Source: a virus
Length of the DNA stretch: 64,000 bases
IMG/VR virus record: IMGVR_UViG_3300032053_000032
Coordinates: 1-64,000 of that record
Direction: 5' to 3' (one strand)
Below are positions 1 to 64,000 of this stretch, in pieces. The first letter of the stretch is position 1. Each line of letters starts with the position of its first letter. The notes beneath the pieces are model-generated. The model made no database searches. It saw nothing but the letters and a program-made list of their open reading frames with translations, and was not told where the DNA came from. The position numbers and the translations under genes are program-made.

Positions 1-1
1 A

Positions 2-172
2 GACGAGCACGGACTCGTCGAGTTCATGGACGGCACGGTCACCGACTACCTCTGGCGCCGTAGCGCGGGGATGTCGGCGTGTCTGGAGTGCTCAACGAAG
101 GACCTGCCGTCTGCGGTAGGAATCGCGCGTGAGTGGATCCTCGGCCTCATCGAGGCCGCCGCAGGTTTCTAG
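2..172 (+). CDS. C-terminal end of an unknown protein (start outside window)
   Basis: The frame is open from the first bases to a TAG, giving the last 56 residues of a protein whose start lies outside the window. It contains a C-x2-C pair (CLEC) and ends in a predicted amphipathic helix. The family is not recognised. It reads in the same direction as the head genes that follow, so it probably belongs to the end of the packaging or portal module. Confidence 0.6.
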   Translation, partial: DEHGLVEFMDGTVTDYLWRRSAGMSACLECSTKDLPSAVGIAREWILGLIEAAAGF

Positions 173-218
173 CCCGCCGTGAAGTGACACCGCCCGCTCC
201 TTGTGCCATCCTGTCGGC

Positions 219-668
219 ATGGGACAGCAAGCGAAGGCCAAGGCGCAAGTTCGCCACATGAAGAAGCTGTTCGGTGGCAAGGAGACAGCCTTCGAGGTTC
301 ACCAGAAATACGGCTTCCGCATGGCGTGCTGCGCTCCGGGAACCAACAAGAACAATAGGTGCGGCGGACCCCCGGTCATTCGCATCCGCGTGTACACGCC
401 GTACCTGGAGCTGTTCTCCAAGCACCCGGAGTTCTGCATCCAGATCGCCGCCGGGAACCGCGATGGTTCCTACGTTCCCACGGTCGACACGAAGTGGGGA
501 CCGATGGTGCTCCTCTCCGACATGACCGCCTGCAAGTTTCACCAGCAGAGCGCCGAGCGCGCCGCCGCCCACCCTCCAAAAGGCCTGCAGACCTGGGTGA
601 CCATCGACCGCGGCCCGACCGCCGAGAAGGTCGTGGGTCAGGTTCCTCTAGTCGGCGTGAGTTCGTAG
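219..668 (+). CDS. Unknown 149-residue protein
   Basis: The ATG at 219 was chosen over an upstream TTG because the protein then begins MGQQAKAKAQ, a typical basic start. No clear Shine-Dalgarno sequence precedes it; TGCCAT lies 9 nt upstream and may be a weak -10 box. The protein has Cys pairs near residues 37-38 (MACCAPG) and a beta-rich middle, but no family was recognised. Its stop is immediately followed by the GTG of the next gene, so the two are co-transcribed. Confidence 0.6.
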   Translation: MGQQAKAKAQVRHMKKLFGGKETAFEVHQKYGFRMACCAPGTNKNNRCGGPPVIRIRVYTPYLELFSKHPEFCIQIAAGNRDGSYVPTVDTKWGPMVLLSDMTACKFHQQSAERAAAHPPKGLQTWVTIDRGPTAEKVVGQVPLVGVSS

Positions 669-1358
669 GTGAGCGCGCAGACCGACCATGAGGCTATCGC
701 GGATGTGATGAACGGTGGCGTGGGTACTCCAACGGATGCGTCACATGCAGAACTAGCACACCATCAGCATGTGCGGATGTATCGCGCTCGCGCTGAGGAA
801 GCAAAACGTCGTGGTGACAAGCCACAGCAAGCTCTGGCGGAACGCCTAGCTGCGGCGCATCACCGCGTTCGCGCCGCGCTTCTTACCAACCCAGGTAGTT
901 TCAGCAAAGCTGACTATAACGCAGCCCATGCCGTTGCGTCGCCAAAATCCCTCATGGGTGCCACTTCCAAAGTAAACATGGTTGATGGTGATCGCCGCGG
1001 GGCCTCGATGAACCTACTGCATCCAGGTCTGCATTCAGAGGCACACTTTGAGAGTGCAAAGGCAGAAGCAGGTGGAAGCCCCGCGCTACATGCGCAGCTT
1101 CGTGATGAGAACATACAGGCCGCAAGAAAGATGGTTGATAGCAACAAACCTGCCGCCGCTGAGCACCTGAAACTCGCCGCCGCTCACGAGAAGCTGCGGC
1201 ATGACGCCGAAGGTCCAGAGCGTCCAGAGCAGAAGTCGCAGGGCGCGAAGTTAAAGCAGCTCGCGTCTTCCAAGAAGAAGGGGGACAGGGAAGCTCCTGG
1301 CAAGATCGCCGCCGGTCGTGAGTACGCACGTGATGACAAGGGGGAGTTTTCGTCGTGA
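669..1358 (+). CDS. His-rich helical protein with RDxxGxFSS tail (paralogue A)
   Basis: This 229-residue protein is almost entirely helical, with repeated His/Ala/Lys heptad-like stretches such as AEHLKLAAAHEKL, and ends RDDKGEFSS. A second protein at 15374-16285 has the same helical style and ends RDAGGKFSS. The codons are visibly richer in A/T than those of neighbouring structural genes. It has a GTG start directly after the upstream stop and a 4-bp GTGA overlap with the HNH gene. The function is unknown; a virion-internal or accessory role is only a guess. Confidence 0.65.
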   Translation: MSAQTDHEAIADVMNGGVGTPTDASHAELAHHQHVRMYRARAEEAKRRGDKPQQALAERLAAAHHRVRAALLTNPGSFSKADYNAAHAVASPKSLMGATSKVNMVDGDRRGASMNLLHPGLHSEAHFESAKAEAGGSPALHAQLRDENIQAARKMVDSNKPAAAEHLKLAAAHEKLRHDAEGPERPEQKSQGAKLKQLASSKKKGDREAPGKIAAGREYARDDKGEFSS

Positions 1359-1810
1359 GCGATCTCCTTGCCAAGCATGTCCGCGCCAAGCGTGAGAAGG
1401 ACGACGACGAGAAGGACGAGCTTCTCTCCGATCAGGAGAAGGGCGCGCGCCAGAAAATCATCGACGGCGCCAAGGAAGCTGGCGCTACCCTCGACCGTCC
1501 TGACGCCCGCGGTGGGCTGCCGCCGTCTCTGGTGCTTGGCGCCTTCCGTCGCGACAAGTTCGCCTGCACCGACTGCGGATCGCAGAAGGACATCGGACCG
1601 CACCACATCGGTGGGATCCCAGACACCAAGAAGAAGTCCCTCGCAGGGCACAAGAACAAGCTGTCGAACATCTCCACGCTCTGCGTGAAGTGCCACGACA
1701 AGGAGCACAACAAGGCTCGCGAGGAGGGGCTTGACTCCAGCCAGGTGCTCCCGAAGGGCGACGTCGGAACCGACCGCGATCACGGTGACAAGCCGGTAGC
1801 ACGGGTCTGA
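1355..1810 (+). CDS. HNH endonuclease
   Basis: This 151-residue protein has a charged N-terminal 50 residues followed by a zinc-HNH domain: CTDC at 71-74, HH at 83-84, an Asn near 105, and CVKCH at 110-114 with a further His at 118. This is the beta-beta-alpha metal HNH layout, which cuts DNA. HNH genes beside head genes often assist terminase in cos or headful packaging, but a free-standing homing-type nuclease cannot be excluded. Translation is coupled to the upstream gene by GTGA. Confidence 0.85.
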   Translation: MSDLLAKHVRAKREKDDDEKDELLSDQEKGARQKIIDGAKEAGATLDRPDARGGLPPSLVLGAFRRDKFACTDCGSQKDIGPHHIGGIPDTKKKSLAGHKNKLSNISTLCVKCHDKEHNKAREEGLDSSQVLPKGDVGTDRDHGDKPVARV

Positions 1811-1826
1811 CGTGATGTCGCTAAAA

Positions 1827-1866
1827 CCCTTCGGGGCCTTCTCGCCGAATCCCGTCGGGTGAGAAG
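1827..1866 (+). other. Two hairpins in the leader of the adenylation-methyltransferase gene
   Basis: The first hairpin is CCC-TTCG-GGG at 1827-1836. The second pairs CTTCTC (1838-1843) with GAGAAG (1861-1866), extended by CCGA/TCGG inside. No T-run follows, so this is not a classical terminator. It could stabilise or regulate the 1896 transcript. Confidence 0.45.
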
Positions 1867-1895
1867 AAGTAGCTGTCCTGCCCAAGCCTAGCGGA

Positions 1896-3980
1896 ATGGT
1901 CGACTTCACTACCTTCGCGCCAGGTGCCCGTATCATGCTCGTGCTGCCCTCCGGTCCAGCTCTAGCCGAGGCGCTACGTGCTTGCTGGGCAAACGGCCTG
2001 GTCGCGATCCCACGCGATCCCAAGAGCAAGCAGAACGTCCAGGTCGCGGAGCACGCGCAGGTCCACGCGCGCGTAGATGTTGACGGAGTTCATCCGAATC
2101 ACGTAGTTCATCCACTCTCGCCGCTCCACGACCGCCTCATCCTTTACACGTCCGGCTCTACAGGAGATCCGAAGGGCGTCGTGCTTACCGAGGCCGCGCT
2201 GAAGTCGAACGCGGTCCAGGTCGCGAACCGTCACGACTTCGCCTCGGGCGCGCACGCTACCTGCTTGTCACTGCATCACTGCAACGCGATCTGCGGGTCG
2301 CTCTACGGAACGATGCTCACGGACTCGCGCCTGATCATCTCGGGCAGCAGCGACATGACCGCGTACTTCTCGGCCATCGAGACGCACCGTGTATGCACCG
2401 CTACCATCGTGCCCGCTCTCCTTGAGAAGCTCCTCGCCTCGCCTCCGCGCTGGCCTTCCCGCCTCAAGTACCTGATCACGGCTGCGGCCCCGCTCACCCG
2501 CGACCTCGCGCGCCGCTTCCGTGATGTCTACGGTGAAGAGCGTCTCGTGCAGGGGTACGGGATGACCGAGGCGGTCAACTTCTCGACCACTATGCCGAAC
2601 CTCGCCGGGAAAGCTTGGTCAGCTGCCTACGTGAACCAGCACCCACCGGTCGGCGCCCCGCTGCCTGGAACCGAGCTGCGCGTGGAAGATGGCGAGGTTC
2701 AGGTGCGCGGCTTGAACTTGATGCGGGAATACTGGCGGAACCCGGAAGCTACAGCGGAAAAGTACACCTCGGACGGATGGTTCAAGACCGGAGACGTCGG
2801 GTTCGTAGGGGATGACGGACTTCTCCGCTTGAGCGGGCGCATCTCGGAGGGGATCAACTGGCGTGGCGCGATGACCTACCCGACAGACTTCGAGGAGTCC
2901 TGGGCGCTCAATTCACCCGGCTGCGCGATATCAGAGCGTGGTGTCTGTGTTCCTGTTGTTGACCCGGACGGACGCGAGCACCCCGCGGTAGTCGGCTGCT
3001 TGACAGCCGTCGCGCTCGGCTTGAACGACCCACCACCGATGGCGATGGACTCCGGTCCCGTGCAGGGGACGTTGACGTTCAAACCTCGCCGCCGCTCGAT
3101 GTCCACGGCCCTTACCTGTCGCTTCGATGATGACGTGCGCTACGAAGCGTTGCGCATTACTGCGTTCGAGGTGTACTCCATGATGGACTACCAGAGCCTA
3201 GACGCTCTCCAGATTTCGTCAGTGCAGGAACGCTGGATCGTAGATCGGGCTCTCGAATTTCGCCAGAAAATGACCGGCGCGCGGCTCGGTGACAAGCGGC
3301 TTGCCAGAATCGGCGGCGCCTGGAACGACGTCTGGAGCGAGGCCCTTCAAGCTCTCGGCACGCAGTGGGGTGCGCACGATGCGGAGCACCCTAAGCGGAT
3401 CATCACCGAGATCCCCAGCCTATGGCGCCGCCTCATGCACGAGTGGCCGATGGGCGTCTACGGTGACCTCGTGGCGGACATCATCGCTCGTCGAGGTCTA
3501 CTTCATGGCCGCGCGCTGGAGTTCGGGACTGGGGTAGGGAACACGTCCGGTCTTCTCAACCGCGCTAAGTTTGACGAGCTGTTCCTCACGGATTTGCAGC
3601 AGAGCACGAAGCGTGGTGTGCGGGCGTGGAACTTCGACTGCGGGGAACCTTATACCGTGGGGCTAGACCTCATATTCGGGACGAACGCCTTGCACTGTTC
3701 CAAGAGCCCCACGAAGGCCCTGCACACCATGTTCACGATGCTCAAGCCAGGAGGGCACCTTGTAATTGGGGAAGGTGAAGCTCACCCGTATCGTGACGAG
3801 CCCTGGGCACTGCACGCGTTCTTCGGCCTCTTCGACGGCTGGTGGGACGTCGGCGGGTTCCTAACGCGCCGCGGATGGGTCGAGCTGCTTGAGCGCACCG
3901 GCTTCGTCGATGTAGGATGGAGCGTGTTCCGTGCCGGCAGGTTTGATCTCGGAGGTGCTCTATGGGCGCGCAGGCCCTAG
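1896..3980 (+). CDS. Adenylate-forming (ANL) enzyme fused to a PKS-type methyltransferase
   Basis: This 694-residue protein has two catalytic parts. Residues ~80-370 form an ANL adenylation domain: P-loop YTSGSTGDPKG (84-94), GYGMTE (220-225), KTGDVG (297-302) and hinge-like SGRISEGINWRG (313-324). The part before the P-loop is short, and no PTGK catalytic lysine motif follows, so the C-terminal lid is missing or strongly diverged. Residues ~535-690 form a SAM methyltransferase: ALEFGTGVGN (540-549), TNALH (596-600), LKPGGHLVI (616-624) and GLFDGWW (644-650), as in polyketide-synthase C-methyltransferases. No carrier-protein DSL motif is convincing. The arrangement recalls NRPS adenylation domains interrupted after motif A8. 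The next gene, a MaoC-like hydratase, overlaps it by 19 bp. The substrate is unknown. The ATG has only a weak GCGGA upstream. Confidence 0.85.
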   Translation: MVDFTTFAPGARIMLVLPSGPALAEALRACWANGLVAIPRDPKSKQNVQVAEHAQVHARVDVDGVHPNHVVHPLSPLHDRLILYTSGSTGDPKGVVLTEAALKSNAVQVANRHDFASGAHATCLSLHHCNAICGSLYGTMLTDSRLIISGSSDMTAYFSAIETHRVCTATIVPALLEKLLASPPRWPSRLKYLITAAAPLTRDLARRFRDVYGEERLVQGYGMTEAVNFSTTMPNLAGKAWSAAYVNQHPPVGAPLPGTELRVEDGEVQVRGLNLMREYWRNPEATAEKYTSDGWFKTGDVGFVGDDGLLRLSGRISEGINWRGAMTYPTDFEESWALNSPGCAISERGVCVPVVDPDGREHPAVVGCLTAVALGLNDPPPMAMDSGPVQGTLTFKPRRRSMSTALTCRFDDDVRYEALRITAFEVYSMMDYQSLDALQISSVQERWIVDRALEFRQKMTGARLGDKRLARIGGAWNDVWSEALQALGTQWGAHDAEHPKRIITEIPSLWRRLMHEWPMGVYGDLVADIIARRGLLHGRALEFGTGVGNTSGLLNRAKFDELFLTDLQQSTKRGVRAWNFDCGEPYTVGLDLIFGTNALHCSKSPTKALHTMFTMLKPGGHLVIGEGEAHPYRDEPWALHAFFGLFDGWWDVGGFLTRRGWVELLERTGFVDVGWSVFRAGRFDLGGALWARRP

Positions 3981-4363
3981 TTGAGGGCGCTCTTCTTGGG
4001 ATGATCAGGATGGACGCCACGGAGGCGCGCATGTTTGCGCTCCTGTACGACCGCAACCCAGTGCATGTTGAAGTCGCCCGCAGGAACGCTATCTTGCCGG
4101 AAGACACGGTGAGCGGTCTGTACGTCGTCGCGAAGGCGCTAGATCTGCTTCAAGTTGCCGCCCCCGATCACACCGCGCGCGTGCTCTGCGCCAGCAAGAT
4201 GTCCGTCCGCTGGCTCGCTCCTGTGATCGGAGATCAGTGGGTTTCGCTCCGTATCGAGACGGTCATCATGGAACGGACGTCCAGAATCTTCCTGCGGCTG
4301 CTGCTCCGCGTTGGTGATGTCCCGGTAGCCGAGATCGACCTTCACCAGATCCTGGCCGTGTAG
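3962..4363 (+). CDS. MaoC-like hotdog-fold hydratase/dehydratase
   Basis: This 133-residue protein carries YDRNPVHVEVA, the hydratase-2 motif (canonical GDxNPxH), with the Asp-x4-His dyad at D30 and H35, the spacing found in PhaJ-type (R)-enoyl-CoA hydratases. The later VRWLAPVIGDQWV matches the second conserved strand (FxxPVxxGD) of MaoC proteins. Its length fits a single hotdog domain that would act as a dimer on an enoyl thioester. The start lies within the end of the adenylation-methyltransferase gene, implying coupled translation and a shared pathway. The GD of the motif is replaced by YD, so activity is inferred. Confidence 0.75.
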   Translation: MGAQALVEGALLGMIRMDATEARMFALLYDRNPVHVEVARRNAILPEDTVSGLYVVAKALDLLQVAAPDHTARVLCASKMSVRWLAPVIGDQWVSLRIETVIMERTSRIFLRLLLRVGDVPVAEIDLHQILAV

Positions 4364-5316
4364 TGGCCCGCCGCGACTACGAAGCCGCCATCGAGGAGCA
4401 CCGGCAGAAGCTTCACCGGATCCTCGACCGTCGTGGCGTAGTACAGATGAAACGGCTGTACCAGGACGCCCACGCCGAGCTAGAGCGGAAGCTCACCGCC
4501 GTAGCTGGTCGCAAGGCGACCATGACCTCGTTTCAGCAGAAGCTGCTACTCCTTCAGGTGAAGCACGGGCAGCAGGACATCTCGAAGCGCATGACCAAGG
4601 GCCTTTCTGCCGCGAGCGCCGATGCTCAGGTCGAGTCGCTCCACTCCCTTACGAAGACCGTCTCCCGCGCGGCCCCGCAGTTCCGTGGGGCGCAGGTTTC
4701 GCTACCTATCGAGGAGGCTGCGAGGTTCCGCGGCATCATCGACAAGCGCCGGACGTCGTTGCTTCAGGCGCACGCCACGTCCATGTCGACACATAGTGCC
4801 CGCGTCGTGAAGAAGATGGAGACGGAGCTGTCCAACTCACTCATGTCCGGTGAGTCGAATGACGAGGCAATCCAGCGCGTAGTTGGAGTAGCCGACGTCG
4901 AGTGGTGGCAGGCCGAGAGAATTGTCAAAACCGAGCTTGCGTGGGCCTACAATTCGACGCAGGCCGACGGTATCGCCGCGAGCGCGGAAGCTGTTCCCGG
5001 ACTCATGATGCGCTGGACTGAGAACTGCGACGATACGTCAAGCGCGCCTCTCGATGACCGTGTCGGCGTAGACTCCATCGCGATGCACGGACAGGTTGCG
5101 AAGCCGAACGGCGGGATGTTCACCTGCCCACCTACTGCGCCCCTCCCCGACGCGAAGGGGCAGACACGCGTGTCGGACTCGCTCTCCGGTGAAAGCTGGG
5201 CGTTTCCCCCCAACCGTCCGAACGATCGTGCTGCGCTCTCCCCTTGGCACCCGGACTGGGGTGTTCCTGGCTGGGTATGGCGTGGAAGACGTGTTCCCGT
5301 CACCTCAGTTCGATGA
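4363..5316 (+). CDS. Mu gpF-like head morphogenesis (minor capsid) protein
   Basis: This 317-residue protein has a long helical N-terminal half, then IVKTELAWAYNSTQADG, the conserved helix of the Mu gpF/SPP1 gp7 family, and a C-terminal region rich in P, W and D ending in a short beta module. Such proteins bind portal or early proheads in a few copies. The GTG start overlaps the upstream TAG by one base. Its place just before scaffold and capsid genes fits this role. The intervening metabolic cassette is unusual for this position. Confidence 0.8.
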   Translation: MARRDYEAAIEEHRQKLHRILDRRGVVQMKRLYQDAHAELERKLTAVAGRKATMTSFQQKLLLLQVKHGQQDISKRMTKGLSAASADAQVESLHSLTKTVSRAAPQFRGAQVSLPIEEAARFRGIIDKRRTSLLQAHATSMSTHSARVVKKMETELSNSLMSGESNDEAIQRVVGVADVEWWQAERIVKTELAWAYNSTQADGIAASAEAVPGLMMRWTENCDDTSSAPLDDRVGVDSIAMHGQVAKPNGGMFTCPPTAPLPDAKGQTRVSDSLSGESWAFPPNRPNDRAALSPWHPDWGVPGWVWRGRRVPVTSVR

Positions 5317-5351
5317 ACGTGCTACCTTGCGATGAGATCAGGAGGTTTGAG

Positions 5352-5879
5352 ATGGCGCTTCTCCCGAAGGCACTGAAAGCATTCTCCGCGAAGGGTGGCG
5401 GCAAGCCCAAGATGCCGTTCGGCAAGAACGCCAAGAAGGGCGACGGCAAGAACCCGTTTGCCAAGAAGGCCGCCGCCGAGTCCGATCCTGACGATGAGGA
5501 TGACGAGGAGCCGGACGAGGACGAGGACGAGGACGAGGAGGAGGGTGGCCAGAAGGACGACGGAACCCACCCCGAGCCCGACGGCGACGAGGGTCAGGGC
5601 GGCGTCGGAGATGACGACGGCGACGAGTACAACGACGAGAAGATCGCCAGCATCGCGGCGCAGGTTGCCGCGGGTACGCTCCCGGACGATCCAGACCTCG
5701 CGGACGCCGCCGAGAGCTACAACCCGGAGACGGACGGGACGCCGTCCTGGGTGTCCGATGAAGCTCTCTGGGAGAAGGCCAAGGGTGTCGTCGACCCCGA
5801 AGGCGCCGGAGCGAAGTACGACACCCCGTGGGTGGTCGTCGCGGCAGTCTTCGAGGAGATGGGTGGCGCGCACGTTTAA
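5352..5879 (+). CDS. Acidic low-complexity protein of the head module
   Basis: This 175-residue protein starts at the ATG preceded by GGAGG at 5341-5345. It has a Lys/Gly-rich N-terminus (~45 residues), then a run dominated by Asp and Glu (~residues 45-95), then a folded-looking C-terminus (TPWVVVAAVFEEMGG). The charge pattern suggests a prohead-internal or nucleic-acid-mimicking protein. No family was recognised. Confidence 0.65.
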   Translation: MALLPKALKAFSAKGGGKPKMPFGKNAKKGDGKNPFAKKAAAESDPDDEDDEEPDEDEDEDEEEGGQKDDGTHPEPDGDEGQGGVGDDDGDEYNDEKIASIAAQVAAGTLPDDPDLADAAESYNPETDGTPSWVSDEALWEKAKGVVDPEGAGAKYDTPWVVVAAVFEEMGGAHV

Positions 5880-5889
5880 CACCGCGCAC

Positions 5890-5918
5890 TTGCACCCGTA
5901 ACGTCCTGCCTGTACCAT
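5890..5918 (+). promoter_or_regulatory. Sigma-70-like promoter giving a leaderless mRNA
   Basis: TTGCAC (5890-5895), a 17-nt spacer, then TACCAT (5913-5918) lie exactly 7 nt before the ATG at 5926, and no Shine-Dalgarno sequence fits in between. The geometry matches the promoters at 43.6, 45.3, 47.8 and 50.7 kb, though the spacer sequence does not. Confidence 0.6.
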
Positions 5919-5925
5919 CACCTTC

Positions 5926-6174
5926 ATGTCGATCAAGTTCCTCCCCTACACGGGACCAGAATCGGTGGTTCCGGATGACGCGCAGCTCGCGCCGTCAGCG
6001 GAACGCGTGTACGACGAGACGATCAACATCCCGGAAGCGACGATGCTCCGCGCGATGACTCGTCCGAACTGGGACAACCCGATCATGGCCCCCGCGTACA
6101 CGGAAGCCGAGCAGCTTCCAGCCCCGCAGGCGCTCGGGCAGAACGCATCCCCTTTCAAGCTCGGAGGCAAGTAG
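5926..6174 (+). CDS. Micro-gene 1 of the PFKL(G/N) array
   Basis: This 82-residue protein ends SPFKLGGK. It is the first of four consecutive small genes with PFKL(G/N) C-termini. The rest is Pro/Ala-rich and probably poorly ordered. The codons for LGGK contain GGAGG, which acts as the ribosome-binding site of the next gene. Its own start has no Shine-Dalgarno sequence and appears leaderless. The function is unknown; head location and size suggest a small capsid-associated peptide. Confidence 0.7.
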   Translation: MSIKFLPYTGPESVVPDDAQLAPSAERVYDETINIPEATMLRAMTRPNWDNPIMAPAYTEAEQLPAPQALGQNASPFKLGGK

Positions 6175-6175
6175 C

Positions 6176-6400
6176 ATGGCTGACGACCACACCGTGAAGC
6201 GCGGCCCGCGCGCGAAGGCGCTCTCCGGATCGCTGATCTCCCCCGAAGGCAACGACATGGGCGGGAAGTACGACCCGCAGGCTGGTCACCCCCCGATGGA
6301 CGGCCTGCCAACGTCGGAGTACAAGGGGCTCACACCCGGTATCAACGGCAGCGCCTCTGCTCCCGAGCACACCACGCCGTTCAAGCTTGGAGGAACCTGA
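6176..6400 (+). CDS. Micro-gene 2 of the PFKL(G/N) array
   Basis: This 74-residue basic, Gly/Pro-rich protein ends TPFKLGGT. It starts one base after the stop of micro-gene 1, using the GGAGG inside that gene's end. It contains NDMGGKYDPQAG, a weak echo of the NDMS...KYDAD stretch in genes 3 and 4. The function is unknown. Confidence 0.7.
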   Translation: MADDHTVKRGPRAKALSGSLISPEGNDMGGKYDPQAGHPPMDGLPTSEYKGLTPGINGSASAPEHTTPFKLGGT

Positions 6401-6564
6401 TGTACGACTGCAACGACATGAGCGACGTCGGCCAGGACAAGAAGTACCAGCAGCCGACGGACAAGTACGACGCCGATCAGGGCAAGTACAAGCAGCAGGA
6501 GATCGCCCTCAACGGCAAGGCTCCCGCCCCCGCGCACTCGACCCCGTTCAAGCTGAACGGCTGA
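6400..6564 (+). CDS. Micro-gene 3 of the PFKL(G/N) array
   Basis: This 54-residue protein runs from the ATG overlapping the upstream TGA (TGATG) and ends TPFKLNG. Its first 30 residues match the next gene closely (NDMSxVGQDKxYxQPTxKYDAD), so the two are a recent tandem duplication. It is short enough to be missed by default gene callers. The function is unknown. Confidence 0.7.
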   Translation: MYDCNDMSDVGQDKKYQQPTDKYDADQGKYKQQEIALNGKAPAPAHSTPFKLNG

Positions 6565-6582
6565 AAGGACAAGGACAAGACG

Positions 6583-6780
6583 ATGGCCGACAACACGAAC
6601 GACATGAGCAACGTGGGGCAGGACAAGCAGTACAAGCAGCCCACCGAGAAGTACGACGCCGATCACGGCAAGTACAACGACCCGATCGATGGTCAGCGCG
6701 GAACCGATGAGGGGAACATGTTCCCCCTCGACGCGCTCCCCATGGCTCCTGCGCCGAACCCCTTCAAGCTCGGCAAGTAG
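6583..6780 (+). CDS. Micro-gene 4 of the PFKL(G/N) array
   Basis: This 65-residue paralogue of micro-gene 3 ends NPFKLGK. Its stop is not followed by a GGAGG, so conservation of PFKL here is not explained by ribosome binding for the next gene. It is hydrophilic, with no signal peptide or membrane segment. The function is unknown. Confidence 0.7.
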   Translation: MADNTNDMSNVGQDKQYKQPTEKYDADHGKYNDPIDGQRGTDEGNMFPLDALPMAPAPNPFKLGK

Positions 6781-6789
6781 CAGGACCGC

Positions 6790-7179
6790 GTGGCCGACAT
6801 CCTCCACCTGAGCGGTACGGTAGACGTGCAGCCGGCTTCTGGATTTCCATCCGGTGATCCGTCTACCGACATCCCGCTCGATGAGACGGTCACCCTCAAG
6901 CGTCAGATGCAGTCGGGTCGCGTCGACCTCGACACGGACGCGACCAAGGTCGTCAACTTTGGTGACCTCGCGGGCGCGAACGTCGTGATCCTACGCGCTA
7001 ACTTTGGCAAGGTGAAGGCTCGCTTCACCTCTGCGGATGGAGCGGTGCAGTCGATCCCTGTCGACCCGCTCTTGACGGTCATCTCGCTCAGCGTTCCGTT
7101 CACCGCGCTCGACTTGACGCGTGTGGCCGGTCAGGGGAATACGGTGCAGGTCAACTACTCGCTCGGCGAGAAAGCGTAA
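6790..7179 (+). CDS. Beta-rich head or decoration-like protein
   Basis: This 129-residue protein has a GTG start. Alternating hydrophobic strands dominate (VVNFGDLAGANVVILRANFG), typical of small virion beta-proteins. It lies between the micro-gene array and another probable structural protein. No specific family was recognised; a cement or decoration role is inferred only from position and composition. Confidence 0.55.
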   Translation: MADILHLSGTVDVQPASGFPSGDPSTDIPLDETVTLKRQMQSGRVDLDTDATKVVNFGDLAGANVVILRANFGKVKARFTSADGAVQSIPVDPLLTVISLSVPFTALDLTRVAGQGNTVQVNYSLGEKA

Positions 7180-7231
7180 CGGCTCGATAGTCGTTTCGTG
7201 ATAGAACAAGCAAAAAGGAGCAAGTGACACG

Positions 7232-7627
7232 ATGAGCACCCTTACCAAGACTGACACCATCAAGGACGAGCTGAACAACGCACTCCCAGGCAAGGTCGAG
7301 CCCGCGCTGTTCAAGCTCGGCCTCGGCGACTTGCTCACGCCGATCGTCGACGTCTCTGGTGTGATCACCGCGACCGCGAGCTACAAGCTCGCCAAGAAGG
7401 TGGTCAACGCGCTCAAGATCCAGGTGATCGCGTCCGGCACCGCCGGAGCGATCGGCCAGTACATCCTGGGCGAGGTCGGCATCGATCCGGGCGGCGCGGG
7501 CACCGCCGTCGGCGTCTGTACGCTGGGGGCCGACTTCCAGACGATCACGTTCCTGCACACCGTGACGAGCGTCAAGATCACGTACTTCGGAACGCCGGAC
7601 CTCTCCAAGCCGTTCCTGACCATCTAG
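7232..7627 (+). CDS. Probable structural protein (decoration or minor head)
   Basis: This 131-residue protein has a strong AAGGAG ribosome-binding site. It is rich in Gly, Val and Thr with several strand-like stretches (ATASYKLAKKVV, KIQVIASG). It sits two genes upstream of the capsid gene. Homology was not recognised; a head-surface protein is the best guess. A separate transcript is possible because the 50 bp upstream are AT-richer than their surroundings. Confidence 0.55.
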   Translation: MSTLTKTDTIKDELNNALPGKVEPALFKLGLGDLLTPIVDVSGVITATASYKLAKKVVNALKIQVIASGTAGAIGQYILGEVGIDPGGAGTAVGVCTLGADFQTITFLHTVTSVKITYFGTPDLSKPFLTI

Positions 7628-7641
7628 GTTCATGCAGCGAG

Positions 7642-7686
7642 CCCGCCGCGCTCGGTCATCATGCTGATGCTCGGGTGTGCGGCGGG
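7642..7686 (+). other. Hairpin in the gap before the scaffold gene
   Basis: CCCGCCGC (7642-7649) pairs perfectly with GCGGCGGG (7679-7686). No T-run follows, so it may be a processing or mRNA-stability element. The rest of the 174-bp gap holds only the AAGGAG site of the next gene. Confidence 0.4.
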
Positions 7687-7801
7687 ATCACCAGACAACA
7701 TGGCCGCTTCGGACGTCGGCAAAATCTCGTCGTGCTCGTAACGCGCACGGCGGCGGTAACAGCCGGATGACCGGACGGGAAAACAGACGAAGGAGCAGAC
7801 C

Positions 7802-8614
7802 ATGCCGACCGATGAAGAGATCGCCGCCGCGAAGGCGGCAGAAGAGGCAGCCGCGAAAGCAGTTGCCGAGAAGCCCGTTGAGGGTACGCAGCCGACCCCG
7901 GATGGTGGGCTCAAGATCCTGAGCGCCGGTGCCTACAAGCGCATCAAGGACGACGCCGCCGCGAAGGGCGAGCGCCGCGCGCTGGAGAAGATGGCCCGCG
8001 AATCGGGTTTCGGCTCCGTTGAGGAGTTTCAGAAGGCCGCGAAGGGCTTCAAGGCTGGAACGACCACGCCGAAACCTGCCCCTGCTCCGCAGCAGAACGG
8101 GCAGCAGGCTCGCGATCCCGGCAGAGCACCCGCAGGGATGAGCAACCGCGAGAAGAACGCGTGGGACAAGGAGCGCGTCAAGATCCTCGCCGACTTCGAG
8201 GTGGTCAAGAAGCAGTCCGCCCTGAACGACAAGAAGTATCGCAAGGCGCGCAAAGACCTGGAGAACAAGGAGACGGAGATGGCGCTCCGCGAAGCTGCGG
8301 CAGCTGTCGGAATCCGCGACCTTGACTACGCCGTGCGCCTGCTCGAAAAGCACGTCGAGAATAAGGAAGAGAAGGATCTGGCCGGCTTCGATGAGGTCAA
8401 GTTCTTCGAGGGGCTGCGTACCCCGCATCCCTACCTGTTCGGCGAGCGCGTGACCCCGGCGCATACCGGAACCACCGCGCAGCCCCCGGTTCCGCCGAAG
8501 CCTGGCGACGCCGCCGCAGCTCATGCTCAGAACGGCAAGTTCGACGCGAGAAGCGCGACCGCAGAAGAAGTGCAGAAGCAGCTCGCCAAGCGCGGGATTC
8601 AGCCCGGCACCTAG
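7802..8614 (+). CDS. Scaffold-like protein
   Basis: This 270-residue protein is placed directly before the major capsid gene. The N-terminus is Ala/Glu/Lys helical, the middle is Pro/Gln-rich, a long charged coiled-coil-like helix follows (residues ~115-175), and the end is a basic helix (EEVQKQLAKRG). Low sequence complexity, high charge and position fit a head scaffolding protein that organises capsid subunits and is then lost. No catalytic protease motif was seen. Confidence 0.65.
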   Translation: MPTDEEIAAAKAAEEAAAKAVAEKPVEGTQPTPDGGLKILSAGAYKRIKDDAAAKGERRALEKMARESGFGSVEEFQKAAKGFKAGTTTPKPAPAPQQNGQQARDPGRAPAGMSNREKNAWDKERVKILADFEVVKKQSALNDKKYRKARKDLENKETEMALREAAAAVGIRDLDYAVRLLEKHVENKEEKDLAGFDEVKFFEGLRTPHPYLFGERVTPAHTGTTAQPPVPPKPGDAAAAHAQNGKFDARSATAEEVQKQLAKRGIQPGT

Positions 8615-8714
8615 AACTTGGGTGTTTTCGCGCTTTTTCCCGAGCTTGCACAGTGATAGTGTAGTTACCTAGTCAACAGGCGGGGTTTCCCGTCACAAGC
8701 TCGGAGGCTTTACA

Positions 8715-10115
8715 GTGGCAGATTTCAGCACGATCCTTCAGTCCCCAGACATCCGCGCCATCGTTCAGGATGGCTTCCTGGAGCGCGCCTTCCACGACGG
8801 CCTCTTCCCCAAGATGCTGTTTCGTGGAGAGGCGACTCCGGTCCTCTGGCCCGCTCACGCCGGTGACAGCGCGATCTTCACGGGCGTCGCTCCCGTGAAG
8901 AAGAAGATGAAGCCGATCGTGCCTGGGCAGGACCCCGGCGCTTCCGACTACCAGAAGGAGCAGTGGACCGCTGTCCTGCAGACGTACGGCGACTCCATCC
9001 CGACGCACATGCCGTCGTCGCTCGTCGCCATCGCGTCGCTGTTCCTCCGCAACGCTCAGCAGCTCGGCCTCGGCGCCGCGCGCACGCTGAACTCGCACGT
9101 CCGCAACCGCCTCTACAACGCGGGGCAGTCCGGCTGGACCGTTGCCGACGGCGCGCAGGTCGCGGTGACGGTGCTCCGCGTGAAGCGCCTCAACGGCTTC
9201 ACCACGGCGCGCCAGACGGGTGCGAACGCCACCGTTCGCTACGATCTCGTTTCTGCGGCGAACCCGCTCGCAGTCCTCATCTTCAACACGGGCACGGGCC
9301 TGGAGCAGTCGGTCAACGTCATCGGCTTCACCGCCGACAACTCGGGCGATCAGACCGGCCCCGGCACGATCACCGTGGACGCGGCCGTCACCGTGTCGAA
9401 CCGCGACTACGTGATCTCCGTCGATCGCACGTTCCTGGTGCGCGTCGGCGGTGGCAACAAGGTCGACTCGATCACCTCGGCCTCGCTCCTCAAGCTCGCC
9501 GACCTCCGCTCGGGCGTGTCGCGCCTTCAGCAGGAGAACGTCCCGGAGCACCCGGATGGGTACTTCCACTGCCACCTCGACCCCACGTCGCAGGCGCAGG
9601 TCTTCAACGACGCTGAGTGGCAGCGCCTGCTCACGTCGATGCCCGATGGCTTCCAGTACAAGTCGCTGGCGATCGGCCAGCTCCTTGGCGCGGTCTACTT
9701 CCGCAACTCGGAGTGCCCGCAGATCGAGACGATCGACCCGAACGACGGCGTCACCTTCTCGCTCGACGACAACTTCGCGGGCGAGCTGACCGCGAACGGC
9801 CTCGCGTCCGGCGTCAAGGTGCACCGCCCGCTGTTCACCGCGCAGGGCGGGATCATGGAGTACTACCAGGACCTCGGCGCCCTCATCACCGATGCGGGCA
9901 TCAACGGCAAGGTCGGGCAGTTCCAGATCACGAACAACGGCATCGAGGTCATGAGCGACCGTGTTCAGCTCATCATCCGCGCGCCGCTCAACAAGTTCCA
10001 GGACACGGTCGACACGACCTACAAGTTCCAGGGCGACTGGCCGGTCCGCACGGACTCGACGACCGGCGACGCGGCTCGCTACAAGCGCCAGCTCGTCATC
10101 GAACATGGGGCATGA
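8715..10115 (+). CDS. Major capsid protein
   Basis: This 466-residue protein has a GTG start with GGAGG at 8704-8708 in the 12-mer AAGCTCGGAGGC, which also precedes the micro-gene 2 start. The region around PDGYFHCHLDPTSQ and the final beta-rich third recall the N4 gp56/HK97-fold capsid family; an inserted strand-rich domain occupies ~residues 160-240. Strong codon bias (GC3-rich), size, the scaffold neighbour upstream and a perfect terminator downstream fit the most expressed virion protein. A TTGCAC at 8646 may belong to its own promoter. Confidence 0.8.
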   Translation: MADFSTILQSPDIRAIVQDGFLERAFHDGLFPKMLFRGEATPVLWPAHAGDSAIFTGVAPVKKKMKPIVPGQDPGASDYQKEQWTAVLQTYGDSIPTHMPSSLVAIASLFLRNAQQLGLGAARTLNSHVRNRLYNAGQSGWTVADGAQVAVTVLRVKRLNGFTTARQTGANATVRYDLVSAANPLAVLIFNTGTGLEQSVNVIGFTADNSGDQTGPGTITVDAAVTVSNRDYVISVDRTFLVRVGGGNKVDSITSASLLKLADLRSGVSRLQQENVPEHPDGYFHCHLDPTSQAQVFNDAEWQRLLTSMPDGFQYKSLAIGQLLGAVYFRNSECPQIETIDPNDGVTFSLDDNFAGELTANGLASGVKVHRPLFTAQGGIMEYYQDLGALITDAGINGKVGQFQITNNGIEVMSDRVQLIIRAPLNKFQDTVDTTYKFQGDWPVRTDSTTGDAARYKRQLVIEHGA

Positions 10116-10133
10116 TTAAAGCGTTTTCTTACT

Positions 10134-10164
10134 AAGAAGCCCGCCAAGTGCGGGCTTCTTGCTT
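10134..10164 (+). terminator. Rho-independent terminator after the capsid gene
   Basis: AAGAAGCCCGC (10134-10144) pairs perfectly with GCGGGCTTCTT (10150-10160) over a 5-nt loop and is followed by GCTTTC. The 11-bp stem right after the capsid stop would end or attenuate the head transcript. Confidence 0.85.
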
Positions 10165-10187
10165 TCAGCCTTATCGCCTTGTAGACT
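10159..10187 (+). promoter_or_regulatory. Promoter overlapping the capsid terminator
   Basis: TTGCTT (10159-10164), 17 nt, TAGACT (10182-10187). It overlaps the terminator tail, so transcription stops and restarts here. Its start near 10194 would begin the structured RNA and continue into the connector genes. Confidence 0.55.
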
Positions 10188-10193
10188 CGATCC

Positions 10194-10590
10194 CACTTGA
10201 ACCTTCATCTTCAAAGTTCGACCGTGCGTGTCACGGTTGACATGGGCAGCGGACCCGGTTTTACCGGACCATCACGACGGATCCACGATGTGGAGCCGCG
10301 GCTGCCCCCCAGTCTGTGTGGGGACCCTCGTCGGTGCCTGCAACATCAACAGACTGGTATCGAGCCTTCGGGCTCAACCCGAAAGACCACACCTACGCTT
10401 GTCGGACGGCGTGGTCTTTCACCCCGGCTGCTGTTCTTCGGAACAAGGGTCACATGTTCGTCGTCGCTGATACGTCAGCACCGCGCTTGTCGCGTTTCGA
10501 CGTCCCGACCTGAGACGGAGCGACCGTATTACGGCAACCCTACGGACGGGTAGTCCGGTAAGCCGTCGTCATCGCTCCGTCTCGCGCCAC
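10194..10590 (+). ncRNA. Candidate large structured non-coding RNA
   Basis: No convincing gene lies in the ~490 bp between the capsid stop and the ATG at 10611, but many perfect helices do. They include ACCGTG/CACGGT (10221-10237), CCGGT/ACCGG (10255-10267), CCAGTCTG/CAGACTGG (10309-10316 with 10350-10357), GAGCC-TTCG-GGCTC (10362-10375), AAAGACCAC/GTGGTCTTT (10382-10390 with 10411-10419), TGTTC-TTCG-GAACA (10432-10445), GCTGA-TACG-TCAGC (10466-10479) and a 12-bp closing stem (10512-10523 with 10572-10583) that encloses two nested hairpins. UUCG and UACG loops point to selection on RNA. It could be a free RNA or a very long structured leader for the 10611 gene. Confidence 0.65.
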
Positions 10591-10610
10591 CTTTTGAAAG
10601 TAGGAGCTTC

Positions 10611-10916
10611 ATGGCCATCAAGTCGACCGACCCCCTGGAAGCCGCCAAGATCAACGCTCAAGGAGAGCCTGCGCGCCCACGGGTCAAGGCAGAGACGCCG
10701 AAGGTCATCGTCCCGGCGAAGATCTCTCGTATCGGTCCTGAGGTTCCTGAGACGTTCCAGAGGTACTACCGCTGCGTGAACGGCGGGCACATGTCCTGGA
10801 GCGGATCCGTGACGCACGTCCACCCGAACCAGATTCTGGATATGACCTGCTACGGCCCCGGCGCGCTCGACATGTTCCGCACCGCCGGCTTCGTACTGGA
10901 GCCCGTCACCAAGTAG
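10611..10916 (+). CDS. Small head or connector protein, family not recognised
   Basis: This 101-residue protein has a GTAGGAG ribosome-binding site. The N-terminal 40 residues are basic and probably flexible; the rest (RYYRCVNGGHMSW...) is a compact beta/alpha domain with two Cys. It is first of the run of connector genes and is read through from the structured RNA region. Confidence 0.55.
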   Translation: MAIKSTDPLEAAKINAQGEPARPRVKAETPKVIVPAKISRIGPEVPETFQRYYRCVNGGHMSWSGSVTHVHPNQILDMTCYGPGALDMFRTAGFVLEPVTK

Positions 10917-10933
10917 TCGGAAGGAGGTAGCTG

Positions 10934-11335
10934 ATGGCGTTCGACGACGCGACGAAGGAACGCATCCGCTACCACCTGGGCTACATGAACGTCCAGGTCG
11001 GATCTGGCCTGTCGTTCGGCCTCCCCATCCCGATCCAGACACTGTTTGTCGTCGACTTCGCGATGAACCGCATGATCGCCGCGGGCGAGCCGCGCGTCAT
11101 CCAGATCCTCGACGTCATGGATAAGATCGAGTGCCGACTCATCGAGTCGACGACGCGTCTTGCCGCATCTTCTCTCGGCGACCTGAAGCTCCGCGACGAC
11201 GAGCCGGATAAGCTGGAGCGTGAGTACTGCCGCTGGGGCATGCGCCTCGCCGGGCAGCTTGGATGCCCCATCTACGCGTACTCCGAGCGGTACGCGAAGT
11301 ACTCACGGGGTGGCAACATCCCCGTGCAGAGGTAG
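10934..11335 (+). CDS. Probable head-tail connector protein
   Basis: This 133-residue, mostly helical protein sits behind GGAGGTAG. It is followed by three genes whose order (connector, stopper, tail completion, terminator) matches the usual neck block between capsid and sheath. The C-terminus has YCRWGMRLAGQLG. The family is not recognised with certainty; the role comes from position. Confidence 0.5.
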   Translation: MAFDDATKERIRYHLGYMNVQVGSGLSFGLPIPIQTLFVVDFAMNRMIAAGEPRVIQILDVMDKIECRLIESTTRLAASSLGDLKLRDDEPDKLEREYCRWGMRLAGQLGCPIYAYSERYAKYSRGGNIPVQR

Positions 11336-11338
11336 CAG

Positions 11339-11902
11339 ATGAGCTGCTCATGCTCAGGGACTTGCGCGTGCGGACCGCAGAAGTTCACGCGGTTCACCGA
11401 CATGCAGTTCAAGGGCACGCTCGGGCAGAGCCTGATCGGCGTGGCTGACGGCGCGCGCGACCTGTTCACGCAGTTCGGTCTGCGCCCCTACGTAGTTCGG
11501 ATGATCCGCACGCGCTGGACCGGTGACCCTCGCGGGGATGGCAACGAGTACGTCGAGCACATCCGCGACCTGCTCCCCACCCCGAAGCTTGTCGACATGT
11601 CCAGCCTGTCGGAGGTGGTGCTCGCCATTGGTACCGACGAGACGGGCTCCGTGATGCTGACGGAGATCTCCGGGCGCTACACCGAGGACGAGCTGCGCGG
11701 TCTTGACCCCGACGGGACCCCGGTGGAGAGCAACTCCCAGGTCTACTTCGAGATCGAGTTCCCGAAGCCAAGCGGAGGGCTCAGCGAGCACCGGCGCTTC
11801 ACGCTCGCGGGCGCACCATCGTACATGGCGGACAAGTTCCAGTGGCAGATTCGCCTCGAACGGCAGCGGCCCGCGCGCGACCGCCAAGGGTACCCGCGCT
11901 GA
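11339..11902 (+). CDS. Probable neck/head-closure protein with Cys-rich N-terminus
   Basis: This 187-residue protein starts with CSCSGTCACG, five closely spaced Cys that could bind a metal, followed by an alpha/beta region and strands. Its stop shares TGATG with the next gene. Its position between connector and gp10-like genes suggests a head-closure or adaptor role. No sequence family was recognised. Confidence 0.45.
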   Translation: MSCSCSGTCACGPQKFTRFTDMQFKGTLGQSLIGVADGARDLFTQFGLRPYVVRMIRTRWTGDPRGDGNEYVEHIRDLLPTPKLVDMSSLSEVVLAIGTDETGSVMLTEISGRYTEDELRGLDPDGTPVESNSQVYFEIEFPKPSGGLSEHRRFTLAGAPSYMADKFQWQIRLERQRPARDRQGYPR

Positions 11903-12384
11903 TGCCGACCATGAAGCTTACCGGAGCAGAGTTCGTGAAGCGGTGGAAAGGGATCGCTGCCGGTCGGGCGAACGCCGCTGTCTTCCGCGGTATGGTGGCT
12001 GGAGCGCAGCGTGCCGTGTCGATTCTTCAGACCGCCACCACGCAGGCGAGGGCCATCGACACGGGCGCGTACCGGCAGGCGTGGCGCGCGACCATCTCAG
12101 GGCAGAACGTGTCCGTTTCCAACGGCCGGCCATACGCGGGGGTGATCGAATACGGGCGCCGGCCCGAATCGAGGCGTCCACCATCCGACGTCATCGCCCG
12201 GTGGGCTCAGCGCAAGCTCGGGCTCACTCGTGTCGAAGCTCAGCGGGCAGCCTTTCCTATCGCGCGCGCCATCGCCCGGCGTGGCATCCGCGGGAAGTTC
12301 ATCGCGCGCTCGTCCGCGGAGCAGGTCATGAAGGTGACTCGCGAGGCCATCCAGACTGCTATGGATGCGGAGCTTGCCCGATGA
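11902..12384 (+). CDS. HK97 gp10-like tail-completion protein
   Basis: This 160-residue protein starts at the ATG overlapping the previous stop. It shows the gp10-family pattern: helical N-terminus, DTGAYRQAWRATISG, then NGRPYAGVIEYGRRPESRRPP, in which a Tyr-Ala-x-x-x-Glu-Tyr-Gly turn follows the strand, and a basic helical end. These proteins sit at the neck or tail-tube end and complete the joint. It overlaps the following gene by ATGA. Confidence 0.75.
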   Translation: MPTMKLTGAEFVKRWKGIAAGRANAAVFRGMVAGAQRAVSILQTATTQARAIDTGAYRQAWRATISGQNVSVSNGRPYAGVIEYGRRPESRRPPSDVIARWAQRKLGLTRVEAQRAAFPIARAIARRGIRGKFIARSSAEQVMKVTREAIQTAMDAELAR

Positions 12385-13067
12385 ACTGCTTCGGTCCTAC
12401 CAAGGTACTTCCGCCTGGCGCACCGCTACCCGGAAGTCCATCTCCTGGTCAGGTAGGTGGATCTACCCTTGTGAAGCTCGGTGTAAAGCAGGTGCTCACG
12501 ACGAACCGGGAAACGGACGCACGCACGGCCATCACCCGAGGCCTCCGTGAGTACCTGGAAAGCCTCTCGATCGACGTCGGGGGACGTGACATACGGTTCC
12601 AGCGTGTCTTCGAGGACTGGCCAGAACCTGAAGATGTCGCGGTGTACCCGTCCGCGCTGGTTCATACCCCTTCCGAGGCCACGTACGACGCGAGCAAGTT
12701 CTCGCCGTCCGTGACCAGAACGCAAGACGGCGGCGCCATCTCCTCAGCGAGTGAGATGCAGGTAGACCTGACTGTAGAGGCGTGGGCGACGGACCCTCTC
12801 GAACGAGCAGCTATCATGGCGATGCTTGAAGATGCCTTCAACCCGCCAGTTCACGCTCGCTCTGGGCTCATTCTTGAGCTGCCCCACTACTTCTCGGCCC
12901 GCGCCACATATGAGCCCATGGGCGTGTCGTACGTGAACTCCGAAGAGGAGGCGCAGCGCAGGATCCGTCGTGTACAGGTTCGGCTCCGTGCGCACCTGCC
13001 CATACTTCGGGTGGTTCAGTTCCCGGATGCCCGCCCGTTCGTCAAGGTGGAAGTGGTAGAGTCGTGA
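12381..13067 (+). CDS. Probable tail terminator/completion protein
   Basis: This 228-residue protein begins at the ATG within ATGA of the upstream stop. The middle and end are alpha/beta with a long strand pair before EEEAQRRIRRVQVRLRAHLP. It lies last before the sheath gene, where contractile-tailed phages keep the tail terminator that caps the tube and sheath. No specific family was recognised. Confidence 0.5.
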   Translation: MNCFGPTKVLPPGAPLPGSPSPGQVGGSTLVKLGVKQVLTTNRETDARTAITRGLREYLESLSIDVGGRDIRFQRVFEDWPEPEDVAVYPSALVHTPSEATYDASKFSPSVTRTQDGGAISSASEMQVDLTVEAWATDPLERAAIMAMLEDAFNPPVHARSGLILELPHYFSARATYEPMGVSYVNSEEEAQRRIRRVQVRLRAHLPILRVVQFPDARPFVKVEVVES

Positions 13068-13114
13068 TGCAGCGGCACCACCAAACGTGTAGGATTCGCA
13101 GCGGAGGATAGAAG

Positions 13115-15367
13115 ATGCCTGGTTTCATCCGGAGATTCACGACGATCCCCACTCGCCAAGTCCTCACGGCTATCGAGGGCGTGAACATCATCGATCTGCC
13201 GCCGCCAGGCAGCATCCAGGGCGTGGGCACTGGCACTGCTGGCCTGGTGGGCGAGTTCGCTGACATGACGCTTGGCGTGCAGGTGTCCCCGGCTGGCCTG
13301 ATCACGACCAAGCCGCGGCCGTCCCAGATCACATCCAGCAAGGACCTGACCGACAAGCTCGGCGGGTTCGACGAGACGCTGGGCGAGTTCGGTGGCGACT
13401 GCGGTAACGGTTTCGTCGAGCTGCGAAACAAGAGCTTCGCCGCGCTCGTCGCGGTGCCGATCAACCTCTGCTCCTCCAAGGGCACCCGCGTCTGGCGCAA
13501 GCTCCCCGGCAACACGTCCGCGGTGCTCCCGACCCCGGTCGTCCCGATGCAGGCTGCGGGCGTCCTCGCCGGGCGCGAGTTCAAGACCGGAACCGACAAG
13601 GCGCGCCTCGCCGGCCCCGTCAATTTCTCCGGTGGCAACTCCTACGAGTCGGGCGTCGATGGAGTTGCAGCCCCGGCAGGGCTCCCGGCGACGTCGCAGA
13701 ACTTCGCGTCCGCCACGGGCAACTTCCTGCTGACCGGCGTGAAGAAGGGCGACGCGATCGTCATCGATGTCGTTCCGACGAACACCACGACCGTCACCGA
13801 CAACCCGCTCCTCATCGGCGCGGTGACCGCCAACGTCGGCTCTACCACCGGCTTCCCGACCGCGGGCACGATCAAGATCGACAGCGAGCTGATCGACTAC
13901 ACCGGCAAGACGGCCACGAGCTTCACCGGGCTCACGCGCGGCACGCACGGCACCGCTGCCGCTGCCCACGTTCTCGGCTCGGCCGTCTCGCTCATCAACG
14001 ACGCCGACACCTACCGCGTCCGCGCGGTGGTCGACGCGACGAACCTGACGATCGAGAAGCAGGACGGCACCAACTTCACGATCGCCAACTGGCTCGCGGC
14101 CGTGGCGCTCCCGTGGCGCCTCCACGTCGCGGCCGACGCCGACTCGGGCGGGAACACCATCCTGTCCGACGCCGCCGGGTACGTGGTCCCGACCCGCCCC
14201 CTCACCAACGGTGCAGGCCTCTCGACTGCCGACGGCACCATCCCGGCCTCGACGCTTCTCACCCCGACGATCATCCCGCCCGCGCTCACTGGCACGACCT
14301 GGGATTCCCTCTCGGGCCTTCAGGCGATCACGGACCCGGTTACCGGGCTCTTGTTCGCGTTCGCTGTTCAGGCCCCGAACGCCCCGAACAGCGCTGCGCT
14401 CGACGTGCTCTACGGGCTCGCGATCGATTCGTTCCTCGGCGACGACGAGCCGGTCCACAGCGTCACCACGCTCTGGTCGGCCCGCAAGGCGAACGCGGGC
14501 GTGAGCGGCATCGCCTCGAAGCTCAAGCAGCATGCCCTCGACGCCTCCGCGCGCGGGCGCGGGCGCGTGGTCTGCATCTCCCCCAACCTGGACATGCTTA
14601 CCGAGTCGATCGCGATCGGGAACGCGGTGCCCGGCGTTGGCGCGAACCGCGATGAGTCGGTCTTCTACGAGTGGCCCGGCATCATCACGAGCGTCCCGGA
14701 GGCCGTCCCGTTCGCGCTGAAGTTGGCCGACGGGTTCACCACGAGTGACAGCGACCCGAACCACCTGTCGGGCATCCTCGACACCGGCTCCGACGGCTGG
14801 ATGGCGAGCATCCTGTCGAACCTCGCCGCCGAGAAGAACCCCGGCCAGAGCAGCCCGCCCATCCCGCAGGTCATGGCCGCCGCGCTCGGGATCCAGCACG
14901 GCGTGACCGGGCTCGGGCTCCCTGACTACACGCTGTTCCGGCAGTTCGGTGTCTGTGCGCCGAAGTTCGACCCGGCCGCGGGCGTCCTTGGATTCCAGTC
15001 CGGGATCACGAGCAGCCTGATCGCGGGGCAGAAGAACATCAACCGCCGCCGCCTCGCGAACGAGATCGAGGACAGCCTCGCGCTCGCAGTGCTCCAGTTC
15101 GCGAAGCAGCTCCTCACCGAGAACCTGAAGGACGCGATCGTGTCCGAGACGGTCGCGTACCTCACCGACCTTCAGCAGCCGAACAACCAGGCCGCCTCGC
15201 GCATCTCGGGCTACCTCGTGGACCGCAACTCGGGGAACACGGCCGACCAGCTTGACGCCGGCATCTACGTCGTGATCGTCAAGGTCCGCTCGTACGCCAC
15301 CGCGGACTTCATCACCTTCCAGGTGAGCGTCGGCGAGTCGGTCAACGTGACCACGCTCGCCGCGTAG
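13115..15367 (+). CDS. Contractile tail sheath protein
   Basis: This 750-residue protein has a GGAGG ribosome-binding site. The C-terminal third has the sheath pattern (NRRRLANEIEDSLALAVL, a terminal beta strand ending VSVGESVNVTTLAA) used for the handshake between subunits. About residues 220-330 form an inserted beta domain (FTGLTRGTHGTAAAAH, a repeat seen in tail-surface proteins) likely facing outward. ATGCAG-N17-TAGGAT ends 22 nt upstream and may be its own promoter. It is followed by a His-rich gene, not immediately by the tube. Confidence 0.85.
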   Translation: MPGFIRRFTTIPTRQVLTAIEGVNIIDLPPPGSIQGVGTGTAGLVGEFADMTLGVQVSPAGLITTKPRPSQITSSKDLTDKLGGFDETLGEFGGDCGNGFVELRNKSFAALVAVPINLCSSKGTRVWRKLPGNTSAVLPTPVVPMQAAGVLAGREFKTGTDKARLAGPVNFSGGNSYESGVDGVAAPAGLPATSQNFASATGNFLLTGVKKGDAIVIDVVPTNTTTVTDNPLLIGAVTANVGSTTGFPTAGTIKIDSELIDYTGKTATSFTGLTRGTHGTAAAAHVLGSAVSLINDADTYRVRAVVDATNLTIEKQDGTNFTIANWLAAVALPWRLHVAADADSGGNTILSDAAGYVVPTRPLTNGAGLSTADGTIPASTLLTPTIIPPALTGTTWDSLSGLQAITDPVTGLLFAFAVQAPNAPNSAALDVLYGLAIDSFLGDDEPVHSVTTLWSARKANAGVSGIASKLKQHALDASARGRGRVVCISPNLDMLTESIAIGNAVPGVGANRDESVFYEWPGIITSVPEAVPFALKLADGFTTSDSDPNHLSGILDTGSDGWMASILSNLAAEKNPGQSSPPIPQVMAAALGIQHGVTGLGLPDYTLFRQFGVCAPKFDPAAGVLGFQSGITSSLIAGQKNINRRRLANEIEDSLALAVLQFAKQLLTENLKDAIVSETVAYLTDLQQPNNQAASRISGYLVDRNSGNTADQLDAGIYVVIVKVRSYATADFITFQVSVGESVNVTTLAA

Positions 15368-15373
15368 TTTCCT

Positions 15374-16285
15374 ATGTCTCAATCTGATCTTAACGCTATG
15401 CGGAAGGTGCGTATCGCACAACGCAAGCGTCGGGCTATAGCAGAGGCTGACGCTGAGCGTAAGAAACGTGCCGAGACGTCTGGTGCGAAATCGACAGAAG
15501 TTCCCAAAACGAAGGTGGCAGAATCTCCCAAAGTTGAAGAGCCATCAACTGGCTCTCAGCATCGTTCTACTGCCCCGCTCGATGAGCGGGATCGGCTCCC
15601 GGCTGGGGCCGACGAGCGAGATAAACGCCGACTTGGTGCAAAGCTAACATCCGAAAAGTCAGGATCTTCCTCTTCCTCAGGTTCGTCTGAAACGTTGTCC
15701 CAGAAGCTCGAGCGCGGTGCTCGTGAACTAAAAGGGCCAGTGATTGGAACGCCTGGAGGCACTCTTCACACCATGTTGGAAGGTGCTAAAGATCCCAGTG
15801 TCGACAAGCATCTCTACACCGCTGATAATGTTCGGAAAAACACACCAGGTGTGCGTGAATCACGAGATCTAGTAGAAATCTCACACTTCCACAAAGCGGT
15901 AGCGGATCAGCTTCGCCATCAGGCAAGTGCTGGACGTCTCAAGTACCCGGAGAAGGAACTAAAGAACGCTGAGGCGCACGAAAGGTTAGCCGGGGCGTAC
16001 GAGCAAGAGGCCAAGAAAGATCCTGCTCAGTACAGAGTGAGTCAGCACACGCATCTCGAGCGGCAGACTGCGATTCACAAAAAGGTTGCAGATGCCGATC
16101 AGGTGCACGCTGATAAATACAAGACCATGGCGGCCGAAGAAGCCTCACCGGAGCACAAAAAGCTGCTTCAAGACGTCGCTGCCCGGCACCAGAAAACCGC
16201 TAACCAGTCGAAGGCCATCGTGGAACATCACCAGCGGGTAGCTGACGAGTACAAGCGTGACGCCGGCGGGAAGTTCTCGTCTTGA
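15374..16285 (+). CDS. His-rich helical protein with RDxxGxFSS tail (paralogue B)
   Basis: This 303-residue, Ser-rich N-terminal, then strongly helical protein has repeated units of the form H..A..Y...A and HERLAGAYEQEA, ending RDAGGKFSS like the gene at 669-1358. Its A/T-rich synonymous codons contrast with the GC-rich sheath and tube on either side, so it looks like an inserted module between sheath and tube. The -35 box of the next promoter overlaps its stop. The function is unknown. Confidence 0.65.
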   Translation: MSQSDLNAMRKVRIAQRKRRAIAEADAERKKRAETSGAKSTEVPKTKVAESPKVEEPSTGSQHRSTAPLDERDRLPAGADERDKRRLGAKLTSEKSGSSSSSGSSETLSQKLERGARELKGPVIGTPGGTLHTMLEGAKDPSVDKHLYTADNVRKNTPGVRESRDLVEISHFHKAVADQLRHQASAGRLKYPEKELKNAEAHERLAGAYEQEAKKDPAQYRVSQHTHLERQTAIHKKVADADQVHADKYKTMAAEEASPEHKKLLQDVAARHQKTANQSKAIVEHHQRVADEYKRDAGGKFSS

Positions 16286-16310
16286 CGCGACCCGTCCCCC
16301 AGCGTAGCCT
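16282..16310 (+). promoter_or_regulatory. Promoter upstream of the tail tube gene
   Basis: TTGACG (16282-16287), 17 nt, TAGCCT (16305-16310). It starts transcription about 100 nt before the tube gene and is followed by a terminator-like hairpin, suggesting attenuation. Confidence 0.6.
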
Positions 16311-16340
16311 TTCCTTGTAGCCGCACCTCCTTGGAGGGAT

Positions 16341-16393
16341 AGGGCTCACTCCTGCAGTCTGGTAGCTGCGCGGGTGGGCCCTTTCTCTTTTTT
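16341..16393 (+). terminator. Rho-independent terminator or attenuator before the tube gene
   Basis: AGGGCTCAC (16341-16349) pairs with GTGGGCCCT (16374-16382), one G-U pair, followed by TTCTCTTTTTT. It lies between promoter and tube gene, so it can end the sheath transcript and attenuate the new one. Confidence 0.75.
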
Positions 16394-16419
16394 GGTCCGG
16401 CAAGAAAGGCTTCCCACCG

Positions 16420-16854
16420 ATGGCTTCCGGCAGACTCCTCGGCCTCAACGCGCAGCTCCTCCTCATCGTGAAGGGGCAGCAGCTCGACACCATCACCGAC
16501 GTCCGCTCGTTCGAGATGACCGCCGAGCTGGAGATCCTCAAGGAAGGGTACCTCGGCGAGTCGACCGACCGGCGCGACGACATCTACCGCGGCGTCAGCG
16601 GGAAGCTCTCGCTCCACATCGAGAACGAGGACATCTTCACGCTCATGCGCGCCGTGGTCGACCGCGCGCGCCGCCGCGAGGCGGGGACGAAGGTCAACAT
16701 CAAGGCCAAGCTCGACTTCCCCAACGGGGACAACCCCATGATCCTCATCCCCGACGTCAAGTTCGGGGCGATCCCGTTCACGCTGGGAGGCCGCACCGAG
16801 TACGCCACGGTGGACCTGTCCTTCGAGTCGGAAGACTTTAGCGTCGTCGGTTAA
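16420..16854 (+). CDS. Tail tube protein
   Basis: This 144-residue protein has the length and beta-rich pattern of myovirus tube proteins: LNAQLLLIVKG, SFEMTAELEILKEGYLGE, then GVSGKLSLHIENED and a closing VDLSFESEDFSV strand. Tubes form hexameric rings inside the sheath. It lies before the assembly chaperone pair as expected. The ribosome-binding site is a weak AAGAAAGG. Confidence 0.85.
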   Translation: MASGRLLGLNAQLLLIVKGQQLDTITDVRSFEMTAELEILKEGYLGESTDRRDDIYRGVSGKLSLHIENEDIFTLMRAVVDRARRREAGTKVNIKAKLDFPNGDNPMILIPDVKFGAIPFTLGGRTEYATVDLSFESEDFSVVG

Positions 16855-16894
16855 CACAGCAACACAGTAAGCCCAACCCCAAGGAGGGCATCTC

Positions 16895-17275
16895 GTGCAA
16901 GACATCGTCGAAAAAAGGCTCGCAGCGCTCAAGCGCGACCGTGAAGTTCACACGTTCGAGATCCCGCCCGGCATGTGCGGCCCCGAGTACAAGTCCGTCT
17001 CGCTCCTGGAGCTGACCGCCGATGAGGAACTCCTCGCCGCGAAGCGTTCCAAGGATTCGAGCGGCGCGCTTCGCCTCGGCTACGAGCTGGCCAAGCAGTC
17101 CCTCTGCGAGGTGAACGAGCAGCCCGTCTCGCTGAACGACGGGACCGCCGACCGCGCGTGGAACCACATGCCGCCAAAGGTGCGCAGCCTGGTTGTCCAG
17201 GCGTACGCCGAGCTTCACTCGCCGCCGGAGGAAGCGACCGACGCTTTTCTCAAAAGCCGCCAGGTGCGCGTGTAG
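16895..17275 (+). CDS. Tail assembly chaperone, short form (gpG-like)
   Basis: This 126-residue acidic helical protein has a GTG start after AAGGAGG. It lies between tube and tape measure, the invariant place of the gpG/gpGT pair that coats the tape measure during assembly. The zero-frame product ends with SRQVRV. A longer product arises by the -1 frameshift described in the overlapping entry. Confidence 0.8.
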   Translation: MQDIVEKRLAALKRDREVHTFEIPPGMCGPEYKSVSLLELTADEELLAAKRSKDSSGALRLGYELAKQSLCEVNEQPVSLNDGTADRAWNHMPPKVRSLVVQAYAELHSPPEEATDAFLKSRQVRV

Positions 17276-17508
17276 CACACCTCAGCCTTGCGGTGTTCGT
17301 GGCTTCGCGACCATCACCACAGGAGGCTGAGCGGGACATCTGGCGGACGATCGCGTTTCTCGGGCGGCACGCCGGGCAGCCGGCCAACGTGGTGAAGGGC
17401 TTGACCATGCGGGAAGCGTTCATCTTGGTGGAGGAAACCTGCTCACTCCTTGAGCAGGAAAAGGGAGATGGAAGTGGACGCGCAGGTCGCGCGGGAGGAG
17501 CCTGGTAG
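16895..17508 (+). CDS. Tail assembly chaperone, long form by -1 frameshift (gpGT-like)
   Basis: The -1 frame stays open past the end of the short form, from the overlap to a TAG at 17506-17508. The probable slip is on TTT (17246-17248) within GCTTTTC, where the tRNA re-pairs with TTT one base back. A GGAGGA at 17227-17232 lies 12 nt upstream, the spacing at which internal Shine-Dalgarno sequences stimulate -1 slippage. GGTG/CACC hairpins follow. The added 86 or so residues contain RDIWRTIAFLGRH and a helical end. The slip site is not a perfect X-XXY-YYZ heptamer, so its exact position is inferred. Confidence 0.65.
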
Positions 17509-19227
17509 ATGGCGACGATCGAGCAGGTCGAATGGCAGTTCAAGGTCGTCGACCAAGCCTCCAAGGCTATGTCTGGGATCGTCGGCGCCGCCGAGAAGCT
17601 CGAGAACAAGCTCAAGGGCGTCACCGACCTGCTCAGCGCTGCCGGGGGTTTCGCCGGCATGTTCGCCATCGGCTCCTCCGTTGCCGGGATCAACCAGACA
17701 TACGAAGCTGTCCTCCGGCTGAAGTCCGCCACCGGGCTCGCCGCGGAAGATGCCCACTCGATGCTCGACGCATTCGAGCTTTCCGGCGTGGAGGGTGGCG
17801 AGCAGATCATCGAGCGCATGACGATGAAGATCCAGAAGATGGGCGCGACCGGGGGCAAGAGCGCCGCCAAGATGGGCGCTGCGATGCGGAAGTTCGGCAC
17901 CGACGACGCGCAGAGCGCGGTCGACGTGATGATGGACCTGTCCACTGCCGCGCAGAAGGGCACGCTCAACCTCAACGACCTCCGGGAGTCGTTCGGCATG
18001 TCGGGCCAGCAGGCGATCAAGATGCAGCAGATGCTGGCCCGTGGCCCTGAGCGCATGAAGGCGCTCATGGACGGCACGTTGGCGTCTGGCGACCTGATCA
18101 CGGAGCAGGCCCTCGCCAGCTTCCAGGCGATGAAGGACTCCAAGCTTGCGCTGAAGGACTCGTGGGACGGGCTCGTCGGAACGCTCTACAAGTCGGTCGT
18201 CCCGATGATCACGTCCGCCATGACGAAGATCGGCGGGATGCTCGACCGGCTCCAGCCCAAGATCGACAAGATGGCCGCGTTCCTCCACGACCACATGGAG
18301 CAGATCGTCGGGCTCGCGGCGACCTTCGTGAAGCTGATGACCGCGAACAAGCTCACCCGGATGGTCACCGGACAAGGCCTCGGGAGCTTGGCTGCTGGGT
18401 TCCTAGCCAAGAAGGGCGGCGCGGCCGGCAAGATCGGCGAGATGATGGGTGGCGGGGTTCAGAAGGTCTTCGTGGCCAACTGGCCCGGAAGCATGAAGGT
18501 CGGCGGTGGGCTCCTCGGGGCGACTTCTGCTGGCGGTGGCTTAGGCGGCATGCTCGGTGGCGGTGCGAAGGAGGTAGGTGACGCTTTCGGGAAAGGCCCA
18601 AGCGTCATCGCGAAGGTGGCCGGCGCGTTCGGCGGCCTGCTTACAAGCCTCCCGATGGTCGCGATGGTGGTCTACACGTTGTCGCAGCACTTCGGCGCGT
18701 TCGCATCCGTCATCGCGCGACTCGCTCCTGTCGCGATGCAGGTGGGTGCGGCGCTCGGGCGGATCTTCGACGCGGCGAAGCCCATCATCGACCTGGCCGC
18801 GGACATCATCGGTGGAATCCTCCTTGTTGCCGTGAACGCCATCGCCACGGCCATCGAGGGCATTCTGCTGTTCGCGCGGGCGATCGGCTACTACATGGCG
18901 AACATCACCACGATCGGGTACGACCTGGCGAGCGCGTTCGGTGACGCGCAAGGTGACGTCGACGCGGAAAGGTCGCAGCAGCAAGCGCTACGCGAGCGCG
19001 CAAATCTGAAAGAAGCCAACGCTAACCGCGATCGGGCAAAAGCTGACGCGCTCAAGGGTTCCGGGGCACCGAGCACGAACTTCATCAACAACAAGTTCGA
19101 CATCAAACAGGAGTTTGCTGAAGGGTTTGATCATGACCGCATCGCCGTCGCGTTCGCCTCGGACCTCTCGCAGATCGGCGAGAGGAAGCTCCAGTCCGCG
19201 TACGCTCCACTTGGGTCGGTGCGCTAG
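17509..19227 (+). CDS. Tape measure protein
   Basis: This 572-residue protein starts after GGAGGAG. The N-terminal ~300 residues are helical with Gly/Ala-rich turns; a hydrophobic Gly-rich centre (residues ~330-480) contains three to four membrane-like helices (FGGLLTSLPMVAMVVYTL, IIGGILLVAVNAIATAI); the end is charged coiled coil. Tape measures set tail length, at roughly 0.15 nm per residue about 85 nm here, a short contractile tail. It directly follows the chaperone frameshift pair. Confidence 0.88.
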   Translation: MATIEQVEWQFKVVDQASKAMSGIVGAAEKLENKLKGVTDLLSAAGGFAGMFAIGSSVAGINQTYEAVLRLKSATGLAAEDAHSMLDAFELSGVEGGEQIIERMTMKIQKMGATGGKSAAKMGAAMRKFGTDDAQSAVDVMMDLSTAAQKGTLNLNDLRESFGMSGQQAIKMQQMLARGPERMKALMDGTLASGDLITEQALASFQAMKDSKLALKDSWDGLVGTLYKSVVPMITSAMTKIGGMLDRLQPKIDKMAAFLHDHMEQIVGLAATFVKLMTANKLTRMVTGQGLGSLAAGFLAKKGGAAGKIGEMMGGGVQKVFVANWPGSMKVGGGLLGATSAGGGLGGMLGGGAKEVGDAFGKGPSVIAKVAGAFGGLLTSLPMVAMVVYTLSQHFGAFASVIARLAPVAMQVGAALGRIFDAAKPIIDLAADIIGGILLVAVNAIATAIEGILLFARAIGYYMANITTIGYDLASAFGDAQGDVDAERSQQQALRERANLKEANANRDRAKADALKGSGAPSTNFINNKFDIKQEFAEGFDHDRIAVAFASDLSQIGERKLQSAYAPLGSVR

Positions 19228-20487
19228 GTGGCGATCACCTCCGGCTTCCATCTCCTCGATGTCTCCGCGTTCGTTATCACGGCGCTGTCGGGCGAGACGC
19301 GCGAGATCGTCCTGTCGGGGCGCGCCCTCCCGTTCCGGCCCTACTCGTTGAAGGGATCCCAGCGCGCAGAGTTCACTTGGACCCCAGGCAGCCCGGTCGC
19401 GAGCGTCCAGGTGATGGGTTCGCAGGAGGCCCCAACGACCATCAAGGGCAGGTGGAGCGACCGCTTCATCGGCGACAACACGACGGTTACGGCGCAGGGC
19501 GCGGAGATCATCTCCAACGCCCCGCCGGCCACGCTCAACGGGGAAGCCCTCTCGAACGTGAAGGAACTCGTGCGCGCCGTGGAGCAGATCCGGCGCGCGG
19601 GCCAGCTCGTCCGCGTGACCTGGGAGGAGACGGTCCGCCACGGCATCCTGACCGACTTCTCCCAGATGTGGAGCACCGCCCGCGACGTCGAGTGGGAGAT
19701 GACCTTCACGTGGGCGTCCCTCGGCGACGAGGCCGCCATCACCTTCGTCGCGGAGGAGATGGACCTGTCGGAGCTAGTCGCGCGGCACAGGCTGCTCAGC
19801 GACGCGGCTCTGGGTGCGATCGGTGGCGTCGCGGACGTCCTGGCGATCACCGAGTCCAAGACGTTCACAGACGAGGTCACGACCAAGCTCGCGAACGCCC
19901 GCACGAGCGTGTCCAACATGGAGGACACCGTCAACGGGCTCGTCGGGCAGGTAACCAACCCGCTGGGAGCCCTCGCCGCCGCCGCCGGGATGTGCGGGTT
20001 CATCCGGCAGGAGATGACCGACCTGGAGTTCAACCTCCAGGACAGCATCCACGCGTCCCTTCTCATTTTCGGCGTTGACTTCCAGCTCCAGACGATGGCC
20101 TCGACCTTCAAGCAGTGGTTCACGGCCAAGGCCCCAAGCCAGACCGCGTCGATCAGCAACACGGTACGCAGCCAAACGGCTCCGTTCGCCGCGCAGGTGA
20201 GCGTGCAGAAGAAGGTCCGCGACCTGCGCCGCGCCGTGCGCGGCCACAAGCACCAGGCCACGAACGACCAGATCAGGCTCTCCAAGCGGCTCGACGGCGA
20301 CCTGCTCGGAACGCACACCGGCCGCCTCGGCGAGGACCTCCGCGGCGTGTCGCAGGCGTTCTACCAGTCGCCAGACGAGTGGCAGCGCCTCGCGCGCTTC
20401 AACGGCGTGACCACGTCCAAGGTCCAGGCTGGACAGGTGATCCTCGTTCCGCGCGCGGACGACGGCAAGCGGGGGCGTGCGCGGTGA
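19228..20487 (+). CDS. LysM-containing tail/baseplate protein
   Basis: This 419-residue protein has a beta-rich N-terminus (~150 residues) with GSQEAPTTIKGRWSD, a helical middle, and a C-terminal LysM-like module (EDLRGVSQAFYQSPDEW then LARFNGV and VQAGQVILVP). Proteins of this type bind the tape measure or hub and may hold the tube initiator, like gp53-type wedge or LysM tail proteins. It has a GTG start and a weak ribosome-binding site, and lies between tape measure and hub. Confidence 0.7.
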   Translation: MAITSGFHLLDVSAFVITALSGETREIVLSGRALPFRPYSLKGSQRAEFTWTPGSPVASVQVMGSQEAPTTIKGRWSDRFIGDNTTVTAQGAEIISNAPPATLNGEALSNVKELVRAVEQIRRAGQLVRVTWEETVRHGILTDFSQMWSTARDVEWEMTFTWASLGDEAAITFVAEEMDLSELVARHRLLSDAALGAIGGVADVLAITESKTFTDEVTTKLANARTSVSNMEDTVNGLVGQVTNPLGALAAAAGMCGFIRQEMTDLEFNLQDSIHASLLIFGVDFQLQTMASTFKQWFTAKAPSQTASISNTVRSQTAPFAAQVSVQKKVRDLRRAVRGHKHQATNDQIRLSKRLDGDLLGTHTGRLGEDLRGVSQAFYQSPDEWQRLARFNGVTTSKVQAGQVILVPRADDGKRGRAR

Positions 20488-20493
20488 AGTCCA

Positions 20494-22608
20494 ATGAATC
20501 CTAAGGATTTAGGGACTGTCTTCTACCCGAGCTGCGTCGTCCACTTCCTCTTCAGGTTCGACGAGACGCTCCAGGTGGCCGAGTCGAAGGCCGACCTCGT
20601 CAGTGGGCTAGACATCGACACGTCATCCCTCGCCAGCGCGACCGCGCGCCTGGCGAGCCAGGCCGTCTTGGCAGGGCACGTCATCGAAGCAGCAATAACC
20701 GAACTGGGAGACAAGCCGGCACCCGTCCTGCGCCCGCTGGTCTACCCGGCCGACGGGATGAGCCCCATCACGAACCGCGTGCCGCAGAAGGCGACCATCG
20801 AGCTTCCAGGACTGCGCCAGGCCGGCAAGTTCAGCCTGAGCTTCAAGTACCTGGACCTGCCGATTGACCCGCGGCTCGTTCGTGCGTGCTCGGTTGAAAT
20901 CCACCTTGGGACGGTCGGGCCCAGCGCCTTCGGGCGTGGGATGCTCGGCGGGCAGAAGTCTCCTGGCGGGCAGATCGAGAGCATCATGTCTACCCGCAAC
21001 GCGGAGGGCACCGCCAACGACGACACGATGATCATGTACGGTACCGTCGACAACTGGTCGGTGGAGCATGACGAGAGCGGCAGCACGATCTCGATGGACG
21101 GCCGTGACCTGCGCGGGCTCCTGCTCGATGCTAAGGTCCCGATGCAGAAGATGGCGGACCTCCAGCTCGACAAGCCGATCGACGAGGTCGTGAAGGCGAT
21201 CCTGCACACGCTGCCGTCCGAGGTAGACCTCAGCCTGTTCGTCATCTGCAACCAGGAGGAGTGGGGCGGCGTCATCCCGTCCCCGGTCGACAAGGACGGG
21301 CTCACGCGTGTCCGTCTCAAGGCGGATGGCGCCGGCACAGGGCAGTCGTCTGGCGCGGGCGCCGGGCAGGACAAGCTCTCGTACTGGGACATCATCACCA
21401 GGTACACCGGGCTCGTCGGCGCGGTCCCGTACTTCCGCGGGCAGTACCTGTGGATCCGGCCGGCGCGCCGGCTGTACGACATGCTGGAAAACCCGAAGAC
21501 GCGCACTCCGTTCGCGGACGGCGAGGCGCGCACGGTCACCTCCGTCGGGAGCGATGGGGCTGCCATCGTCGAGAAGATCCGCATCCGCCGCCTGGTCTAC
21601 GGGCGCAACATCTCCAAGCTCTCGTACGAGCGGAAGTTTGCGCAGGCATGCCCGATCGTCGAGGTCGTCTCGCTCGACGACTCGGTCCGCGGTGAGGGGA
21701 AGCTCCTGCTCGCGCAGTGGCCCCCGAAGGGCTCGCTCGCGGCAATCCTCAAGGGCGACACGGACGAGACGTCCAACGCTGTGGCGGACCCGACCGGGGC
21801 GGCACCGAAGTCGAGCAGCAATACGGGCGGCGCGAACCGCACGCGCATCAACGTTCCTGGGATCCGCTCGATGGCGCGCCTCACGGCCATCGCTCAGGAC
21901 ATCTACGAGGAGATCGGGCGCGGTGAGATGGGCGGCAACTGCTCCACGCGCGCGCTCACCTCGTTCGGCGGCGACTCGCTCGACCCGGACATGCTGCGGC
22001 TTCGCCCGTCCGACGGCGTGGAGTTCCTCGTCGACAAGCGTGCCCTAGCGTCCCGGCCACCTCTCGCTGCCGCCCAGCTCATCGAGAACACGCAGATGCC
22101 CTTTGAGGCGCTCGTGCAGAAGGTAGCCGGCACGCTCCAGGGCGGAAGGTCAGGCCAGAAGCCGGACACGAATCTCGCTCGCGTGCTTGTCGCGACCGCG
22201 CGCTCCGCGATCGTCGACAGCATGCGGTTCTTCCGTGTCTCCAACGTGAAGTACAACTGGGCGGCGTCGGTCGGACAGGGCGGTGGCGGTGGCGTGGACA
22301 TCGCGTTCGACTTCCAGAACTACGTCGTTCCACGCCACAAAGCTTCGACAGCACCGGAACCAAAATACACGGCCAACGCGAAGGTCACGCCTGTGCAAAT
22401 CCAGGGTGATATAAATTTCCTGCAACAACTTGCTCAGCAGTTTGGAGTAGCCGCGTACAAGAAGGGCATCTCGCGCCCTGGTAGTGCGGAGGAGGGGCAC
22501 GAGTTCGGTGTAGGCGACTCTGTTGAAGAAGGCATCCGCCTGAAAAAAGAGGCGCTTCAGGATACGGTATTCAACGCAAACGTGGGCATCGGGCGGGGGC
22601 TCAGGTAG
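20494..22608 (+). CDS. Baseplate hub protein (gp27/gpD-like)
   Basis: This 704-residue protein has repeated beta modules, with SMDGRDLRGLLLDAK and LSYWDIITRYTGLVGAVPYFRGQYLWI being the conserved hub features that form the pseudo-sixfold ring on which the spike sits. A Gly-rich loop (VGQGGGGG) lies near residue 590. Position (after tape measure, before spike and gp25) and size support this call. The start lacks a strong ribosome-binding site; translation is probably coupled from the upstream gene. Confidence 0.75.
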   Translation: MNPKDLGTVFYPSCVVHFLFRFDETLQVAESKADLVSGLDIDTSSLASATARLASQAVLAGHVIEAAITELGDKPAPVLRPLVYPADGMSPITNRVPQKATIELPGLRQAGKFSLSFKYLDLPIDPRLVRACSVEIHLGTVGPSAFGRGMLGGQKSPGGQIESIMSTRNAEGTANDDTMIMYGTVDNWSVEHDESGSTISMDGRDLRGLLLDAKVPMQKMADLQLDKPIDEVVKAILHTLPSEVDLSLFVICNQEEWGGVIPSPVDKDGLTRVRLKADGAGTGQSSGAGAGQDKLSYWDIITRYTGLVGAVPYFRGQYLWIRPARRLYDMLENPKTRTPFADGEARTVTSVGSDGAAIVEKIRIRRLVYGRNISKLSYERKFAQACPIVEVVSLDDSVRGEGKLLLAQWPPKGSLAAILKGDTDETSNAVADPTGAAPKSSSNTGGANRTRINVPGIRSMARLTAIAQDIYEEIGRGEMGGNCSTRALTSFGGDSLDPDMLRLRPSDGVEFLVDKRALASRPPLAAAQLIENTQMPFEALVQKVAGTLQGGRSGQKPDTNLARVLVATARSAIVDSMRFFRVSNVKYNWAASVGQGGGGGVDIAFDFQNYVVPRHKASTAPEPKYTANAKVTPVQIQGDINFLQQLAQQFGVAAYKKGISRPGSAEEGHEFGVGDSVEEGIRLKKEALQDTVFNANVGIGRGLR

Positions 22609-23265
22609 ATGCTGAGCAAGACGCGAGTCTCGAACACGATCGACACAGGCCGCCTGAGTCAGGCCGTGTCGCGCCCAGGCATTGACCCCCGCACGTGGGT
22701 TTGGCCGGCCATCGTCAAGAAGGTCACCATCGACGCGGACCACGGTGTCTTCCTCGACGTGCTCCTGCTCCCAGATCAGCTCCCGGAGACAGCCCGCTAC
22801 GCGCCCATCTACTCGGGCAGCGGGTTCGGGCTCTACTTCCCGATCGAGGTCGACGACGAGATCATCGTAATGGCTCCGCACGGGAACCCGGACGAGGGGC
22901 TCATCGCGATGCCCCGCCCGTGGTCGGGCGCCGACAAGCCGCCGGCCGAGATCTCCGGCAAGCCTGCTGACCTACTCCTGCTCGCCAAGGACGGCGCCAC
23001 CGTGCGCGTGGCTGTCCAGGGTACGGGGAATATCGTGCTCGATCCGCGCGGGACCGGGAAGGTTCTCCTCGGTGGTGAAGCTGGAACCTCGCCCGTGTCC
23101 CGCGTCGGCGACTCGATCAAGATCCCTGGAGCTGGGCCGAATTTGCTCTCGCTTGGGCTTCAGGCGCAGCTTGACCTGCGCTACACCATCCTGAACCCAG
23201 CATCTGCACTTCTCGATATCTCGGGCACGATCACGAGCGGGGCGTCTAAGGTGGAAGCCAAATGA
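22609..23265 (+). CDS. Baseplate spike protein (gpV/gp5 OB-fold like)
   Basis: This 218-residue protein starts with an OB-fold-like domain (VWPAIVKKVTIDADHGVFLDVLLLP) followed by short repeating strands (KVLLGGEAGTSPVSRVGD), the hallmark of the triple beta-helix of phage central spikes. No lysozyme domain is present, so it is a minimal spike. The start is directly after the hub stop and it shares ATGA with the next gene. Confidence 0.75.
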   Translation: MLSKTRVSNTIDTGRLSQAVSRPGIDPRTWVWPAIVKKVTIDADHGVFLDVLLLPDQLPETARYAPIYSGSGFGLYFPIEVDDEIIVMAPHGNPDEGLIAMPRPWSGADKPPAEISGKPADLLLLAKDGATVRVAVQGTGNIVLDPRGTGKVLLGGEAGTSPVSRVGDSIKIPGAGPNLLSLGLQAQLDLRYTILNPASALLDISGTITSGASKVEAK

Positions 23266-24077
23266 CCTGGGGCATCTTCAGTTGGGGCACGAGCCCATTC
23301 GGCGGCCCGCCCGTCGGCATCCACATCGCCTCGGCGGTCGCGACCAGCACGAACACCGTGCTCGTGTCGCTCACTGCGCCGCCTCTGGCTGCATCCGGCT
23401 TCCAGATCGGCGCGTCGCCGAACCCCATGACGTGGACGCTCGTTCGCCTCGACAACGGTGCCACCCTGCCGGTCATGGCAGCCCGCCTCGTGGGGTCGAT
23501 GCAGGTGGAGCTGTTCACGCTCACCCAGCTTGCTGATCAGCGCGTTCGTCACCGCGTTGGGAGCACAACCCTGCTCTCCGCAAGCGGCGCGATCATCACG
23601 CTACCCAACAGCGCGGACTTCGACGGCGTTATCCGCGCGGACGTCGAGACGAACGCCAGGAACGCCAAGCGCACGACCTCGCAGCGCGACCTCCACAACG
23701 TCCCCACCCCGACCAGCAACTCGGTTGGTGGCACGCTCAGGATCGGGCGCGACGGCGACTATGAGACGGAAGGCGGCACAGAGCTGCTACGGAAGCTGAT
23801 CATCCGCCGGCTCGTCACCGCTCCTGGCGAGTTCTTCCACCTGCCGGATTACGGGCTCGGCATCAAAGTGAAGGAGGCCCCGCCGGGCGGGAGCATGACT
23901 CGCCTGAAGCAGGAGATCATACGGCAGGTCCAGCTCGAACCAGAGGTAGCCGAGGTCGGTGCGCAGGTCACGATGTCGTCGGACGGCCTGCTGTCCGTCC
24001 AGCTCCTCGTTCGCACCGTGAGGGGCGAATCCGTGGAAGTCTCGGTCAAGCAGGGCCAGAATGGGGTGCAATTCTAG
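23262..24077 (+). CDS. gp25/gpW-like baseplate wedge protein with N-terminal extension
   Basis: This 271-residue protein has a gp25-type wedge domain in residues ~165-270 (LLRKLIIRRLVTAPGEFF, then SMTRLKQEIIRQVQLEPEV and two closing strands). This family resembles T4 gp25 and lines the baseplate. About 150 N-terminal residues form an extra beta domain starting with MTWGIFSWGTSPFGG, a tail-protein tag. The ATG lies inside the spike stop (ATGA). Confidence 0.8.
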   Translation: MTWGIFSWGTSPFGGPPVGIHIASAVATSTNTVLVSLTAPPLAASGFQIGASPNPMTWTLVRLDNGATLPVMAARLVGSMQVELFTLTQLADQRVRHRVGSTTLLSASGAIITLPNSADFDGVIRADVETNARNAKRTTSQRDLHNVPTPTSNSVGGTLRIGRDGDYETEGGTELLRKLIIRRLVTAPGEFFHLPDYGLGIKVKEAPPGGSMTRLKQEIIRQVQLEPEVAEVGAQVTMSSDGLLSVQLLVRTVRGESVEVSVKQGQNGVQF

Positions 24078-25289
24078 ATGGGCTTCCCGACCAGGCAAGA
24101 CTTCGTACGGATCTCCCGCGACGAGATCCTGTCCCAGAACTCCGCGCTCGCGCTCGACGCCGTGGACCGCGACGGCGCCGACGCGAACGTCATCGTGGCC
24201 GCCATCTCCGCAGCGGCGGACGAGGTCATCAACCAGCTCGCCGACGTCGAGGCCGGGCAGTTCCTCGACAGCGCGGAGGGAACCAAGCTCGACCGCTGGG
24301 TGTTCGACCGCTACCAGCTCGTCCGGAAGCCGCCCGCGCCGGCGTTCGGCTCGGTCGAGTTCAGGCTCGCGGCGGCCAACCCGGCAGCATTCACCATCCC
24401 TGTCAGCTTGGTCCTGTCCACCTCCGACGGGCGCCAGTACGTCACGACCCAGGCCACCGTTTTCCCGCTCGCGTCGCTGGGCCCGATCGTCGCCCCCGTG
24501 CGGAGCGTCCTCGCCGGGCTGAAGCAGCAGGCGGCCGCCCTCGCCATCACGAGCATCGTGGGAACCATCTCCGGCTCTCCCGCTGGGATCACGCTGAAGA
24601 ACAGCCTCGCTACGGCCGGCGCGGCGGACGGCGAGAAGGACGCGGACCTGCGCGACCGCGCGCGGCGCTTCTTCACGACGGCAGAGAAGGGAACGCTCAA
24701 GGCGATCGAGGCTGGGGCGCTCGCGGTAGCCGGGGTGCGGCGCGCGACCGCGCTGGAGATCATCGACGTGTCTGGACGCCCCGCGCGCGTCGTCCAGCTC
24801 ATCATCGCGGACGGCTTCACGGACGCGCTCGCCAACCTCGGAGCGAACCCCATCTCGTACCAGACGCAGAGCCAGCAGCTCGCGCTCACCGTCTTCAACT
24901 CGCTCTCGAACGTCCGGGCAGCGGGCATCTACGTCCAGGTGCTCGTGGCGCAGATCATCCTCCAGCCGGTTCTGCTCAACCTGCACTTCCAAGCCGGCGT
25001 GAACGTGGACCTCGTCGCGAACACGACGCGCTCCACGATCGTCGCCTTCGTGAACAACCTCGCGCCGGGTGCGACGCTCGACCCGGCCGACCTGCTCACC
25101 GCGATCAGTACGGTGCCTGGCCTCGACATCAAGGGCGACGAGATCCAGAGCCCACCCGGCACCGTTGACCCGACACCGCTCCAGGTGATCCGCACGATGC
25201 TCGCGCTCGTGTCTGCGTCCGTCTCCAGCGGTACCCAGATCGGACTCTCCGCGAACCCGGATGTCGCGTTCATCCTGGGGGCGACGTAG
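24078..25289 (+). CDS. Baseplate J-like wedge protein (gp6-like)
   Basis: This 403-residue protein has the gpJ/gp47 family order: helical N-terminus, EGTKLDRWVFDRYQLVRK, a beta domain with FTIPVSLVLSTSDG, then EKDADLRDRARRFFTTAEKG and a helix-strand C-terminus. These subunits dimerise to join wedges round the hub. It starts one base after the gp25-like stop, the usual neighbour. Confidence 0.88.
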   Translation: MGFPTRQDFVRISRDEILSQNSALALDAVDRDGADANVIVAAISAAADEVINQLADVEAGQFLDSAEGTKLDRWVFDRYQLVRKPPAPAFGSVEFRLAAANPAAFTIPVSLVLSTSDGRQYVTTQATVFPLASLGPIVAPVRSVLAGLKQQAAALAITSIVGTISGSPAGITLKNSLATAGAADGEKDADLRDRARRFFTTAEKGTLKAIEAGALAVAGVRRATALEIIDVSGRPARVVQLIIADGFTDALANLGANPISYQTQSQQLALTVFNSLSNVRAAGIYVQVLVAQIILQPVLLNLHFQAGVNVDLVANTTRSTIVAFVNNLAPGATLDPADLLTAISTVPGLDIKGDEIQSPPGTVDPTPLQVIRTMLALVSASVSSGTQIGLSANPDVAFILGAT

Positions 25290-25293
25290 GCGC

Positions 25294-26496
25294 GTGACCA
25301 CCGACTTCCCCATCGGCGACTCGCCGTCCGACTGCTCGCCTCTCGCGCTGGCGCAGCAGGACTTCCTGGACCTGTTCGACCGCATCCTGCCCGAGAGCTA
25401 CCTCGGGCCGATGAAGAACGGCGAGGGGCCGGGTTACGAGGTCTTCAAGGCGCTCGCGAAGGTATTCGCGCGGGCGTCCCTCGCGGTCGGACGTGCCGAA
25501 TGCACGGCGCTCCTCCTCGCGGCCACCGGCCCGCGGTACTCGACCGGCGTCGTCGAGTTCTACCGATCCGTGACGACCGCCGGGAGCCTGGTCATCAAGG
25601 CCGGTACGATCGTCACCACGTCCAAGAGCGGCCGAGATTTCGCCGTGGTTGCGGACGTCACGATGGCTGGGCTCACCATCTCCGCGAACGTCCAGGCGCT
25701 CGTCGCGAGCTACCAGTGGGACGTGACCGGGCAGGTGATCATCTCGCAGGGCGTCCTGCCAGGCGAGATTGACACCGTCAAGTTCCCGATCCAGTCCAGC
25801 CTCGCCCCGGCGCGCCTTGGCGACCCGTACGCCGACCCGACCGTGATGGTGCGGCAGTTCGCAACCTTCTCCGGAGGCTTACCAGCAGCGCTTGACCAGC
25901 TCGGGTCCGACCGCGGGATCGATCGCGTGCCAAGCGAGACGGACAGCCACTACCGGGCACGCGTCCGCTCGCTCCCGCAGGTCATCACGCCGGACGCGAT
26001 CGAGAGGGTCCTCGTCGACCTGCTCAGCCCGCTCGGGATCGCGTTCGACCTCATCGAAACATGGGCGCCCGCGTACCAGACGTGCTGGTTCAGCGACAAC
26101 TTCGACCCCTCTGCGATCCCGATCACCTCGGGCTTCGATTCCAACAACTTCTGCTGGAGCGACCCGCGCGCCGCATACCCGTTCCGCGGGCGCTGGCTCT
26201 CGCAGATCGACATGGCCGGCGCGTTCATCGTGGTCCTGCCAAACCTCCCGGCGCTGCTCAACCAGGGGATGGCGTGGAACGACCCGGCGAACGATCTCGC
26301 CGCCCACACGGATACGCAGGGCTCGCGCGCGTACACCGTCTGGAATATGCCGGACAGCCCCGTCGCGGCGATGGTGCAGGGCGCGTGGAACGGCGACGAC
26401 TACCAGAAATCGGCCTTCTACCTGAAGGTCATCGACATCCTGAACGCGATCAAGGCCGGCGGCGTGACGGTCGAGGTCGTGGTACAAGGGCAGTAG
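25294..26496 (+). CDS. Second baseplate wedge protein (gpJ/gpI-related)
   Basis: The GTG at 25294 was chosen because it follows the gpJ stop directly; in-frame codons upstream overlap gpJ. This 400-residue protein has a J-like N-terminal half (TGVVEFYRSVTTAGSLVIKAG, then SETDSHYRARVRSLPQ) and a novel C-terminal half rich in Trp and Asn (NFCWSDPRAAYPF). It probably caps or replaces gpI in linking wedges to fibres. Confidence 0.65.
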   Translation: MTTDFPIGDSPSDCSPLALAQQDFLDLFDRILPESYLGPMKNGEGPGYEVFKALAKVFARASLAVGRAECTALLLAATGPRYSTGVVEFYRSVTTAGSLVIKAGTIVTTSKSGRDFAVVADVTMAGLTISANVQALVASYQWDVTGQVIISQGVLPGEIDTVKFPIQSSLAPARLGDPYADPTVMVRQFATFSGGLPAALDQLGSDRGIDRVPSETDSHYRARVRSLPQVITPDAIERVLVDLLSPLGIAFDLIETWAPAYQTCWFSDNFDPSAIPITSGFDSNNFCWSDPRAAYPFRGRWLSQIDMAGAFIVVLPNLPALLNQGMAWNDPANDLAAHTDTQGSRAYTVWNMPDSPVAAMVQGAWNGDDYQKSAFYLKVIDILNAIKAGGVTVEVVVQGQ

Positions 26497-26505
26497 GAGC
26501 ACAAC

Positions 26506-27729
26506 GTGGCAGACGCACCGTGGGACCGCACTATCATTCAGGCGCTTGAGCGCCCGATCTGCGACGACATCGATCAGGCGCAGTCGCAGATGGACGGCGC
26601 GCTTCGTGAGGTGCTCGACCGGATGCTCCTCCAAAGGACGTCGATCGCAAACGACGTCGGAGCGTGGAACAACAACGCCGCGGTCTTCTTTGGTGACGGC
26701 TTCAAGGTCCGTCCGGTCGCGGCTGCCCTCCAAGTGTCCGTCACCGCCGGGCTCGGCGTCGTGGTCGACACGACCGACGTCCCGATCGCGATCGGCGCTG
26801 GCATTGCTGGTGCCGCGGTTCCTGGCCTCGACGACCGCTCGCGTCTGAAGCCGCTCCCGCTGGAAGCGAACGCTGTCTTCAACATCCCAGCTCCCCCCGG
26901 CGTCGGGCTTCAGCGCTTCGACATCATCGAAGTGAAGCAGAGCCGCGTCATTACGAACGCGACCGCGCGCGCCGTCCTGAACACGGGCACAGGTATCTTC
27001 GCGCCGAACGTCGTGAACAAGACGCTGGAGTTCAAGCTCGACGGGCACGTGGGAACCGTCGTATCGCCGGCTGTGTCGGTTCAGTCGCTCGGCTACAAGC
27101 AGGGTGCGGCGGCGGCCGTGGCCGTATCACCGGCCGTCTCGCCTGGCTACACGATCATCGCGCGCATCCTCGTCATAAACGGCGCTATCAACGTCGATAA
27201 CGGCGTCATCCAGGACCTCAGGTCGCAGGCTGCATCTGGTGGGATGAGCCGTGTCGGGCTGCGCTTCACGATGCCGACGACGGGCGCTGCTGTGGTTCCC
27301 ACGATCACCAACCTGATCGCCCCTGCAGGGGCGGTCGCGGTGGTGGTAGGGCAGGCGTCCGGCTTTGCCTCGAACGCGACCTCAGCTCAGGCCAACGTCT
27401 ACATCATAGGCGCCGCCGTGGCGGGAGCGAACAACGCGATCACCGTGAACAGCGAGCACGTCAACACGCCAAACACCGTGTACGTATCGTCTTTCAACGT
27501 CTCTCCGCTCGGTGTTCTTGTACAGGGAATCACAGCCGCGGAGAAGGCAGAAATTGAGGGAGCCAACGCGAGCCCTGCTGGCCTCAAGGTCGCCGTGGGC
27601 CAACCGCGGCTGGCCTTCCGCGTGTTCTCGAACGCCCTCCTGAACGGTGGGTCCGTGCGCAGCATGGACGGGTCGCTCGGCGACCCGAACCCGATCCCGT
27701 ACCACGTCCAGATCGTGGGCGAGAGGTAG
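26506..27729 (+). CDS. Fibre-attachment or baseplate-rim protein
   Basis: This 407-residue protein has a GTG start with AGGAG. The N-terminal 60 residues are helical, the rest is beta-rich with Val, Ala and Thr runs. The order (after the wedges, before obvious fibres) suggests the rim protein that holds fibres. The C-terminal PYHVQIVGER strand resembles phage baseplate periphery proteins, but no family was named. Confidence 0.5.
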   Translation: MADAPWDRTIIQALERPICDDIDQAQSQMDGALREVLDRMLLQRTSIANDVGAWNNNAAVFFGDGFKVRPVAAALQVSVTAGLGVVVDTTDVPIAIGAGIAGAAVPGLDDRSRLKPLPLEANAVFNIPAPPGVGLQRFDIIEVKQSRVITNATARAVLNTGTGIFAPNVVNKTLEFKLDGHVGTVVSPAVSVQSLGYKQGAAAAVAVSPAVSPGYTIIARILVINGAINVDNGVIQDLRSQAASGGMSRVGLRFTMPTTGAAVVPTITNLIAPAGAVAVVVGQASGFASNATSAQANVYIIGAAVAGANNAITVNSEHVNTPNTVYVSSFNVSPLGVLVQGITAAEKAEIEGANASPAGLKVAVGQPRLAFRVFSNALLNGGSVRSMDGSLGDPNPIPYHVQIVGER

Positions 27730-27732
27730 CCG

Positions 27733-29367
27733 ATGCCGGCAGCAGTCATCAAGATCAACGGCGTCGTCGGCTCCAACGATGACCTTCCGATCAATGTCCT
27801 CGTGCTACTGGATAACCAGAATGCTGGAGGTGAGATCACCTACCTCTGGAGTATCGTCGATCAGCCGCTCGGCGCCGCCGACGCGCTCTCCGCTACGAAC
27901 ATCCAGAACCCGACCTTCACCCCGAAGAAGGAGGGCACCTACCTCCTCAAGCTGGTGGTGAACCAGGCTCTTGTCTCCGAGGTCACAGACACCAAGATCG
28001 TCGGGATCCGCCAGGTCAAGAAGCCCGCTCTCCGTATTCCAGCTGCTGGGGAGACGCTAGAAGATGGAACGACAGGGTGGGCCCCAGCGGTTGACGCCTT
28101 CCTGCGCACGATCGACAGCGTCCAGGCAGATCCTGGAGTCCTCGTTGGCGTGAACGGCGGCGGAACCGCACTGGCAGCGGGCGTCGTCTACTGCGTCCGC
28201 CCGATCGGAATCACGAGCATCAAGCTCGGGCTCCCTGGCGAGGAGACGTTCGTCCCAACTTTCGCCATCGCTCTCGCGACACTGGCGCAGCAGTTCCTTG
28301 AAGGTCCGCTCTATGCCGCGGAAGGTGGTGTAGACGGCGCTCCGGCCGGCGCTGGCATCCTCATGCGCGTCCGCCGATTTGGGCGCATCGCGTTCCCGAT
28401 CACGGCCTTGGCTGGAAGCGTGCTCGGCGACCCCGTGTTCCTACAGGACGACGGGACGATCAAGCCTGGCGTGGTCGGTACCACCTCACGCCGAGTTGGC
28501 ACGGTGACCCGCGTCATCACGCCAACTACCTACGCGGTCGACTTCGATGGATCCACGCTTCCAACGCGCTCGCAGATGGGGCCGCTCAAGTTCAGCGGGT
28601 CGTTCCCGACTGCCGATACCAACATCGGTGGGGACACCTTCCTCGCTGGAAACCTGGAAGTAGGACTGACCCTCGACGTTGCCGGTGCCGCCACGTTCGA
28701 TGCCGGCCTGGCCGTTGTCGTCGGAGACGCCACGTTCATCCAGGGAGCAACGCGCCAGAACGTCACCAAGAGCGGTGGCGGGCTCCTCGGACTGGAGACA
28801 GCGACTGCCGATCCGGTCAACATCGGGACGAACTCCGTGGACCGCTGGCAGGTGAAGGCAACAGGCGAGCTGGCTAGCGTCGGCGGCAACCGCCAGATCC
28901 AGAACGTCCTCGACCCCATCGTAGCCCAAGATGCCGCAACCAAGAACTACGTCGACACGGTGTCCTCGAAGCTTAGGCAGACGCTAACGACAGAGATCAC
29001 GGTCGACACGACAACGGCTAGCGCCGTTTTTGTAGCGTTTCTGTCGCAGGTGATCACGATTGCCGCCGGTTCCAAGGTGATGATCTGGTTCTCGTTTGGA
29101 GGATCTAACAGCACAAACAACAACGGTTTGGCATTTCGGATCCAGATCGATGGCGTGACGAAGCGCGGCACGGCTGCATCTACGATCTCCCCGGCCGGCG
29201 CCACCGAATCTGGTGGCATAGTTCAAGAGATTTCTGGCCTCGCTGTCGGTGTGCGAACTGTTACCGTTCAGTGGCGTGCGACCTCCGGCGGGACTGCTCA
29301 GGTTCGTCCAGTTACTGTTCCTGACTTTGAGCACGCCACCCTCGTCATTGCTGAAGTCACCGCGTAA
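27733..29367 (+). CDS. Tail fibre with N-terminal PKD/Ig-like domain
   Basis: This 544-residue protein has residues ~1-95 forming an Ig/PKD-like fold (ITYLWSIVDQPLGAA, then FTPKKEGTYLLKLVV). After a linker come short repeated strands typical of fibre shafts (GGDTFLAGNLEVGLTLDVAG), then DAATKNYVDT, the motif before the coiled-coil or knob in many tail fibres. The last ~130 residues form a beta-sandwich-like tip. Good AGAGGT ribosome-binding site. Confidence 0.7.
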   Translation: MPAAVIKINGVVGSNDDLPINVLVLLDNQNAGGEITYLWSIVDQPLGAADALSATNIQNPTFTPKKEGTYLLKLVVNQALVSEVTDTKIVGIRQVKKPALRIPAAGETLEDGTTGWAPAVDAFLRTIDSVQADPGVLVGVNGGGTALAAGVVYCVRPIGITSIKLGLPGEETFVPTFAIALATLAQQFLEGPLYAAEGGVDGAPAGAGILMRVRRFGRIAFPITALAGSVLGDPVFLQDDGTIKPGVVGTTSRRVGTVTRVITPTTYAVDFDGSTLPTRSQMGPLKFSGSFPTADTNIGGDTFLAGNLEVGLTLDVAGAATFDAGLAVVVGDATFIQGATRQNVTKSGGGLLGLETATADPVNIGTNSVDRWQVKATGELASVGGNRQIQNVLDPIVAQDAATKNYVDTVSSKLRQTLTTEITVDTTTASAVFVAFLSQVITIAAGSKVMIWFSFGGSNSTNNNGLAFRIQIDGVTKRGTAASTISPAGATESGGIVQEISGLAVGVRTVTVQWRATSGGTAQVRPVTVPDFEHATLVIAEVTA

Positions 29368-29378
29368 GGAGTACAGGC

Positions 29379-30275
29379 ATGGGAGCTACTTTTCCGGCGG
29401 TCACGTACCGCTACAAGTACGTCGGGGATCTCGGGAGCATCGTCACCGCCGCCGTCCCCAGCGCGCACCTTGTCTCCATCGACAGTGACTCGTATGTTGA
29501 CGTTGCGGTACCCAAGCCGGACAAGGACAAGCTCGACGCTGCCATGCAGCAACTCGGCTTCCTGTTTGACAGCGTCCTGCCGCCAGCGCCGCCAGACCTG
29601 AAAGCCACGATCGACGCGCCGAGCCCCGACATCTGGGCGTTCGGATCGGCCGATTCGGCCACGTCGATGCTCGCGTGGCCAGGTGCCGTTCCGACCAAGC
29701 TGGAGTGGCTGGAGAACGAGTCGCGCGGGCGCAAGGTCCTGGAGATCACGCACCTCGTCCCCACCGTCCTGTTCGGTGGCGTGCTCGCCTTCGCGCCAAC
29801 GTCCCAGTGGGAGGGCGGTGACCTCGCGGAGCTGTCCCTGCTGCTCCCGGCAACGGTCGTCACGCCGAACGCCGGATCTGGCTCGTGCAAGCTCATCAAC
29901 ACAGGCAAGGGATTCAGCACCATCCTCCCCGCTGCCGGAGACGGTGACCACGACGTCGATCTCTCTACCGCGGTCCCGGTCCCTGTCGAGGAGGGCAAGA
30001 TCGGCGAGTGGGCTGTGGACCAGGTGACCGGGAACATCTCGTCAGCCCTTGGGAGCGGGAAGTACCACCTACTCGACACGACCATGGAGATCGCCGGCGT
30101 GCGCGTAGGCGGAATCCACCCGTCTGCTGGTGCCCAGCAGCAGTCCTACGTCATCTTCGCCTCGCTGGACACGCCAGTCAAGATCCACCCGAGCTGGAAA
30201 GTTCACTTCTCGGTCACCAAGAAGTCCGCAGGTCCCGGCACCGTCTCGGTGTGGGCCATCGCGACGAAGATCTGA
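29379..30275 (+). CDS. Tail-associated structural protein
   Basis: This 298-residue protein has an AAGGAG ribosome-binding site. It is beta-rich throughout (ATFPAVTYRYKYVG, VPVPVEEGKIGEW) with a closing strand (VSVWAIATKI). It sits among fibre genes. No family was recognised; a fibre or receptor-binding accessory is likely from position only. Confidence 0.5.
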   Translation: MGATFPAVTYRYKYVGDLGSIVTAAVPSAHLVSIDSDSYVDVAVPKPDKDKLDAAMQQLGFLFDSVLPPAPPDLKATIDAPSPDIWAFGSADSATSMLAWPGAVPTKLEWLENESRGRKVLEITHLVPTVLFGGVLAFAPTSQWEGGDLAELSLLLPATVVTPNAGSGSCKLINTGKGFSTILPAAGDGDHDVDLSTAVPVPVEEGKIGEWAVDQVTGNISSALGSGKYHLLDTTMEIAGVRVGGIHPSAGAQQQSYVIFASLDTPVKIHPSWKVHFSVTKKSAGPGTVSVWAIATKI

Positions 30276-30285
30276 GGAGGAGGTA

Positions 30286-30603
30286 ATGGTCGCTGGCGTC
30301 GTGATCCTCGTCGGGTTGCTCGCGGCGGCCGCCGTCGCGCTCGTCGTCATCGGCGCGTCGCAGCTCCAGGCGAAGCACGCGCTCGCCCAGAGCTTGAGCA
30401 ACGCAGGCACCGTGGTGGTGATGGCGATTCTCTTCCTGTTGGTGATCGGGATCGACGTCTGGCTCGCGCTCGACAAGAAGGTGGGAAACACCTACAGCGA
30501 GCGGATCCGCGCGTGGGGCAAGATCTGGCCTCCGTTCCGGCTGATCCTCTCCTTCGGGATGGGCGTGCTCGCCGGACACTGGTTCTGGGGCTCGGCGAAG
30601 TAG
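30286..30603 (+). CDS. Small membrane protein, holin candidate
   Basis: This 105-residue protein starts after GAGGAGG. Hydrophobic segments at ~3-24, 41-61 and 84-100 predict three membrane helices with a charged middle loop and a short basic end. A three-helix protein of this size in the late operon fits a class I holin that forms membrane lesions. Two further membrane proteins near the endolysin (36095 and 38192) are rival lysis candidates. Confidence 0.55.
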   Translation: MVAGVVILVGLLAAAAVALVVIGASQLQAKHALAQSLSNAGTVVVMAILFLLVIGIDVWLALDKKVGNTYSERIRAWGKIWPPFRLILSFGMGVLAGHWFWGSAK

Positions 30604-30610
30604 ATCTCGC

Positions 30611-30646
30611 GCACGCGGGAACCCTCGCGTGCTAGCCTTGTGGCTA
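30611..30646 (+). other. Double hairpin between the membrane protein and the next structural gene
   Basis: GCACGCG (30611-30617) pairs with CGCGTGC (30626-30632); TAGCC-TTGT-GGCTA (30633-30646) follows immediately. No T-run. It may be a transcript processing or anti-decay structure. TAGCCT inside the second stem could also be a -10 box. Confidence 0.4.
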
Positions 30647-30668
30647 CACCTCACCAGGAGTAGTCGAC

Positions 30669-31271
30669 ATGGCCCGCAGCAAGCTCACGAACGTATCTCC
30701 AGGGCCGGTCACGGTCCCCCCTCCGTTCTCGCGCATCCTCGGCTCCGAGCGGTCGCTGATCATCGGCGCCAGTGCTGCGGACGTCTACGCTGCCTTCGAT
30801 GGTGGCGCTGCCGCGGTCGCGGGGCTCCTGCTCGTCGAGGACACCGACCCGACCAGCCCGGCCGACATCGCCGCGCTACCCGATCAGAGCAAGACGGGGC
30901 AGGTCACCGTCACCGCGGCCACCTTCGGGAGCGGGCTCGGCGCGAACAAGTACGTCCCAGGTCCCGGCGTGAAGGCGTTCATGGTGCGCGCCCGCGTCGC
31001 GCTCCTCGGCACGGCCGGCGCGACCCTCGGCCAGGGAGGTGGGTTCGAGCTGATGGGCTCCTTCTCGGTGAACGCGGCCGGGGTGCTCCAGCAGGAGGGC
31101 ACGACCACTGTCGTCCACTCCAAGGCTGACGCCGGGTTCAACGTCGCAACCGTCCCGACCTTCGACGCGACCACGCTCACCACGGCGCTCGACATCCTCT
31201 GCACCAACGGGGCAGCGGGCGAGACGAACAAGTGGGCCGTCCTGCTTTCCATCTCGCCGATCTCGGCGTAA
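30669..31271 (+). CDS. Structural protein of the tail-fibre region
   Basis: This 200-residue protein has a CAGGAG ribosome-binding site. The first 50 residues resemble an attachment module (SPGPVTVPPPFSRILGSERS), then a beta-sandwich-like region. It is paired with the following 102-residue gene. The specific role is not recognised. Confidence 0.5.
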   Translation: MARSKLTNVSPGPVTVPPPFSRILGSERSLIIGASAADVYAAFDGGAAAVAGLLLVEDTDPTSPADIAALPDQSKTGQVTVTAATFGSGLGANKYVPGPGVKAFMVRARVALLGTAGATLGQGGGFELMGSFSVNAAGVLQQEGTTTVVHSKADAGFNVATVPTFDATTLTTALDILCTNGAAGETNKWAVLLSISPISA

Positions 31272-31281
31272 GGAGTCGACC

Positions 31282-31590
31282 ATGTTCGCGACGATGCAAC
31301 TGATCGACGTCAGCGCCGTGCTGGCCTACACGGCGAACCCGCAGTCGGACCTCTCCGACAAGCTCGGCGCGAGCGCGGTCCTCGACTACACGCTGATCGT
31401 CGAGAACGCCGCCGGTGATGCGGTCGTGAACTTCAGCGACGACGGCGTGCGCGACATCGGACAGCTCAACGCCGCCGGGCCGAACAAGGGACTCGGCTTC
31501 GTCGACGACATCAAGAGAGTCTGGCTCAAGAAGATGTCGGGCACGAACCCGATCAGCGTCCGCGTGATCGCCAAGCGGAGAGTCCAGTGA
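31282..31590 (+). CDS. Small structural protein
   Basis: This 102-residue protein has an AAGGAG ribosome-binding site. It is beta-rich with a basic end (VRVIAKRRVQ), and overlaps the next fibre gene by GTGA, so it may be its partner or chaperone. The family is not recognised. Confidence 0.5.
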   Translation: MFATMQLIDVSAVLAYTANPQSDLSDKLGASAVLDYTLIVENAAGDAVVNFSDDGVRDIGQLNAAGPNKGLGFVDDIKRVWLKKMSGTNPISVRVIAKRRVQ

Positions 31591-33011
31591 ACTTCGTCTC
31601 CGGAACGCCTGGCCCCCCCGGACCACCCGGCGCGTCGGATGCCTCGATCCTGACGACCGGTGGGATGCTCTATGGATCAGCACCGTCTGTCGCAGCGAAC
31701 CTGCCGATCGGCACCGGTGTGCTGTCCGTGTCTGGTGGACTGCCAGCCTGGAGCAACAACCCAACGCTGTCGATGCCCGCGCTCGCGGCAACTATCGTTG
31801 CCGGACTGACACTCCTCAACCCAACTGCTGCTATTTCTGGCACCCAGCAGAACAGCCCGGCTGTCGTCATGACAGGTCAAGGGTTTGGCACCGTTGGTGG
31901 GTCTAAGAGCGTCGCGTGGGCTATGTATGTACAACCCACACAAGGAACCTCGCCAGACGGCACGCTGACGTACGCTTTCTCTCTAAATGGTGGCGCTTAC
32001 GCTACTCGTCTAGCCCTGTTTGGGTCAGGGCTCATGTCGGTCGGGAACATCTCTTTCGACGGCGTGCCAGGCAACATCTCGACGAACAACATCTATCTGA
32101 ATAGCTTCATAATCGCCGGGATCAGCCAACTCAACTTCCTGAGTAACCTTGGCGCGACAACTGGTTCTGGTCACGTCTTCACCAACGCGAACGTGATGGC
32201 TCCATCGACGAGTATCAACCAATCAGCGTTCGTGATTGGCGCTGACGGGGTTGGCGTTCCGCTCAGTTGGGCCCCGACGGGTGGTGCTCCGAACTTCGTT
32301 GGACTGCACGTGAACCCCGAGATCAATGGGACGTCTACTGGCAAGGGTGTTGTCGCCGCGATTGTAGCCAAGACCGCCACGCTCGCGGGTGGCACGGTCA
32401 TCGTTCTCGACGTCGGAACCTCTCCGACCGACTACTTCGACGCCGGGTATGTCTCGCGACTTAAGGTTGACAAGCTTGGCACGACGAGCATCGCCACCAA
32501 TACAACATCTGCGGTCGGGTACGCGCTGGGCATCACGCACTCAAACACCGGCGGTGCGCCAGCCCTCAACATCAACAACACGGTTGGTACGACTTCCATC
32601 GCCATCACGCCAGGCGGTGGGCGAGCCATCGACATTCAGCAGAACAGCACCGCGGCGACCGGCATCAACATCCAGGACAACGCGAGCCCGAACGGCAACA
32701 ACATGCTCACGCTCACACGCAGCGGAGCAACGTCCTCGGGCCACGTCATCAGCATCACCAACGCTGGTACGGGCGACGCGCTTCACGGCGTGGGTGCTCT
32801 CACCATCGATGGTACGACCACCCTCTCCATCGGGCCAGCTTCAGCTACCGATGTGAGTGTGAGCCGTGCTGCCGGTAAGATCGGCTTCTACGGTCATGCC
32901 ACGGTGGCGCAACAGACCGTGCTCGGGAGCCGTGCAACTGGCGCTGCCTTGGCTGACTTTCTCACCAAGATGGCAAATACAGGGCTTATCGTCGACGGAT
33001 CGACTGCTTAA
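31587..33011 (+). CDS. Tail fibre with collagen-like start
   Basis: This 474-residue protein has residues 7-15 forming a short collagen triplet run (TPGPPGPPG). A long region of Thr/Asn/Gly-rich short strands follows, then DVSVSRAAGKIGFYG and a terminal motif (DFLTKMANTGLIVDG) seen at the ends of fibre proteins with a trimeric tip. The GTG start is inside the previous stop. Confidence 0.7.
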   Translation: MNFVSGTPGPPGPPGASDASILTTGGMLYGSAPSVAANLPIGTGVLSVSGGLPAWSNNPTLSMPALAATIVAGLTLLNPTAAISGTQQNSPAVVMTGQGFGTVGGSKSVAWAMYVQPTQGTSPDGTLTYAFSLNGGAYATRLALFGSGLMSVGNISFDGVPGNISTNNIYLNSFIIAGISQLNFLSNLGATTGSGHVFTNANVMAPSTSINQSAFVIGADGVGVPLSWAPTGGAPNFVGLHVNPEINGTSTGKGVVAAIVAKTATLAGGTVIVLDVGTSPTDYFDAGYVSRLKVDKLGTTSIATNTTSAVGYALGITHSNTGGAPALNINNTVGTTSIAITPGGGRAIDIQQNSTAATGINIQDNASPNGNNMLTLTRSGATSSGHVISITNAGTGDALHGVGALTIDGTTTLSIGPASATDVSVSRAAGKIGFYGHATVAQQTVLGSRATGAALADFLTKMANTGLIVDGSTA

Positions 33012-33021
33012 GGAGCGCATT

Positions 33022-33276
33022 GTGCCCATTTCTCAGCCCCCACTTGTACAACCAGATGTTCAGTCTGGGATGCTCAGCTTCTACCGAGACAACGACGGCG
33101 GCGACTGCACCTCCATGGCGCCGGGTGGCAACTGTAACGGTGTGCCCGGCCTCGATGCGGAGCTAGCCACGCTGGTCGCCGACGGTGACATCACCAGCCA
33201 GGAAGCAGTCACGCTCGTGAGTCTGCACACCAAGGTGCGTACAGCGCTGAGGTTGCGCGCTGACCTTCAGCCGTAG
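33022..33276 (+). CDS. Small unknown protein after the fibre
   Basis: This 84-residue protein has a GTG start with AAGGAG. It contains Cys at two places (DDGGDCTSMAPGGNC reads as a loop) and a helical C-terminus with Leu and Arg. It may be a fibre chaperone. No family recognised. Confidence 0.5.
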   Translation: MPISQPPLVQPDVQSGMLSFYRDNDGGDCTSMAPGGNCNGVPGLDAELATLVADGDITSQEAVTLVSLHTKVRTALRLRADLQP

Positions 33277-33314
33277 TGGGCGCAAGCAGAATATTCAAGA
33301 GACACAGGAAGCCA

Positions 33315-33716
33315 ATGCAGATCTACATCAAAGTTCCAGATCCGATCACCTTGCTCAACCTGGAGACGGGTGGGCCTATCCTCTCCGACGAGAAGAAGGA
33401 GACTCCCGAGGAGCCCTGGGACATCTCGCACTTCTTCGTGCGCTACATCTTCTCGGATCCGCTCGTCAGTGAGGGGCGCTCACCGCGCGCGGCGGGGCAG
33501 TTCATCACGCGTGTCCGGGCCGCGCTGAAGGCCATCAAGGATGGCGTCCTACTCCTCGACGAGCCGGACCGGCTTCTGGTCAAGCAGATCCTGAATCAGG
33601 AACGCCCGAAGGAGCTGGAGAAGAGGGTTGGCCCGATGCTCATCATGCACCCGATGATCACGAGTCAGCTCGAATCTTTCATCTGCGCGATCGAAGAGGG
33701 CACACCCTCTCCTTAG
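33315..33716 (+). CDS. Small helical protein before the first tailspike
   Basis: The ATG at 33315 was chosen for its CAGGAAG ribosome-binding site; a GTG at 33276 overlapping the upstream stop would add 13 basic residues. The 133-residue protein is mostly helical and acidic (DEKKETPEEPWD). It may be a tailspike assembly factor; no family recognised. Confidence 0.5.
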   Translation: MQIYIKVPDPITLLNLETGGPILSDEKKETPEEPWDISHFFVRYIFSDPLVSEGRSPRAAGQFITRVRAALKAIKDGVLLLDEPDRLLVKQILNQERPKELEKRVGPMLIMHPMITSQLESFICAIEEGTPSP

Positions 33717-33727
33717 GAGGAGATCTT

Positions 33728-35371
33728 ATGGCCCGTTGCCGCGTCAGAAACCTTACCGGACTGCCCATCACGCTCCCCGCGCCGTACGGCAGGCTCCTTC
33801 ACGCTGGTCAAGCTGTAGTTGTGGCTGATTCGCGTGATATCGTCGTCGCAAAGCTAGGTGGTAACGCGGTCGTCTCCGGGCTGCTCGATATCCTCGACGT
33901 GGAAGACGGGCAGGTCTTCGACCTTCCGTCTGGTGGTACGGCTGGATTCTCATCAGCCTCTGTTGGAAAGTCGATCGACATCTATCTGAGCCCTCTCGGT
34001 TCGGCTCTTGGCAGCGGCACCAAGCTTTCCCCGATGTCCTCACCGGATGACGTGCTCGCGGTGTTTCCGGTATTCAGCTTCGGCAGCGGTCGGACGAAGG
34101 TCCATTATGCCGACTCGTTGGGCAGATGGGACGACGACCTGAACTACGACGGCCTTGGTGGACAAGCGACGTACACCGCCTCGGCGCTCTGGGTATGGTC
34201 GAACGAAAGCCAGCGCACGGCGTACATGCATCGCGGCCCGCAGATGGTGCGTGCCACTGTCGCTGGTGGGAACAACTTTATCGATGCTGCCAACGTCAAA
34301 ACGCTCTCGACGCCTGCCGTCTCGGCGAAGACCAGGGTCACCCTGGGCACGAGTCCTGGATGGACGGTGAACGACCTTCAGAGGAAGTTCGCTCGGTTCG
34401 TCAACACCGTATCTGGAAAGCTCGTGATCTGGGAGATGCCAATCACGACGAATACGGCGAATTCATTCGACATGGACAACACGTCCATCAACGCTGGACT
34501 CACGGCAGATCTTGCCAACATGACGATCGAGATCGTTGTGCCTGGCGCGATTATCGCTGCTCCTGTTGGAGGTCAGATCACCCTCAAAGGCCTCGACTGT
34601 TCTCTGCACAGTTCGATCTTGGCAGAGGAGGGATGCGCCCTGGAGCGTCTCGCCTTCAATTCCTCCACGCAGGTCATGGACTCGGGGTGCGCAGTGGACC
34701 GCTGCACGTTCAACGCAAGCGGGCGCTTCGTCGGCTTCAACTGGGGCTTCGTCAACTGTATCTTCGGTGCTCGTCAGGCGTTTCTTGCTGGTGCAACTGG
34801 TCAAGGTGTAGCCATCGCAAGACCAGACTCCACCACCAGCCCGGAAGTGCAGACCACGACCAGTTGTGTGGAGATCATCTCCTACGGGGCGGTATTTCTC
34901 GGTGGAAGTGCGTCTACCGCTGGCAAGGGCTCTCCGTTCGCCTATAAGGCGATGAGAAATTTCAGCATCTACAACGCCAATTCTAGCGTGATCGTCGCGT
35001 TCGCTAATTCGATCTGGCAGACCGACAACGTCCACACGTATACGACCAGCGTGATCGCGATCCAGGGGTCTGGGAACACCGCCCAAACAGGGTTCCAGAC
35101 GAACGACAATGGGATGATATTCTTCGACTCGCCAGCTACCTTCCCGAACGAGATCAGCATCACGCCTTCCATCTCTGGATGGGCGTTCGTCACGCCGGAA
35201 CTCGCCGCGACCCCGAACGGGATCGCTGCCGGCGTGGGGGTAGGGAACTTCGAGGAAGTGGCTGGCTACAACGGCTTCTACACCCACCGCCAGAGCGGAA
35301 CGGCCACGGCACCTCTCGGCGGATCTGGCATCGTCGCCACCCACCAGCGTGGCTTCGGGCTGGGAAACTAG
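33728..35371 (+). CDS. Tailspike-like receptor-binding protein, copy 1
   Basis: This 547-residue protein has GGAGGAG upstream. The first ~70 residues (MARCRVRNLTGLPITLPAPY...) are nearly identical to those of the gene at 36485 and form the virion anchor. Beyond that, repeated short strands with Asn, Ser and Gly turns suggest a right-handed beta-helix, as in surface-glycan-degrading spikes. The region GNFEEVAGYNGFYTHRQSGTAT recurs in similar form at the end of both copies. The enzymatic residues are not identifiable by eye. Confidence 0.7.
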   Translation: MARCRVRNLTGLPITLPAPYGRLLHAGQAVVVADSRDIVVAKLGGNAVVSGLLDILDVEDGQVFDLPSGGTAGFSSASVGKSIDIYLSPLGSALGSGTKLSPMSSPDDVLAVFPVFSFGSGRTKVHYADSLGRWDDDLNYDGLGGQATYTASALWVWSNESQRTAYMHRGPQMVRATVAGGNNFIDAANVKTLSTPAVSAKTRVTLGTSPGWTVNDLQRKFARFVNTVSGKLVIWEMPITTNTANSFDMDNTSINAGLTADLANMTIEIVVPGAIIAAPVGGQITLKGLDCSLHSSILAEEGCALERLAFNSSTQVMDSGCAVDRCTFNASGRFVGFNWGFVNCIFGARQAFLAGATGQGVAIARPDSTTSPEVQTTTSCVEIISYGAVFLGGSASTAGKGSPFAYKAMRNFSIYNANSSVIVAFANSIWQTDNVHTYTTSVIAIQGSGNTAQTGFQTNDNGMIFFDSPATFPNEISITPSISGWAFVTPELAATPNGIAAGVGVGNFEEVAGYNGFYTHRQSGTATAPLGGSGIVATHQRGFGLGN

Positions 35372-35379
35372 GAGATCAG

Positions 35380-35682
35380 ATGGAACTGCGAGAGTACAAC
35401 ACGTTCGATGTGGAGAAGTTCAAGCGCGAGTCGACAGACCTGCCACCGGCTATCGCGGCGCTGATCCCTCTGTACGAGCGGCACATTCAGATCCTGCCAG
35501 AGCATCACCGAGCGGTCGTGGAGGTCAGGCCGGGCTTCTGGGACGTCTCATGCGACGATTGCTGCATGGTCATCGAGCACTTCGCGCCATACGTGAAGGC
35601 GTCCGAGCCGGAGATCACGATCATCATGCCAGCGCCAGAAGCCTCGCACGAAGCAGAGACGCCGGAACCAGAGGTAGCCTAG
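35380..35682 (+). CDS. Small acidic protein between spikes
   Basis: This 100-residue protein has a GGAG ribosome-binding site. A helical N-terminus is followed by VSCDDCCMV, a Cys cluster, and an acidic, Pro-rich tail. It could be a spike chaperone or metal-binding accessory. No family recognised. Confidence 0.5.
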   Translation: MELREYNTFDVEKFKRESTDLPPAIAALIPLYERHIQILPEHHRAVVEVRPGFWDVSCDDCCMVIEHFAPYVKASEPEITIIMPAPEASHEAETPEPEVA

Positions 35683-35685
35683 CCA

Positions 35686-36084
35686 GTGCAGGTTCTGCAT
35701 CTTACCGGGATAGTTGAAGACGGGTCGAGGAGGTCTTCGACTATCCCAGCAGACATGCGCAAAGTTGTACATGCAACGCGCGGCGCGAGCTTGTCCATCT
35801 TTGTGCAGGTACTCCTGCCATCTGGCGCCGCACCTGATCAGGCTGGCGCAACGCTTGTCCTCTCCGTGCAGCGCGTACCTTGGCCGAATGCCCCAGCTAT
35901 TCAGGTTGCCGGAGTACTACAGCCGGACGGTACTTACCTCTGCGCGATCACGCCTGCCATGACGCGCGATCTGGCGGTAGGGCGCTACCTCTACGATGTC
36001 TGGTACCTTCAGGGAGCGGACCGCAACCAGGTCGTTCCCGTCAGCGCGTTCTTTATCGCCCCGACCGTCACCCCCGTACCCTGA
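35686..36084 (+). CDS. Small beta-rich structural protein
   Basis: This 132-residue protein has a GTG start directly after the upstream gene. Strands and a final RYLYDVWYLQGADRNQVVPVSAFFI resemble baseplate upper-protein-like folds (BppU-type) that carry receptor-binding proteins. This similarity is by pattern only. Confidence 0.45.
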   Translation: MQVLHLTGIVEDGSRRSSTIPADMRKVVHATRGASLSIFVQVLLPSGAAPDQAGATLVLSVQRVPWPNAPAIQVAGVLQPDGTYLCAITPAMTRDLAVGRYLYDVWYLQGADRNQVVPVSAFFIAPTVTPVP

Positions 36085-36094
36085 AGGAGCCGGC

Positions 36095-36478
36095 ATGTCG
36101 ATCACCGCAGGCGAGATGGCCGAGCTGTTCGTGGCTGGCGCCGCCGCCGCGGCGGCCTTTATCGGGATCGGGAAGATGATCTTTGGTGGTGAGAGCACCG
36201 CGAAAGCTCTTGCCGAACTGAAAACGGAGCGCACCGTCAAGGACGAGATCGCCAAGAAGGAGGTGCACGACACCATGGCAACTCACGAAAAGTCGGACGA
36301 AAAGTTCCACGCCGAGATCAACAAGAAGCTCGACGTCGTGATGGAGAAGCTCGACATCCTCCTCAACAAGCAGCACGAGGGTGATGTTCGGCTTGCTCGT
36401 GTCGAGACGGAGCTGGACATCAGGCGTCCGACGCCGATCGAGGGCGTTCCGGCTATCCGTGACGGCGGGAAAGGTTAG
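36095..36478 (+). CDS. Membrane-anchored coiled-coil protein (possible i-spanin)
   Basis: This 127-residue protein has an AAGGAG ribosome-binding site. One N-terminal membrane helix (LFVAGAAAAAAFIGIGKMI) is followed by a highly charged coiled coil of ~70 residues. That topology matches inner-membrane spanin subunits, and it lies near the endolysin. An outer partner (lipoprotein) was not found next to it. Confidence 0.5.
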   Translation: MSITAGEMAELFVAGAAAAAAFIGIGKMIFGGESTAKALAELKTERTVKDEIAKKEVHDTMATHEKSDEKFHAEINKKLDVVMEKLDILLNKQHEGDVRLARVETELDIRRPTPIEGVPAIRDGGKG

Positions 36479-36484
36479 GCTACT

Positions 36485-38173
36485 ATGGCTCGTTGCCGTG
36501 TACGTAACATTACAGGACTGCCCATCACGCTCCCCTCTCCGTATGGAATGTTGCTACATGCTGGGCAAGCGATCATCATCGCAGATCAGTCTGCGACGGT
36601 TATTTCCAAGATCGGTGGTGCGCTCGCGGTAGCTGGATTACTGGATATCGCAGATGTTGAAAATGGGCAGCTATTCGACGTAGCCTCTATCGGCGTGCTT
36701 CAGGGAACGCCTGCGGTTGGCATCCCACCGATCGACGTCTTTATCTCGGCTGCGACTGGAAGTGATACCAACCCCGGAACGCAACTGGCTCCATTTGCCA
36801 CGATCGACCACTTCTACGCGACCTACCCGTCTATGTTTTTCGGCGGCGGTCAGATCAACTTGTGGATCGCCGACTCAGAAGGCAACTTCTCCAGCTCGCC
36901 GGTGTATAGCCAGACCGCAAAACAGCAGGTTCATATATGCCAGGCCGTCCTAGTCAAGAACATGGGGGCTGGGATATTCGACCCCAGCCCCTCCATCTGC
37001 TACCGCGGCCCGCACATGGTCTTGGCGACGCTCACCACGGGGTCACCAGCCGGGGCCGTGATCTCGTCCACCTCCATCCCCGCCCTGACAAAGAAGACGC
37101 GCGTCACGTTCACCCCGGACCCTGGGTGGACGGCGAACGAGTTCAAGCCGGCCAGAGACTCGGGCTCGCAAAAGTTCGCCCGGTTTCGCAACGGCACCAA
37201 CCTCGTCGTTTACGAGGCGCCGATCAGCTCGAACACCTCCAACACGCTGGACATCGACTTCGACGACCTGAAGGCTGTCCTCGACCCGCTCATCGGTGCT
37301 GTATCAACCGAGATCGTTGTTCCAGGTGCGCTCATTCAGGGAGTCCCGAATGCAGGCAACGTCTGCAATATCATTGGTGACGTCGCTGGTGGGCGCACGT
37401 GGCCTGGATTTGCTGGCGTGAGCACTTTTGAACGCCTTGCATTCAACGTCGGCACCGTCTCTGCCGGGGCTACCTTCGACCGCTGCGTGCTGACAGGTGG
37501 AAATCCGCACACCGGAAATCGCGAGACGCTGGCGTGCTGGGGCATCGGGGTATCTTTCGTCAACTCGTCTTGTACATTCGGGATGAACTTCCTCGGTAAG
37601 ACGAGCCTGTACTACGCGATCCCACGCCCAGACTCCGCGCTGAGCCCCGCTAACCAGCCGACTACCACGGCGCTCGCGATGGAGCTGATTCTCCATAACA
37701 TGGGGCTCAACATCGGGCTGGACCCGAATGGATCTGTCATCGGCGGGCAGTACAAGGCATGGCGCAACATCTCCGTCTACCAGTGGAGCGCAACTAACTT
37801 TAACGTCGGAAACACCGATGGTGGGATCGTTGTTTCAGGGCCTGGATCTTCGTTTCAGTCACGGCTCACCACAGCGGCGGGTATAAAAGTCGCGATTCAG
37901 GGTACGTCGAGTATCGGTGTGTACGGACTCTGGGCAAAAGGTGGTGCTCTCATCTCTATCGACAGCCCGAACGCTAACGCTGGTTTGATCACCATCGCTG
38001 GGACCAGCGGTGCACTGGCAGTCGATACAGGCGCACCTGTCGCTTACGGCGTGGCGGCTGGAAACTTCGAGGAAGTCATTGGCTGGAACGGTAACTTCAC
38101 TCGAATGTTGGAAGGGACCGCGACACATCCTACTGGAACACCATCTCGGATTTCAACGCTCGCTTTGCAATAG
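36485..38173 (+). CDS. Tailspike-like receptor-binding protein, copy 2
   Basis: This 562-residue protein shares the ~70-residue anchor with the gene at 33728 (MARCRVRNITGLPITLPSPY...) but has a different body: SAATGSDTNPGTQLAPFATI is the classic entry of a beta-helix spike. The anchor codons differ at many third positions, so the duplication is not recent. Two spikes with one anchor imply alternative or branched receptor binding. Confidence 0.72.
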   Translation: MARCRVRNITGLPITLPSPYGMLLHAGQAIIIADQSATVISKIGGALAVAGLLDIADVENGQLFDVASIGVLQGTPAVGIPPIDVFISAATGSDTNPGTQLAPFATIDHFYATYPSMFFGGGQINLWIADSEGNFSSSPVYSQTAKQQVHICQAVLVKNMGAGIFDPSPSICYRGPHMVLATLTTGSPAGAVISSTSIPALTKKTRVTFTPDPGWTANEFKPARDSGSQKFARFRNGTNLVVYEAPISSNTSNTLDIDFDDLKAVLDPLIGAVSTEIVVPGALIQGVPNAGNVCNIIGDVAGGRTWPGFAGVSTFERLAFNVGTVSAGATFDRCVLTGGNPHTGNRETLACWGIGVSFVNSSCTFGMNFLGKTSLYYAIPRPDSALSPANQPTTTALAMELILHNMGLNIGLDPNGSVIGGQYKAWRNISVYQWSATNFNVGNTDGGIVVSGPGSSFQSRLTTAAGIKVAIQGTSSIGVYGLWAKGGALISIDSPNANAGLITIAGTSGALAVDTGAPVAYGVAAGNFEEVIGWNGNFTRMLEGTATHPTGTPSRISTLALQ

Positions 38174-38178
38174 CATGC

Positions 38179-38184
38179 TACCCT
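38179..38184 (+). promoter_or_regulatory. -10 box for the holin-like gene
   Basis: TACCCT ends 7 nt before the ATG at 38192, with no Shine-Dalgarno sequence between, matching the leaderless arrangement seen elsewhere. A -35 box is not obvious. Confidence 0.4.
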
Positions 38185-38191
38185 CACGGGC

Positions 38192-38662
38192 ATGGGTATC
38201 CTCACCGTGAGCACCGTCTGTGGCACCATCCTGGTCATTCTCGGCCTCATCTACAAGTTCCTCGCCCCGCTCGTCAAGAGCCCGGTCATCGCCGGGATCC
38301 TGTCACGCGCGAAGGATGAGGTTTTCGCCGCTGTTCACGAGGTGGATGCTGGGTACGTTGACGCGATCAAGCTCGCTTCCGCCGACGGCACCCTGACTGC
38401 GGCCGAGAAGGCTGTTGCAAAGGACAAGGCCATCGCCATCGCCAAGAGCAACATCGGCATGAAGGGCCTCGCGACGCTGAGCAGGATCGCCGGGATCGAG
38501 TCGGTTGAGAAGTGGATCGCCTCGTGGATCGAGCGCGGCGTGAGCACAAAGCGCCTCACCGAGCAGCACGCGGACGCAGCAACGCTGGCTGCTTCTGCTG
38601 TCGCCGGGGGTGACGCGACCGTCCCTTTCGTCAAGCCCGCGCCGAACAACTCGCCGCGGTAG
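38192..38662 (+). CDS. Holin-like membrane protein, short form
   Basis: This 156-residue protein has one N-terminal membrane helix (GTILVILGLIYKFLAPLV) and a long amphipathic, Ala/Lys-rich domain resembling LLH-type phage holins. It lies just before the endolysin. It carries the slippery heptamer CCCTTTC near its end (38623-38629), which would redirect translation to a longer product. Confidence 0.6.
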   Translation: MGILTVSTVCGTILVILGLIYKFLAPLVKSPVIAGILSRAKDEVFAAVHEVDAGYVDAIKLASADGTLTAAEKAVAKDKAIAIAKSNIGMKGLATLSRIAGIESVEKWIASWIERGVSTKRLTEQHADAATLAASAVAGGDATVPFVKPAPNNSPR

Positions 38663-38919
38663 TTGCGGCGCAGTCGGTTGTCGCGGGGCAGCGGCTCGAC
38701 CACGTCGACTCGCTTCGGGTAGGGGAAGGCCATCTCGACCTGAGCGCCTTCGCTCACGGGGACGGGATCGGTGGCACCTCGGGCGTCTCGCTCGACTATG
38801 AGCACCGCGCGACGGCTGGGCTGTCCATGTTCGGCACCGGGTGGGCCGGTGCAAGCTACGGTGCGGGCGGGTTTGCCCCGGCGTACGGCGCGCAGGTCGG
38901 TCTTCGTCTCAAATTCTAG
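38192..38919 (+). CDS. Holin-like protein, long form by -1 frameshift (candidate)
   Basis: A perfect X-XXY-YYZ heptamer, C-CCT-TTC (38623-38629), lies in the zero frame at residues 145-146. After a -1 slip the frame is open for 96 more codons to a TAG at 38917. The extension has no ATG, GTG or TTG start before its Met in LSMFGTGWAG, so it cannot readily be a separate gene. It has good codon structure and ends in strand-like GAQVGLRLKF with a C-terminal Phe, as in outer-membrane beta-strands. The fused product would be ~242 residues and could link inner and outer envelope layers in lysis. Confidence 0.5.
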
Positions 38920-38928
38920 GAGGACGTC

Positions 38929-39807
38929 ATGGGCTTGATGATCGGCGGGCACGAAGAGGAGATCCAGGGCGTCGTCATCAACTCGTGGATCAAGCACCCG
39001 GAGCTTCGCCTGGACGGCGGGGACCGACGCCCGCGCGACCCAGCGCGAGCCCACGCCTGGCCCGTCCGCAGCATCGTCATCCACACCGTTTACGGCGACG
39101 AGCCGATCGTGCTCCTCAAGGGCAAGGGACCAGACGGTGGCGAGCCCGCCGCGTGGATCAAAGACCAGCGCGGCGACAAGACCCACGCTGGCGAGCACAT
39201 GCTAGTCGGGTTTGACGGCGCGGTCGCCTGCACCTGTGACCTCCTAGGCGAGGCGAGCTACCACGCGGAGAGCATCAACGAGCTGTCGATCGGCATCGAG
39301 ATCTGCACCCAGCGCGCACGGGACGTGACAACCGGCCAACCAGTCTTCTACATGTGGCAGGCTTCGCTCGACGCCACCCTGGCAATCTGCGACTACCTGA
39401 CCGCGCTCCCGCGGGCATCCGCCGGGCACGGGCTGATCTCCGTCGCGCGCCAATACCACTCCCCGTTCCGTAACGGGTCACCCGTGCCGAGGTTCGCAGC
39501 GGGCGGATCCGACTGGACGGGCATCCTCGGACACCGCGACCAGACCTCCAAGAGAGGAGCTGGTGACCCCGGCCACCACGTCTTCGACGTGCTAGCTGCG
39601 CGCGGCTACGAGGCGTTCGACGTCATGGATGATGCTGACAAGACGGTGTGGAAGGTCCGCCAGGCGTACCTGAACGGGAAGTACGGCTCCCACCTCACCG
39701 TCGACGGCGTGCCGGGACCTGGGACGCGGGCGGTGCTGGAGCAGGCGGGGTACCGCGGGGGGCTGTGGCAGTTCCCTCCCAGCGCGACCCCGCTCCCAAC
39801 GGCATGA
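38929..39807 (+). CDS. N-acetylmuramoyl-L-alanine amidase endolysin
   Basis: This 292-residue protein has GGAGG upstream. An Amidase_2 core spans residues ~15-215: IVIHTVYGD (first zinc His), YHAESINELSIGIEI, and GHRDQTSKRGAGDPG near the third ligand region. The C-terminal ~60 residues (WKVRQAYLNGKYGSHL, VDGVPGPGTRAVLEQAG) resemble a peptidoglycan-binding repeat. It cleaves the amide between MurNAc and L-Ala. No signal peptide, so release depends on a holin. The last 113 bp overlap a convergent gene. Confidence 0.88.
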   Translation: MGLMIGGHEEEIQGVVINSWIKHPELRLDGGDRRPRDPARAHAWPVRSIVIHTVYGDEPIVLLKGKGPDGGEPAAWIKDQRGDKTHAGEHMLVGFDGAVACTCDLLGEASYHAESINELSIGIEICTQRARDVTTGQPVFYMWQASLDATLAICDYLTALPRASAGHGLISVARQYHSPFRNGSPVPRFAAGGSDWTGILGHRDQTSKRGAGDPGHHVFDVLAARGYEAFDVMDDADKTVWKVRQAYLNGKYGSHLTVDGVPGPGTRAVLEQAGYRGGLWQFPPSATPLPTA

Positions 39808-40438
39808 TCTCCAGTCTGTAGATCGCGCGCGCGGCTCCCTTCGTTTCGACCATCTCCTCCGATACCCTTCCCGTCACGATCAGCTCCTGAAGCGCACGCC
39901 GTACGGTGCGGTAAGCCATTGAGGTTTGGGTGCAAAGCTGATCGCTCGTCGCGCTGTCATCTCGCAGAGCTTGGATCACAGCGGTCTGCGACGCGGTTGC
40001 TCCATCGAGAAACAGACAGCGATCACAAGCGCGCGCGTCCTCGTGCTTCTTCTCGCCGCACGGGCAACACCGCAGCTTGCTAAGCCGACTCGTCTCTCGC
40101 ATCCTGGCGGCCTTTACCGGATCACGCCGACGCTCTCGCTGTCTTGCGTTGTCCTCTTCACGAAACTTCGGATCTGAACGTCGACGCTTACCAGCCGCGC
40201 GCTGAAGCTCCTGCCATCGCTCGCGGTTCGAGTCGATCCAGCGGCGTCCGTTTGCCTTGTGGCGCTCCTTGTTGGCCTCGTACCAAGCGCGCCCTTGCGC
40301 CTTTAGGCAGTCCAAGCAGGTGTGTCGCAGGCGAATCTTGCCGCGCTGGAAGTATTCCAGGAAGAAATCCGACGTGAACGGCTTGGTTTTCTTGCAGAGG
40401 TTGCAGCGGAGTTTCTCGGGAGGAACGCGCACACGCAC
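39695..40438 (-). CDS. Zinc-finger and winged-helix-like DNA-binding protein
   Basis: This 247-residue protein has a GTG start and a GGAG ribosome-binding site. The N-terminus has CNLC and CLDC pairs as in phage zinc proteins related to endonuclease VII; the middle is strongly basic and helical; CCPCGEKKHEDARACDRC forms a second zinc site; DSATSDQLCTQTSMAYRTVRRALQEL looks like a winged helix. The last ~35 residues are low-complexity antisense to the endolysin and may be dispensable. It is probably a regulator or nuclease. Confidence 0.6.
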   Translation of the reverse strand: MRVRVPPEKLRCNLCKKTKPFTSDFFLEYFQRGKIRLRHTCLDCLKAQGRAWYEANKERHKANGRRWIDSNRERWQELQRAAGKRRRSDPKFREEDNARQRERRRDPVKAARMRETSRLSKLRCCPCGEKKHEDARACDRCLFLDGATASQTAVIQALRDDSATSDQLCTQTSMAYRTVRRALQELIVTGRVSEEMVETKGAARAIYRLEIMPLGAGSRWEGTATAPRGTPPAPAPPASQVPARRRR

Positions 40439-40443
40439 ACGCG

Positions 40444-41028
40444 CTACTCCGGTTCCTTCGGGCAGAACGTATCGAGGAGCCAGCGGCCCACGAGGTCGAG
40501 GACACTGTGGGCGATTGGATACTTTTCGTCACCCGTGAACCCGGACGGCTCGAACTTCATCGCCTTCCACTTCGAGGCGATAGCATAGCACGGCGTTCCA
40601 TACTGCCAGGCGACGGAGGCAGCCATCGCAGCGCCATCGAACGCGCCGGAAGCGAGCGACCCGGACTTGCCGACTCTGATGAAGATCTCCCCTGGGCGCC
40701 CGTCTTCGTAAAGCCCGATGGTCACGTAGATCTTGACCACCCCGCTCGGGTTGTCTTCCGACGGGGCAGCTTGAATCCGAAACGCGCGCGTCGGTCCCTT
40801 ACGCGTGTCGCTCAGGCGCTGGCGCTGGACCACGCGCGGGGGTGGATCTGCTGGTGCGCCAGCAGGAAGCGTTGAGGTGAACGCGTTGGGATCGTGCGAC
40901 ACCAACTCCTGCTTGAGGTCAAACGCGATCTGCTCGCGTGGGGGCAGCACGAGCACGGTAGGTCCGTGACGACCGCTCTTGGATTCGAGAGGCTTCAGCT
41001 TTTGTGGCTTCTTGGGTTTGTTGCTCAC
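40444..41028 (-). CDS. Stand-alone TSCPD-like domain of ribonucleotide reductase
   Basis: The GTG inside the upstream stop (GTGA) was taken as the start, giving 194 residues. VKIYVTIGLYEDGRPGEIFI, GSLASGAFDGAAMA and MKFEPSGFTGDEKYPI match the C-terminal region of B12-dependent (class II) ribonucleotide reductases. The catalytic barrel is absent from this gene and from the window. It may modulate a host or phage reductase; the N-terminal 70 residues are Pro/Lys-rich. Confidence 0.7.
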   Translation of the reverse strand: MSNKPKKPQKLKPLESKSGRHGPTVLVLPPREQIAFDLKQELVSHDPNAFTSTLPAGAPADPPPRVVQRQRLSDTRKGPTRAFRIQAAPSEDNPSGVVKIYVTIGLYEDGRPGEIFIRVGKSGSLASGAFDGAAMAASVAWQYGTPCYAIASKWKAMKFEPSGFTGDEKYPIAHSVLDLVGRWLLDTFCPKEPE

Positions 41029-41468
41029 TTGACCTCGATGATGGACCACCCACCGCCGTCCTTCTTGGCGACGCGGGTGACCTGGAAAAATCGGTACGGG
41101 TGCAGCTCGGCAGCGACCTTGATCTTGACCCGGCCGGTTGGCTCCATGAAGCCCTTTACCTCGTGGAACTCTATCGAGCCATCGAGAAGAAGCACCCTGA
41201 AGTCCGGAACGTAGTACGTCATGTCCGCCAGGCGCAACTTTTCGGGCTCGAAGTCCCAGCGCACGACGTCCGGCGGGCTGCTATCAGACCACGGTGAGAT
41301 GCGCCGGAGTTCCAGCACACGCGCGTACGCGGCCTCCATCGCGTTCATCGCTCCTGGCTTGCGTCCCTTAGCGTGCCAGCGCCCCCTCACGGTCTTCGCC
41401 GTGGTCACGACGACTCCGGGCACCGGGTTGGGCAGGACGACCTTGGCGGGCTTCCTGGCGCGTGCCAT
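41025..41468 (-). CDS. DUF1064-like PD-(D/E)xK nuclease
   Basis: This 147-residue protein contains AMEAAYARVLEL, then TYYVPDFRVLLLDGSIEFHEVKGF, i.e. PD...ExK with the catalytic Asp, Glu and Lys on adjacent strands, followed by VKIKVAAELHPYRFFQV. This is the layout of T7-endonuclease-I-like phage nucleases (DUF1064), probably acting on branched DNA. The start shares TGATG with the upstream gene. Confidence 0.75.
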   Translation of the reverse strand: MARARKPAKVVLPNPVPGVVVTTAKTVRGRWHAKGRKPGAMNAMEAAYARVLELRRISPWSDSSPPDVVRWDFEPEKLRLADMTYYVPDFRVLLLDGSIEFHEVKGFMEPTGRVKIKVAAELHPYRFFQVTRVAKKDGGGWSIIEVK

Positions 41469-41767
41469 CAGTTTCCGTCGCTGTGATCAATGATATCGTA
41501 CTTGTTGCAGGTCACGCGCAGGAAGTCCTGCCACGCTGTGGCGATGTCCGCGGCTAGCTCGCAGTCCGTGAGCAGGTGCTCCGGATCTCGGCAGAACTCG
41601 ACGTGGTGAAGCATCTCCCCCTGCACCAAGGCCACCGCGATGAAGCCGTCGTCCATCGAAGAGAACATCCTCTTGATGACCTGGAGGAGCATGCGGATCT
41701 TGGGATGCACCGCGTCAGCCTGCGCCATGACCTGCTCGACCGCGCTGCGTCTCTGAGCGTCCGTCAT
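41468..41767 (-). CDS. Unknown 99-residue protein
   Basis: Helical protein with GAGGAG ribosome-binding site. A Cys pair appears near CRDPEHLLTDC. The start overlaps the stop of a tiny membrane protein. No family recognised; co-transcribed with the nuclease and reductase-domain genes. Confidence 0.55.
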   Translation of the reverse strand: MTDAQRRSAVEQVMAQADAVHPKIRMLLQVIKRMFSSMDDGFIAVALVQGEMLHHVEFCRDPEHLLTDCELAADIATAWQDFLRVTCNKYDIIDHSDGN

Positions 41768-41877
41768 CGTAAGAACTCCTCGATTGAGGGGCTTACCGTC
41801 GCTGTGATCACAGCTAGCACCAGCACTACCACCACGATGAACAACGTGGCGAGAACTTCATCCCTTCGCGACCTCAC
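41764..41877 (-). CDS. Tiny single-span membrane protein
   Basis: This 37-residue protein has a GTG start with a perfect AGGAGG at 41885-41890, 7 nt away. Charged MRSRRDE, then a hydrophobic helix (VLATLFIVVVVLVLAVITA), then SIEEFLR. The stop overlaps the ATG of the next gene (ATGA). It is below the size most gene finders report. The function is unknown. Confidence 0.6.
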   Translation of the reverse strand: MRSRRDEVLATLFIVVVVLVLAVITATVSPSIEEFLR

Positions 41878-41915
41878 GAGCATACCTCCTGGCTTGGGCG
41901 ACGCAGGAGATGTTG

Positions 41916-42071
41916 CTACGTGTCGTTGGGCAACTCAAGTGCGTGAGCAAGTTTGTGCAGAGCGTGGAGCGCGCGCTCCACGAAGGATGCGTTCCTTCGC
42001 TTTTCATGCGCCTTTTGCCAGTCCGAGGTACGCTTCTTGCGCGCTTTGGCGCGCTTCGACCACTTGCTCAT
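41916..42071 (-). CDS. Small basic protein
   Basis: This 51-residue protein starts at the ATG overlapping the VWA-gene stop (ATGA). The N-terminal half is extremely basic (SKWSKRAKARKKRTSDW), the rest is an amphipathic helix. It probably binds nucleic acid. No family recognised. Confidence 0.6.
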   Translation of the reverse strand: MSKWSKRAKARKKRTSDWQKAHEKRRNASFVERALHALHKLAHALELPNDT

Positions 42072-43444
42072 CCGTCGTTCGTCTCGTCGATGGAGATAAA
42101 CTTTCCCCACTCGCACGGGTGCTGCTGATACGGGCCGACCAAGAGCCAGATGACGGAGGCCCACGGCGGTGGCTCGGCGGGTGCTGGACCCTGCCCATCG
42201 GTCACGATGATGATCACGTCTGGCCGCGGATTCTCGGTATCATCGGGCGGCAACCCAGCCAGGTACTCGAAGACGGGGCAGAAGTCCGTCCCGCCACCAC
42301 CCTTGAGCTGCGCGGCAGCTTCCTGCCAGGAAGCCGCGCGTACCGCGGTGTGAACCGTGGCGTCGCAGGTCAGGAATGCCACGGACGCGTTCAGCACGGC
42401 GAGCACCCCCGACGCTTCCGCCATCGCGCGGTTCAGCTCGGCAACGCCCATCGACCCAGACGTGTCGACCACGAACGCAACGTTCGGCACGAACTCGTAG
42501 AAGCCGGCGAGGCGAGGCTTCCCTGGTCCGAAACCGAGCCCTGCCTGGCGCACCGACGTGCGCCGGTAGGTGTAGTCCACCACCCCTGCACGCTGCACGA
42601 GCCCGCGGATCGAGTGAGCCAGCTCCTGCTCCCAGGAGATCTTGGGTGGCTTCAACTCAGCGTCCGCCCACCGCTGAAGTCCTGCCGGAACGTCTCCGCG
42701 ACCCTTGCTGGCTTCCTCGCGGATCGCTTCGGCTGTCTCGCGGCGGATCCGGCGGATCTCGGGTTCTGACTTCCCTACCTGACGGCCAGTCGAGTCCTTG
42801 GCGTCCTCATCCGGCTCGCCAGGCACCGCCTGCCCACCGCCGGACCCGCACCACCCGGTTCCCGCGCCGGGCTTGGCGCCCATCTCAGCGGCCTTCTCAC
42901 CAGCCTTCTGAGCTTCCCCCTTTTCCCGCCCAGAGCCATTCCCAGACTGGTCTGGAGTTGACCCCCTGCCGAGCGCGGCCAGGCGGTTGTAGTAGTCCTC
43001 CGCGATGGATCCGGGCTTGAAGCCGAGCGTCTGAGGGAGCACCGGCGGGCTGGCCTTGGGCGCGCGGAACTCGCGGTCCTTGGCGTCTGGACCGTAATCG
43101 CCGGGCTGCTCGGGCTTGATGAGCACCAGGTCGTCGTTGATCTCCATGTCGTGCGCGATGTTCCAGAGGCGGTGTTCCCCGGCGTGCTTCTCGCAGCGGG
43201 TGAACGACTCGCGGAGCGGATGCATGACCTCGTGGCAGAGAACCCAGGCGATCTCGCCCACGGTCCACCTCTCGATGGCCACCGGATCGTAGAGCGCGAC
43301 CATTCGCGGCGTGATCCCGATGGTGCCCAGTTCCGGCTGCTCCCGGAACACCATCGAGTTGAGCGCGCGCCGGAAGTAGGGCAGCTTCTGCTTGGCGATG
43401 TGCCGGCCGGCCATCAGCTTCGCACGCGGGGTGAGGGTGGGCAT
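42068..43444 (-). CDS. Metallopeptidase-like and VWA-domain protein (MoxR partner)
   Basis: This 458-residue protein has AAGGAG in the end of the upstream gene. Residues ~1-130 form a zincin-like domain with HEVMH (71-75) and NIAHDMEIND nearby; ~150-250 is a charged linker; ~315-455 is a von Willebrand A domain with the MIDAS start VDTSGSMG. This is the DUF2201 architecture. The MoxR ATPase is two genes upstream, and MoxR/VWA pairs act as chaperones that insert or remodel cofactors or complexes. The phage target is unknown. Confidence 0.8.
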   Translation of the reverse strand: MPTLTPRAKLMAGRHIAKQKLPYFRRALNSMVFREQPELGTIGITPRMVALYDPVAIERWTVGEIAWVLCHEVMHPLRESFTRCEKHAGEHRLWNIAHDMEINDDLVLIKPEQPGDYGPDAKDREFRAPKASPPVLPQTLGFKPGSIAEDYYNRLAALGRGSTPDQSGNGSGREKGEAQKAGEKAAEMGAKPGAGTGWCGSGGGQAVPGEPDEDAKDSTGRQVGKSEPEIRRIRRETAEAIREEASKGRGDVPAGLQRWADAELKPPKISWEQELAHSIRGLVQRAGVVDYTYRRTSVRQAGLGFGPGKPRLAGFYEFVPNVAFVVDTSGSMGVAELNRAMAEASGVLAVLNASVAFLTCDATVHTAVRAASWQEAAAQLKGGGGTDFCPVFEYLAGLPPDDTENPRPDVIIIVTDGQGPAPAEPPPWASVIWLLVGPYQQHPCEWGKFISIDETNDG

Positions 43445-43448
43445 CGGG

Positions 43449-43595
43449 CTACTCCTTGCCGTACACGACGGCGGCCTTGAATGCGTAGAAGAACTCGGTA
43501 TCGGTCCCTTCGGTCACCTCGGCGCGTACCTGCTCGATGGTGAAACCGTAGGCGAGAAGGTTAGCGATCCGGCGGATGGTCGAGTTCGTTTCCAT
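43449..43595 (-). CDS. Small leaderless-transcript protein (METNS start, copy 1)
   Basis: This 48-residue protein starts METNS, identical at DNA level over its promoter and first codons to the gene at 50773. The body is helical (VEQ-type acidic) and unrelated to that gene. The ATG is 7 nt after a -10 box with no ribosome-binding site. Its own stop region provides AAGGAG for the VWA gene, so the two are coupled. Confidence 0.65.
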   Translation of the reverse strand: METNSTIRRIANLLAYGFTIEQVRAEVTEGTDTEFFYAFKAAVVYGKE

Positions 43596-43602
43596 GAGAA
43601 GC

Positions 43603-43631
43603 AGTATGCTCGCTTTCCGCGTTGTATGCAA
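43603..43631 (-). promoter_or_regulatory. Early promoter, GAAAGCG family
   Basis: On the minus strand: TTGCAT (43631-43626), 17-nt spacer ending GCGGAAAGCGAG, CATACT (43608-43603), then 7 nt to ATG. A second GCGGAAAGCG arm lies inverted at 43642-43651, so the -35 box is enclosed by an inverted repeat that could bind a regulator. GCAAAATAGTT lies just upstream as a possible UP-element. Confidence 0.75.
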
Positions 43632-43655
43632 CAACTATTTTGCGGAAAGCGACGA

Positions 43656-44876
43656 TTAGCGACGTGACCGAGGCTGGAGGCCGGTCGCCTTGACGAACGG
43701 CTGCATCTTGGCGAGCACCGGCCGGGCTTCCGGGATTTGCGACAGCTCGCTATCGATGAGCGTTCCCATCGGGCGGATGCAGAGGTCAGCCATCTCGCCG
43801 ACCACCTCCCCGAGGATGCCCCAGAGGACCGTCGCGCGCGCCTTCCGCTTGTCGAGCTTCCGGTCTTCGAGGATGGTGGCGCACGCGTTGAGCGTGACCT
43901 CGGTGCGGTCGATGCGGTCCGGGTCGTGCGACCACTTCGTCACGCGGTCCATGACGTCGAGCGGGTTCGGCAGGTCGACCTTTTCGCGGTACTCGAACAG
44001 CTCCGAAGCTGCGCCGGCCCCCACAAACGACGCAACGAACTCCTCCGCATCGCCGACTTCGAGCCCGTTCACCTCACCGGAGGACAGCGCGCGGGCTGCA
44101 TTCTCCCAGGAGCGCGGAGAGCACCACGCGCGGCCGGCCTTCCCGTCTCCGAGCTTGGGCACCTTCAGGAGCGCGTCGGGCACGGCCTTGATGTAGCCGG
44201 CGACCACCGCGCGCGCCTTCGCCCACGGGCTGCCCCAGTTCTCCATCACCCGAGCTTCTTCAGAAGCTGCCGATCCAAGCACGACTTCGGTGTGACGGTC
44301 GGCACCGGACCCGAGGAGCCAGGACGTCCACTCGCCGACGTCCGGCCGGTTGTCCTGAAGCCAGGGCAGGTGCCCCATGCGGTTCGCGACCGGGGCAGGC
44401 AGCTCGCTTCCACCCGCGGACAGCTCCGGCGGGTTGGCTGCTCCGAAGATGCGGACGCGCCGCCCGAGGAAGTGCGCGCCGATCCGCTTCTCGTGGATGA
44501 GCCCCATCAGCGCGGGACGAAGCGCAGCGGGCGCCGTGTTCGTCTCGTCCACGAAGACGATGCCCACCGGAACTCCCTGGGCATCAAGCAGGTTGTCGGT
44601 CCACTCCGGGGGTGGGTAGGTGAGGATCATGCGGTCCACGATCTTGCCGTCCGGGTACTTGAACGGGCGGATCTCGGGCACCGGCGTCACGCCGAATGCG
44701 CCCTCCTGGCGCTCACCTGGCGACAGCACCTCGACGTACAGCCCAGTCTCCCGGCCGAGCTGGAGGATCGCTTCGGTCTTCCCGACACCGGGAACGTCCC
44801 AGAGCAGCATGGGAAGGCCCCAGCCGCGGCTGGTGGGCGTGAAGAGTGCGGCGCGGAGAATATCGAGGCGGCTCAT
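43656..44876 (-). CDS. MoxR-type AAA+ ATPase
   Basis: The start at 44876 was chosen for CAGGAG upstream; in-frame codons beyond it read through a structured non-coding stretch. This 406-residue protein has Walker A DVPGVGKT (27-34), Walker B IVFVDE (106-111), and FGAANPP (sensor 1). MoxR ATPases work with VWA proteins as chaperones or metal-insertion machines; the partner is at 42068-43444. Late in the sequence is a helical lid. Confidence 0.85.
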   Translation of the reverse strand: MSRLDILRAALFTPTSRGWGLPMLLWDVPGVGKTEAILQLGRETGLYVEVLSPGERQEGAFGVTPVPEIRPFKYPDGKIVDRMILTYPPPEWTDNLLDAQGVPVGIVFVDETNTAPAALRPALMGLIHEKRIGAHFLGRRVRIFGAANPPELSAGGSELPAPVANRMGHLPWLQDNRPDVGEWTSWLLGSGADRHTEVVLGSAASEEARVMENWGSPWAKARAVVAGYIKAVPDALLKVPKLGDGKAGRAWCSPRSWENAARALSSGEVNGLEVGDAEEFVASFVGAGAASELFEYREKVDLPNPLDVMDRVTKWSHDPDRIDRTEVTLNACATILEDRKLDKRKARATVLWGILGEVVGEMADLCIRPMGTLIDSELSQIPEARPVLAKMQPFVKATGLQPRSRR

Positions 44877-44914
44877 GTAATTGGCTCCTGGTAGAGGTCT
44901 TGGGCAAAGCGTCC

Positions 44915-45028
44915 CGCTCGTGCCCGGCGCAACGTGGTCCTGGTGTTCTGGAAGGCTTTTGTATCGCCTTGCCGAACCTGGGCCTCCGTTACGGGCCGAG
45001 GTGGGAGCCGTTGCGCCGGGCACGAGCG
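44915..45028 (-). ncRNA. Possible structured RNA closed by a perfect 20-bp inverted repeat
   Basis: 44915-44934 and 45009-45028 are exact reverse complements (20 bp), with 74 nt between. The interior holds AAGGC/GCCTT and CCTC/GAGG hairpins. It lies between a zinc protein and the MoxR gene on the minus strand, where it might be a processed RNA, an attenuator-like leader or a recombination site. It has no T-run. The strand is assigned by the flanking genes. Confidence 0.5.
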
Positions 45029-45048
45029 AGGCGTTCCGCGCCAGTCTG

Positions 45049-45243
45049 TTACTCCTCGTCGATGCAGGCGAGGCAGGTCGCTCGGTGAGCGCGGACGGTG
45101 TCCGCGACGCACGCGGGGCACATCGGCGCTTCGCACCGGGGGCAGTACATGCCGCCGGAGTCATCTCCGCAGCCCGTGCAGATCTCCGGGTTGGTGTTTT
45201 CGTCAGTGCGGTCGTACTCCATCGCGTTCGTCTGATTGCTCAT
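45049..45243 (-). CDS. Small zinc-binding protein (leaderless transcript)
   Basis: This 64-residue protein has CTGC, CPRC, CPAC and CLAC pairs spaced as a B-box or RING-like double zinc site. The ATG is 7 nt after a -10 box. It probably mediates protein or nucleic-acid contacts. It is acidic at the N-terminus. Confidence 0.7.
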   Translation of the reverse strand: MSNQTNAMEYDRTDENTNPEICTGCGDDSGGMYCPRCEAPMCPACVADTVRAHRATCLACIDEE

Positions 45244-45250
45244 GTTTCTT

Positions 45251-45279
45251 ACTATGCTCGCTTTCCTCGGTTTGTGCAA
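45251..45279 (-). promoter_or_regulatory. Early promoter, GAAAGCG family
   Basis: On the minus strand: TTGCAC (45279-45274), 17-nt spacer ending GAGGAAAGCGAG, CATAGT (45256-45251), 7 nt, ATG. GCAAAATAGTT precedes the -35 box, as at 43.6 kb. Confidence 0.75.
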
Positions 45280-45324
45280 GAACTATTTTGCAGCTCAGCG
45301 TTTTATTTCAAGTGCCGTCGGTGA

Positions 45325-45564
45325 CTACTCGTGGCTGGTGTCGCCGTCGTCCTTGTGGTGCTCGCAGCTCGCGCACCAGACGATGCCCTCCAAGGTCCGC
45401 TTGAGGGACAGGCTGACGCACTCGGGGCACAGCACGTGCCCACACCCGACGCAAACCTTCGCTCCAGGCGTGAGCACGTAGCCGAGATCTTCCACGAACT
45501 CGACCACGGAAGTCCCGCAGGACTCGTCGAGCGGTGCGCCAGGGCAGTTGGAGTTCGAGGCCAC
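45325..45564 (-). CDS. Small zinc-ribbon protein
   Basis: This 79-residue protein has a GTG start. CVGC, CPEC and CASC pairs form one or two zinc sites. A longer alternative reading in another frame was rejected because it destroys the Cys pattern. The family resembles other phage small zinc proteins nearby. The function is unknown. Confidence 0.65.
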   Translation of the reverse strand: MASNSNCPGAPLDESCGTSVVEFVEDLGYVLTPGAKVCVGCGHVLCPECVSLSLKRTLEGIVWCASCEHHKDDGDTSHE

Positions 45565-45601
45565 TAGTACTCGCCCTTGGCATCAAAGTGCGCGTCATCA
45601 C

Positions 45602-45808
45602 TCACTTCTTCTCCGTTAGCGTGATCGTCAGATTGTGTGCAGTGTCCTTGGACAAGACATCAATTGCCCATGAAGTCGTCAGGGACTTATCTGCAATCGA
45701 AGGGTGATGTGCTCTGACCCAAGCGTGGATGGCTTCAACAATCTCACTCGAATCGAGTATGACCTTCACAGGCAACTCCTCTGGCATTTCCCGATACGGG
45801 TTTGTCAT
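45602..45808 (-). CDS. Unknown 68-residue protein
   Basis: GAGGT lies upstream of the ATG. Acidic N-terminus, a helix (SEIVEAIHAWVRAHH) and a beta strand with NLTITLTEKK. Codons are more A/T-rich than those of neighbours, hinting at later acquisition. No family recognised. Confidence 0.55.
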   Translation of the reverse strand: MTNPYREMPEELPVKVILDSSEIVEAIHAWVRAHHPSIADKSLTTSWAIDVLSKDTAHNLTITLTEKK

Positions 45809-45820
45809 AAATACCTCACA

Positions 45821-45849
45821 GGCGGCTCGTCGTGAGAATCGAACTCACG
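45821..45849 (-). other. tRNA 3'-end-like T-arm (remnant or att-like site)
   Basis: On the minus strand, GTGAG-TTCGATT-CTCAC is a perfect T-arm with a consensus loop, followed by GACGAGC that could be the 3' half of an acceptor stem. No matching 5' acceptor, D-arm or anticodon arm was found upstream. Temperate phages often carry such 3' tRNA ends as attachment cores, but no integrase is visible here. The remaining ~120 bp up to 45962 contain no other feature I could support. Confidence 0.35.
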
Positions 45850-45962
45850 TAATTCCCAGAGTCTGATGTCCAACGGAGTTCGCCGTGCGTCGCGATCTCG
45901 TTAGCTACCTTCCTTAACCAGTTCGGCATACTGCAAGCGTGGGAGGTGCCGTAACAACTAGG

Positions 45963-46646
45963 TTAAACGCCGCGCTTTTTCAGCACACCGACGTGTTTAG
46001 CCACGCCGGCAGCACCCGAGATCGCGAACAGCACCTCCATGTCCGCCTCCAGATCTGCCAGTCGCTGGCCGCCCGCGTCGAAGACGGCCTGGATCCGGTT
46101 CAAAGTCTCGCGCCGAACGACCACAGCCAGCGTCATGTCCGACGCGATCTGCACCGCCCAGCGAGGCGCGTAGGTGCCGGCCGGGCGGACGTACACCTCC
46201 ATCTGCCGCGGCCCATGGATCGCTGCTTGGCGCTGTTTCCGAAGCGGCGGGTAGACGACGCCCGCCATCCCGTGGCCGTCGATCTGAACATAGCGCCGAA
46301 CCTCGTAGCTAGTCTCGATCCGGTCGACGTTGCTTCGCTGGATCGAAGCCGTCCCGTTACCCGCTGACACGAGTCCAGCCACGGCCATCTCCTTGCGCAC
46401 CCGTTCCTGCCCAGACTTCATCTGCCGACGCTGGCAGTGGCCCTCGACGACGTCTGACCCCTGGTGGCGGTAGAGATCCCGCGTTGCGCCACCGCACCAT
46501 GGGCACTTCACCACGCCTTCCAAGCGGGATCTCTCGGCTTTAGCCGCGCGAGCGACCGCGACGCGCTCGACCATCGCGTCTCGCTTCTGGAGCAAGTTGT
46601 CGATGGACACCGACGGGACCAGCGACTCGTTCACGGGAGTAGTCAT
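45963..46646 (-). CDS. Unknown protein with a zinc-like Cys cluster
   Basis: The start at the TGATG overlap with the upstream gene gives 227 residues. CPWCGGATRDLYRHQGSDVV with a later HC suggests a zinc site at residues ~50-75. The C-terminal part is alpha/beta. It lies directly behind a cyclotransferase-fold gene and may act in the same process. No family recognised. Confidence 0.6.
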   Translation of the reverse strand: MTTPVNESLVPSVSIDNLLQKRDAMVERVAVARAAKAERSRLEGVVKCPWCGGATRDLYRHQGSDVVEGHCQRRQMKSGQERVRKEMAVAGLVSAGNGTASIQRSNVDRIETSYEVRRYVQIDGHGMAGVVYPPLRKQRQAAIHGPRQMEVYVRPAGTYAPRWAVQIASDMTLAVVVRRETLNRIQAVFDAGGQRLADLEADMEVLFAISGAAGVAKHVGVLKKRGV

Positions 46647-47272
46647 CAGCGGGCCTTCCTGCGCGCTTTCGTGATCATGAGATCGGACGGCACGCTGCGC
46701 ACGGGGTTGAGGTAGTTCGTCTCGCGCGCCAGCGCCTCGCCGCGGTGGCCTGCCCAGGTGTCCGCCCACGAGGCCAGCATCGAGGCGCGGGTGGCGGCTG
46801 CTTGCTTGTCGGCGTGCATCTGGCGCGCGGCCGACTGGCGGATCGCATCGTCGAGAGGAGCAAGCGCCCACCCCATCGCGAGGTAAGCGCGGGCGATCTG
46901 TCGAAGGTAGCCGTTCGTCGGCGCGCCGTAGGCGAAGGGCGTCACCTGCCGGTAGACGTGCGCCTTGACGGCCTTCCCGCTCGGAACGAACACCGGGAAC
47001 ACGTCACGTGCGTACGTCCACGGCGCACCTTCGTAGCCGTCTAGCTTGGCAAGGTCTGCGCTGCTGACTTCCCACACGAGCCCGCGCACGACGTCGTTGC
47101 GGCTGGCTGCCTCCACCGTGGCAACCGTCGAGCCCCAGCTGCGCGAGTAGCCGGCGAACAGAAGCCGCTGCCCGCGCAGCTCGGCTGGAGCCACGAGGTC
47201 GGAGGATGGGCAGCGGTGCGCCATCTGCGCTGCGTCCATGTTCGACCCGAACGCGAAGACGAGCTGGCTCAC
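46646..47272 (-). CDS. Gamma-glutamylcyclotransferase-fold protein, copy 1
   Basis: This 208-residue protein has a GTG start overlapping the upstream stop. LVFAFGSNM is the substrate-loop signature of the GGCT/AIG2 fold, and LAKLDGYEG carries the catalytic Glu (E81) in the usual LDxxEG context. The extra ~80 C-terminal residues are helical and basic. GGCT enzymes cleave gamma-glutamyl amides to 5-oxoproline; with an amidoligase upstream, peptide-like modification and its removal are possible. Confidence 0.8.
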   Translation of the reverse strand: MSQLVFAFGSNMDAAQMAHRCPSSDLVAPAELRGQRLLFAGYSRSWGSTVATVEAASRNDVVRGLVWEVSSADLAKLDGYEGAPWTYARDVFPVFVPSGKAVKAHVYRQVTPFAYGAPTNGYLRQIARAYLAMGWALAPLDDAIRQSAARQMHADKQAAATRASMLASWADTWAGHRGEALARETNYLNPVRSVPSDLMITKARRKAR

Positions 47273-47460
47273 GTGCTACCTCCTGCGAACGCGGATGGGA
47301 TCCCGCTGGCCACCCGATCGCGATCAAGCTCGATTAGGCGCACCAGGTCGAGCTGTTCGACGAACACCCAACGATAGCCGCGGCCGGCCGCGTCCTTGTC
47401 GAGCGACTTCAGGAACGCCCATGTGAGCGGGTAGAAGTGCATGATCTTCATGTTGCTCAT
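47269..47460 (-). CDS. Unknown 63-residue protein
   Basis: The ATG lies inside the upstream stop (ATGA). The protein has MKIMHFYPLTWAFLKSLD and a charged helical end. It is co-translated with its neighbours. No family recognised. Confidence 0.55.
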   Translation of the reverse strand: MSNMKIMHFYPLTWAFLKSLDKDAAGRGYRWVFVEQLDLVRLIELDRDRVASGIPSAFAGGST

Positions 47461-47744
47461 CGACCCACCCGACGGATCGGCCGAGCGTTGAGCTGCGCAA
47501 CGATGAACTGCGCGAGCGCGACCCACTCGCCAGGGGTAGGTGCCCAGAGGCGCTGCCCTTCGTTGCCGCAGCAGCCATCGGCGCAGCGGTCATCGAAGAT
47601 GTTGACCAGCACGTCGACTTCGACGCGGAACGCCTTGGCCGTCATCAGCGACGCCTTCTGAGCCGCAGTCCACTGGATGCGGAGGACGTTGGCAGGCTGA
47701 AGGCTGAGGACTCGGCCGGCCGCTTGAATTTGCGTTTTGCTCAT
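47457..47744 (-). CDS. Unknown 95-residue protein (leaderless transcript)
   Basis: The ATG is 7 nt behind a -10 box of the GAAAGCG-type promoter. RCADGCCGNEG is a Cys cluster near residues 52-62. Starts MSKTQ, as the 45243 gene starts MSNQT, because the promoter and start segment are shared. The function is unknown. Confidence 0.6.
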   Translation of the reverse strand: MSKTQIQAAGRVLSLQPANVLRIQWTAAQKASLMTAKAFRVEVDVLVNIFDDRCADGCCGNEGQRLWAPTPGEWVALAQFIVAQLNARPIRRVGR

Positions 47745-47751
47745 GTTTCTT

Positions 47752-47780
47752 ACTATGGGCGCTTTCCGCGTTGTATGCAA
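47752..47780 (-). promoter_or_regulatory. Early promoter, GAAAGCG family
   Basis: On the minus strand: TTGCAT (47780-47775), 17-nt spacer ending GCGGAAAGCGCC, CATAGT (47757-47752), 7 nt, ATG. The segment GAAATCGCATTTTGCCCC just upstream is identical to that at 50.7 kb. Confidence 0.75.
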
Positions 47781-47835
47781 GGGGCAAAATGCGATTTCTT
47801 CGGAAATCGTACAAGCTACCGTAACTGCTAGCGTG

Positions 47836-48120
47836 CTAGGCGACCTCTTCCACGAGCTTCGCGCTGATCAACGAAGCGATGATGCGCTGACAGAGCACGT
47901 CCATCGCGGTCACGGCTCCCACCTTGCCGGCCGGTGTCTCGTCGGTGCGCTCCGACGACACGTCGATCAGAAGCCCGGTCTGCTGCATCACCCGATGAAG
48001 CAACGTGACGACATACTCGCCCAGCGTCTCACCAGGTGAGAAGTCCATCGCGCGCAGCGACTCGATGATCTGGCGCGCAGTCCCCTGGTGCAGTCGTCCG
48101 TCCGGCATCTTGATCCGCAT
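47836..48120 (-). CDS. Unknown 94-residue protein
   Basis: GGGAGG precedes the ATG. A basic N-terminus (MRIKMPDGRLHQG) is followed by helices. It is the last gene of the amidoligase operon before a promoter. No family recognised. Confidence 0.55.
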   Translation of the reverse strand: MRIKMPDGRLHQGTARQIIESLRAMDFSPGETLGEYVVTLLHRVMQQTGLLIDVSSERTDETPAGKVGAVTAMDVLCQRIIASLISAKLVEEVA

Positions 48121-48122
48121 GG

Positions 48123-48521
48123 CTAGTCCTCCCTGGTGTAGTCGATCGCGTTGTAGTGACTGGCGACGCCGTCGAGCCAGTCTCCCGTCGGAATCTCGAT
48201 GTTGCTCCACTTCCGATCGTGGCTCATCACGTACCCGAGGACGGTGGAGCCGTCCAGCAGGTGAATCAACTGACGGTGGTACAGGCTAGGAGCACCTTCC
48301 AGGCGATCGAGGCGCGCCAGGGTCTTGTCGTCCACCTGGTAGACTTCCCCGACGATGGGCACCCCGCGCCACGTCCAGGTGATGCAAGGGTACCCACCGA
48401 GGTGCCACATCTGCCAGGTGGGCTCCGTGCGCGCGTGACGCAAGAAGGTAGCGCCGGCCAGGTGGTAGTGGTTTCCCTGACCAGAGCGGAGCGTGCCGTA
48501 CACAAAGACTTCGGTGAGCAT
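48123..48521 (-). CDS. Gamma-glutamylcyclotransferase-fold protein, copy 2
   Basis: This 132-residue protein starts VFVYGTLRSGQGN, the AIG2/GGCT substrate loop, and has LDRLEGAPSLYHR with the catalytic Glu (E75). It is the short AIG2-like form and lies directly behind the amidoligase; such pairs are known in phages and were proposed to form and cut isopeptide-type bonds on proteins or small molecules. Confidence 0.85.
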   Translation of the reverse strand: MLTEVFVYGTLRSGQGNHYHLAGATFLRHARTEPTWQMWHLGGYPCITWTWRGVPIVGEVYQVDDKTLARLDRLEGAPSLYHRQLIHLLDGSTVLGYVMSHDRKWSNIEIPTGDWLDGVASHYNAIDYTRED

Positions 48522-48544
48522 CGCGATCTCCTGTCTTGGGCGGG

Positions 48545-49513
48545 TTAGCTGTTGTCGTCCGACGAGGCGGCCGCGATGACCGCTGCGGTGGCAAGCTGGA
48601 AGGACACGGAACCGCTGGAGGCCGCAGTGGCGACGGGCGCCGCGGTAAAGGCCGCCATCAGGTGGGTGCGCACGGTGCTGAACTCCTCACCCTTGCTGAA
48701 GCCGAGCTTGCTGACCAGGTACGTCATGCCCGCGCGGTCCGCCGTGATGGGCGTCGAGAGGGGGATGGAGGTCTTCCAGGTCTTGCAGCGAGCGACCATC
48801 GCGAGGCAGAGCTGGATGTACGCCTTGACTTTGCCAGCGTGAAGGGTCGAGTTGAAGAGGCGGAACTCCACGGTGCCCTTGGTCCAGACCGCGTGAAGGT
48901 TCAGGGCCTGGTAGCGGCTGCCATCGTAGTGCGTGGGGTAGTTCTCGACACGGCCGTACCAGGCGCGTGAGAGGCCGCGCGAATCCTTGGCGATGGTAGC
49001 GCGCTCCGAAGCAGGAGCGCGGCGCAGACGCTCGCAGAGGGTCTTGCCAAGCTTCTTGCAGTACTGTTCGCGACGGGGAAGGACCGCGAGCGACGTGAAG
49101 AGCAGATCCTGGTAGTAGTGCATGAGCGACGCGAGGTTGATGGTGTTCTGCGCCGTGAGCGACTCGGCGCCGACATGGACGTGGATGCCACACGACTCGT
49201 CAACCTGCGCGCCGCAAGCGCGAACGGCGCGAACAACCGCCTGAACCGTGTCGAGGTCGCTGTACACGAGGATGGGCGAGACGACTTCCGCGCCACCGTT
49301 ACAGGGAAGCGACCCGTCGCGCATCGACTTCCAGACGCGCCCGTCGGTGGCAGTAACGATCCAGGTATCGTAGCTATCGTGCGTGTGGGTGACGACGCCA
49401 CCGACGACCGACTGAACGGCCTCTGCAACAACCTGGCGGCTCTTGCCGAACGTTTCGACTTCGAGGCCAAAGCGGAAAGACTTCATCGACTCGGTCTGGT
49501 TCGCGGTGGTCAT
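48545..49513 (-). CDS. Amidoligase-family COOH-NH2 ligase
   Basis: This 322-residue protein has the Amidoligase_2 motifs: GLEVETFG (16-23), SCGIHVHVG (107-115), LNLHAVW (204-210), TKGTVEFRLF (211-220), and a helical C-terminus. The fold is that of the glutamine-synthetase-like ligases, which use ATP to join a carboxylate to an amine. The ATG follows TATAGT by 7 nt without a ribosome-binding site. It starts the accessory operon containing the GGCT genes. Confidence 0.9.
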   Translation of the reverse strand: MTTANQTESMKSFRFGLEVETFGKSRQVVAEAVQSVVGGVVTHTHDSYDTWIVTATDGRVWKSMRDGSLPCNGGAEVVSPILVYSDLDTVQAVVRAVRACGAQVDESCGIHVHVGAESLTAQNTINLASLMHYYQDLLFTSLAVLPRREQYCKKLGKTLCERLRRAPASERATIAKDSRGLSRAWYGRVENYPTHYDGSRYQALNLHAVWTKGTVEFRLFNSTLHAGKVKAYIQLCLAMVARCKTWKTSIPLSTPITADRAGMTYLVSKLGFSKGEEFSTVRTHLMAAFTAAPVATAASSGSVSFQLATAAVIAAASSDDNS

Positions 49514-49520
49514 GAGAGGT

Positions 49521-49538
49521 ACTATATGCGTATTCTGT
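49521..49538 (-). promoter_or_regulatory. Amidoligase promoter
   Basis: On the minus strand TATAGT (49526-49521) lies 7 nt before the ATG. TGGCACAGAATACGCA just upstream is nearly repeated before the divergent gene at 49956 (TGGCACAGAAAACGCATA). GG-N10-GC spacing also resembles a sigma-54 -24/-12 element; which factor is used is not known. Confidence 0.5.
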
Positions 49539-49789
49539 GCCAGTCGCGGTTTCTGCGGTCGCTTACGTGGTTTCGCACACTTAGCCGAATGACGTGCCCA
49601 AGCGAGTGCCGCAAATTGTCTCTAAGAGTTACGCCTACTTACGTGCAAATAGCTGAAATTGCAGGTAACGCGGAGACTGCAATTAGTGCATAGCTTGCCG
49701 TAAATTGTCACTTCGCGCTGAGCGAGCAAACGTATCCTTTATACGCGGTTTCTGCGGAACACGCGTACCCGGCTTTTGCGCTCGTAAGC

Positions 49790-49810
49790 GGCTAGTTTGA
49801 CTAGCCTTTT
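49790..49810 (+). terminator. Terminator-like hairpin inside the control region
   Basis: GGCTAG-TTTGA-CTAGCC followed by TTTT on the plus strand. No annotated plus-strand gene ends here, so it may close a short RNA or act as a leader attenuator for the 49956 operon. Confidence 0.6.
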
Positions 49811-49861
49811 GCTACCAGAAGCACCCCAGTGACTTCACCTACCTGTGACGCCAACGGCACA

Positions 49862-49879
49862 CGGTCAACATGTTGACCG
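49862..49879. promoter_or_regulatory. Perfect 18-bp palindrome, operator candidate
   Basis: CGGTCAACATGTTGACCG is its own reverse complement and lies 77 nt upstream of the 49956 start. Its dimer symmetry suits a repressor or activator operator. Confidence 0.6.
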
Positions 49880-49955
49880 GCTAGGTAAGTATGAGGAATG
49901 ACATAGCTGGCACGGGCAAACCGCCTATGGCACAGAAAACGCATAGAGAGAAGAT

Positions 49956-50486
49956 ATGTCAAACACCGGTTACGAGAACGCACCCCAGACGCTCCTCCTC
50001 GCTACGAACTGCGCTGCGTGCAATCGCCCGCTCTGCGACAGCGTCTCGGTGAACGCCGGCATCGGTCCCGAGTGCCGCAAGAAGTACGGTTACAACGATG
50101 ACGCGACGCCCGAAGCGCGTGCTGAAGCGAACCAGATCGTCTGGTCCATCGCGGTCGCGGGCTCGACCGTCTCCAGCGTCGAGGCCGCGTGCCGTCTCGC
50201 TGAGCTGGGGTTTGGCAAGCTCGCGCGCAAGATCATCGAGCGCACCGCCGACATCGTCATCGAGCTGTCGAGCTGCGGCACCCTCTACATGGTGACCACG
50301 CCCTACAACGAGGCGGCCACCAGCGACTTCCGCAACATCCCCGGCCGCCGCTGGCTGAAGGCGCTCAAGGAGAACCACATCCCCGTCACCTCGCGCCGCC
50401 AGCTCTGGAACGCGCTCTGCGCCCACTTCACCGGGATGATCGGCTGCGGTCCGTCGGGCGCTTTTGTAGTTCAGGCGGTGCGCTAG
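49956..50486 (+). CDS. Zinc-motif and HARP-like DNA-binding protein
   Basis: This 176-residue protein has CAACNRPLCDSVS and NAGIGPECRKKYG near the N-terminus, a zinc signature found in phage proteins of the DUF6011 type. The C-terminal part (TPYNEAATSDFRNIPGRRW, then LKALKENHIPV) resembles the HARP repeats of SNF2-type helicases, which bind branched DNA. A plain GAGAG lies upstream. First gene of the plus-strand early cluster. Confidence 0.65.
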   Translation: MSNTGYENAPQTLLLATNCAACNRPLCDSVSVNAGIGPECRKKYGYNDDATPEARAEANQIVWSIAVAGSTVSSVEAACRLAELGFGKLARKIIERTADIVIELSSCGTLYMVTTPYNEAATSDFRNIPGRRWLKALKENHIPVTSRRQLWNALCAHFTGMIGCGPSGAFVVQAVR

Positions 50487-50713
50487 TGGGCGCTGTCGAC
50501 TTCATGTCGCAGCAGGGGCTGTTCCGCGAGCACGACGTCATCCTCGTCCTGGCGACGCCGCGCACCGTCTGCGGACGTCTCACGCCGGCCATCTGGCAGA
50601 TCCAGCAACAGAGCCAGAACCGTCGCTGTCGGCGGTGCTACCCCAACGAGGTAGCCGCGCGGAGCGCCGAGCACGCCATGAGCACGCGCGTCACCGACGG
50701 GCAGAAAAAATAA
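50486..50713 (+). CDS. Unknown 75-residue protein
   Basis: The GTG overlaps the upstream TAG. Cys pattern CRRC with another Cys upstream may bind zinc. Ends with a charged tail. No family recognised. Confidence 0.5.
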   Translation: MGAVDFMSQQGLFREHDVILVLATPRTVCGRLTPAIWQIQQQSQNRRCRRCYPNEVAARSAEHAMSTRVTDGQKK

Positions 50714-50736
50714 ACGAAGAAATCGCATTTTGCCCC

Positions 50737-50765
50737 TTGCACAAACTGAAGAAAGCGAGCATACT
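50737..50765 (+). promoter_or_regulatory. Early promoter, GAAAGCG family
   Basis: TTGCAC (50737-50742), 17-nt spacer ending GAAGAAAGCGAG, CATACT (50760-50765), then 7 nt to the ATG. From the -10 box to the ninth codon or so the sequence equals that at 43.6 kb. Confidence 0.75.
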
Positions 50766-50772
50766 GCTTCTC

Positions 50773-50904
50773 ATGGAAACGAACTCGAAGAAGACGACGC
50801 TCAAGTTCAAGGTGGTCTGCATGGAGTGCGGGCGCAAGTTCAGCACATCCTCGACGCTTCCGAGCTGCTCCAAGTGTGGCTCATCCGACATCGAGGTTGC
50901 GTAG
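50773..50904 (+). CDS. Tiny zinc-ribbon protein (leaderless transcript)
   Basis: This 43-residue protein has CMECG and CSKCG knuckles, the rubredoxin-like zinc ribbon in which two loops hold one zinc. It starts METNS like the gene at 43449. It abuts the 50905 gene with no gap. Such ribbons often serve as DNA or protein adaptors. Confidence 0.7.
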   Translation: METNSKKTTLKFKVVCMECGRKFSTSSTLPSCSKCGSSDIEVA

Positions 50905-51678
50905 ATGGCGCGCATGGCCCGCGCAAGCCGCAAGCCCTTCCCGACGGAAACGGCTCTCCTGCCGTTCCTGGCCATTCAGGTCTTGCACTCGGTTTTCTTC
51001 CCCGAATGGCGGCATCTTCGAGCGTGGGACCTCTGGATCGCCGCTACTTCCGAACAAGTCTATGGCGGCTTCAGCACGCCGCTCGCCCGCTTCGGGGAAG
51101 CTCTCGCGTGGGCAGGAGCTGCCGCGGTCGCCCAGGACATCGTGGGGCGTTGCAGTGTGCGCGCTGAAGTGCGGATCGAAGCGGGCATTCAGGTGGACGC
51201 TTCACCGTGGGAGCTGGCGCAGCTTCAGGCGATGTCGACCGGCATCGTGCGCAAGGACCAACTCAACCCGGTTGCCGCGCTGTACGCCAAGTATCGCGCC
51301 GAGAAGTCGCAGAACATCGCGGTGCTCAAGAACGAGCACTTCGGCGCCATCGGTGACCGCGTGTCCGTCAAGCTCCGCGTCGAGATGGTCAAGGAGCTGG
51401 AGCCGAGCACCCAGTATAACGTCGCGTACGCGTCACGAAACACCCGTAACAATCTGCGCACGCTCCTCCGCTTCGTGGACGACGCCGGCCGCGTGTTCGT
51501 CTGGTTCGCGTCGCACGCTGCAAACGATGTATTCGCGCAGCACGGCGCCGACGGCCTGAAGCCCGTGAAGCCCGGTTCCACCTACAACGTGGTGGGTACA
51601 GTCCTCAAGCAGGACGAGTTCCGCGGGCAGAAGTCCACGATGCTCAGCCGCTGTGTCTTGACGGCGTTCGCCGAATAG
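50905..51678 (+). CDS. Unknown early protein with OB-like C-terminal domain
   Basis: This 257-residue protein has a helical N-terminal half and a beta-barrel-like C-terminal half (VSVKLRVEMVKELEPS, VDDAGRVFVWFASH, YNVVGTVLKQDEFRGQKSTMLSRC). The latter pattern occurs in phage and plasmid proteins believed to bind single strands. It has the start directly behind the zinc ribbon gene, so translation is coupled. Confidence 0.55.
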   Translation: MARMARASRKPFPTETALLPFLAIQVLHSVFFPEWRHLRAWDLWIAATSEQVYGGFSTPLARFGEALAWAGAAAVAQDIVGRCSVRAEVRIEAGIQVDASPWELAQLQAMSTGIVRKDQLNPVAALYAKYRAEKSQNIAVLKNEHFGAIGDRVSVKLRVEMVKELEPSTQYNVAYASRNTRNNLRTLLRFVDDAGRVFVWFASHAANDVFAQHGADGLKPVKPGSTYNVVGTVLKQDEFRGQKSTMLSRCVLTAFAE

Positions 51679-51700
51679 TTCACAAACTGCAAAAAGAACC

Positions 51701-51730
51701 TTGACACAAACTACACAATTCGCGTAAAGT
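51701..51730 (+). promoter_or_regulatory. Sigma-70-like early promoter
   Basis: TTGACA (51701-51706), 18 nt, TAAAGT (51725-51730). Drives the 51777 gene; an AGGAG ribosome-binding site lies between. The region is AT-rich relative to its neighbours. Confidence 0.65.
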
Positions 51731-51776
51731 ACCTCAGTACCGTAAAGCACTTCACCCGCACAGGAGACACCACGCC

Positions 51777-52355
51777 ATGACGACCAAGACGCCTGCCACC
51801 AACCATCCGATCGGAGCCCGTCGCAAGCCACGCTCCAGCACCCCGGCTACCCCTGCTGCTCCCTCGCCAGCGGTTATTGCAGCGCAGCCGGCGACTTCGG
51901 CAGCGGAAGCTGCCGCCACCCCGGCCGTGCCCAAGCGGTCGCGCACCAGCGAGATCGCTTCGTGGGCCAACCGTCAGCACGACATTGCCAAGAAGCTGAT
52001 CGGGCGCGTCGAGCGGTACGACAACGCTCACGCGGTGGCTGCTGCCACACTGCTCACCGAAGCGTCGCGCCTCCTTCACGAGGCCAGCATCGCTCTCGCG
52101 CAGGTGCCGGCAGACGCGGTTGCGCGGCGTGGGCGCCGCAGCGGCAAGGCTGAGATCAAGGTGGGGGACGTCTGCGGGATCACCTCAAAGTTCCTCGACG
52201 AGTACACCGACCTGCTCGCGGACGGAGACATCGACGGACCGATGACGGTCCTCAAGACCGGCGTGAAGACCGTCAGCGTGCAGACCGCGAGCGGCGAGAA
52301 GCTGCCCATGGTCCCGCGAAAGCACCTCGTCCTCTGCAAGCCCAAGGCTGCGTGA
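51777..52355 (+). CDS. Unknown early protein
   Basis: This 192-residue protein has an Ala/Pro/Thr-rich disordered N-terminus (~60 residues), a helical middle and a beta-strand end (VKTVSVQTASGEKLPMVPRKHLVLC). Near its stop GTGATG the next gene starts. It has the style of an adaptor protein. No family recognised. Confidence 0.55.
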   Translation: MTTKTPATNHPIGARRKPRSSTPATPAAPSPAVIAAQPATSAAEAAATPAVPKRSRTSEIASWANRQHDIAKKLIGRVERYDNAHAVAAATLLTEASRLLHEASIALAQVPADAVARRGRRSGKAEIKVGDVCGITSKFLDEYTDLLADGDIDGPMTVLKTGVKTVSVQTASGEKLPMVPRKHLVLCKPKAA

Positions 52356-53215
52356 TGGGCCTCGCAAACGGGCAGAACGCGCTCGGGGTGGTCGTCGTTC
52401 CGGGCAACGAGTGGCTGGTCGCTGGGGCGCTTGTTCTCTGGAGGCTCTCCGGCGTCACCGATGATGATCAGCTTGGCGCGGCGTGGTCGCGCGCAGGGCT
52501 CGACCGCGCGATGCTTCCCAAGGAGACGTCGCTCAAGGACGCGATGAGGATCGCGGTGCAGAAGCAGGTGGCGAAGCACCGGCTCGTGCGACGAACGTCG
52601 ACGGGCTGGCAGATCGTGGACGAACGCGAGCTGGCCTCCTCCGACGATCTGGAGTGGACGCCTACCTGCAAGGTGAAGCTGGACAAGGTCGGCCGGCTCG
52701 ACATCAGGCCCGCCGATCACGCGCTCGCGCCGGCCATCCGCGCCGCGTACGACCTTGCGCAGGAGACGCTCTCGACCAACCGCACGTCATCGTGGCTCGT
52801 CTCGCTCGTGCATCACTGCCGCGGCGTTTCGATCACCCGTGAAGGCGGGATGTACTTCATCCCGAACGCGCTCCTCCCGGTCTGGCGGACGATGACCGGG
52901 GCGATCCGAGAAGCGACAATGCACAGCACCTACGAGATCCCGGCCATGACGGCTGACGACGTCGTTCGCCTCGTGCTTGACGCCGTCGTCGATGAAGCCA
53001 CGAAGCTCACGACCATCATCGAGACGGAACTGGACACCGGCGATCTCGGCCGTGATGCGCTCGCCACCCGTTACGACAAGATCGTGGCGGTCTGCGCCAA
53101 GGCAGAGACGTACGAAGCTCTGCTCGACAACCGGCTCGACAAGATCCGCGAACGGCTGATCACGCTCCAGGCTTCCATCACGGAAGCCGCTCTCGCGAAA
53201 GGGGACGACCAATGA
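52355..53215 (+). CDS. DUF6744-like early phage protein
   Basis: The ATG was chosen because it overlaps the TGA of the previous gene; a GTG one codon upstream is the alternative. The 286-residue protein has an alpha/beta N-terminus, LVSLVHHCRGVSITREGGMYFIP (a motif seen in a widespread phage family of unknown function), and a long helical coiled-coil end. It may serve in DNA or RNA metabolism. Coupled to the sigma-like gene by ATGA. Confidence 0.6.
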   Translation: MGLANGQNALGVVVVPGNEWLVAGALVLWRLSGVTDDDQLGAAWSRAGLDRAMLPKETSLKDAMRIAVQKQVAKHRLVRRTSTGWQIVDERELASSDDLEWTPTCKVKLDKVGRLDIRPADHALAPAIRAAYDLAQETLSTNRTSSWLVSLVHHCRGVSITREGGMYFIPNALLPVWRTMTGAIREATMHSTYEIPAMTADDVVRLVLDAVVDEATKLTTIIETELDTGDLGRDALATRYDKIVAVCAKAETYEALLDNRLDKIRERLITLQASITEAALAKGDDQ

Positions 53216-53826
53216 TCGAGGTGGACGTCAAGACGATCGGCAAGGTCGCCAAGACGGTAGCGCGCAAGTACGCGCGCAGGTGCTGGTGGGCGGACAAGGA
53301 AGACCTGGAGCAGGAGGCGCTCCTCACGATCCTCCAGTGCCGCTACACCTTCAAGCAGGACGTCCACCGCCAGCCGCACGAAGTCGGCGACCGCGGCGTG
53401 CCATTCGAGAAGTACGCCGCCCGCGCGGCCATGCTCGCGCTGCGGGTCTACCTTCTGCGCGAGTCGGCGCCCGTGTCGGCGCGTGGCAACAACGGCGCGA
53501 TGGGGGTGCTCGCCGGCATCTTCCGTGCGCCAACGTCCAGCCTCGACCACACGCCTCACGAGGCATGTCTTCAGGATCAGGAAGTCCTTCACCAGCTCTG
53601 GCTCTCCAAGGTGCGCGCTGTGGTGGCGCGCCTCCTTGACGAGATGGACGCTACCGCGACGGGTGCAGCCTTCCTCGCTGAACCCGTACTCTTGCACGAC
53701 GCGCGGCCGTACGAGGTAGCGCGGCGCACCGGCGTGCCTGTCAAGCGGGTCTACCGCGCGGTGCAGCAGTTCAAGGCGTTCGCGGTGGCTGACCCGGAGC
53801 TGCACACGCTCTGGAAGGCCAGGTAG
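53212..53826 (+). CDS. Sigma-70-like (ECF-type) RNA polymerase sigma factor
   Basis: This 204-residue protein has a region 2-like segment (YARRCWWADKEDLEQEALLTIL, with the DLxQEA core) and a region 4-like helix-turn-helix (PYEVARRTGVPVKRVYRAVQQFK), as in ECF sigma factors. It could direct the host polymerase to phage promoters. The window has several promoters of one common shape, which are candidates for it or for the host sigma. Confidence 0.7.
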   Translation: MIEVDVKTIGKVAKTVARKYARRCWWADKEDLEQEALLTILQCRYTFKQDVHRQPHEVGDRGVPFEKYAARAAMLALRVYLLRESAPVSARGNNGAMGVLAGIFRAPTSSLDHTPHEACLQDQEVLHQLWLSKVRAVVARLLDEMDATATGAAFLAEPVLLHDARPYEVARRTGVPVKRVYRAVQQFKAFAVADPELHTLWKAR

Positions 53827-53855
53827 CTAGTCAAGCGCCGCGTGCAAGATTCAAG

Positions 53856-53884
53856 TTGACGCTTTCGCGGAAAGCGCGCATATT
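53856..53884 (+). promoter_or_regulatory. Early promoter with CGCTTTC/GAAAGCG palindrome
   Basis: TTGACG (53856-53861), 17 nt, CATATT (53879-53884). The spacer contains a 17-bp palindrome CGCTTTC-GCG-GAAAGCG (53860-53876), a likely operator. Unlike its relatives it has a leader with AGGAG before the ATG. Confidence 0.75.
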
Positions 53885-53908
53885 ACAGGACACGCATAGG
53901 AGAATCGC

Positions 53909-54136
53909 ATGGGGACACAGGCCGAGAAGATGATTGCAGACGGGTACATGCCAGCGCCGGAAGTCGCGCGACTGGTCGGGAGGGACATCTCCAGCGTGTA
54001 CCGCTGGATCACGAACAAGCACATCGAGGCAGAGCGCGTGGGGCGCGCCTGGTACATCAAGCGCACGTCGCTCGTCACGTACCTCGGGGAACCGGCCGCG
54101 CGCCGCTTCGGGATCGTGCTGGATAGCGAGGCGTGA
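53909..54136 (+). CDS. Excisionase/MerR-like DNA-binding protein
   Basis: This 75-residue protein has a winged helix-turn-helix of the Xis/MerR type (PAPEVARLVGRDISSVYRW, IEAERVGRAWYIKRTSLVTYL). It starts at ATG behind AGGAG. It is a candidate for the regulator that binds the palindrome in its own promoter. Confidence 0.75.
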   Translation: MGTQAEKMIADGYMPAPEVARLVGRDISSVYRWITNKHIEAERVGRAWYIKRTSLVTYLGEPAARRFGIVLDSEA

Positions 54137-54351
54137 CTTTCAAGCAGTTCAAGATCTTCGTCTTTGCCGCTATCGGTGAGGCGAGTGGCTCGATGAGCTT
54201 GAACTTGCCGTCCTTACAACCGGACGCGACGCTACCGAGGAATTTACCGAGGACGATTTCACGGCGATGCGGGAAGCACTGGCCGATGCTCTGGCCGATG
54301 CTCTCACTGAGGAACCTGCTGGATATTGAAGGGGGCTTGACGTGCATCTAG
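54133..54351 (+). CDS. Small gene with conflicting frames, possibly frameshifted
   Basis: A GTG overlapping the upstream stop opens a 72-residue frame beginning TFKQFKIFVFAAIGEA, but the -1 frame from 54180 to a TGA at 54327-54329 has more convincing coding character (WLDELELAVL, TEEFTEDDF, REALADALADAL) and no start codon of its own. The real protein may join the two, by an indel or a sequencing error near 54180-54190. The start and end are therefore uncertain. Confidence 0.35.
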   Translation: MTFKQFKIFVFAAIGEASGSMSLNLPSLQPDATLPRNLPRTISRRCGKHWPMLWPMLSLRNLLDIEGGLTCI

Positions 54352-55850
54352 AAATCGGGAATCTGAACACGCGCGCGGTCACGGCGACGGAGGATGAATC
54401 CCGGTTTCTGCGGGAGATCCTCGCGTTCAAGGATGAGGCGGCGCAGTGGAAACGTGGCGGCGGGCGGTACGCCAAGACCGACGACAAGATCCGCCTGTTC
54501 AACCTCATGAACTCCAGCTTCCCTACGGGCTACCTGTCCATCGTCGTTCGGATGGCGCGGGAGGCTGGCTACCCGGTAGCGTGGACCGATACCCGCAAGA
54601 CGCCGGACGCGGTGCGCCTTGCAGAGCAAACCGGGTTCGTACCGGACCTCGCGTGGCTCCGAGACTACCAGCTCGAAGCGGTGAAGGCTGCGCTCCGGCG
54701 CAAGCGCGGGATCATCTGGGCGCCGACTGGAAGTGGAAAGACCGAGATCATGATCGGCATCGTGAAGGCGCTGCCTTGCAGGTGGGTAGTGCTCGTCCAT
54801 CGCGGAACGCTCATGGACCAGGCAGCGGAGCGTTACGAGAAACGCACCGGCAAGAAGGCAGGCCGAATCGCGGGTGGCATCTGGGACGTGCAGGACTTCA
54901 CCGTGGCAACCTTCCAGACCCTGGCGAAGAACGCAGGGAAGCCTGAAGCGCAACGGCTGTTCGCGGAGACTGAAGGCCTTCAGGTTGACGAGGCACACAC
55001 GCTACCAGCGGGAAGCTTCTACACCGTGGCCACCCGGTTCCATCAGGCGCACTACAGGTTCGGGCTCTCGGCGACGCCGCTCGCGCGCGGCGACCAGAAG
55101 TCCATCTTCACTGTAGCGGCGACGGGTCCTGTGATCTACCGGATTCAGGCCGAGACGCTGGTTCAGGCCGGTGTCATCGCCAGACCGGAGATCACCTTCC
55201 ACCCGGTAGCTCAGACCGTCGAGAAGCCTACCTGGCAGGGCGTCTACGGCGACGGCGTGGTGCGCTCGGCCTACCGGAACCGCAACATCGCGGAGGCCGC
55301 CAAGCGCGCTGCGAAGCCGTGCCTGGTCTTCGTGAAGGAGATCAAGCACGGCAAGGCCCTGTCAGATCTCCTCATCGACGCCGGCCTGGAAGTCGAGTTC
55401 GTCTGGGGTACCGACTCCATCGAGGAGCGGAAGGCCGCCATCACCAGGCTGGAGCGGGGTGACACGGAGGTGCTCATCGCCTCGACGGTGTTTCAGGAAG
55501 GCGTAGACATGCCGTCGATCGCGTCGGTCGTGGTCGGATCGGGCGGACGCTCCGTCATCGCGGCGCTTCAGCGCATCGGCCGCGGGATGCGCATTCACAA
55601 GGAGACGGGCAAGACCACGTTTCAGGTCTGGGACTTCGCCGACCGCGGGAACAAGTGGCTGGAGCGTCACTCGAAGCAGCGGATGGCCGCGTACTCGGGG
55701 GAAGGCTTCGCCGTGGCGGTGAAGGACTCGCCGCTCGTGGCTCCCTCGAAGCAGATGCTGAACGCGGAGGTCAAGCTCAAGGGAGCGCGGGCGCGCGCGG
55801 ACGAAGCGCGAGCTGCCGCCGCAGAGCTGGCGATCAAGAAGGTCGGCTGA
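54342..55850 (+). CDS. UvsW/UvrB-like superfamily 2 helicase
   Basis: This 502-residue protein has a GTG start with AAGGGGG. Motifs: APTGSGKT (127-134, Walker A), VDEAH (215-219), SATPLARGD (motif III region), STVFQEGVDMPS and ALQRIGRGMR (motifs V-VI). The N-terminal ~110 residues form an accessory domain. Such helicases reanneal or branch-migrate DNA in phage recombination and repair. The end is a basic coiled coil. Confidence 0.85.
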   Translation: MHLEIGNLNTRAVTATEDESRFLREILAFKDEAAQWKRGGGRYAKTDDKIRLFNLMNSSFPTGYLSIVVRMAREAGYPVAWTDTRKTPDAVRLAEQTGFVPDLAWLRDYQLEAVKAALRRKRGIIWAPTGSGKTEIMIGIVKALPCRWVVLVHRGTLMDQAAERYEKRTGKKAGRIAGGIWDVQDFTVATFQTLAKNAGKPEAQRLFAETEGLQVDEAHTLPAGSFYTVATRFHQAHYRFGLSATPLARGDQKSIFTVAATGPVIYRIQAETLVQAGVIARPEITFHPVAQTVEKPTWQGVYGDGVVRSAYRNRNIAEAAKRAAKPCLVFVKEIKHGKALSDLLIDAGLEVEFVWGTDSIEERKAAITRLERGDTEVLIASTVFQEGVDMPSIASVVVGSGGRSVIAALQRIGRGMRIHKETGKTTFQVWDFADRGNKWLERHSKQRMAAYSGEGFAVAVKDSPLVAPSKQMLNAEVKLKGARARADEARAAAAELAIKKVG

Positions 55851-56209
55851 TGCAGAAGCCTGGCGGTAGGGTCGCGTGGGACGACGAAGGGCTCATCCGA
55901 CTGATGATCGTGACCGCGGGGGAAGCGGGCACCGGAACGGTTATCCTCGATCACGTCGAGACGGGATGGCATGGCTGCCTGCACATACGGGACGTGAACA
56001 GCCAGTGGTTGACACCTCTCGATGATGAGGCCGCTGCGGTGCTCTCAGAGGCTGCACTCGGTGCCCGGCTAGGGACGCTCGCCTCAACACGGACGACCTC
56101 GTCCAGCCGGGCGCGATCAGCCCTACACGGGCACGAGCCCGGCTCCTGGGGTGAAGGGGGCGCACACGGGTCGCAAGCGGGCCAAGCTCGTCCTCCCAGA
56201 AGAAAATAG
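55850..56209 (+). CDS. Unknown 119-residue protein
   Basis: The ATG overlaps the helicase stop (TGATG). The first 80 residues form an alpha/beta domain (GLIRLMIVTAGEAGTGTVILD), the rest is Ser/Arg/Gly-rich and probably disordered. No family recognised. Confidence 0.5.
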   Translation: MQKPGGRVAWDDEGLIRLMIVTAGEAGTGTVILDHVETGWHGCLHIRDVNSQWLTPLDDEAAAVLSEAALGARLGTLASTRTTSSSRARSALHGHEPGSWGEGGAHGSQAGQARPPRRK

Positions 56210-56262
56210 TTGCCACGGATGCCCAAGACCGCGTACGGTTTCCTAGTCGACCTGCCGGTTGA

Positions 56263-56392
56263 CCACTAGGAATGATGAGGTTCGTCGACAGAGAAAACGG
56301 GTTGGTTGATTACGACCTCTAGCACACCTCTCTAGAGCAAACGTGCCCTGCCCGCCGGCAGCTCTGTCGACGTACCTCTTCATTCCTAGTGG
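56263..56392. repeat. 31-bp imperfect inverted repeat with inner repeats
   Basis: The arms 56263-56293 and 56362-56392 match over 29 of 31 positions. The 68-nt interior has CTCTAG and CTCTAGAG motifs, and a TCCTAGT/ACTAGGA pair lies at 56241-56271. It lies in the 213-bp gap before the replication initiator. It could be a terminator of the early operon, an operator or part of a replication origin. Confidence 0.6.
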
Positions 56393-56422
56393 CCCGCGCA
56401 CCCCTTTTGCGTAGAGGTCATC

Positions 56423-57817
56423 GTGATCGCTATCCGTCGTGATCTTCGGAACCCTGATACGGTCAGTGGTTCCGCCGTCGTCGAGGAGGCCCTCCTCCTC
56501 AAGAAGCTCGGGGGAAAAGCCTACAATATCTGGCGGTTCCTGATCGAGCACCGCAACCCGGAGACGGGTATCTCGCACGTCACCCGCGCAACTCTCGGGA
56601 GCGACCGCGTGCAGGTCGGGGGCATCAAGGACCGCGACGTCGAGTCCAAGATGAAACGCCTCTGCAAGGCAGGGCTGGTGTCCAACATCGGCTGGCGCGC
56701 GCTGAAGGTGCCGTGCAAGAAGCGCGGAGATAGCGGAGTTGTCGTATTCGACACGAAGCTCGTCTACTGCCGCGTGGTCACGGGAGCACGCGCGCAGGGG
56801 TCAACGACGTCCCAGTGCCTGGTCAGCTACCGCACGAAGGCGTGGCTTTCGGGGGCTGCCGGATGGGGTGGGAAGCGCGCTGGGGCTGGTCGCAAGAAGC
56901 AGCCGAAAACACCCCCAAAAGTAGCAGATAACGCCGCGGAATCGTTCGGCCCTGGAAACTTGGTTTTGAATCAAGAGGGGGCATCAGGGGGGGTTTCGGG
57001 CGAATCAAGTACCGTTATCTATCCGGATCCGGTCCGGAATCCGGATCCGGAAATCTTAAGAAAGATGGCCGGCGAAAAGCCGCCGGCAATTCTTTCAAAT
57101 TTTCTTCCGGAGCTAGATCAGCTCACGACCTCCGGATCCGGTCCACCGCGGAAACCGCTTCCTCTCGAAGAACCCGCCTACCCCGGTTCCGCTGTCGTGA
57201 AGACCGCTATCATTCCGCACCCGCGCGCGCTTTCCGCCGAAACCTCTGATGCGGACGCGGTCCAGTTGTGCCTCAAGCTGTTCCGCGCCGCAGCGTTCAT
57301 CCGCTTCGGGGTGCGCAGCTACCTGTACGCCCGCACACGAGACATCACGACGGTCAAGGACTGGAAGAAGTTCAAGGCGTGCGTCACAAAGATGCGCGAG
57401 CACGACATCGCTCCGGCAACGTGGATCATGTGGTCCTTCGACGCGTGGTGCTCCTTCGGCGGCCACGAGAAGACGCCGCCGATCACGTGGGTGTTTTCCG
57501 CCAACCGTGTCGACCTGCGGCACGGCTGGTTCAACTCCGAGGAACACAGCTATCAGGCGCACACGATCCAGCACGGACCGATAGCGAAAGACCTCCTGCG
57601 GCGGTGGTCGCGCATGCGCCAGACGCTGTGCATGGTCGCGCTAGCCGAGAGCCGAAATCACGATCTCGGGTTCAACTCCGACGACGTGATCCGCCTCTAC
57701 TTCCCTGGCACTACCTACGCCGACATGGTGCGCGCTACCAGACGGGAGGCGCTCGACATCACGACCGACATCGCCAACCGAATCAAGGCCGGCGAGTGGG
57801 TCTGGGGTGGGTGGTAG
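56423..57817 (+). CDS. Replication initiator/helicase-loader-like protein
   Basis: This 464-residue protein has a GTG start with AGAGGT. The N-terminal ~100 residues look like a winged helix domain (KKLGGKAYNIWRFLIEHR, DVESKMKRLCKAGLVS), the middle is a low-complexity linker, and the C-terminal half is helical and conserved-looking (LDITTDIANRIKAGEW). It lies directly before DnaB, as lambda O/P-like initiators do. Repeats within the gene may be the origin it binds. Confidence 0.65.
   Translation: MIAIRRDLRNPDTVSGSAVVEEALLLKKLGGKAYNIWRFLIEHRNPETGISHVTRATLGSDRVQVGGIKDRDVESKMKRLCKAGLVSNIGWRALKVPCKKRGDSGVVVFDTKLVYCRVVTGARAQGSTTSQCLVSYRTKAWLSGAAGWGGKRAGAGRKKQPKTPPKVADNAAESFGPGNLVLNQEGASGGVSGESSTVIYPDPVRNPDPEILRKMAGEKPPAILSNFLPELDQLTTSGSGPPRKPLPLEEPAYPGSAVVKTAIIPHPRALSAETSDADAVQLCLKLFRAAAFIRFGVRSYLYARTRDITTVKDWKKFKACVTKMREHDIAPATWIMWSFDAWCSFGGHEKTPPITWVFSANRVDLRHGWFNSEEHSYQAHTIQHGPIAKDLLRRWSRMRQTLCMVALAESRNHDLGFNSDDVIRLYFPGTTYADMVRATRREALDITTDIANRIKAGEWVWGGW
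57023..57141. repeat. CCGGATCCGG iterons with AT-rich core inside the initiator gene
   Basis: Three copies of CCGGATCCGG at 57023-57032, 57041-57050 and 57132-57141; the first and third extend to TCCGGATCCGGTCC. Between them lies an A/T-richer stretch (57051-57113). Lambda keeps its origin inside gene O in the same way; an origin here is an inference. Confidence 0.5.
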
Positions 57818-59215
57818 ATGGCCGCCAAGAAGCCATCCGTCACGGTCGATCCGTACGGCATGAACGCGATGTTCGAGCGCGCCGCCGTCACCCTCGCTTG
57901 TACGAACACCCGCTTCTTTGGGGTGGTCGGCCGGCACCTCGAACCGGCCGCGCTGGGTTCCCCTGCGGCTCGTGACGCGCTCCTCGCGGCGCAAGCCATC
58001 GGCGCCGAAACCGGCAACGGTCCGGGCTCAGGGATGCTCGTGGTTCAGCGGCTGAGCCGCTGGATGCAGGAGGGCAAGGTCGCGCTGGAGCAGATCCTCG
58101 CGGTGTCCCAGATGCTCGACGACGCCGAGGATGCGGGCCTACCTCCAGAAACTGGCGTCGCCTCCGAGCTGGTCCCGATGCTCCAGCGACGGAAGCAGCA
58201 GGACGTTCTCCGCGAGATGATGCAGGAGTACGCCAACCGCGGTGACTTCGCGAAGGTCGCGCAGCTCCTCGCGGACTGCCAGCGTCTCGGGAAGGAGAAC
58301 AGCGACGCCGGCACGAGGTTCACCACGTCGCTCGGGTTCCTCGACGACCTGAAGACGGCGGACAAGTTCATCATGGGAGTCGTCGGCCTCGACGACGCGC
58401 TCGACGGCGGGCTCTGGCGTGGTGGGCTCGGCTGCGTTGTTGGCTCTACCGGCGCAGGCAAGAGCATGTTCCTGTCGCACGCCGCCGCTCAAGCGATGGT
58501 CACCGGGTACAACGTCGCGTACGCGACGCTGGAGCTATCGATCCCGCTCGTGCGTGTACGCCTCGCGGCGAACATCAGCGGGATCCCGATCAGCTCCATC
58601 CTGAGCGACAAGACGTCGCGCGACGTCGCGGAGTCGCGGTTGACCGCGCTCGAGACGTGCTTCGGGATGCTGCATATCCAGCACTTCACCCCGATGCTCG
58701 CCACCGTCGATGACATCAAGGCGTGGATTGACACGTGCGAGAAGACGAGCGAGCGCAAGGTTGACCTGGTCTGCATCGACTACGCGGACAAGCTCACGGC
58801 GACCGTCGGCAAGGATGCCACCGAGTACCGCACCATGCGGACCGTCTACGAAGGGCTGCGCGCATTCGCCGACGAGAAGAAGCACTGGTGCTGGACCGCC
58901 GCGCAGATGAAGGGCAAGAAGGACAAGAAGAAGCACACCGCTGACGCTGACGACGCTGCCGACTCCATGCACAAGGGGCGCATCGCGGACATCCTCCTCA
59001 CGGCCAATACCCGCGGCGACCACGGTGAGGAGATCTTGTGGAACGTGGCCAAGAACCGCGAAGGGCGCTCGAACGTCGTCTGGGGTCCGGCTCCGCACCA
59101 GTTCGAGATCGGCCGCATCGCGGACACCGAGCGCGTTCACGACATCGCCAGCCTGTTCATGGACCTCGCTGCCGAGACTAAACTGCGGGGCAATTCCCCA
59201 AGTCAACCGTCGTGA
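57818..59215 (+). CDS. dnaB: DnaB-like replicative helicase
   Basis: This 465-residue protein has a RecA-type core: GSTGAGKS (Walker A, about 208-215), YATLELSIPLVRVR, VCIDYADKLT (Walker B region) and AAQMKGKK (about 364). The N-terminal ~130 residues are helical, as in DnaB. It starts one codon after the initiator stop and is followed by the primase, forming a replication cassette. Confidence 0.88.
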   Translation: MAAKKPSVTVDPYGMNAMFERAAVTLACTNTRFFGVVGRHLEPAALGSPAARDALLAAQAIGAETGNGPGSGMLVVQRLSRWMQEGKVALEQILAVSQMLDDAEDAGLPPETGVASELVPMLQRRKQQDVLREMMQEYANRGDFAKVAQLLADCQRLGKENSDAGTRFTTSLGFLDDLKTADKFIMGVVGLDDALDGGLWRGGLGCVVGSTGAGKSMFLSHAAAQAMVTGYNVAYATLELSIPLVRVRLAANISGIPISSILSDKTSRDVAESRLTALETCFGMLHIQHFTPMLATVDDIKAWIDTCEKTSERKVDLVCIDYADKLTATVGKDATEYRTMRTVYEGLRAFADEKKHWCWTAAQMKGKKDKKKHTADADDAADSMHKGRIADILLTANTRGDHGEEILWNVAKNREGRSNVVWGPAPHQFEIGRIADTERVHDIASLFMDLAAETKLRGNSPSQPS

Positions 59216-60072
59216 ACCATCACGAAGAGAACCGCCTCGCTGCCGACTCAGCGCGCGCTGCCAGGCACGCGTCGTCTGGGTGGTGGCGCGCCATCTGCCA
59301 GATCTGCCCGGTCAAGCTCGGAACGCCCGATCGGCGCGGGGGCTTCGCCGTGTTCGTTTCGACCGGCGCGTTTCACTGCTTCAGGTGCGGGACAAGCGGT
59401 CGGCTCCGCGACTGGGAAGCCAGGGAGGAAGTCGAACCTGAAGCAGCCGAGGTCGAGGCGATGGCACCGCCAGACGGCTTCTTCGAGCTGCTTGACCCGT
59501 CCATGCGCAGGTCTAAATCAGCAGAGGCGCCACGCGGGTACCTGCTCGGTCGCGGTGTAGGTCCCGAGCTGTGGGCTGCAGCGCGCATCGGCGCGTGCAT
59601 GTCCGGGAAGCACTTCGGCCGCGTGATCGTGCCCATCCTCGCGGACGATCAAGAGACGTGGCTGGGATGGGTAGGACGGGCCTGGGTACCCCGCTGCGAG
59701 CTGCCCTACCGCTACCCCGCTGGGATGGGTAGGAGGGGTCTGCTGTACAACCACGCGGCCCTGGCAGTAGAAACTGACGTTCCCGCGATCGTGGTAGAGG
59801 GCGTGATGGACGCGCTTGCGGTCTGGCCTCATGGCGTAGCGGTGCTCGGCAAGCCGTCCGAACCGCAGATCATCGCGCTCGCCGCGGCGCGCCGTCCGGT
59901 CGCAGTCGTGATGGACGGCGACGCCTGGGAAGAGGGCTGGGTACTCGGGCTGCGCTTGCGCCTCGAAGGCGCTCGGGCGGGCTCTGTCAAACTGCCACCG
60001 AAGCTCGACCCCGATCAGGTACCCCTTGACTGGCTGATGGCGGAAGCCGATCGGTGCATCGACACGCCGTGA
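59212..60072 (+). CDS. DnaG-type primase (zinc finger and TOPRIM)
   Basis: The GTG overlaps the upstream stop (GTGA). This 286-residue protein has zinc pairs CQIC and CFRC in the N-terminal 65 residues, a central alpha/beta region, and a TOPRIM domain with VVEGVMDALAV and VVMDGDAWEEGW. It is shorter than cellular DnaG and lacks the C-terminal helicase-binding domain. It would make RNA primers with the adjacent helicase. Confidence 0.85.
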   Translation: MNHHEENRLAADSARAARHASSGWWRAICQICPVKLGTPDRRGGFAVFVSTGAFHCFRCGTSGRLRDWEAREEVEPEAAEVEAMAPPDGFFELLDPSMRRSKSAEAPRGYLLGRGVGPELWAAARIGACMSGKHFGRVIVPILADDQETWLGWVGRAWVPRCELPYRYPAGMGRRGLLYNHAALAVETDVPAIVVEGVMDALAVWPHGVAVLGKPSEPQIIALAAARRPVAVVMDGDAWEEGWVLGLRLRLEGARAGSVKLPPKLDPDQVPLDWLMAEADRCIDTP

Positions 60073-60303
60073 GCGGAAATCCTTCCGACTCGCCCAAGGC
60101 GGACAAGAACGGCGTCGTCCTCGCGGTAGGGGACGACGTGTTCTGGCACGAGCGACGGATGCCCATCACCAAGTTTGATGGGCAGTTTCCACACCTGATT
60201 CAGGTACAAGACCCTGGTGGCCTAGGCGCCGGAAACGACATCAACGCCGGCAGCACCCGTCACCTTCGCGCAGATGAGGTTGAAAAATGGCACGAGTCGA
60301 TGA
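60069..60303 (+). CDS. Small protein without an in-frame stop (likely frameshift)
   Basis: The GTG inside the upstream stop opens a frame beginning SGNPSDSPKADK, with a conserved-looking DDVFWHERRMPITKFDG. The frame does not stop before the 60522 gene and would join it through poor-codon sequence. Removing one A from the A5 run at 60283-60287 gives a stop at 60301-60303, whereas a -1 slip there fuses it to the 60287 gene. Homopolymer sequencing error or programmed slippage are both possible, so the end is uncertain. Confidence 0.4.
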
Positions 60304-60505
60304 CACCGTTACTTTCCCGGACGCCCGTCTCCTCCGGGAAACGGAAAAAGCAATTCTTGTCGAAATCGACGAGGTTGAGTACTGGGTCCCCAAGTCCCAA
60401 GTTGATTCCGCCACCCGCATCCACGCTGCCGGTGACGAAGGAGAACTCGTCGTCTCTGCTTGGTGGGTCGACAAGCAGGATGGCCTCAAAGCACCAACCA
60501 GCTAG
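60287..60505 (+). CDS. Small phage protein of unknown function
   Basis: This 72-residue protein has the pattern DARLLRETEKAILVEID, VEYWVPKSQVD and GELVVSAWWVDKQ, shared by a small phage protein family of unknown function. It starts inside the A5 run of the upstream gene. It lies in the replication operon. No enzymatic motif is visible. Confidence 0.65.
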   Translation: MARVDDTVTFPDARLLRETEKAILVEIDEVEYWVPKSQVDSATRIHAAGDEGELVVSAWWVDKQDGLKAPTS

Positions 60506-60521
60506 CTACAGGAGATTCAAC

Positions 60522-61202
60522 ATGATTCGCATCACGTCTTTCAAGGCAGAGGCCGTAGTCCTCGACGCCGTCCGGCAGGTAGCGTTCGACGACAACGCGC
60601 TGCTTATCGAGCACCTCACCCTCAACGAGGCGCACACCATCCTTCAGATGCTTGGGGGGATGCGCGCGATTGAGCAGGCCCCGGCGCTGCTTCCTGGATT
60701 CACCCCGTCGCTTGTGCCAGCCGAACCGACGGCAGTTCAGCAGGTCATCGTCAGGGCCGCTGCTCCTGCTCCGACGAACGGCCACGCCGCTCCAGCTACA
60801 CCCGCTCCGGCTACCGCAGCTCCGGCTCAAGCGCGCCGCCGTACGGCTCACGTGGGAACCGGAGACTCGGCGGTCCCGGCTCAGCCTGCGCCTCCAGCGC
60901 CACAGCCTGCCCAGGAAGCGCCCGGTCCGAAGCCACCGGCTGACCCGGTACCCGTCAACGCGCCGATCGCCGCCAAGGGCGTAGCGGACATCCCGCTCGC
61001 GGTCCTCAACGCACCGAAGCTCCGCGACGTGCTGGTCTACCTCTCCGAGAGCGGCCTCAAGAGCGCGGACGACCTCGTCAAGAAGTGCATGGAGTTCCAG
61101 CCGCACGTCGCCTGCCTCACCAGGATCGCCAACCTGGAGGACCGCGTCCGCCGCGCCCTCGAAGTCATGGGGCTGGAAACTGGCAGCCCGGCCGCGGCGT
61201 GA
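60522..61202 (+). CDS. Ala/Pro-linker early protein
   Basis: The ATG follows CAGGAG. The N-terminal ~60 residues form a small alpha/beta domain (ITSFKAEAVVLDAVRQVAF), a 110-residue Ala/Pro-rich linker follows, and ~60 C-terminal residues are helical (LVYLSESGLKSADDLVKKC). The architecture suggests a single-strand-binding or replication accessory protein, but no family was recognised. Another reading would extend it upstream without a stop. Confidence 0.6.
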   Translation: MIRITSFKAEAVVLDAVRQVAFDDNALLIEHLTLNEAHTILQMLGGMRAIEQAPALLPGFTPSLVPAEPTAVQQVIVRAAAPAPTNGHAAPATPAPATAAPAQARRRTAHVGTGDSAVPAQPAPPAPQPAQEAPGPKPPADPVPVNAPIAAKGVADIPLAVLNAPKLRDVLVYLSESGLKSADDLVKKCMEFQPHVACLTRIANLEDRVRRALEVMGLETGSPAAA

Positions 61203-61435
61203 TCCCGCCATCCGAGATAGTCAACCACCCTCAGCACTACGGGGGTGACACCACCTACGAAGCGATCAAGGTGATCGAGGCGTGGGGGCTAGGGTTCTGT
61301 CTCGGCAACGTCGTAAAATACATCGCCCGCGCGGAGCACAAGGGTGCCCCGATCGACGATCTTGAGAAGGCTCGCTGGTATCTCGATCGCGAAATAGCAC
61401 GACGTCGGCGTGAGAAAGAAGTGCAGCGTAAGTGA
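61199..61435 (+). CDS. DUF3310 protein
   Basis: The GTG is inside the upstream stop (GTGA). This 78-residue protein has NHPQHYGGDTTYEAIKVI, then FCLGNVVKYIARAEHKG and LEKARWYLDREI, the complete DUF3310 pattern common in phage replication operons and sometimes called nucleotide kinase-like. The function is not established. Confidence 0.88.
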   Translation: MIPPSEIVNHPQHYGGDTTYEAIKVIEAWGLGFCLGNVVKYIARAEHKGAPIDDLEKARWYLDREIARRRREKEVQRK

Positions 61436-64000
61436 CAGCTACCCTCCCGCTCTACGCCGCCGCGGTACCGCCACGTCTTCGGGTTGAGACTGAAGAACCC
61501 CGTAACGTGGATGCGAACTGCGATCGGTGTCCGCTGTCCGCTGGCAAGCTCCGCTCTCGATGCATGCCAGCGGATGGCCGAGCGGGCGGGCTCTACGTCA
61601 TCGGAGACTTCCCGAATCAGAACGATGTCGCGGCCGGCCGGCCCTTTTCAGGTGGAACCGGCAGGCTCATCCGTCCTGCCGTGACCAAGCTGTGGAAGGG
61701 TGACGTCGCCTTCGACTCCGCGCTCAGATGCGCCCCAGGCCGTACGGGCATCGAGGAGTCGATGGTGGACGCCTGCCGTGGGTACCTCGCTGGAGTGCTT
61801 CGCCAGGTACGCCCGCAGCGCATACTCGCGCTCGGCGGATGGGCGGCGATGGCGGTCCTTGGTCGATCCCCGGCCCCGTTCTCTACCCGGCGTGCGTTCT
61901 CCTGGCTGTTCTCCGACGGGCAAGATCCGGTGCCCGTGTTCATGATGATGGGGCCTGGGTACGGCACGAGGAACCGCTTCGTTCAGAAGTGGTGGAACGA
62001 CGACCTCGCGTGGGCGCTCACCGCGGAGCCACCGTTTCCGCCAGTCTGGCAAGACGGAGAGATCCGTCTCGTAACGACGTTAGCCGAAGCAGAGGAGGCA
62101 GTCACCTCGCTACGCGCCGCGCCGTGGTTCGCGTTCGACGCCGAGACTTCTGGCAGGATGTTCGAGGACGAGTTCACCGTCCTATCTGTCGCTGCTACCA
62201 CGAAGGGATCCGATGTAGCGTGGTTCTGGGATGCAGTCGCTCTAGCTGATCCGGCCATCGTCTCGGTGTTCAAGCTCCTGATGGAAGACCACACGGTCAA
62301 GAAGGTCGGCCAGAACATCAAGTACGACATGCTCGCGCTCCGACGTGGGCTAGGTATCGTGCTCCGCGGCTTTCACGGAGACACACGCTTGTGGCGGAAG
62401 CTCGAAGATCCGGACGCTGCCGGCGACCTCGCGACCCTGAACGAGCTGGTTGGGATGGGTGGTCACAAGGACGAAGCCGAGGAGTACCTCGCGAAGTCGC
62501 GCCGTGCTCTAGCCAAGGCGCACCGTGGCTACAAGAAGAACCCCGACGAGCTATCGTTACTTGCTGTAGATCTGATCAACCGCGCACAGGTGCCACTCGT
62601 CGACTACCGGAACGGGACGACCATCCCGCGTGAAGGGATCATCGATCCAGCGATAGAGACGGCCGTACGTCTAGGCGCCGACCCGCTCAAGTACATCTAC
62701 GCCTTGCTCCCGTACGACATCATCGCCCGCTACAATGCACGCGACTCCATCGCGACGGCACGTCTTGGCGAACTGCTAGAAGACCGCATCTCGAAAGAGC
62801 CAGATCTGCAACGCACCTGGGACACGCTGATCAAGCCGGCCACGGATGCAGTCGCGCTCGTCGAGTACACCGGTATCGCCGTGGACGTCCCTGCCATCGA
62901 AGCCTTCCGCGATCACCTCGCGTTGCAGCTCTTGGACGTCACCTCGCGGCTCGACAAGTACGGCACGTTCAACCCAGCTTCCGTGCCGCAGGTACGCAAG
63001 CTGCTGTTCGAGACGCTGCATCTGACGCCACCTAAGACTACAGATTCTGGGCTGGCCTCGACGGACAACGAGTCCCTGGAGTCGATCCAGCATCAGCATC
63101 CAGTAGTCGGCGACCTCATCGCGTACCGCAAGATCACGAAGCTCAAGGGTACGTACGCGGACGGGATGCTTGAGCACGTCACGTCGGATCACCGGATCCA
63201 CCCTACGCTGAACCTGGACGGCGCTCGAAGTGGTCGCCTATCGTGTTCAGATCCAAACCTGCAGAACGTGCCTCGTGGCGAGTCCATCGAGGGTGCGATG
63301 GCGCGCAACTGCTTCGTTGCGCCGCTCGGTTCGACCCTGCTCCAGGCCGACTACAGCCAGCTTGAAATCCGCATCGCTGCCATGCTTTCCGGTGACGAGG
63401 TGATGATCGAGATCTTGAGGTCCGGGCACGACTTCCATCAGCGCACCGCGGAGTTCATCGCGCCGATCGTGTGGGGCATCAAGGCGCATCAGGTCACGAA
63501 GAAGCACCGCTCCGCAGCAAAGGCGTTCGTCTTCGGCGTCCTCTACGGCATGTCGGACGCCGGTGTGGCTTCTCGCGCGGGCTGCTCTCTGGAAGAGGCC
63601 GGGAAGATCCGTGAAGCGATTCTTGGCCGGTTCCGCAAGCTGGCGAAATACTGCCAGGAGCAGCTCGCCTACGCCCGCAAGCATGGGTTTGCCTGGACGT
63701 GGTGGGACGGCCATCAAGCGCGCCGCCGCCCGCTCTGGCATATCGGCGACTCGGATGCAGATGGTGCTCTCCGGTCGGTAGCTGAACACAGCTCGTGGAA
63801 CACACCCATCCAGGGAACCGCATCCGACTTCTGCCTCGCGTCGCTGATCGCTGTTCAACAGTGGATCGAGGAGGACGTCGTGCCGGCCAAGCTCGTGCTT
63901 ACCGTTCACGACTCGCTGATGCTTGAGGTAGTCGACTCGGCGCTACCCGAGGTAGCCTTTCAGCTTCGCCGGATCATGACGAGCTGGAACTCTCTCGGCG
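61432..64000 (+). CDS. Uracil-DNA glycosylase fused to family A DNA polymerase (3' end outside window)
   Basis: The GTG is inside the DUF3310 stop. N-terminal ~195 residues: a family 4/5-like uracil-DNA glycosylase with C-x2-C (CDRCPL), GRPFSGGTGRLI and later Cys that could hold a 4Fe-4S cluster. Next FAFDAETSG, a 3'-5' exonuclease-like domain with LTVHDS at the far end. Polymerase motifs: DYSQLEIRIAAML (A), KHRSAAKAFVFGVLYGMS (B), LTVHDSLMLEV (C). The window ends about 860 residues in. The fusion would couple uracil removal to synthesis. Confidence 0.88.
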   Translation, partial: MTATLPLYAAAVPPRLRVETEEPRNVDANCDRCPLSAGKLRSRCMPADGRAGGLYVIGDFPNQNDVAAGRPFSGGTGRLIRPAVTKLWKGDVAFDSALRCAPGRTGIEESMVDACRGYLAGVLRQVRPQRILALGGWAAMAVLGRSPAPFSTRRAFSWLFSDGQDPVPVFMMMGPGYGTRNRFVQKWWNDDLAWALTAEPPFPPVWQDGEIRLVTTLAEAEEAVTSLRAAPWFAFDAETSGRMFEDEFTVLSVAATTKGSDVAWFWDAVALADPAIVSVFKLLMEDHTVKKVGQNIKYDMLALRRGLGIVLRGFHGDTRLWRKLEDPDAAGDLATLNELVGMGGHKDEAEEYLAKSRRALAKAHRGYKKNPDELSLLAVDLINRAQVPLVDYRNGTTIPREGIIDPAIETAVRLGADPLKYIYALLPYDIIARYNARDSIATARLGELLEDRISKEPDLQRTWDTLIKPATDAVALVEYTGIAVDVPAIEAFRDHLALQLLDVTSRLDKYGTFNPASVPQVRKLLFETLHLTPPKTTDSGLASTDNESLESIQHQHPVVGDLIAYRKITKLKGTYADGMLEHVTSDHRIHPTLNLDGARSGRLSCSDPNLQNVPRGESIEGAMARNCFVAPLGSTLLQADYSQLEIRIAAMLSGDEVMIEILRSGHDFHQRTAEFIAPIVWGIKAHQVTKKHRSAAKAFVFGVLYGMSDAGVASRAGCSLEEAGKIREAILGRFRKLAKYCQEQLAYARKHGFAWTWWDGHQARRRPLWHIGDSDADGALRSVAEHSSWNTPIQGTASDFCLASLIAVQQWIEEDVVPAKLVLTVHDSLMLEVVDSALPEVAFQLRRIMTSWNSLG

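Follow-up and report, generated by a model that had tools for sequence, protein, structure and literature searches.

In tailed phages, programmed frameshifting has been described chiefly for the tail assembly chaperones, among which lambda G/GT slips by -1 towards the end of its ORF, ahead of the tape measure gene, to make a minority product with a C-terminal extension, while the dnaX-type signal of bacteria combines an SD sequence, the slippery heptamer A_AAA_AAG and a stem-loop (PMC3711429, PMC5009743, PMC3556154). Among lysis proteins, the two-component Rz/Rz1 spanins, overlapped or embedded, consist of a small inner-membrane-type protein encoded next to the endolysin and a separate lipoprotein in a second frame, and the unimolecular spanin gp11 of T1 is proposed to join both membranes with one protein. 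The locus described here, in an uncultured virus, has traits of each of these systems: a dnaX-like -1 frameshift rather probably yields products of 156 and 242 aa from one gene beside an endolysin.

The virus record comprises 85,027 bp with a GC content of 63%, and the window, the whole stretch of DNA that was analysed, covers its bases 1-64000. The two ends of the record (window 1-127 and record 84901-85027) are identical over 127 bp, a direct terminal repeat that suggests a complete genome, either circular or with terminal redundancy, and the record is therefore probably complete; alternatively, the repeat is a k-mer overlap made by the assembler. The phage genes in the record include those for a terminase, a portal, a DnaB-like helicase and a recombinase. 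Five relatives of the terminase were found in bacterial genome bins, including Gammaproteobacteria, 'proteobacterium', 'delta proteobacterium' and Planctomycetota; wherever a group was named it is a diderm one, and these few relatives on binned contigs thus hint at a diderm host. Several other genes of the record deserve mention in their own right. A 694-aa ORF (1896-3980, plus strand) fuses an AMP-binding enzyme domain (E 8e-42) to a methyltransferase-like domain, which is unusual in a phage; an Amidoligase-family gene (PHROG 2443, E 2e-65) lies at 48545-49513 on the minus strand; and at 42068-45164, also on the minus strand, an HNH endonuclease-type gene adjoins an ATPase-type phage gene, the homologues of both lying near each other in the related genome G017 (L076). 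A homologue of phosphoadenosine phosphosulfate reductase (E 5e-76; L002:7565-8761, minus strand) is close to a DNA methyltransferase gene and SbcC/SbcD-like genes.

The elements of the candidate frameshift gene are collected in Table 1. The amidase ORF begins right after the last stop codon of the gene, as the sequence-only reading had it, and its SD AGGAGG (38918-38923) overlaps that TAG. Its product matches Pfam Amidase_2 with E 1.5e-5, slightly below the gathering score, and a PHROG of endolysins with E 1.7e-7, and its C-terminal stretch resembles, by eye, a peptidoglycan-binding domain. Just one relative of the endolysin was found, in LR745208.1 (36%; the same virus as L087), where the upstream position is taken by an 812-aa ORF, with no counterpart of the frameshift gene.

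Table 1. Features of the candidate frameshift gene and its surroundings, in window positions
Feature	Position	Strand	Remarks
Neighbouring ORF	35996..36478	+	one hydrophobic segment and a charged helical part
0-frame ORF, 156 aa, short product	38192..38662	+	ATG 38192; stop TAG 38660-38662
Hydrophobic segment GILTVSTVCGTILVILGLI	38195..38251	+	residues 2-20; mean Kyte-Doolittle 2.33
SD-like GGGGGUGA, candidate upstream stimulator	38606..38613	+	duplex with anti-SD
TGA in -1 frame	38611..38613	+	5' limit for any shift
Slippery heptamer C_CCT_TTC	38623..38629	+	
-1 frame extension, 96 codons and TAG	38629..38919	+	TAG at 38917-38919
RNA stem-loop, 52 nt, -28.6 kcal/mol	38636..38687	+	begins 6 nt 3' of the heptamer
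QVGLRLKF, C-terminal end	38893..38916	+	fits beta-signal Po-x-G-x-x-Hy-x-aromatic
Amidase endolysin, next ORF after -1 frame	38929..39807	+	Amidase_2 domain

A CCCTTTC heptamer in the right phase for -1 slippage had been claimed, and the reading frame of 38192-38662 bears this out: the 0-frame reads ...GTC CCT TTC... across it, so that the phase is X_XXY_YYZ. Heptamers of this form are scarce in the surveyed coding genes of the window, occurring in frame at 12 of 9708 codons (0.12%), a rate from which the chance of meeting at least one within the 15-codon interval where the shift must fall is 1.8%. When all 64 X_XXY_YYZ heptamers were assayed in E. coli, C_CCU_UUC was among those with high-level frameshifting (PMC4066793; Sharma et al. 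2014). Transcriptional slippage at the G5 run was also considered and rejected, as the -1 frame there hits the TGA at once.

Between this TGA and the TAG the -1 frame is indeed open for 96 further codons (38629-38916), which together with residues 1-146 of the 0-frame make up the 242-aa product. The frame contains no usual start, again in agreement with the earlier claim: ATG, GTG and TTG are absent over 71 codons until ATG 38827, which as a start would leave just 30 codons, and no near-cognate start comes before CTG 38740. The coding character ascribed to it is likewise substantiated. Scored with a codon model built on 21 genes of the same virus, the segment 38665-38916 reaches +0.34 bits per codon, more than any of 366 stop-free same-strand off-frame controls and within the range of genes, about 25% of the same-length segments from the main genes of the virus scoring lower; the 0-frame ORF scores 0.58-0.61 bits per codon. 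One class of antisense controls reaches the score of this segment in 0.7% of cases. An antisense gene over 38665-38916 was rejected, its best reading being 26 bits worse than the sense -1 frame. In a survey of the window together with L002, which covers some 84 of the record's 85 kb, the segment is the sole one among 105 coding segments to have no nearby start; none of the 105 was a headless frame of the tail-chaperone type. A scan for headless frames with a self-trained model missed the segment (27.2), which was masked by its antisense shadow (31.7), and the headless claim thus rests on the survey of the 105. From codon score, controls and survey it follows firmly that the -1 frame is coding and has no start.

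Stimulators of -1 frameshifting are an SD-like motif 6-17 nt upstream, a range reported as proven to stimulate (PMC4066793), or a structure 5-9 nt downstream, and this site has both, at 13 and 6 nt respectively. The upstream distance runs from the SD-like sequence (GGGGG at 38606-38610) to the second base of the heptamer. Its duplex with the anti-SD (-9.9 kcal/mol) ranks within the top 1% among positions inside genes and equals those of real ribosome-binding sites of the same virus. The heptamer at 38623 is the only one, out of 11 found in frame in the genes scanned, to have an SD-like motif at this spacing; 17% of all codon positions have one. On the downstream side, the 0-frame stop TAG falls in or at the apical loop of the stem-loop. 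The exact 52 nt fold with a z-score of -2.9, and 60-nt windows here fold more stably than all but 0.3-0.8% of those inside genes; equal stability is reached by 4-7% of the shuffles that preserve codons, a longer stretch of 91 nt has a z-score of only -1.2, and further strong RNA structures are present elsewhere in the gene. The stem-loop therefore gives moderate support for a frameshift, base composition explaining part of its stability. Both features were sought after the site had been seen, so their probabilities are not simply to be multiplied.

The earlier suggestion of a dual-product lysis gene was thereby strengthened in its frameshifting half, to which the SD-like sequence, the stem-loop and the efficiency of C_CCU_UUC have been added. 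In the mechanism we propose, most ribosomes would read 38192-38662 and produce the 156-aa single-span membrane protein, while a minority would pause at C_CCU_UUC, where pairing of the SD-like sequence with 16S rRNA and the downstream stem-loop may assist a slip. With a slip of one base back, Pro-tRNA would move from CCU to CCC and Phe-tRNA from UUC to UUU, both cognate re-pairings, and the slipped ribosomes would read on to 38916 to complete a protein of 242 aa whose tail is rich in beta-strands. What the sequence establishes is the elements themselves and the coding state of both frames; that ribosomes slip here, and how often, is inferred.

The holin half of the suggestion fared worse. The 0-frame ORF encodes an N-terminal hydrophobic segment, likely a single membrane span, followed by an Ala-rich region that is probably helical. 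A membrane span close to an endolysin is what is expected of a holin and is found here, yet it is not specific to holins; the ORF has no family match in Pfam, PHROGs or NCBIfam, and nothing beyond a lone hydrophobic segment near lysis genes speaks for the label 'holin-like'. An i-spanin or an accessory protein could equally have one such segment and lie next to an endolysin, and the label is better lowered to 'small lysis-region membrane protein'. The ORF at 35996-36478 is a rival candidate for a holin or accessory lysis protein.

The long form consists of the hydrophobic segment at residues 2-20, an Ala-rich stretch of about 155 residues and strand-like sequence ending in QVGLRLKF. This end had been likened to outer-membrane strands, and it passes a beta-signal test that just 2 of 2719 ORFs (at least 100 aa, from this virus and its relatives) pass. 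The beta-signal Po-x-G-x-x-Hy-x-Hy is the recognition mark of outer-membrane proteins. A regular-expression scan found no lipobox in the frameshift ORF or on the likely genes of the record, and without a lipoprotein signal on these genes a normal o-spanin or u-spanin is not seen; an Rz1-type overlapping lipoprotein was rejected, the second frame having neither start nor lipobox. The long form could be anchored in the inner membrane with its beta-signal tail docked at the outer membrane, and by arithmetic the stretch of about 155 residues would measure about 230 angstroms if all helical, presumably enough to span the periplasm. The charges at the hydrophobic segment (none before it, K/K/R/K after it) favour, as far as sequence can tell, an N-out/C-in orientation that would leave the tail in the cytoplasm, and for this reason it is doubtful that the long form acts in a spanin-like manner, bridging the membranes for a phage in which no lipoprotein spanin could be detected. 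The fuller proposal, a spanin encoded by one gene through programmed -1 frameshifting, in which the short form stays in the inner membrane and the minority form with its BAM-type beta-signal tail replaces the lipoprotein spanin, is distinctly unlikely. The same charge distribution speaks for another role, in which the shift is real and the tail, lying in the cytoplasm (N-out, C-in), tunes holin or antiholin timing instead of reaching the outer membrane. Lambda S105/S107 shows in principle how two products of one lysis gene can set the timing, whereas a C-terminal beta-signal as rare as this one has no obvious use in the cytoplasm; we rate this alternative, which concerns function and not the frameshift, as possible though rather unlikely.

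As for the frameshift itself, its chief competitor is a single continuous gene broken by a single-base indel at 38614-38662, either a population mutation or an assembly error, with a coincidental heptamer. That the headless segment is unique in the record survey would suit such an accident, and so would the best switch point in codon usage, which lies at 38651 and is about 11 bits better than a switch at the heptamer. A recent indel would leave the switch to mark the break, but a gene with genuine frameshifting would pull it to the same place, most ribosomes still reading its final ten 0-frame codons. The sequence comes from a single metagenome-derived record, and no relative was found that shows the site maintained: the -1 frame half has no homologue in viral contigs, phages, PDB, plasmids or 29 related virus records, nor the 0-frame half in viral contigs, phages, PDB, genome contigs or the same 29 records, and a recent indel or assembly error consequently keeps some of its probability. 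An exact search with the heptamer in its context returned one contig, an unrelated one. Among the relatives found via the terminase, the nearest one whose structural genes follow the same order is the collinear G001 (84.7 kb); its lysis region carries different genes from those of this virus; lysis and fibre genes thus seem to be exchanged between these viruses. The region in G001 (L046 285-5505, minus strand) holds an amidase-like ORF, small membrane ORFs and several tail-spike-like ORFs. Against an indel, the lack of a second headless segment among the 105 indicates that the assembly is otherwise clean, and 38614-38662 has no homopolymer longer than 3 bases, which makes typical assembly indels, and transcriptional slippage too, less likely. 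Both the heptamer and the SD-like motif would, moreover, have to be there by coincidence. On balance we regard a broken gene as unlikely, and programmed frameshifting as the better reading.

It is quite improbable that the locus holds two separate genes, with the tail protein made from a non-standard start, for which CTG 38740 after GGGGAAGG is the best candidate (59 codons). An SD-like duplex of -7.4 kcal/mol precedes this CTG, and in 38629-38742 the antisense reading is 7 bits better than the sense -1 frame, an indistinguishable score that makes coding upstream of the CTG less certain. Over the same interval, the sense -1 frame leads the other sense frames by at least 19 bits, and none of 2156 off-frame controls from the same strand scores as high as 38665-38742; in addition, a 59-aa beta-strand protein would lack a signal sequence, and the first 42 codons offer no other near-cognate start. 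It is scarcely credible that the -1 frame does not code and merely happens to be open, for although 19% of base shuffles of 38665-38916 stay open, none of 5000 reaches its coding score, its codon-position GC resembles that of genes and its stop abuts the endolysin SD.

If programmed frameshifting does operate here, the ratio of two lysis products would be fixed from a single gene. Building the lysis machine from a short and a long form of the same membrane protein would be unusual, and it might let the phage disrupt the outer membrane with protein alone, dispensing with a lipoprotein. Headless ORFs beside endolysins would then deserve the attention of annotators. A programmed frameshift in a lysis gene of a tailed phage did not turn up in searches of an open-access library, a weak indication that the arrangement is new.

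With the bacterial dnaX-type signal, the locus shares the order and spacing range of SD, heptamer and stem-loop; it differs in its heptamer, C_CCU_UUC in place of A_AAA_AAG, in that the shift gives the longer product, and in being known from its sequence elements alone. Like lambda G/GT it would make a C-terminally extended minority product by slipping -1 shortly before a phage ORF ends, but the gene lies beside an endolysin in the lysis region instead of ahead of a tape measure gene, and there is no sequence match. As in Rz/Rz1, a small inner-membrane-type protein sits by the endolysin and a second frame lies at its end; here, however, the second frame has no start or lipobox and would be fused to the first, not expressed as a separate lipoprotein. 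None of the spanin types in PMC6139136 has this order of parts. A likeness exists to gp11 of T1, also one protein proposed to join both membranes and having a beta-rich part, in which an N-terminal lipoprotein signal is combined with a C-terminal TMD, whereas the present protein reverses that order, with an N-terminal hydrophobic segment and a C-terminal beta-signal.

Follow-up and report, generated by a model that had tools for sequence, protein, structure and literature searches.

The closest precedents for the promoter family described here are the predicted leaderless promoters and 17-bp palindromes of cluster O mycobacteriophages, together with the PeSL cassettes of T4-type phages. In work attributed to Arbiol (2010) and Comeau (2014), PeSLs reportedly combine an early promoter with a stem-loop terminator, link related genomes and promote the shuffling of modules. 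The lambda cI gene is a single gene with a repressor-activated promoter. Its transcript, which starts at the AUG, has been named as a leaderless mRNA of a phage gene (PMC9031893). PeSLs of T4-type phages have been described as mobile regulatory cassettes (PMC4503421). Cluster O mycobacteriophages (the Corndog group) carry three predicted leaderless SigA promoters (PL1, PR2 and PL2), and Corndog contains 34 copies of a 17-bp repeat with a 7-3-7 palindromic architecture and invariant arms, many of them located in or near genes (PMC4351075). In cluster K, short repeats (SAS and ESAS) directly precede many start codons, roughly half of these repeats being associated with dyad repeats, and the SAS, which can pair partially with 16S rRNA, has a proposed role in translation initiation (PMC3203893).

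Phage promoters with predicted leaderless transcripts, and phage promoter cassettes that are shuffled, were each already known; here they are combined in the early accessory block of a tailed phage, where the start codon and first codons of four promoters (P1 to P4) travel along with the promoter. The window analyzed is a stretch of 64,000 nt, pattern counts were made on the whole phage record (85,027 bases, ~85 kb), and genes were called with a codon-usage script made for this analysis rather than with a standard gene finder. Five intergenic sites, at 43.6(-), 45.3(-), 47.8(-), 50.7(+) and 53.9(+) kb, are exact matches to TTG-N11-GAAAGCG-NN-CATANT, in which the spacer is 17 nt long. These are P1 (TTGCAT-N17-CATACT; 43603–43631, minus strand), P2 (TTGCAC-N17-CATAGT; 45251–45279, minus strand), P3 (TTGCAT-N17-CATAGT; 47752–47780, minus strand), P4 (TTGCAC-N17-CATACT; 50737–50765, plus strand) and P5 (TTGACG-N17-CATATT; 53856–53884, plus strand), each located by exact pattern match, and in the case of P1 to P4 also by alignment. 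The earlier note had listed these five promoters as sharing a pattern, and all of them are present at the positions given, with nothing else in the record approaching the pattern: TTGNNNNNNNNNNNGAAAGCGNNCATANT has 5 exact matches in its 85,027 bases, and the next-best matches carry 2 and 3 mismatches. With up to two mismatches allowed, GAAAGCGNGCATANT was matched 5 times in the window, where 0.84 matches were expected, and none of 100 shuffles reached 5. In a leave-one-out test, in which a weight matrix was built from the other four sites and 169,998 positions were scored, every left-out site ranked 3rd to 5th, above all non-members. Matrix scores were 33.6–38.9 for P1 to P4 against 14.8–18.3 for the best non-members, and 17.8 for P5, the weakest member, against 14.9 for the top non-member. 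Despite its divergence elsewhere, P5 retains TTG, GAAAGCG and CATA-T, and the spacing is 17 in all five promoters. The first position of the -10 is C in every case, where the sigma-70 consensus has T, the -35 of P1 to P4 agrees with TTGACA at only 3 of 6 positions, and a standard sigma-70 consensus scan detected P5 and none of P1 to P4.

Alignment of P1 to P4 revealed a mosaic of three blocks, each with a different grouping of the four copies. The upstream block unites P1 with P2 (module U1) and P3 with P4 (U2), the core unites P1 with P3 (C1) and P2 with P4 (C2), and the block comprising the discriminator and the start unites P1 with P4 (D1) and P2 with P3 (D2). The 26 sites that each favor one of the three possible groupings form 4 runs along the cassette (as few in 0 of 100,000 shuffles), with two core-type sites at -60/-59 as the exception to the block order. 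Because the grouping switches at or beside conserved promoter elements, we conclude that the copies have recombined. As had been noticed before, the pairs are identical through the first codons and the rest of their genes differs: P1 and P4 are identical across 38 nt including ATGGAAACGAACTCGA, P2 and P3 across 21 nt including ATGAGCAA, and the gene sequences diverge beyond. The idea of copied promoter-plus-start cassettes is thus well supported for P1 to P4, with the addition that the copies recombined with one another; they are, however, confined to ~10 kb of the early region, and not spread around the genome as the earlier note had it. The three-block mosaic was a feature that the note had missed.

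We consider it probable that P1 to P4 are sigma-70-type paralogous promoters fused to leaderless starts, duplicated and then reshuffled, with GAAAGCG as a probable regulator half-site and the host sigma factor as the likeliest reader. Judging from the sequences, the promoters form one paralogous family in which promoter and start codon are fused, and the copies arose by duplication and were reshuffled later via recombination or gene conversion. The upstream region, the spacer core, or the start region with the first codons could each be exchanged as a module without loss of function, since the register would be kept by the elements common to all copies. The likeliest reader would be the RNA polymerase of the host, carrying its main sigma factor. 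Such a clean mosaic preserves, on a small scale, the natural traces of recombination guided by promoter elements, and lends itself to direct tests with reporters.

The claim that four of the promoters have their ATG 7 nt after the -10 with no ribosome-binding site was confirmed for P1 to P4, in all of which the ATG lies exactly at this distance past the hexamer and is preceded by a C. The first genes encode a 48-aa protein beginning METNS (P1; 43449–43595, minus strand), a 64-aa protein with a weak zinc-finger match (P2; 45049–45243, minus strand), a 95-aa protein (P3; 47457–47744, minus strand) and a 43-aa zinc ribbon also beginning METNS (P4; 50773–50904, plus strand). The 7 nt between -10 and ATG are either GCTTCTC or AAGAAAC; the distance is constant though the two start modules differ. 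The hexamer [CT]ATA[CGT]T occurs 32 times in the whole record, with an ATG at 7 nt in 5 cases (P1 to P4 and the amidoligase gene, 49513-) and at 5, 6, 8 or 9 nt in none. The amidoligase promoter, Q1 (TGGCACAGAATACGCATATAGT; 49521–49542, minus strand), in which TATAGT precedes the ATG of the gene (48545–49513) by 7 nt, is unrelated to P1 to P4 and has the same geometry with no SD; its start is sound, because the ATG is the most upstream in its frame and homology reaches residue 3. As P1 to P4 are related copies, they do not provide four independent proofs of the spacing. Leaderless mRNAs from P1 to P4 are likely, given the exact geometry, the missing ribosome-binding site and the same spacing in one independent promoter, and this sequence-based prediction of the earlier note is therefore supported. 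Transcription would start with the A of the ATG or a neighboring nucleotide (a C at -1 and an A at +1), and each of four small transcription units would have a leaderless mRNA for its first gene. Since such a cassette is self-contained and needs no ribosome-binding site, it could switch on any reading frame joined to it. Lambda cI is one gene and not a copied family, as P1 to P4 are. Compared with the cluster K SAS (PMC3203893), the P1 to P4 repeats are promoter-like and have no ribosome-binding site, and the SAS motif (GGGATAGGAGCCC-like) is absent from the GCTTCTC or AAGAAAC preceding their ATG.

A missing ribosome-binding site is not diagnostic alone, because 45 of the 105 predicted starts of the record also have no clear one. 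This count, together with the modest -35 and -10 matches of P1 to P4, would fit ordinary leadered promoters with the real -10 farther upstream and weak or coupled translation starts. We regard this alternative as unlikely: the alignment contains no alternative -10-like sequence common to all four, the distance to the ATG is kept while the intervening nucleotides vary, and, from a reading of the sequence, both CxxC cysteines of the P4 zinc ribbon are included only from the upstream ATG.

P5, by contrast, is leadered, with AGGAG in its leader; having the promoter in common with P1 to P4 without their start, it is not a start cassette. Its gene (53909–54136, plus strand) encodes a 75-aa helix-turn-helix protein (HTH_17; excisionase/MerR-like), a proposed autoregulator, and the gap between its -35 and -10 is occupied by a perfect 7-3-7 palindrome, CGCTTTC-GCG-GAAAGCG (53860–53876), a proposed operator. 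P1 to P4 each contain a single half-site, GAAAGCG. Because the perfect palindrome fills the P5 spacer, GAAAGCG is a candidate regulator half-site, for which the P5 helix-turn-helix protein would be the candidate regulator. The operator idea is weakened by the lack of enrichment of the heptamer by itself (15 observed, 15.1 expected), and a genome-wide operator was rejected on the same count. The palindrome has the same 7-3-7 architecture as the cluster O repeats, for which recombination between copies has also been inferred, but the 34 palindromes described there contrast with one full palindrome here, within a promoter, and half-sites in the other promoters; the excerpted text of that report describes no copied promoter-plus-start cassettes, whereas P1 to P4 are paralogous copies with common first codons and spacer core (PMC4351075).

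Relatives were gathered with the helicase alone (2 loci), a helicase alignment (8) and a primase alignment (80). Similarity of the promoters to those of relatives, which the earlier note had put forward as a check, was not found: the motif is absent from eight related contigs, all of them distant (helicase identity 45–53%). Two better matches in one relative, G004 (matrix scores 21.7 and 16.5), were dismissed as chance, both being located within predicted genes. Among 81 family sequences (1.67 Mb) there was no excess of ATGs 7 nt past such hexamers (7, versus ~14 per distance), and a family-wide leaderless habit was rejected. Mobility between phages is therefore unsupported, and the comparison with T4-type mobile cassettes holds in part. 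Like PeSLs, P1 to P4 are repeated early-promoter cassettes between genes, with modules shuffled by recombination, and would work similarly; unlike PeSLs, P1 to P5 lack a consistent stem-loop, the defining element, and copies in relatives (0 of 8 contigs), and the cassettes of P1 to P4 include the start codon. Searches of the phage collection by DNA and with the tail-sheath protein gave no match, the DNA polymerase and amidoligase queries gave distant matches only (<60% identity), and the ATPase query of viral contigs gave no confirmed relative. Two whole-collection pattern scans returned 65 and 55 stretches, which by a rough estimate is of the order expected by chance. P1 and its 48-aa gene sit at the junction of the ATPase and VWA genes, which in 6 of 8 relatives are immediate neighbors and in the other 2 are separated by a different small reading frame, and the first genes of P1 to P4 have no homologue among 95 family sequences (some overlapping). 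With P1 accompanied by an ORFan gene and the first genes lacking family homologues, P1 to P4 fit cassettes at the borders of shuffled accessory genes.

A sigma-factor-like protein is encoded just upstream of P5 (53212–53826, plus strand), its gene ending ~30 nt before the promoter, and P1 to P5 might represent the regulon of this phage factor instead of host sigma-70, the C that opens all five -10 boxes and the spacer element reflecting its specificity. Sigma regions 2 and 4 were assigned to the protein from profile, Pfam and Foldseek comparisons: the profile matches RpoD chains (E 9.5e-06), the Pfam Sigma70_r2 match is weak (E 0.0098, below the curated cut-off), a Pfam sigma region 4 match appears in the L073 homologue, also below cut-off, and among the top Foldseek matches listed, sigma factors and polymerase complexes that contain sigma predominate (E 0.019 or worse). 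We find this regulon rather unlikely, as the Foldseek E-values exceed 0.01 and the predicted structure has a pTM of 0.41, the promoter elements and 17-nt spacing are sigma-70-like, and sigma homologues are present in 27 of 95 overlapping family records, yet the motif is in none of the eight related contigs. Still more doubtful is a combinatorial regulon in which the phage sigma factor reads promoters with the -10 C and GAAAGCG, all but one of which carry leaderless starts, and recombination at conserved elements keeps re-pairing upstream regions, cores and start modules; if true, promoter strength and protein N-termini would be reassorted together.

That the copies are mosaics, that P4 is inverted relative to P1 to P3, and that the ATPase and VWA genes run in the same direction as the genes downstream of them in some relatives and in the opposite direction in others could also be accommodated by recombination sites, acting in inversion or shuffling, which are not promoters and lie close to start codons incidentally. 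This is very improbable, given that conservation is concentrated at the -35, spacer and -10, that the motif is missing in two relatives with the inverted arrangement, and that no recombinase was recognized among the scanned proteins (part of the proteins of the record). A 7-bp hairpin, CGATTTC-N4-GAAATCG (47792–47809), is found in the U2 module of P3, and P1 folds strongly (z -3.9 versus shuffles). These structures, and the repeated cassettes of stem-loop plus ribosome-binding site held by relatives in the same early region, hardly make it credible that the repeats are RNA elements (terminator or stem-loop cassettes) resembling the PeSLs, because P2, P4 and P5 fold no better than shuffles (z +0.69, +0.36 and +1.38) and the hairpin copy in P4 is short of one arm. 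An RNA hairpin common to P1 to P5 was rejected, the stable fold being in P1 and the hairpin in P3 only.

A sigma-54-like reading of TGGCAC-N5-ACGC in Q1 and its divergent copy Q2 was discarded, as two key bases do not fit. Q2 (TGGCACAGAAAACGCATA; 49928–49945, plus strand) is located 10 nt before the ATG of a gene with a DUF6011 domain (49956–50486).

Across the full virus record of 85,027 bases (the window covers bases 1 to 64,000), the pattern TTG-N11-GAAAGCG-NN-CATANT has exactly five matches: promoters P1 (43603-43631), P2 (45251-45279) and P3 (47752-47780) on the minus strand, and P4 (50737-50765) and P5 (53856-53884) on the plus strand. The near-identical family of five promoters claimed in an earlier note is real, and there is more to it than claimed. 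The best non-family matches in the record carry 2 and 3 mismatches, and leave-one-out matrix scoring of 169,998 positions placed each member above all non-members, with a modest margin for P5 (17.8 vs 14.9). The GAAAGCG heptamer alone was not enriched (15 seen vs 15.1 expected), and the distinctive feature is the combination of elements in register rather than this heptamer. Because a standard sigma-70 consensus scan detected P5 but not P1-P4, the label "sigma-70-type" is based on spacing and partial matches.

By its genes this is a tailed phage, with matches to tail-sheath-like, baseplate, terminase and portal proteins, together with DNA polymerase, a DnaB-like helicase, a primase, and RecA-like and SbcCD-like proteins. 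According to gene calls and directions from our own script, structural genes point rightward between 1 and 40 kb, and a further block, which we infer to be early from its location and gene content, has a leftward arm from 49.5 to 40.4 kb and a rightward arm starting at 49.9 kb. Two neighbouring genes at 71565-73597 of the record (minus strand; 7565-9597 of locus L005), opposite in strand to their flanking genes, match phosphoadenosine phosphosulfate reductase families.

An alignment of P1-P4 anchored at their ATG has 26 columns in which the four sequences divide into two pairs. P1P2 stand against P3P4 in eight of them (-50 to -38), P1P3 against P2P4 in six (four from -31 to -24, two at -60/-59), and P1P4 against P2P3 in twelve (-9 to +11). 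Together these columns form 4 runs, and none of 100,000 random orders reached 4 or fewer. As each of the three possible groupings is supported by a block of its own, recombination-free trees explain P1-P4 poorly. The junctions between blocks are invariant stretches (TTGCA, then GAAAGCG and CATA). Identity extends over 27 nt in the upstream part of P3/P4 and 21 nt in the core of P1/P3; in the start part it covers 38 nt in P1/P4, running through ATGGAAACGAACTCGA, and 21 nt in P2/P3, running through ATGAGCAA, which bears out the reported identity of pairs through the first codons, although the block pattern had gone unnoticed. On sequence grounds, these are promoter-plus-start cassettes copied and recombined inside one early region; of the proposed copying around the genome that much stands, whereas movement between genomes is unsupported.

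Also as claimed, the ATG lies exactly 7 nt after the -10 hexamer in P1-P4, preceded by C. Among the 32 [CT]ATA[CGT]T hexamers in the whole record, an ATG follows at 7 nt in five cases, at 4 nt in one and at 12 nt in one, with none at other distances from 0 to 15. The fifth 7-nt case is the amidoligase gene (49513, minus strand), whose promoter region is dissimilar to P1-P4 and has no recognisable -35; its ATG is the furthest upstream start codon of the frame, and the amidoligase-family match begins at residue 3. Transcription typically starts seven to eight bases past the -10, so transcripts would begin at the ATG. Leaderless initiation at P1-P4 is therefore likely from this geometry, while the missing ribosome-binding site, the other argument offered, is weak proof by itself because 45/105 predicted starts have none.

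The amidoligase gene borders a non-coding divergent control region of 440 bp (49514-49955) with short repeats, a terminator-like hairpin (49790-49806) and a perfect palindrome, GGTCAACATGTTGACC (49863-49878). Another duplicated element close to gene starts, TGGCACAGAAWACGCATA, occurs divergently at 49525-49542 (minus) and 49928-49945 (plus), ending about 10 nt ahead of the ATG of the amidoligase gene and of a DUF6011-domain gene (2 matches vs 0.03 expected).

P5 has a normal leader containing AGGAG and precedes a gene for a 75-aa helix-turn-helix protein (HTH_17, E 2.2e-09). Its spacer is occupied by a perfect 7-3-7 palindrome, CGCTTTCGCGGAAAGCG. Usual operator positions include a dyad between -35 and -10, which makes autoregulation a reasonable proposal: the protein would regulate its own promoter via the palindrome. 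P1-P4 may share half of this putative operator.

Directly ahead of P5 ends a gene (53212-53826, plus strand) whose product is probably a phage sigma factor. The protein has a weak Pfam sigma region 2 match, below cut-off (E 0.0098), and a seven-homologue profile matches RpoD chains (E 9.5e-06). With its predicted model (pLDDT 75.8, pTM 0.41), the matches listed in a structure search were mostly sigma factors, at E 0.019 or worse. Homologues adjoin the helicase in the same gene order in several related contigs. One 4.2-kb contig binned with an Asgard archaeon genome (L080) encodes homologues of this phage family's sigma-like, helix-turn-helix and helicase proteins and is probably a misbinned phage piece.

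Known systems offer comparisons. In cluster O mycobacteriophages, some promoters are predicted to yield leaderless mRNAs and, as a separate feature, Corndog has 34 copies of a 17-bp 7-3-7 palindrome with inferred inter-copy recombination (PMC4351075). Cluster K start-associated sequences have a proposed role in translation initiation (PMC3203893), PeSLs of T4-type phages combine a promoter with a stem-loop in cassettes that mediate shuffling (PMC4503421 and general background), and lambda cI is named leaderless (PMC9031893). Among the entries listed by literature searches there was no phage family of copied leaderless promoter cassettes, which is weak evidence of novelty as most subscription papers lay outside their scope.

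Searches for relatives yielded eight viral loci with the helicase and 80 with the primase. The expected similarity across relatives did not appear: 0/8 related contigs, all distant, contain the motif at under 3 mismatches, and the 7-nt hexamer-ATG spacing is not enriched across 81 sequences of the family, some of which overlap (1.67 Mb in all; 7 cases vs a mean of about 14 per distance by our arithmetic). The cassettes therefore appear particular to this phage among the distant relatives compared. Higher-scoring matrix sites in contig G004 fall inside genes and were rejected as family members. P1 and its 48-aa gene sit between ATPase and VWA genes, which adjoin in 6/8 relatives (gap at most about 90 nt); the other two (L074, L079) have a different small reading frame there, preceded in L074 by a stem-loop and ribosome-binding-site sequence. 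Among 95 family sequences there is no homologue of the genes that directly follow P1-P4, but the same holds for most genes in the 45-52 kb block, so the block is accessory and the cassettes are not singled out.

In the corresponding region of several relatives, start-proximal cassettes of another, stem-loop kind are repeated; repeated regulatory cassettes may be typical of this phage group, each genome having its own motif. The counterparts of the early region in G003 (86.9-91.5 kb), G006 (76.7-82.6 kb) and G007 (48.8-56.4 kb) contain repeated stem-loop plus AAGGAG-like cassettes ahead of several genes. A further start cassette, GGGAAAAA...GGGGCAAGG, recurs ahead of several genes within the first 34 kb of G007 (3.6-33.5 kb). 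G008 (7.8-9.6 kb; L079 2556 minus, 2581 plus) has three copies of a promoter, TTGACAC...GTGTATACT, of which two are divergent; like P5 they have a dyad between -35 and -10, but of different sequence.
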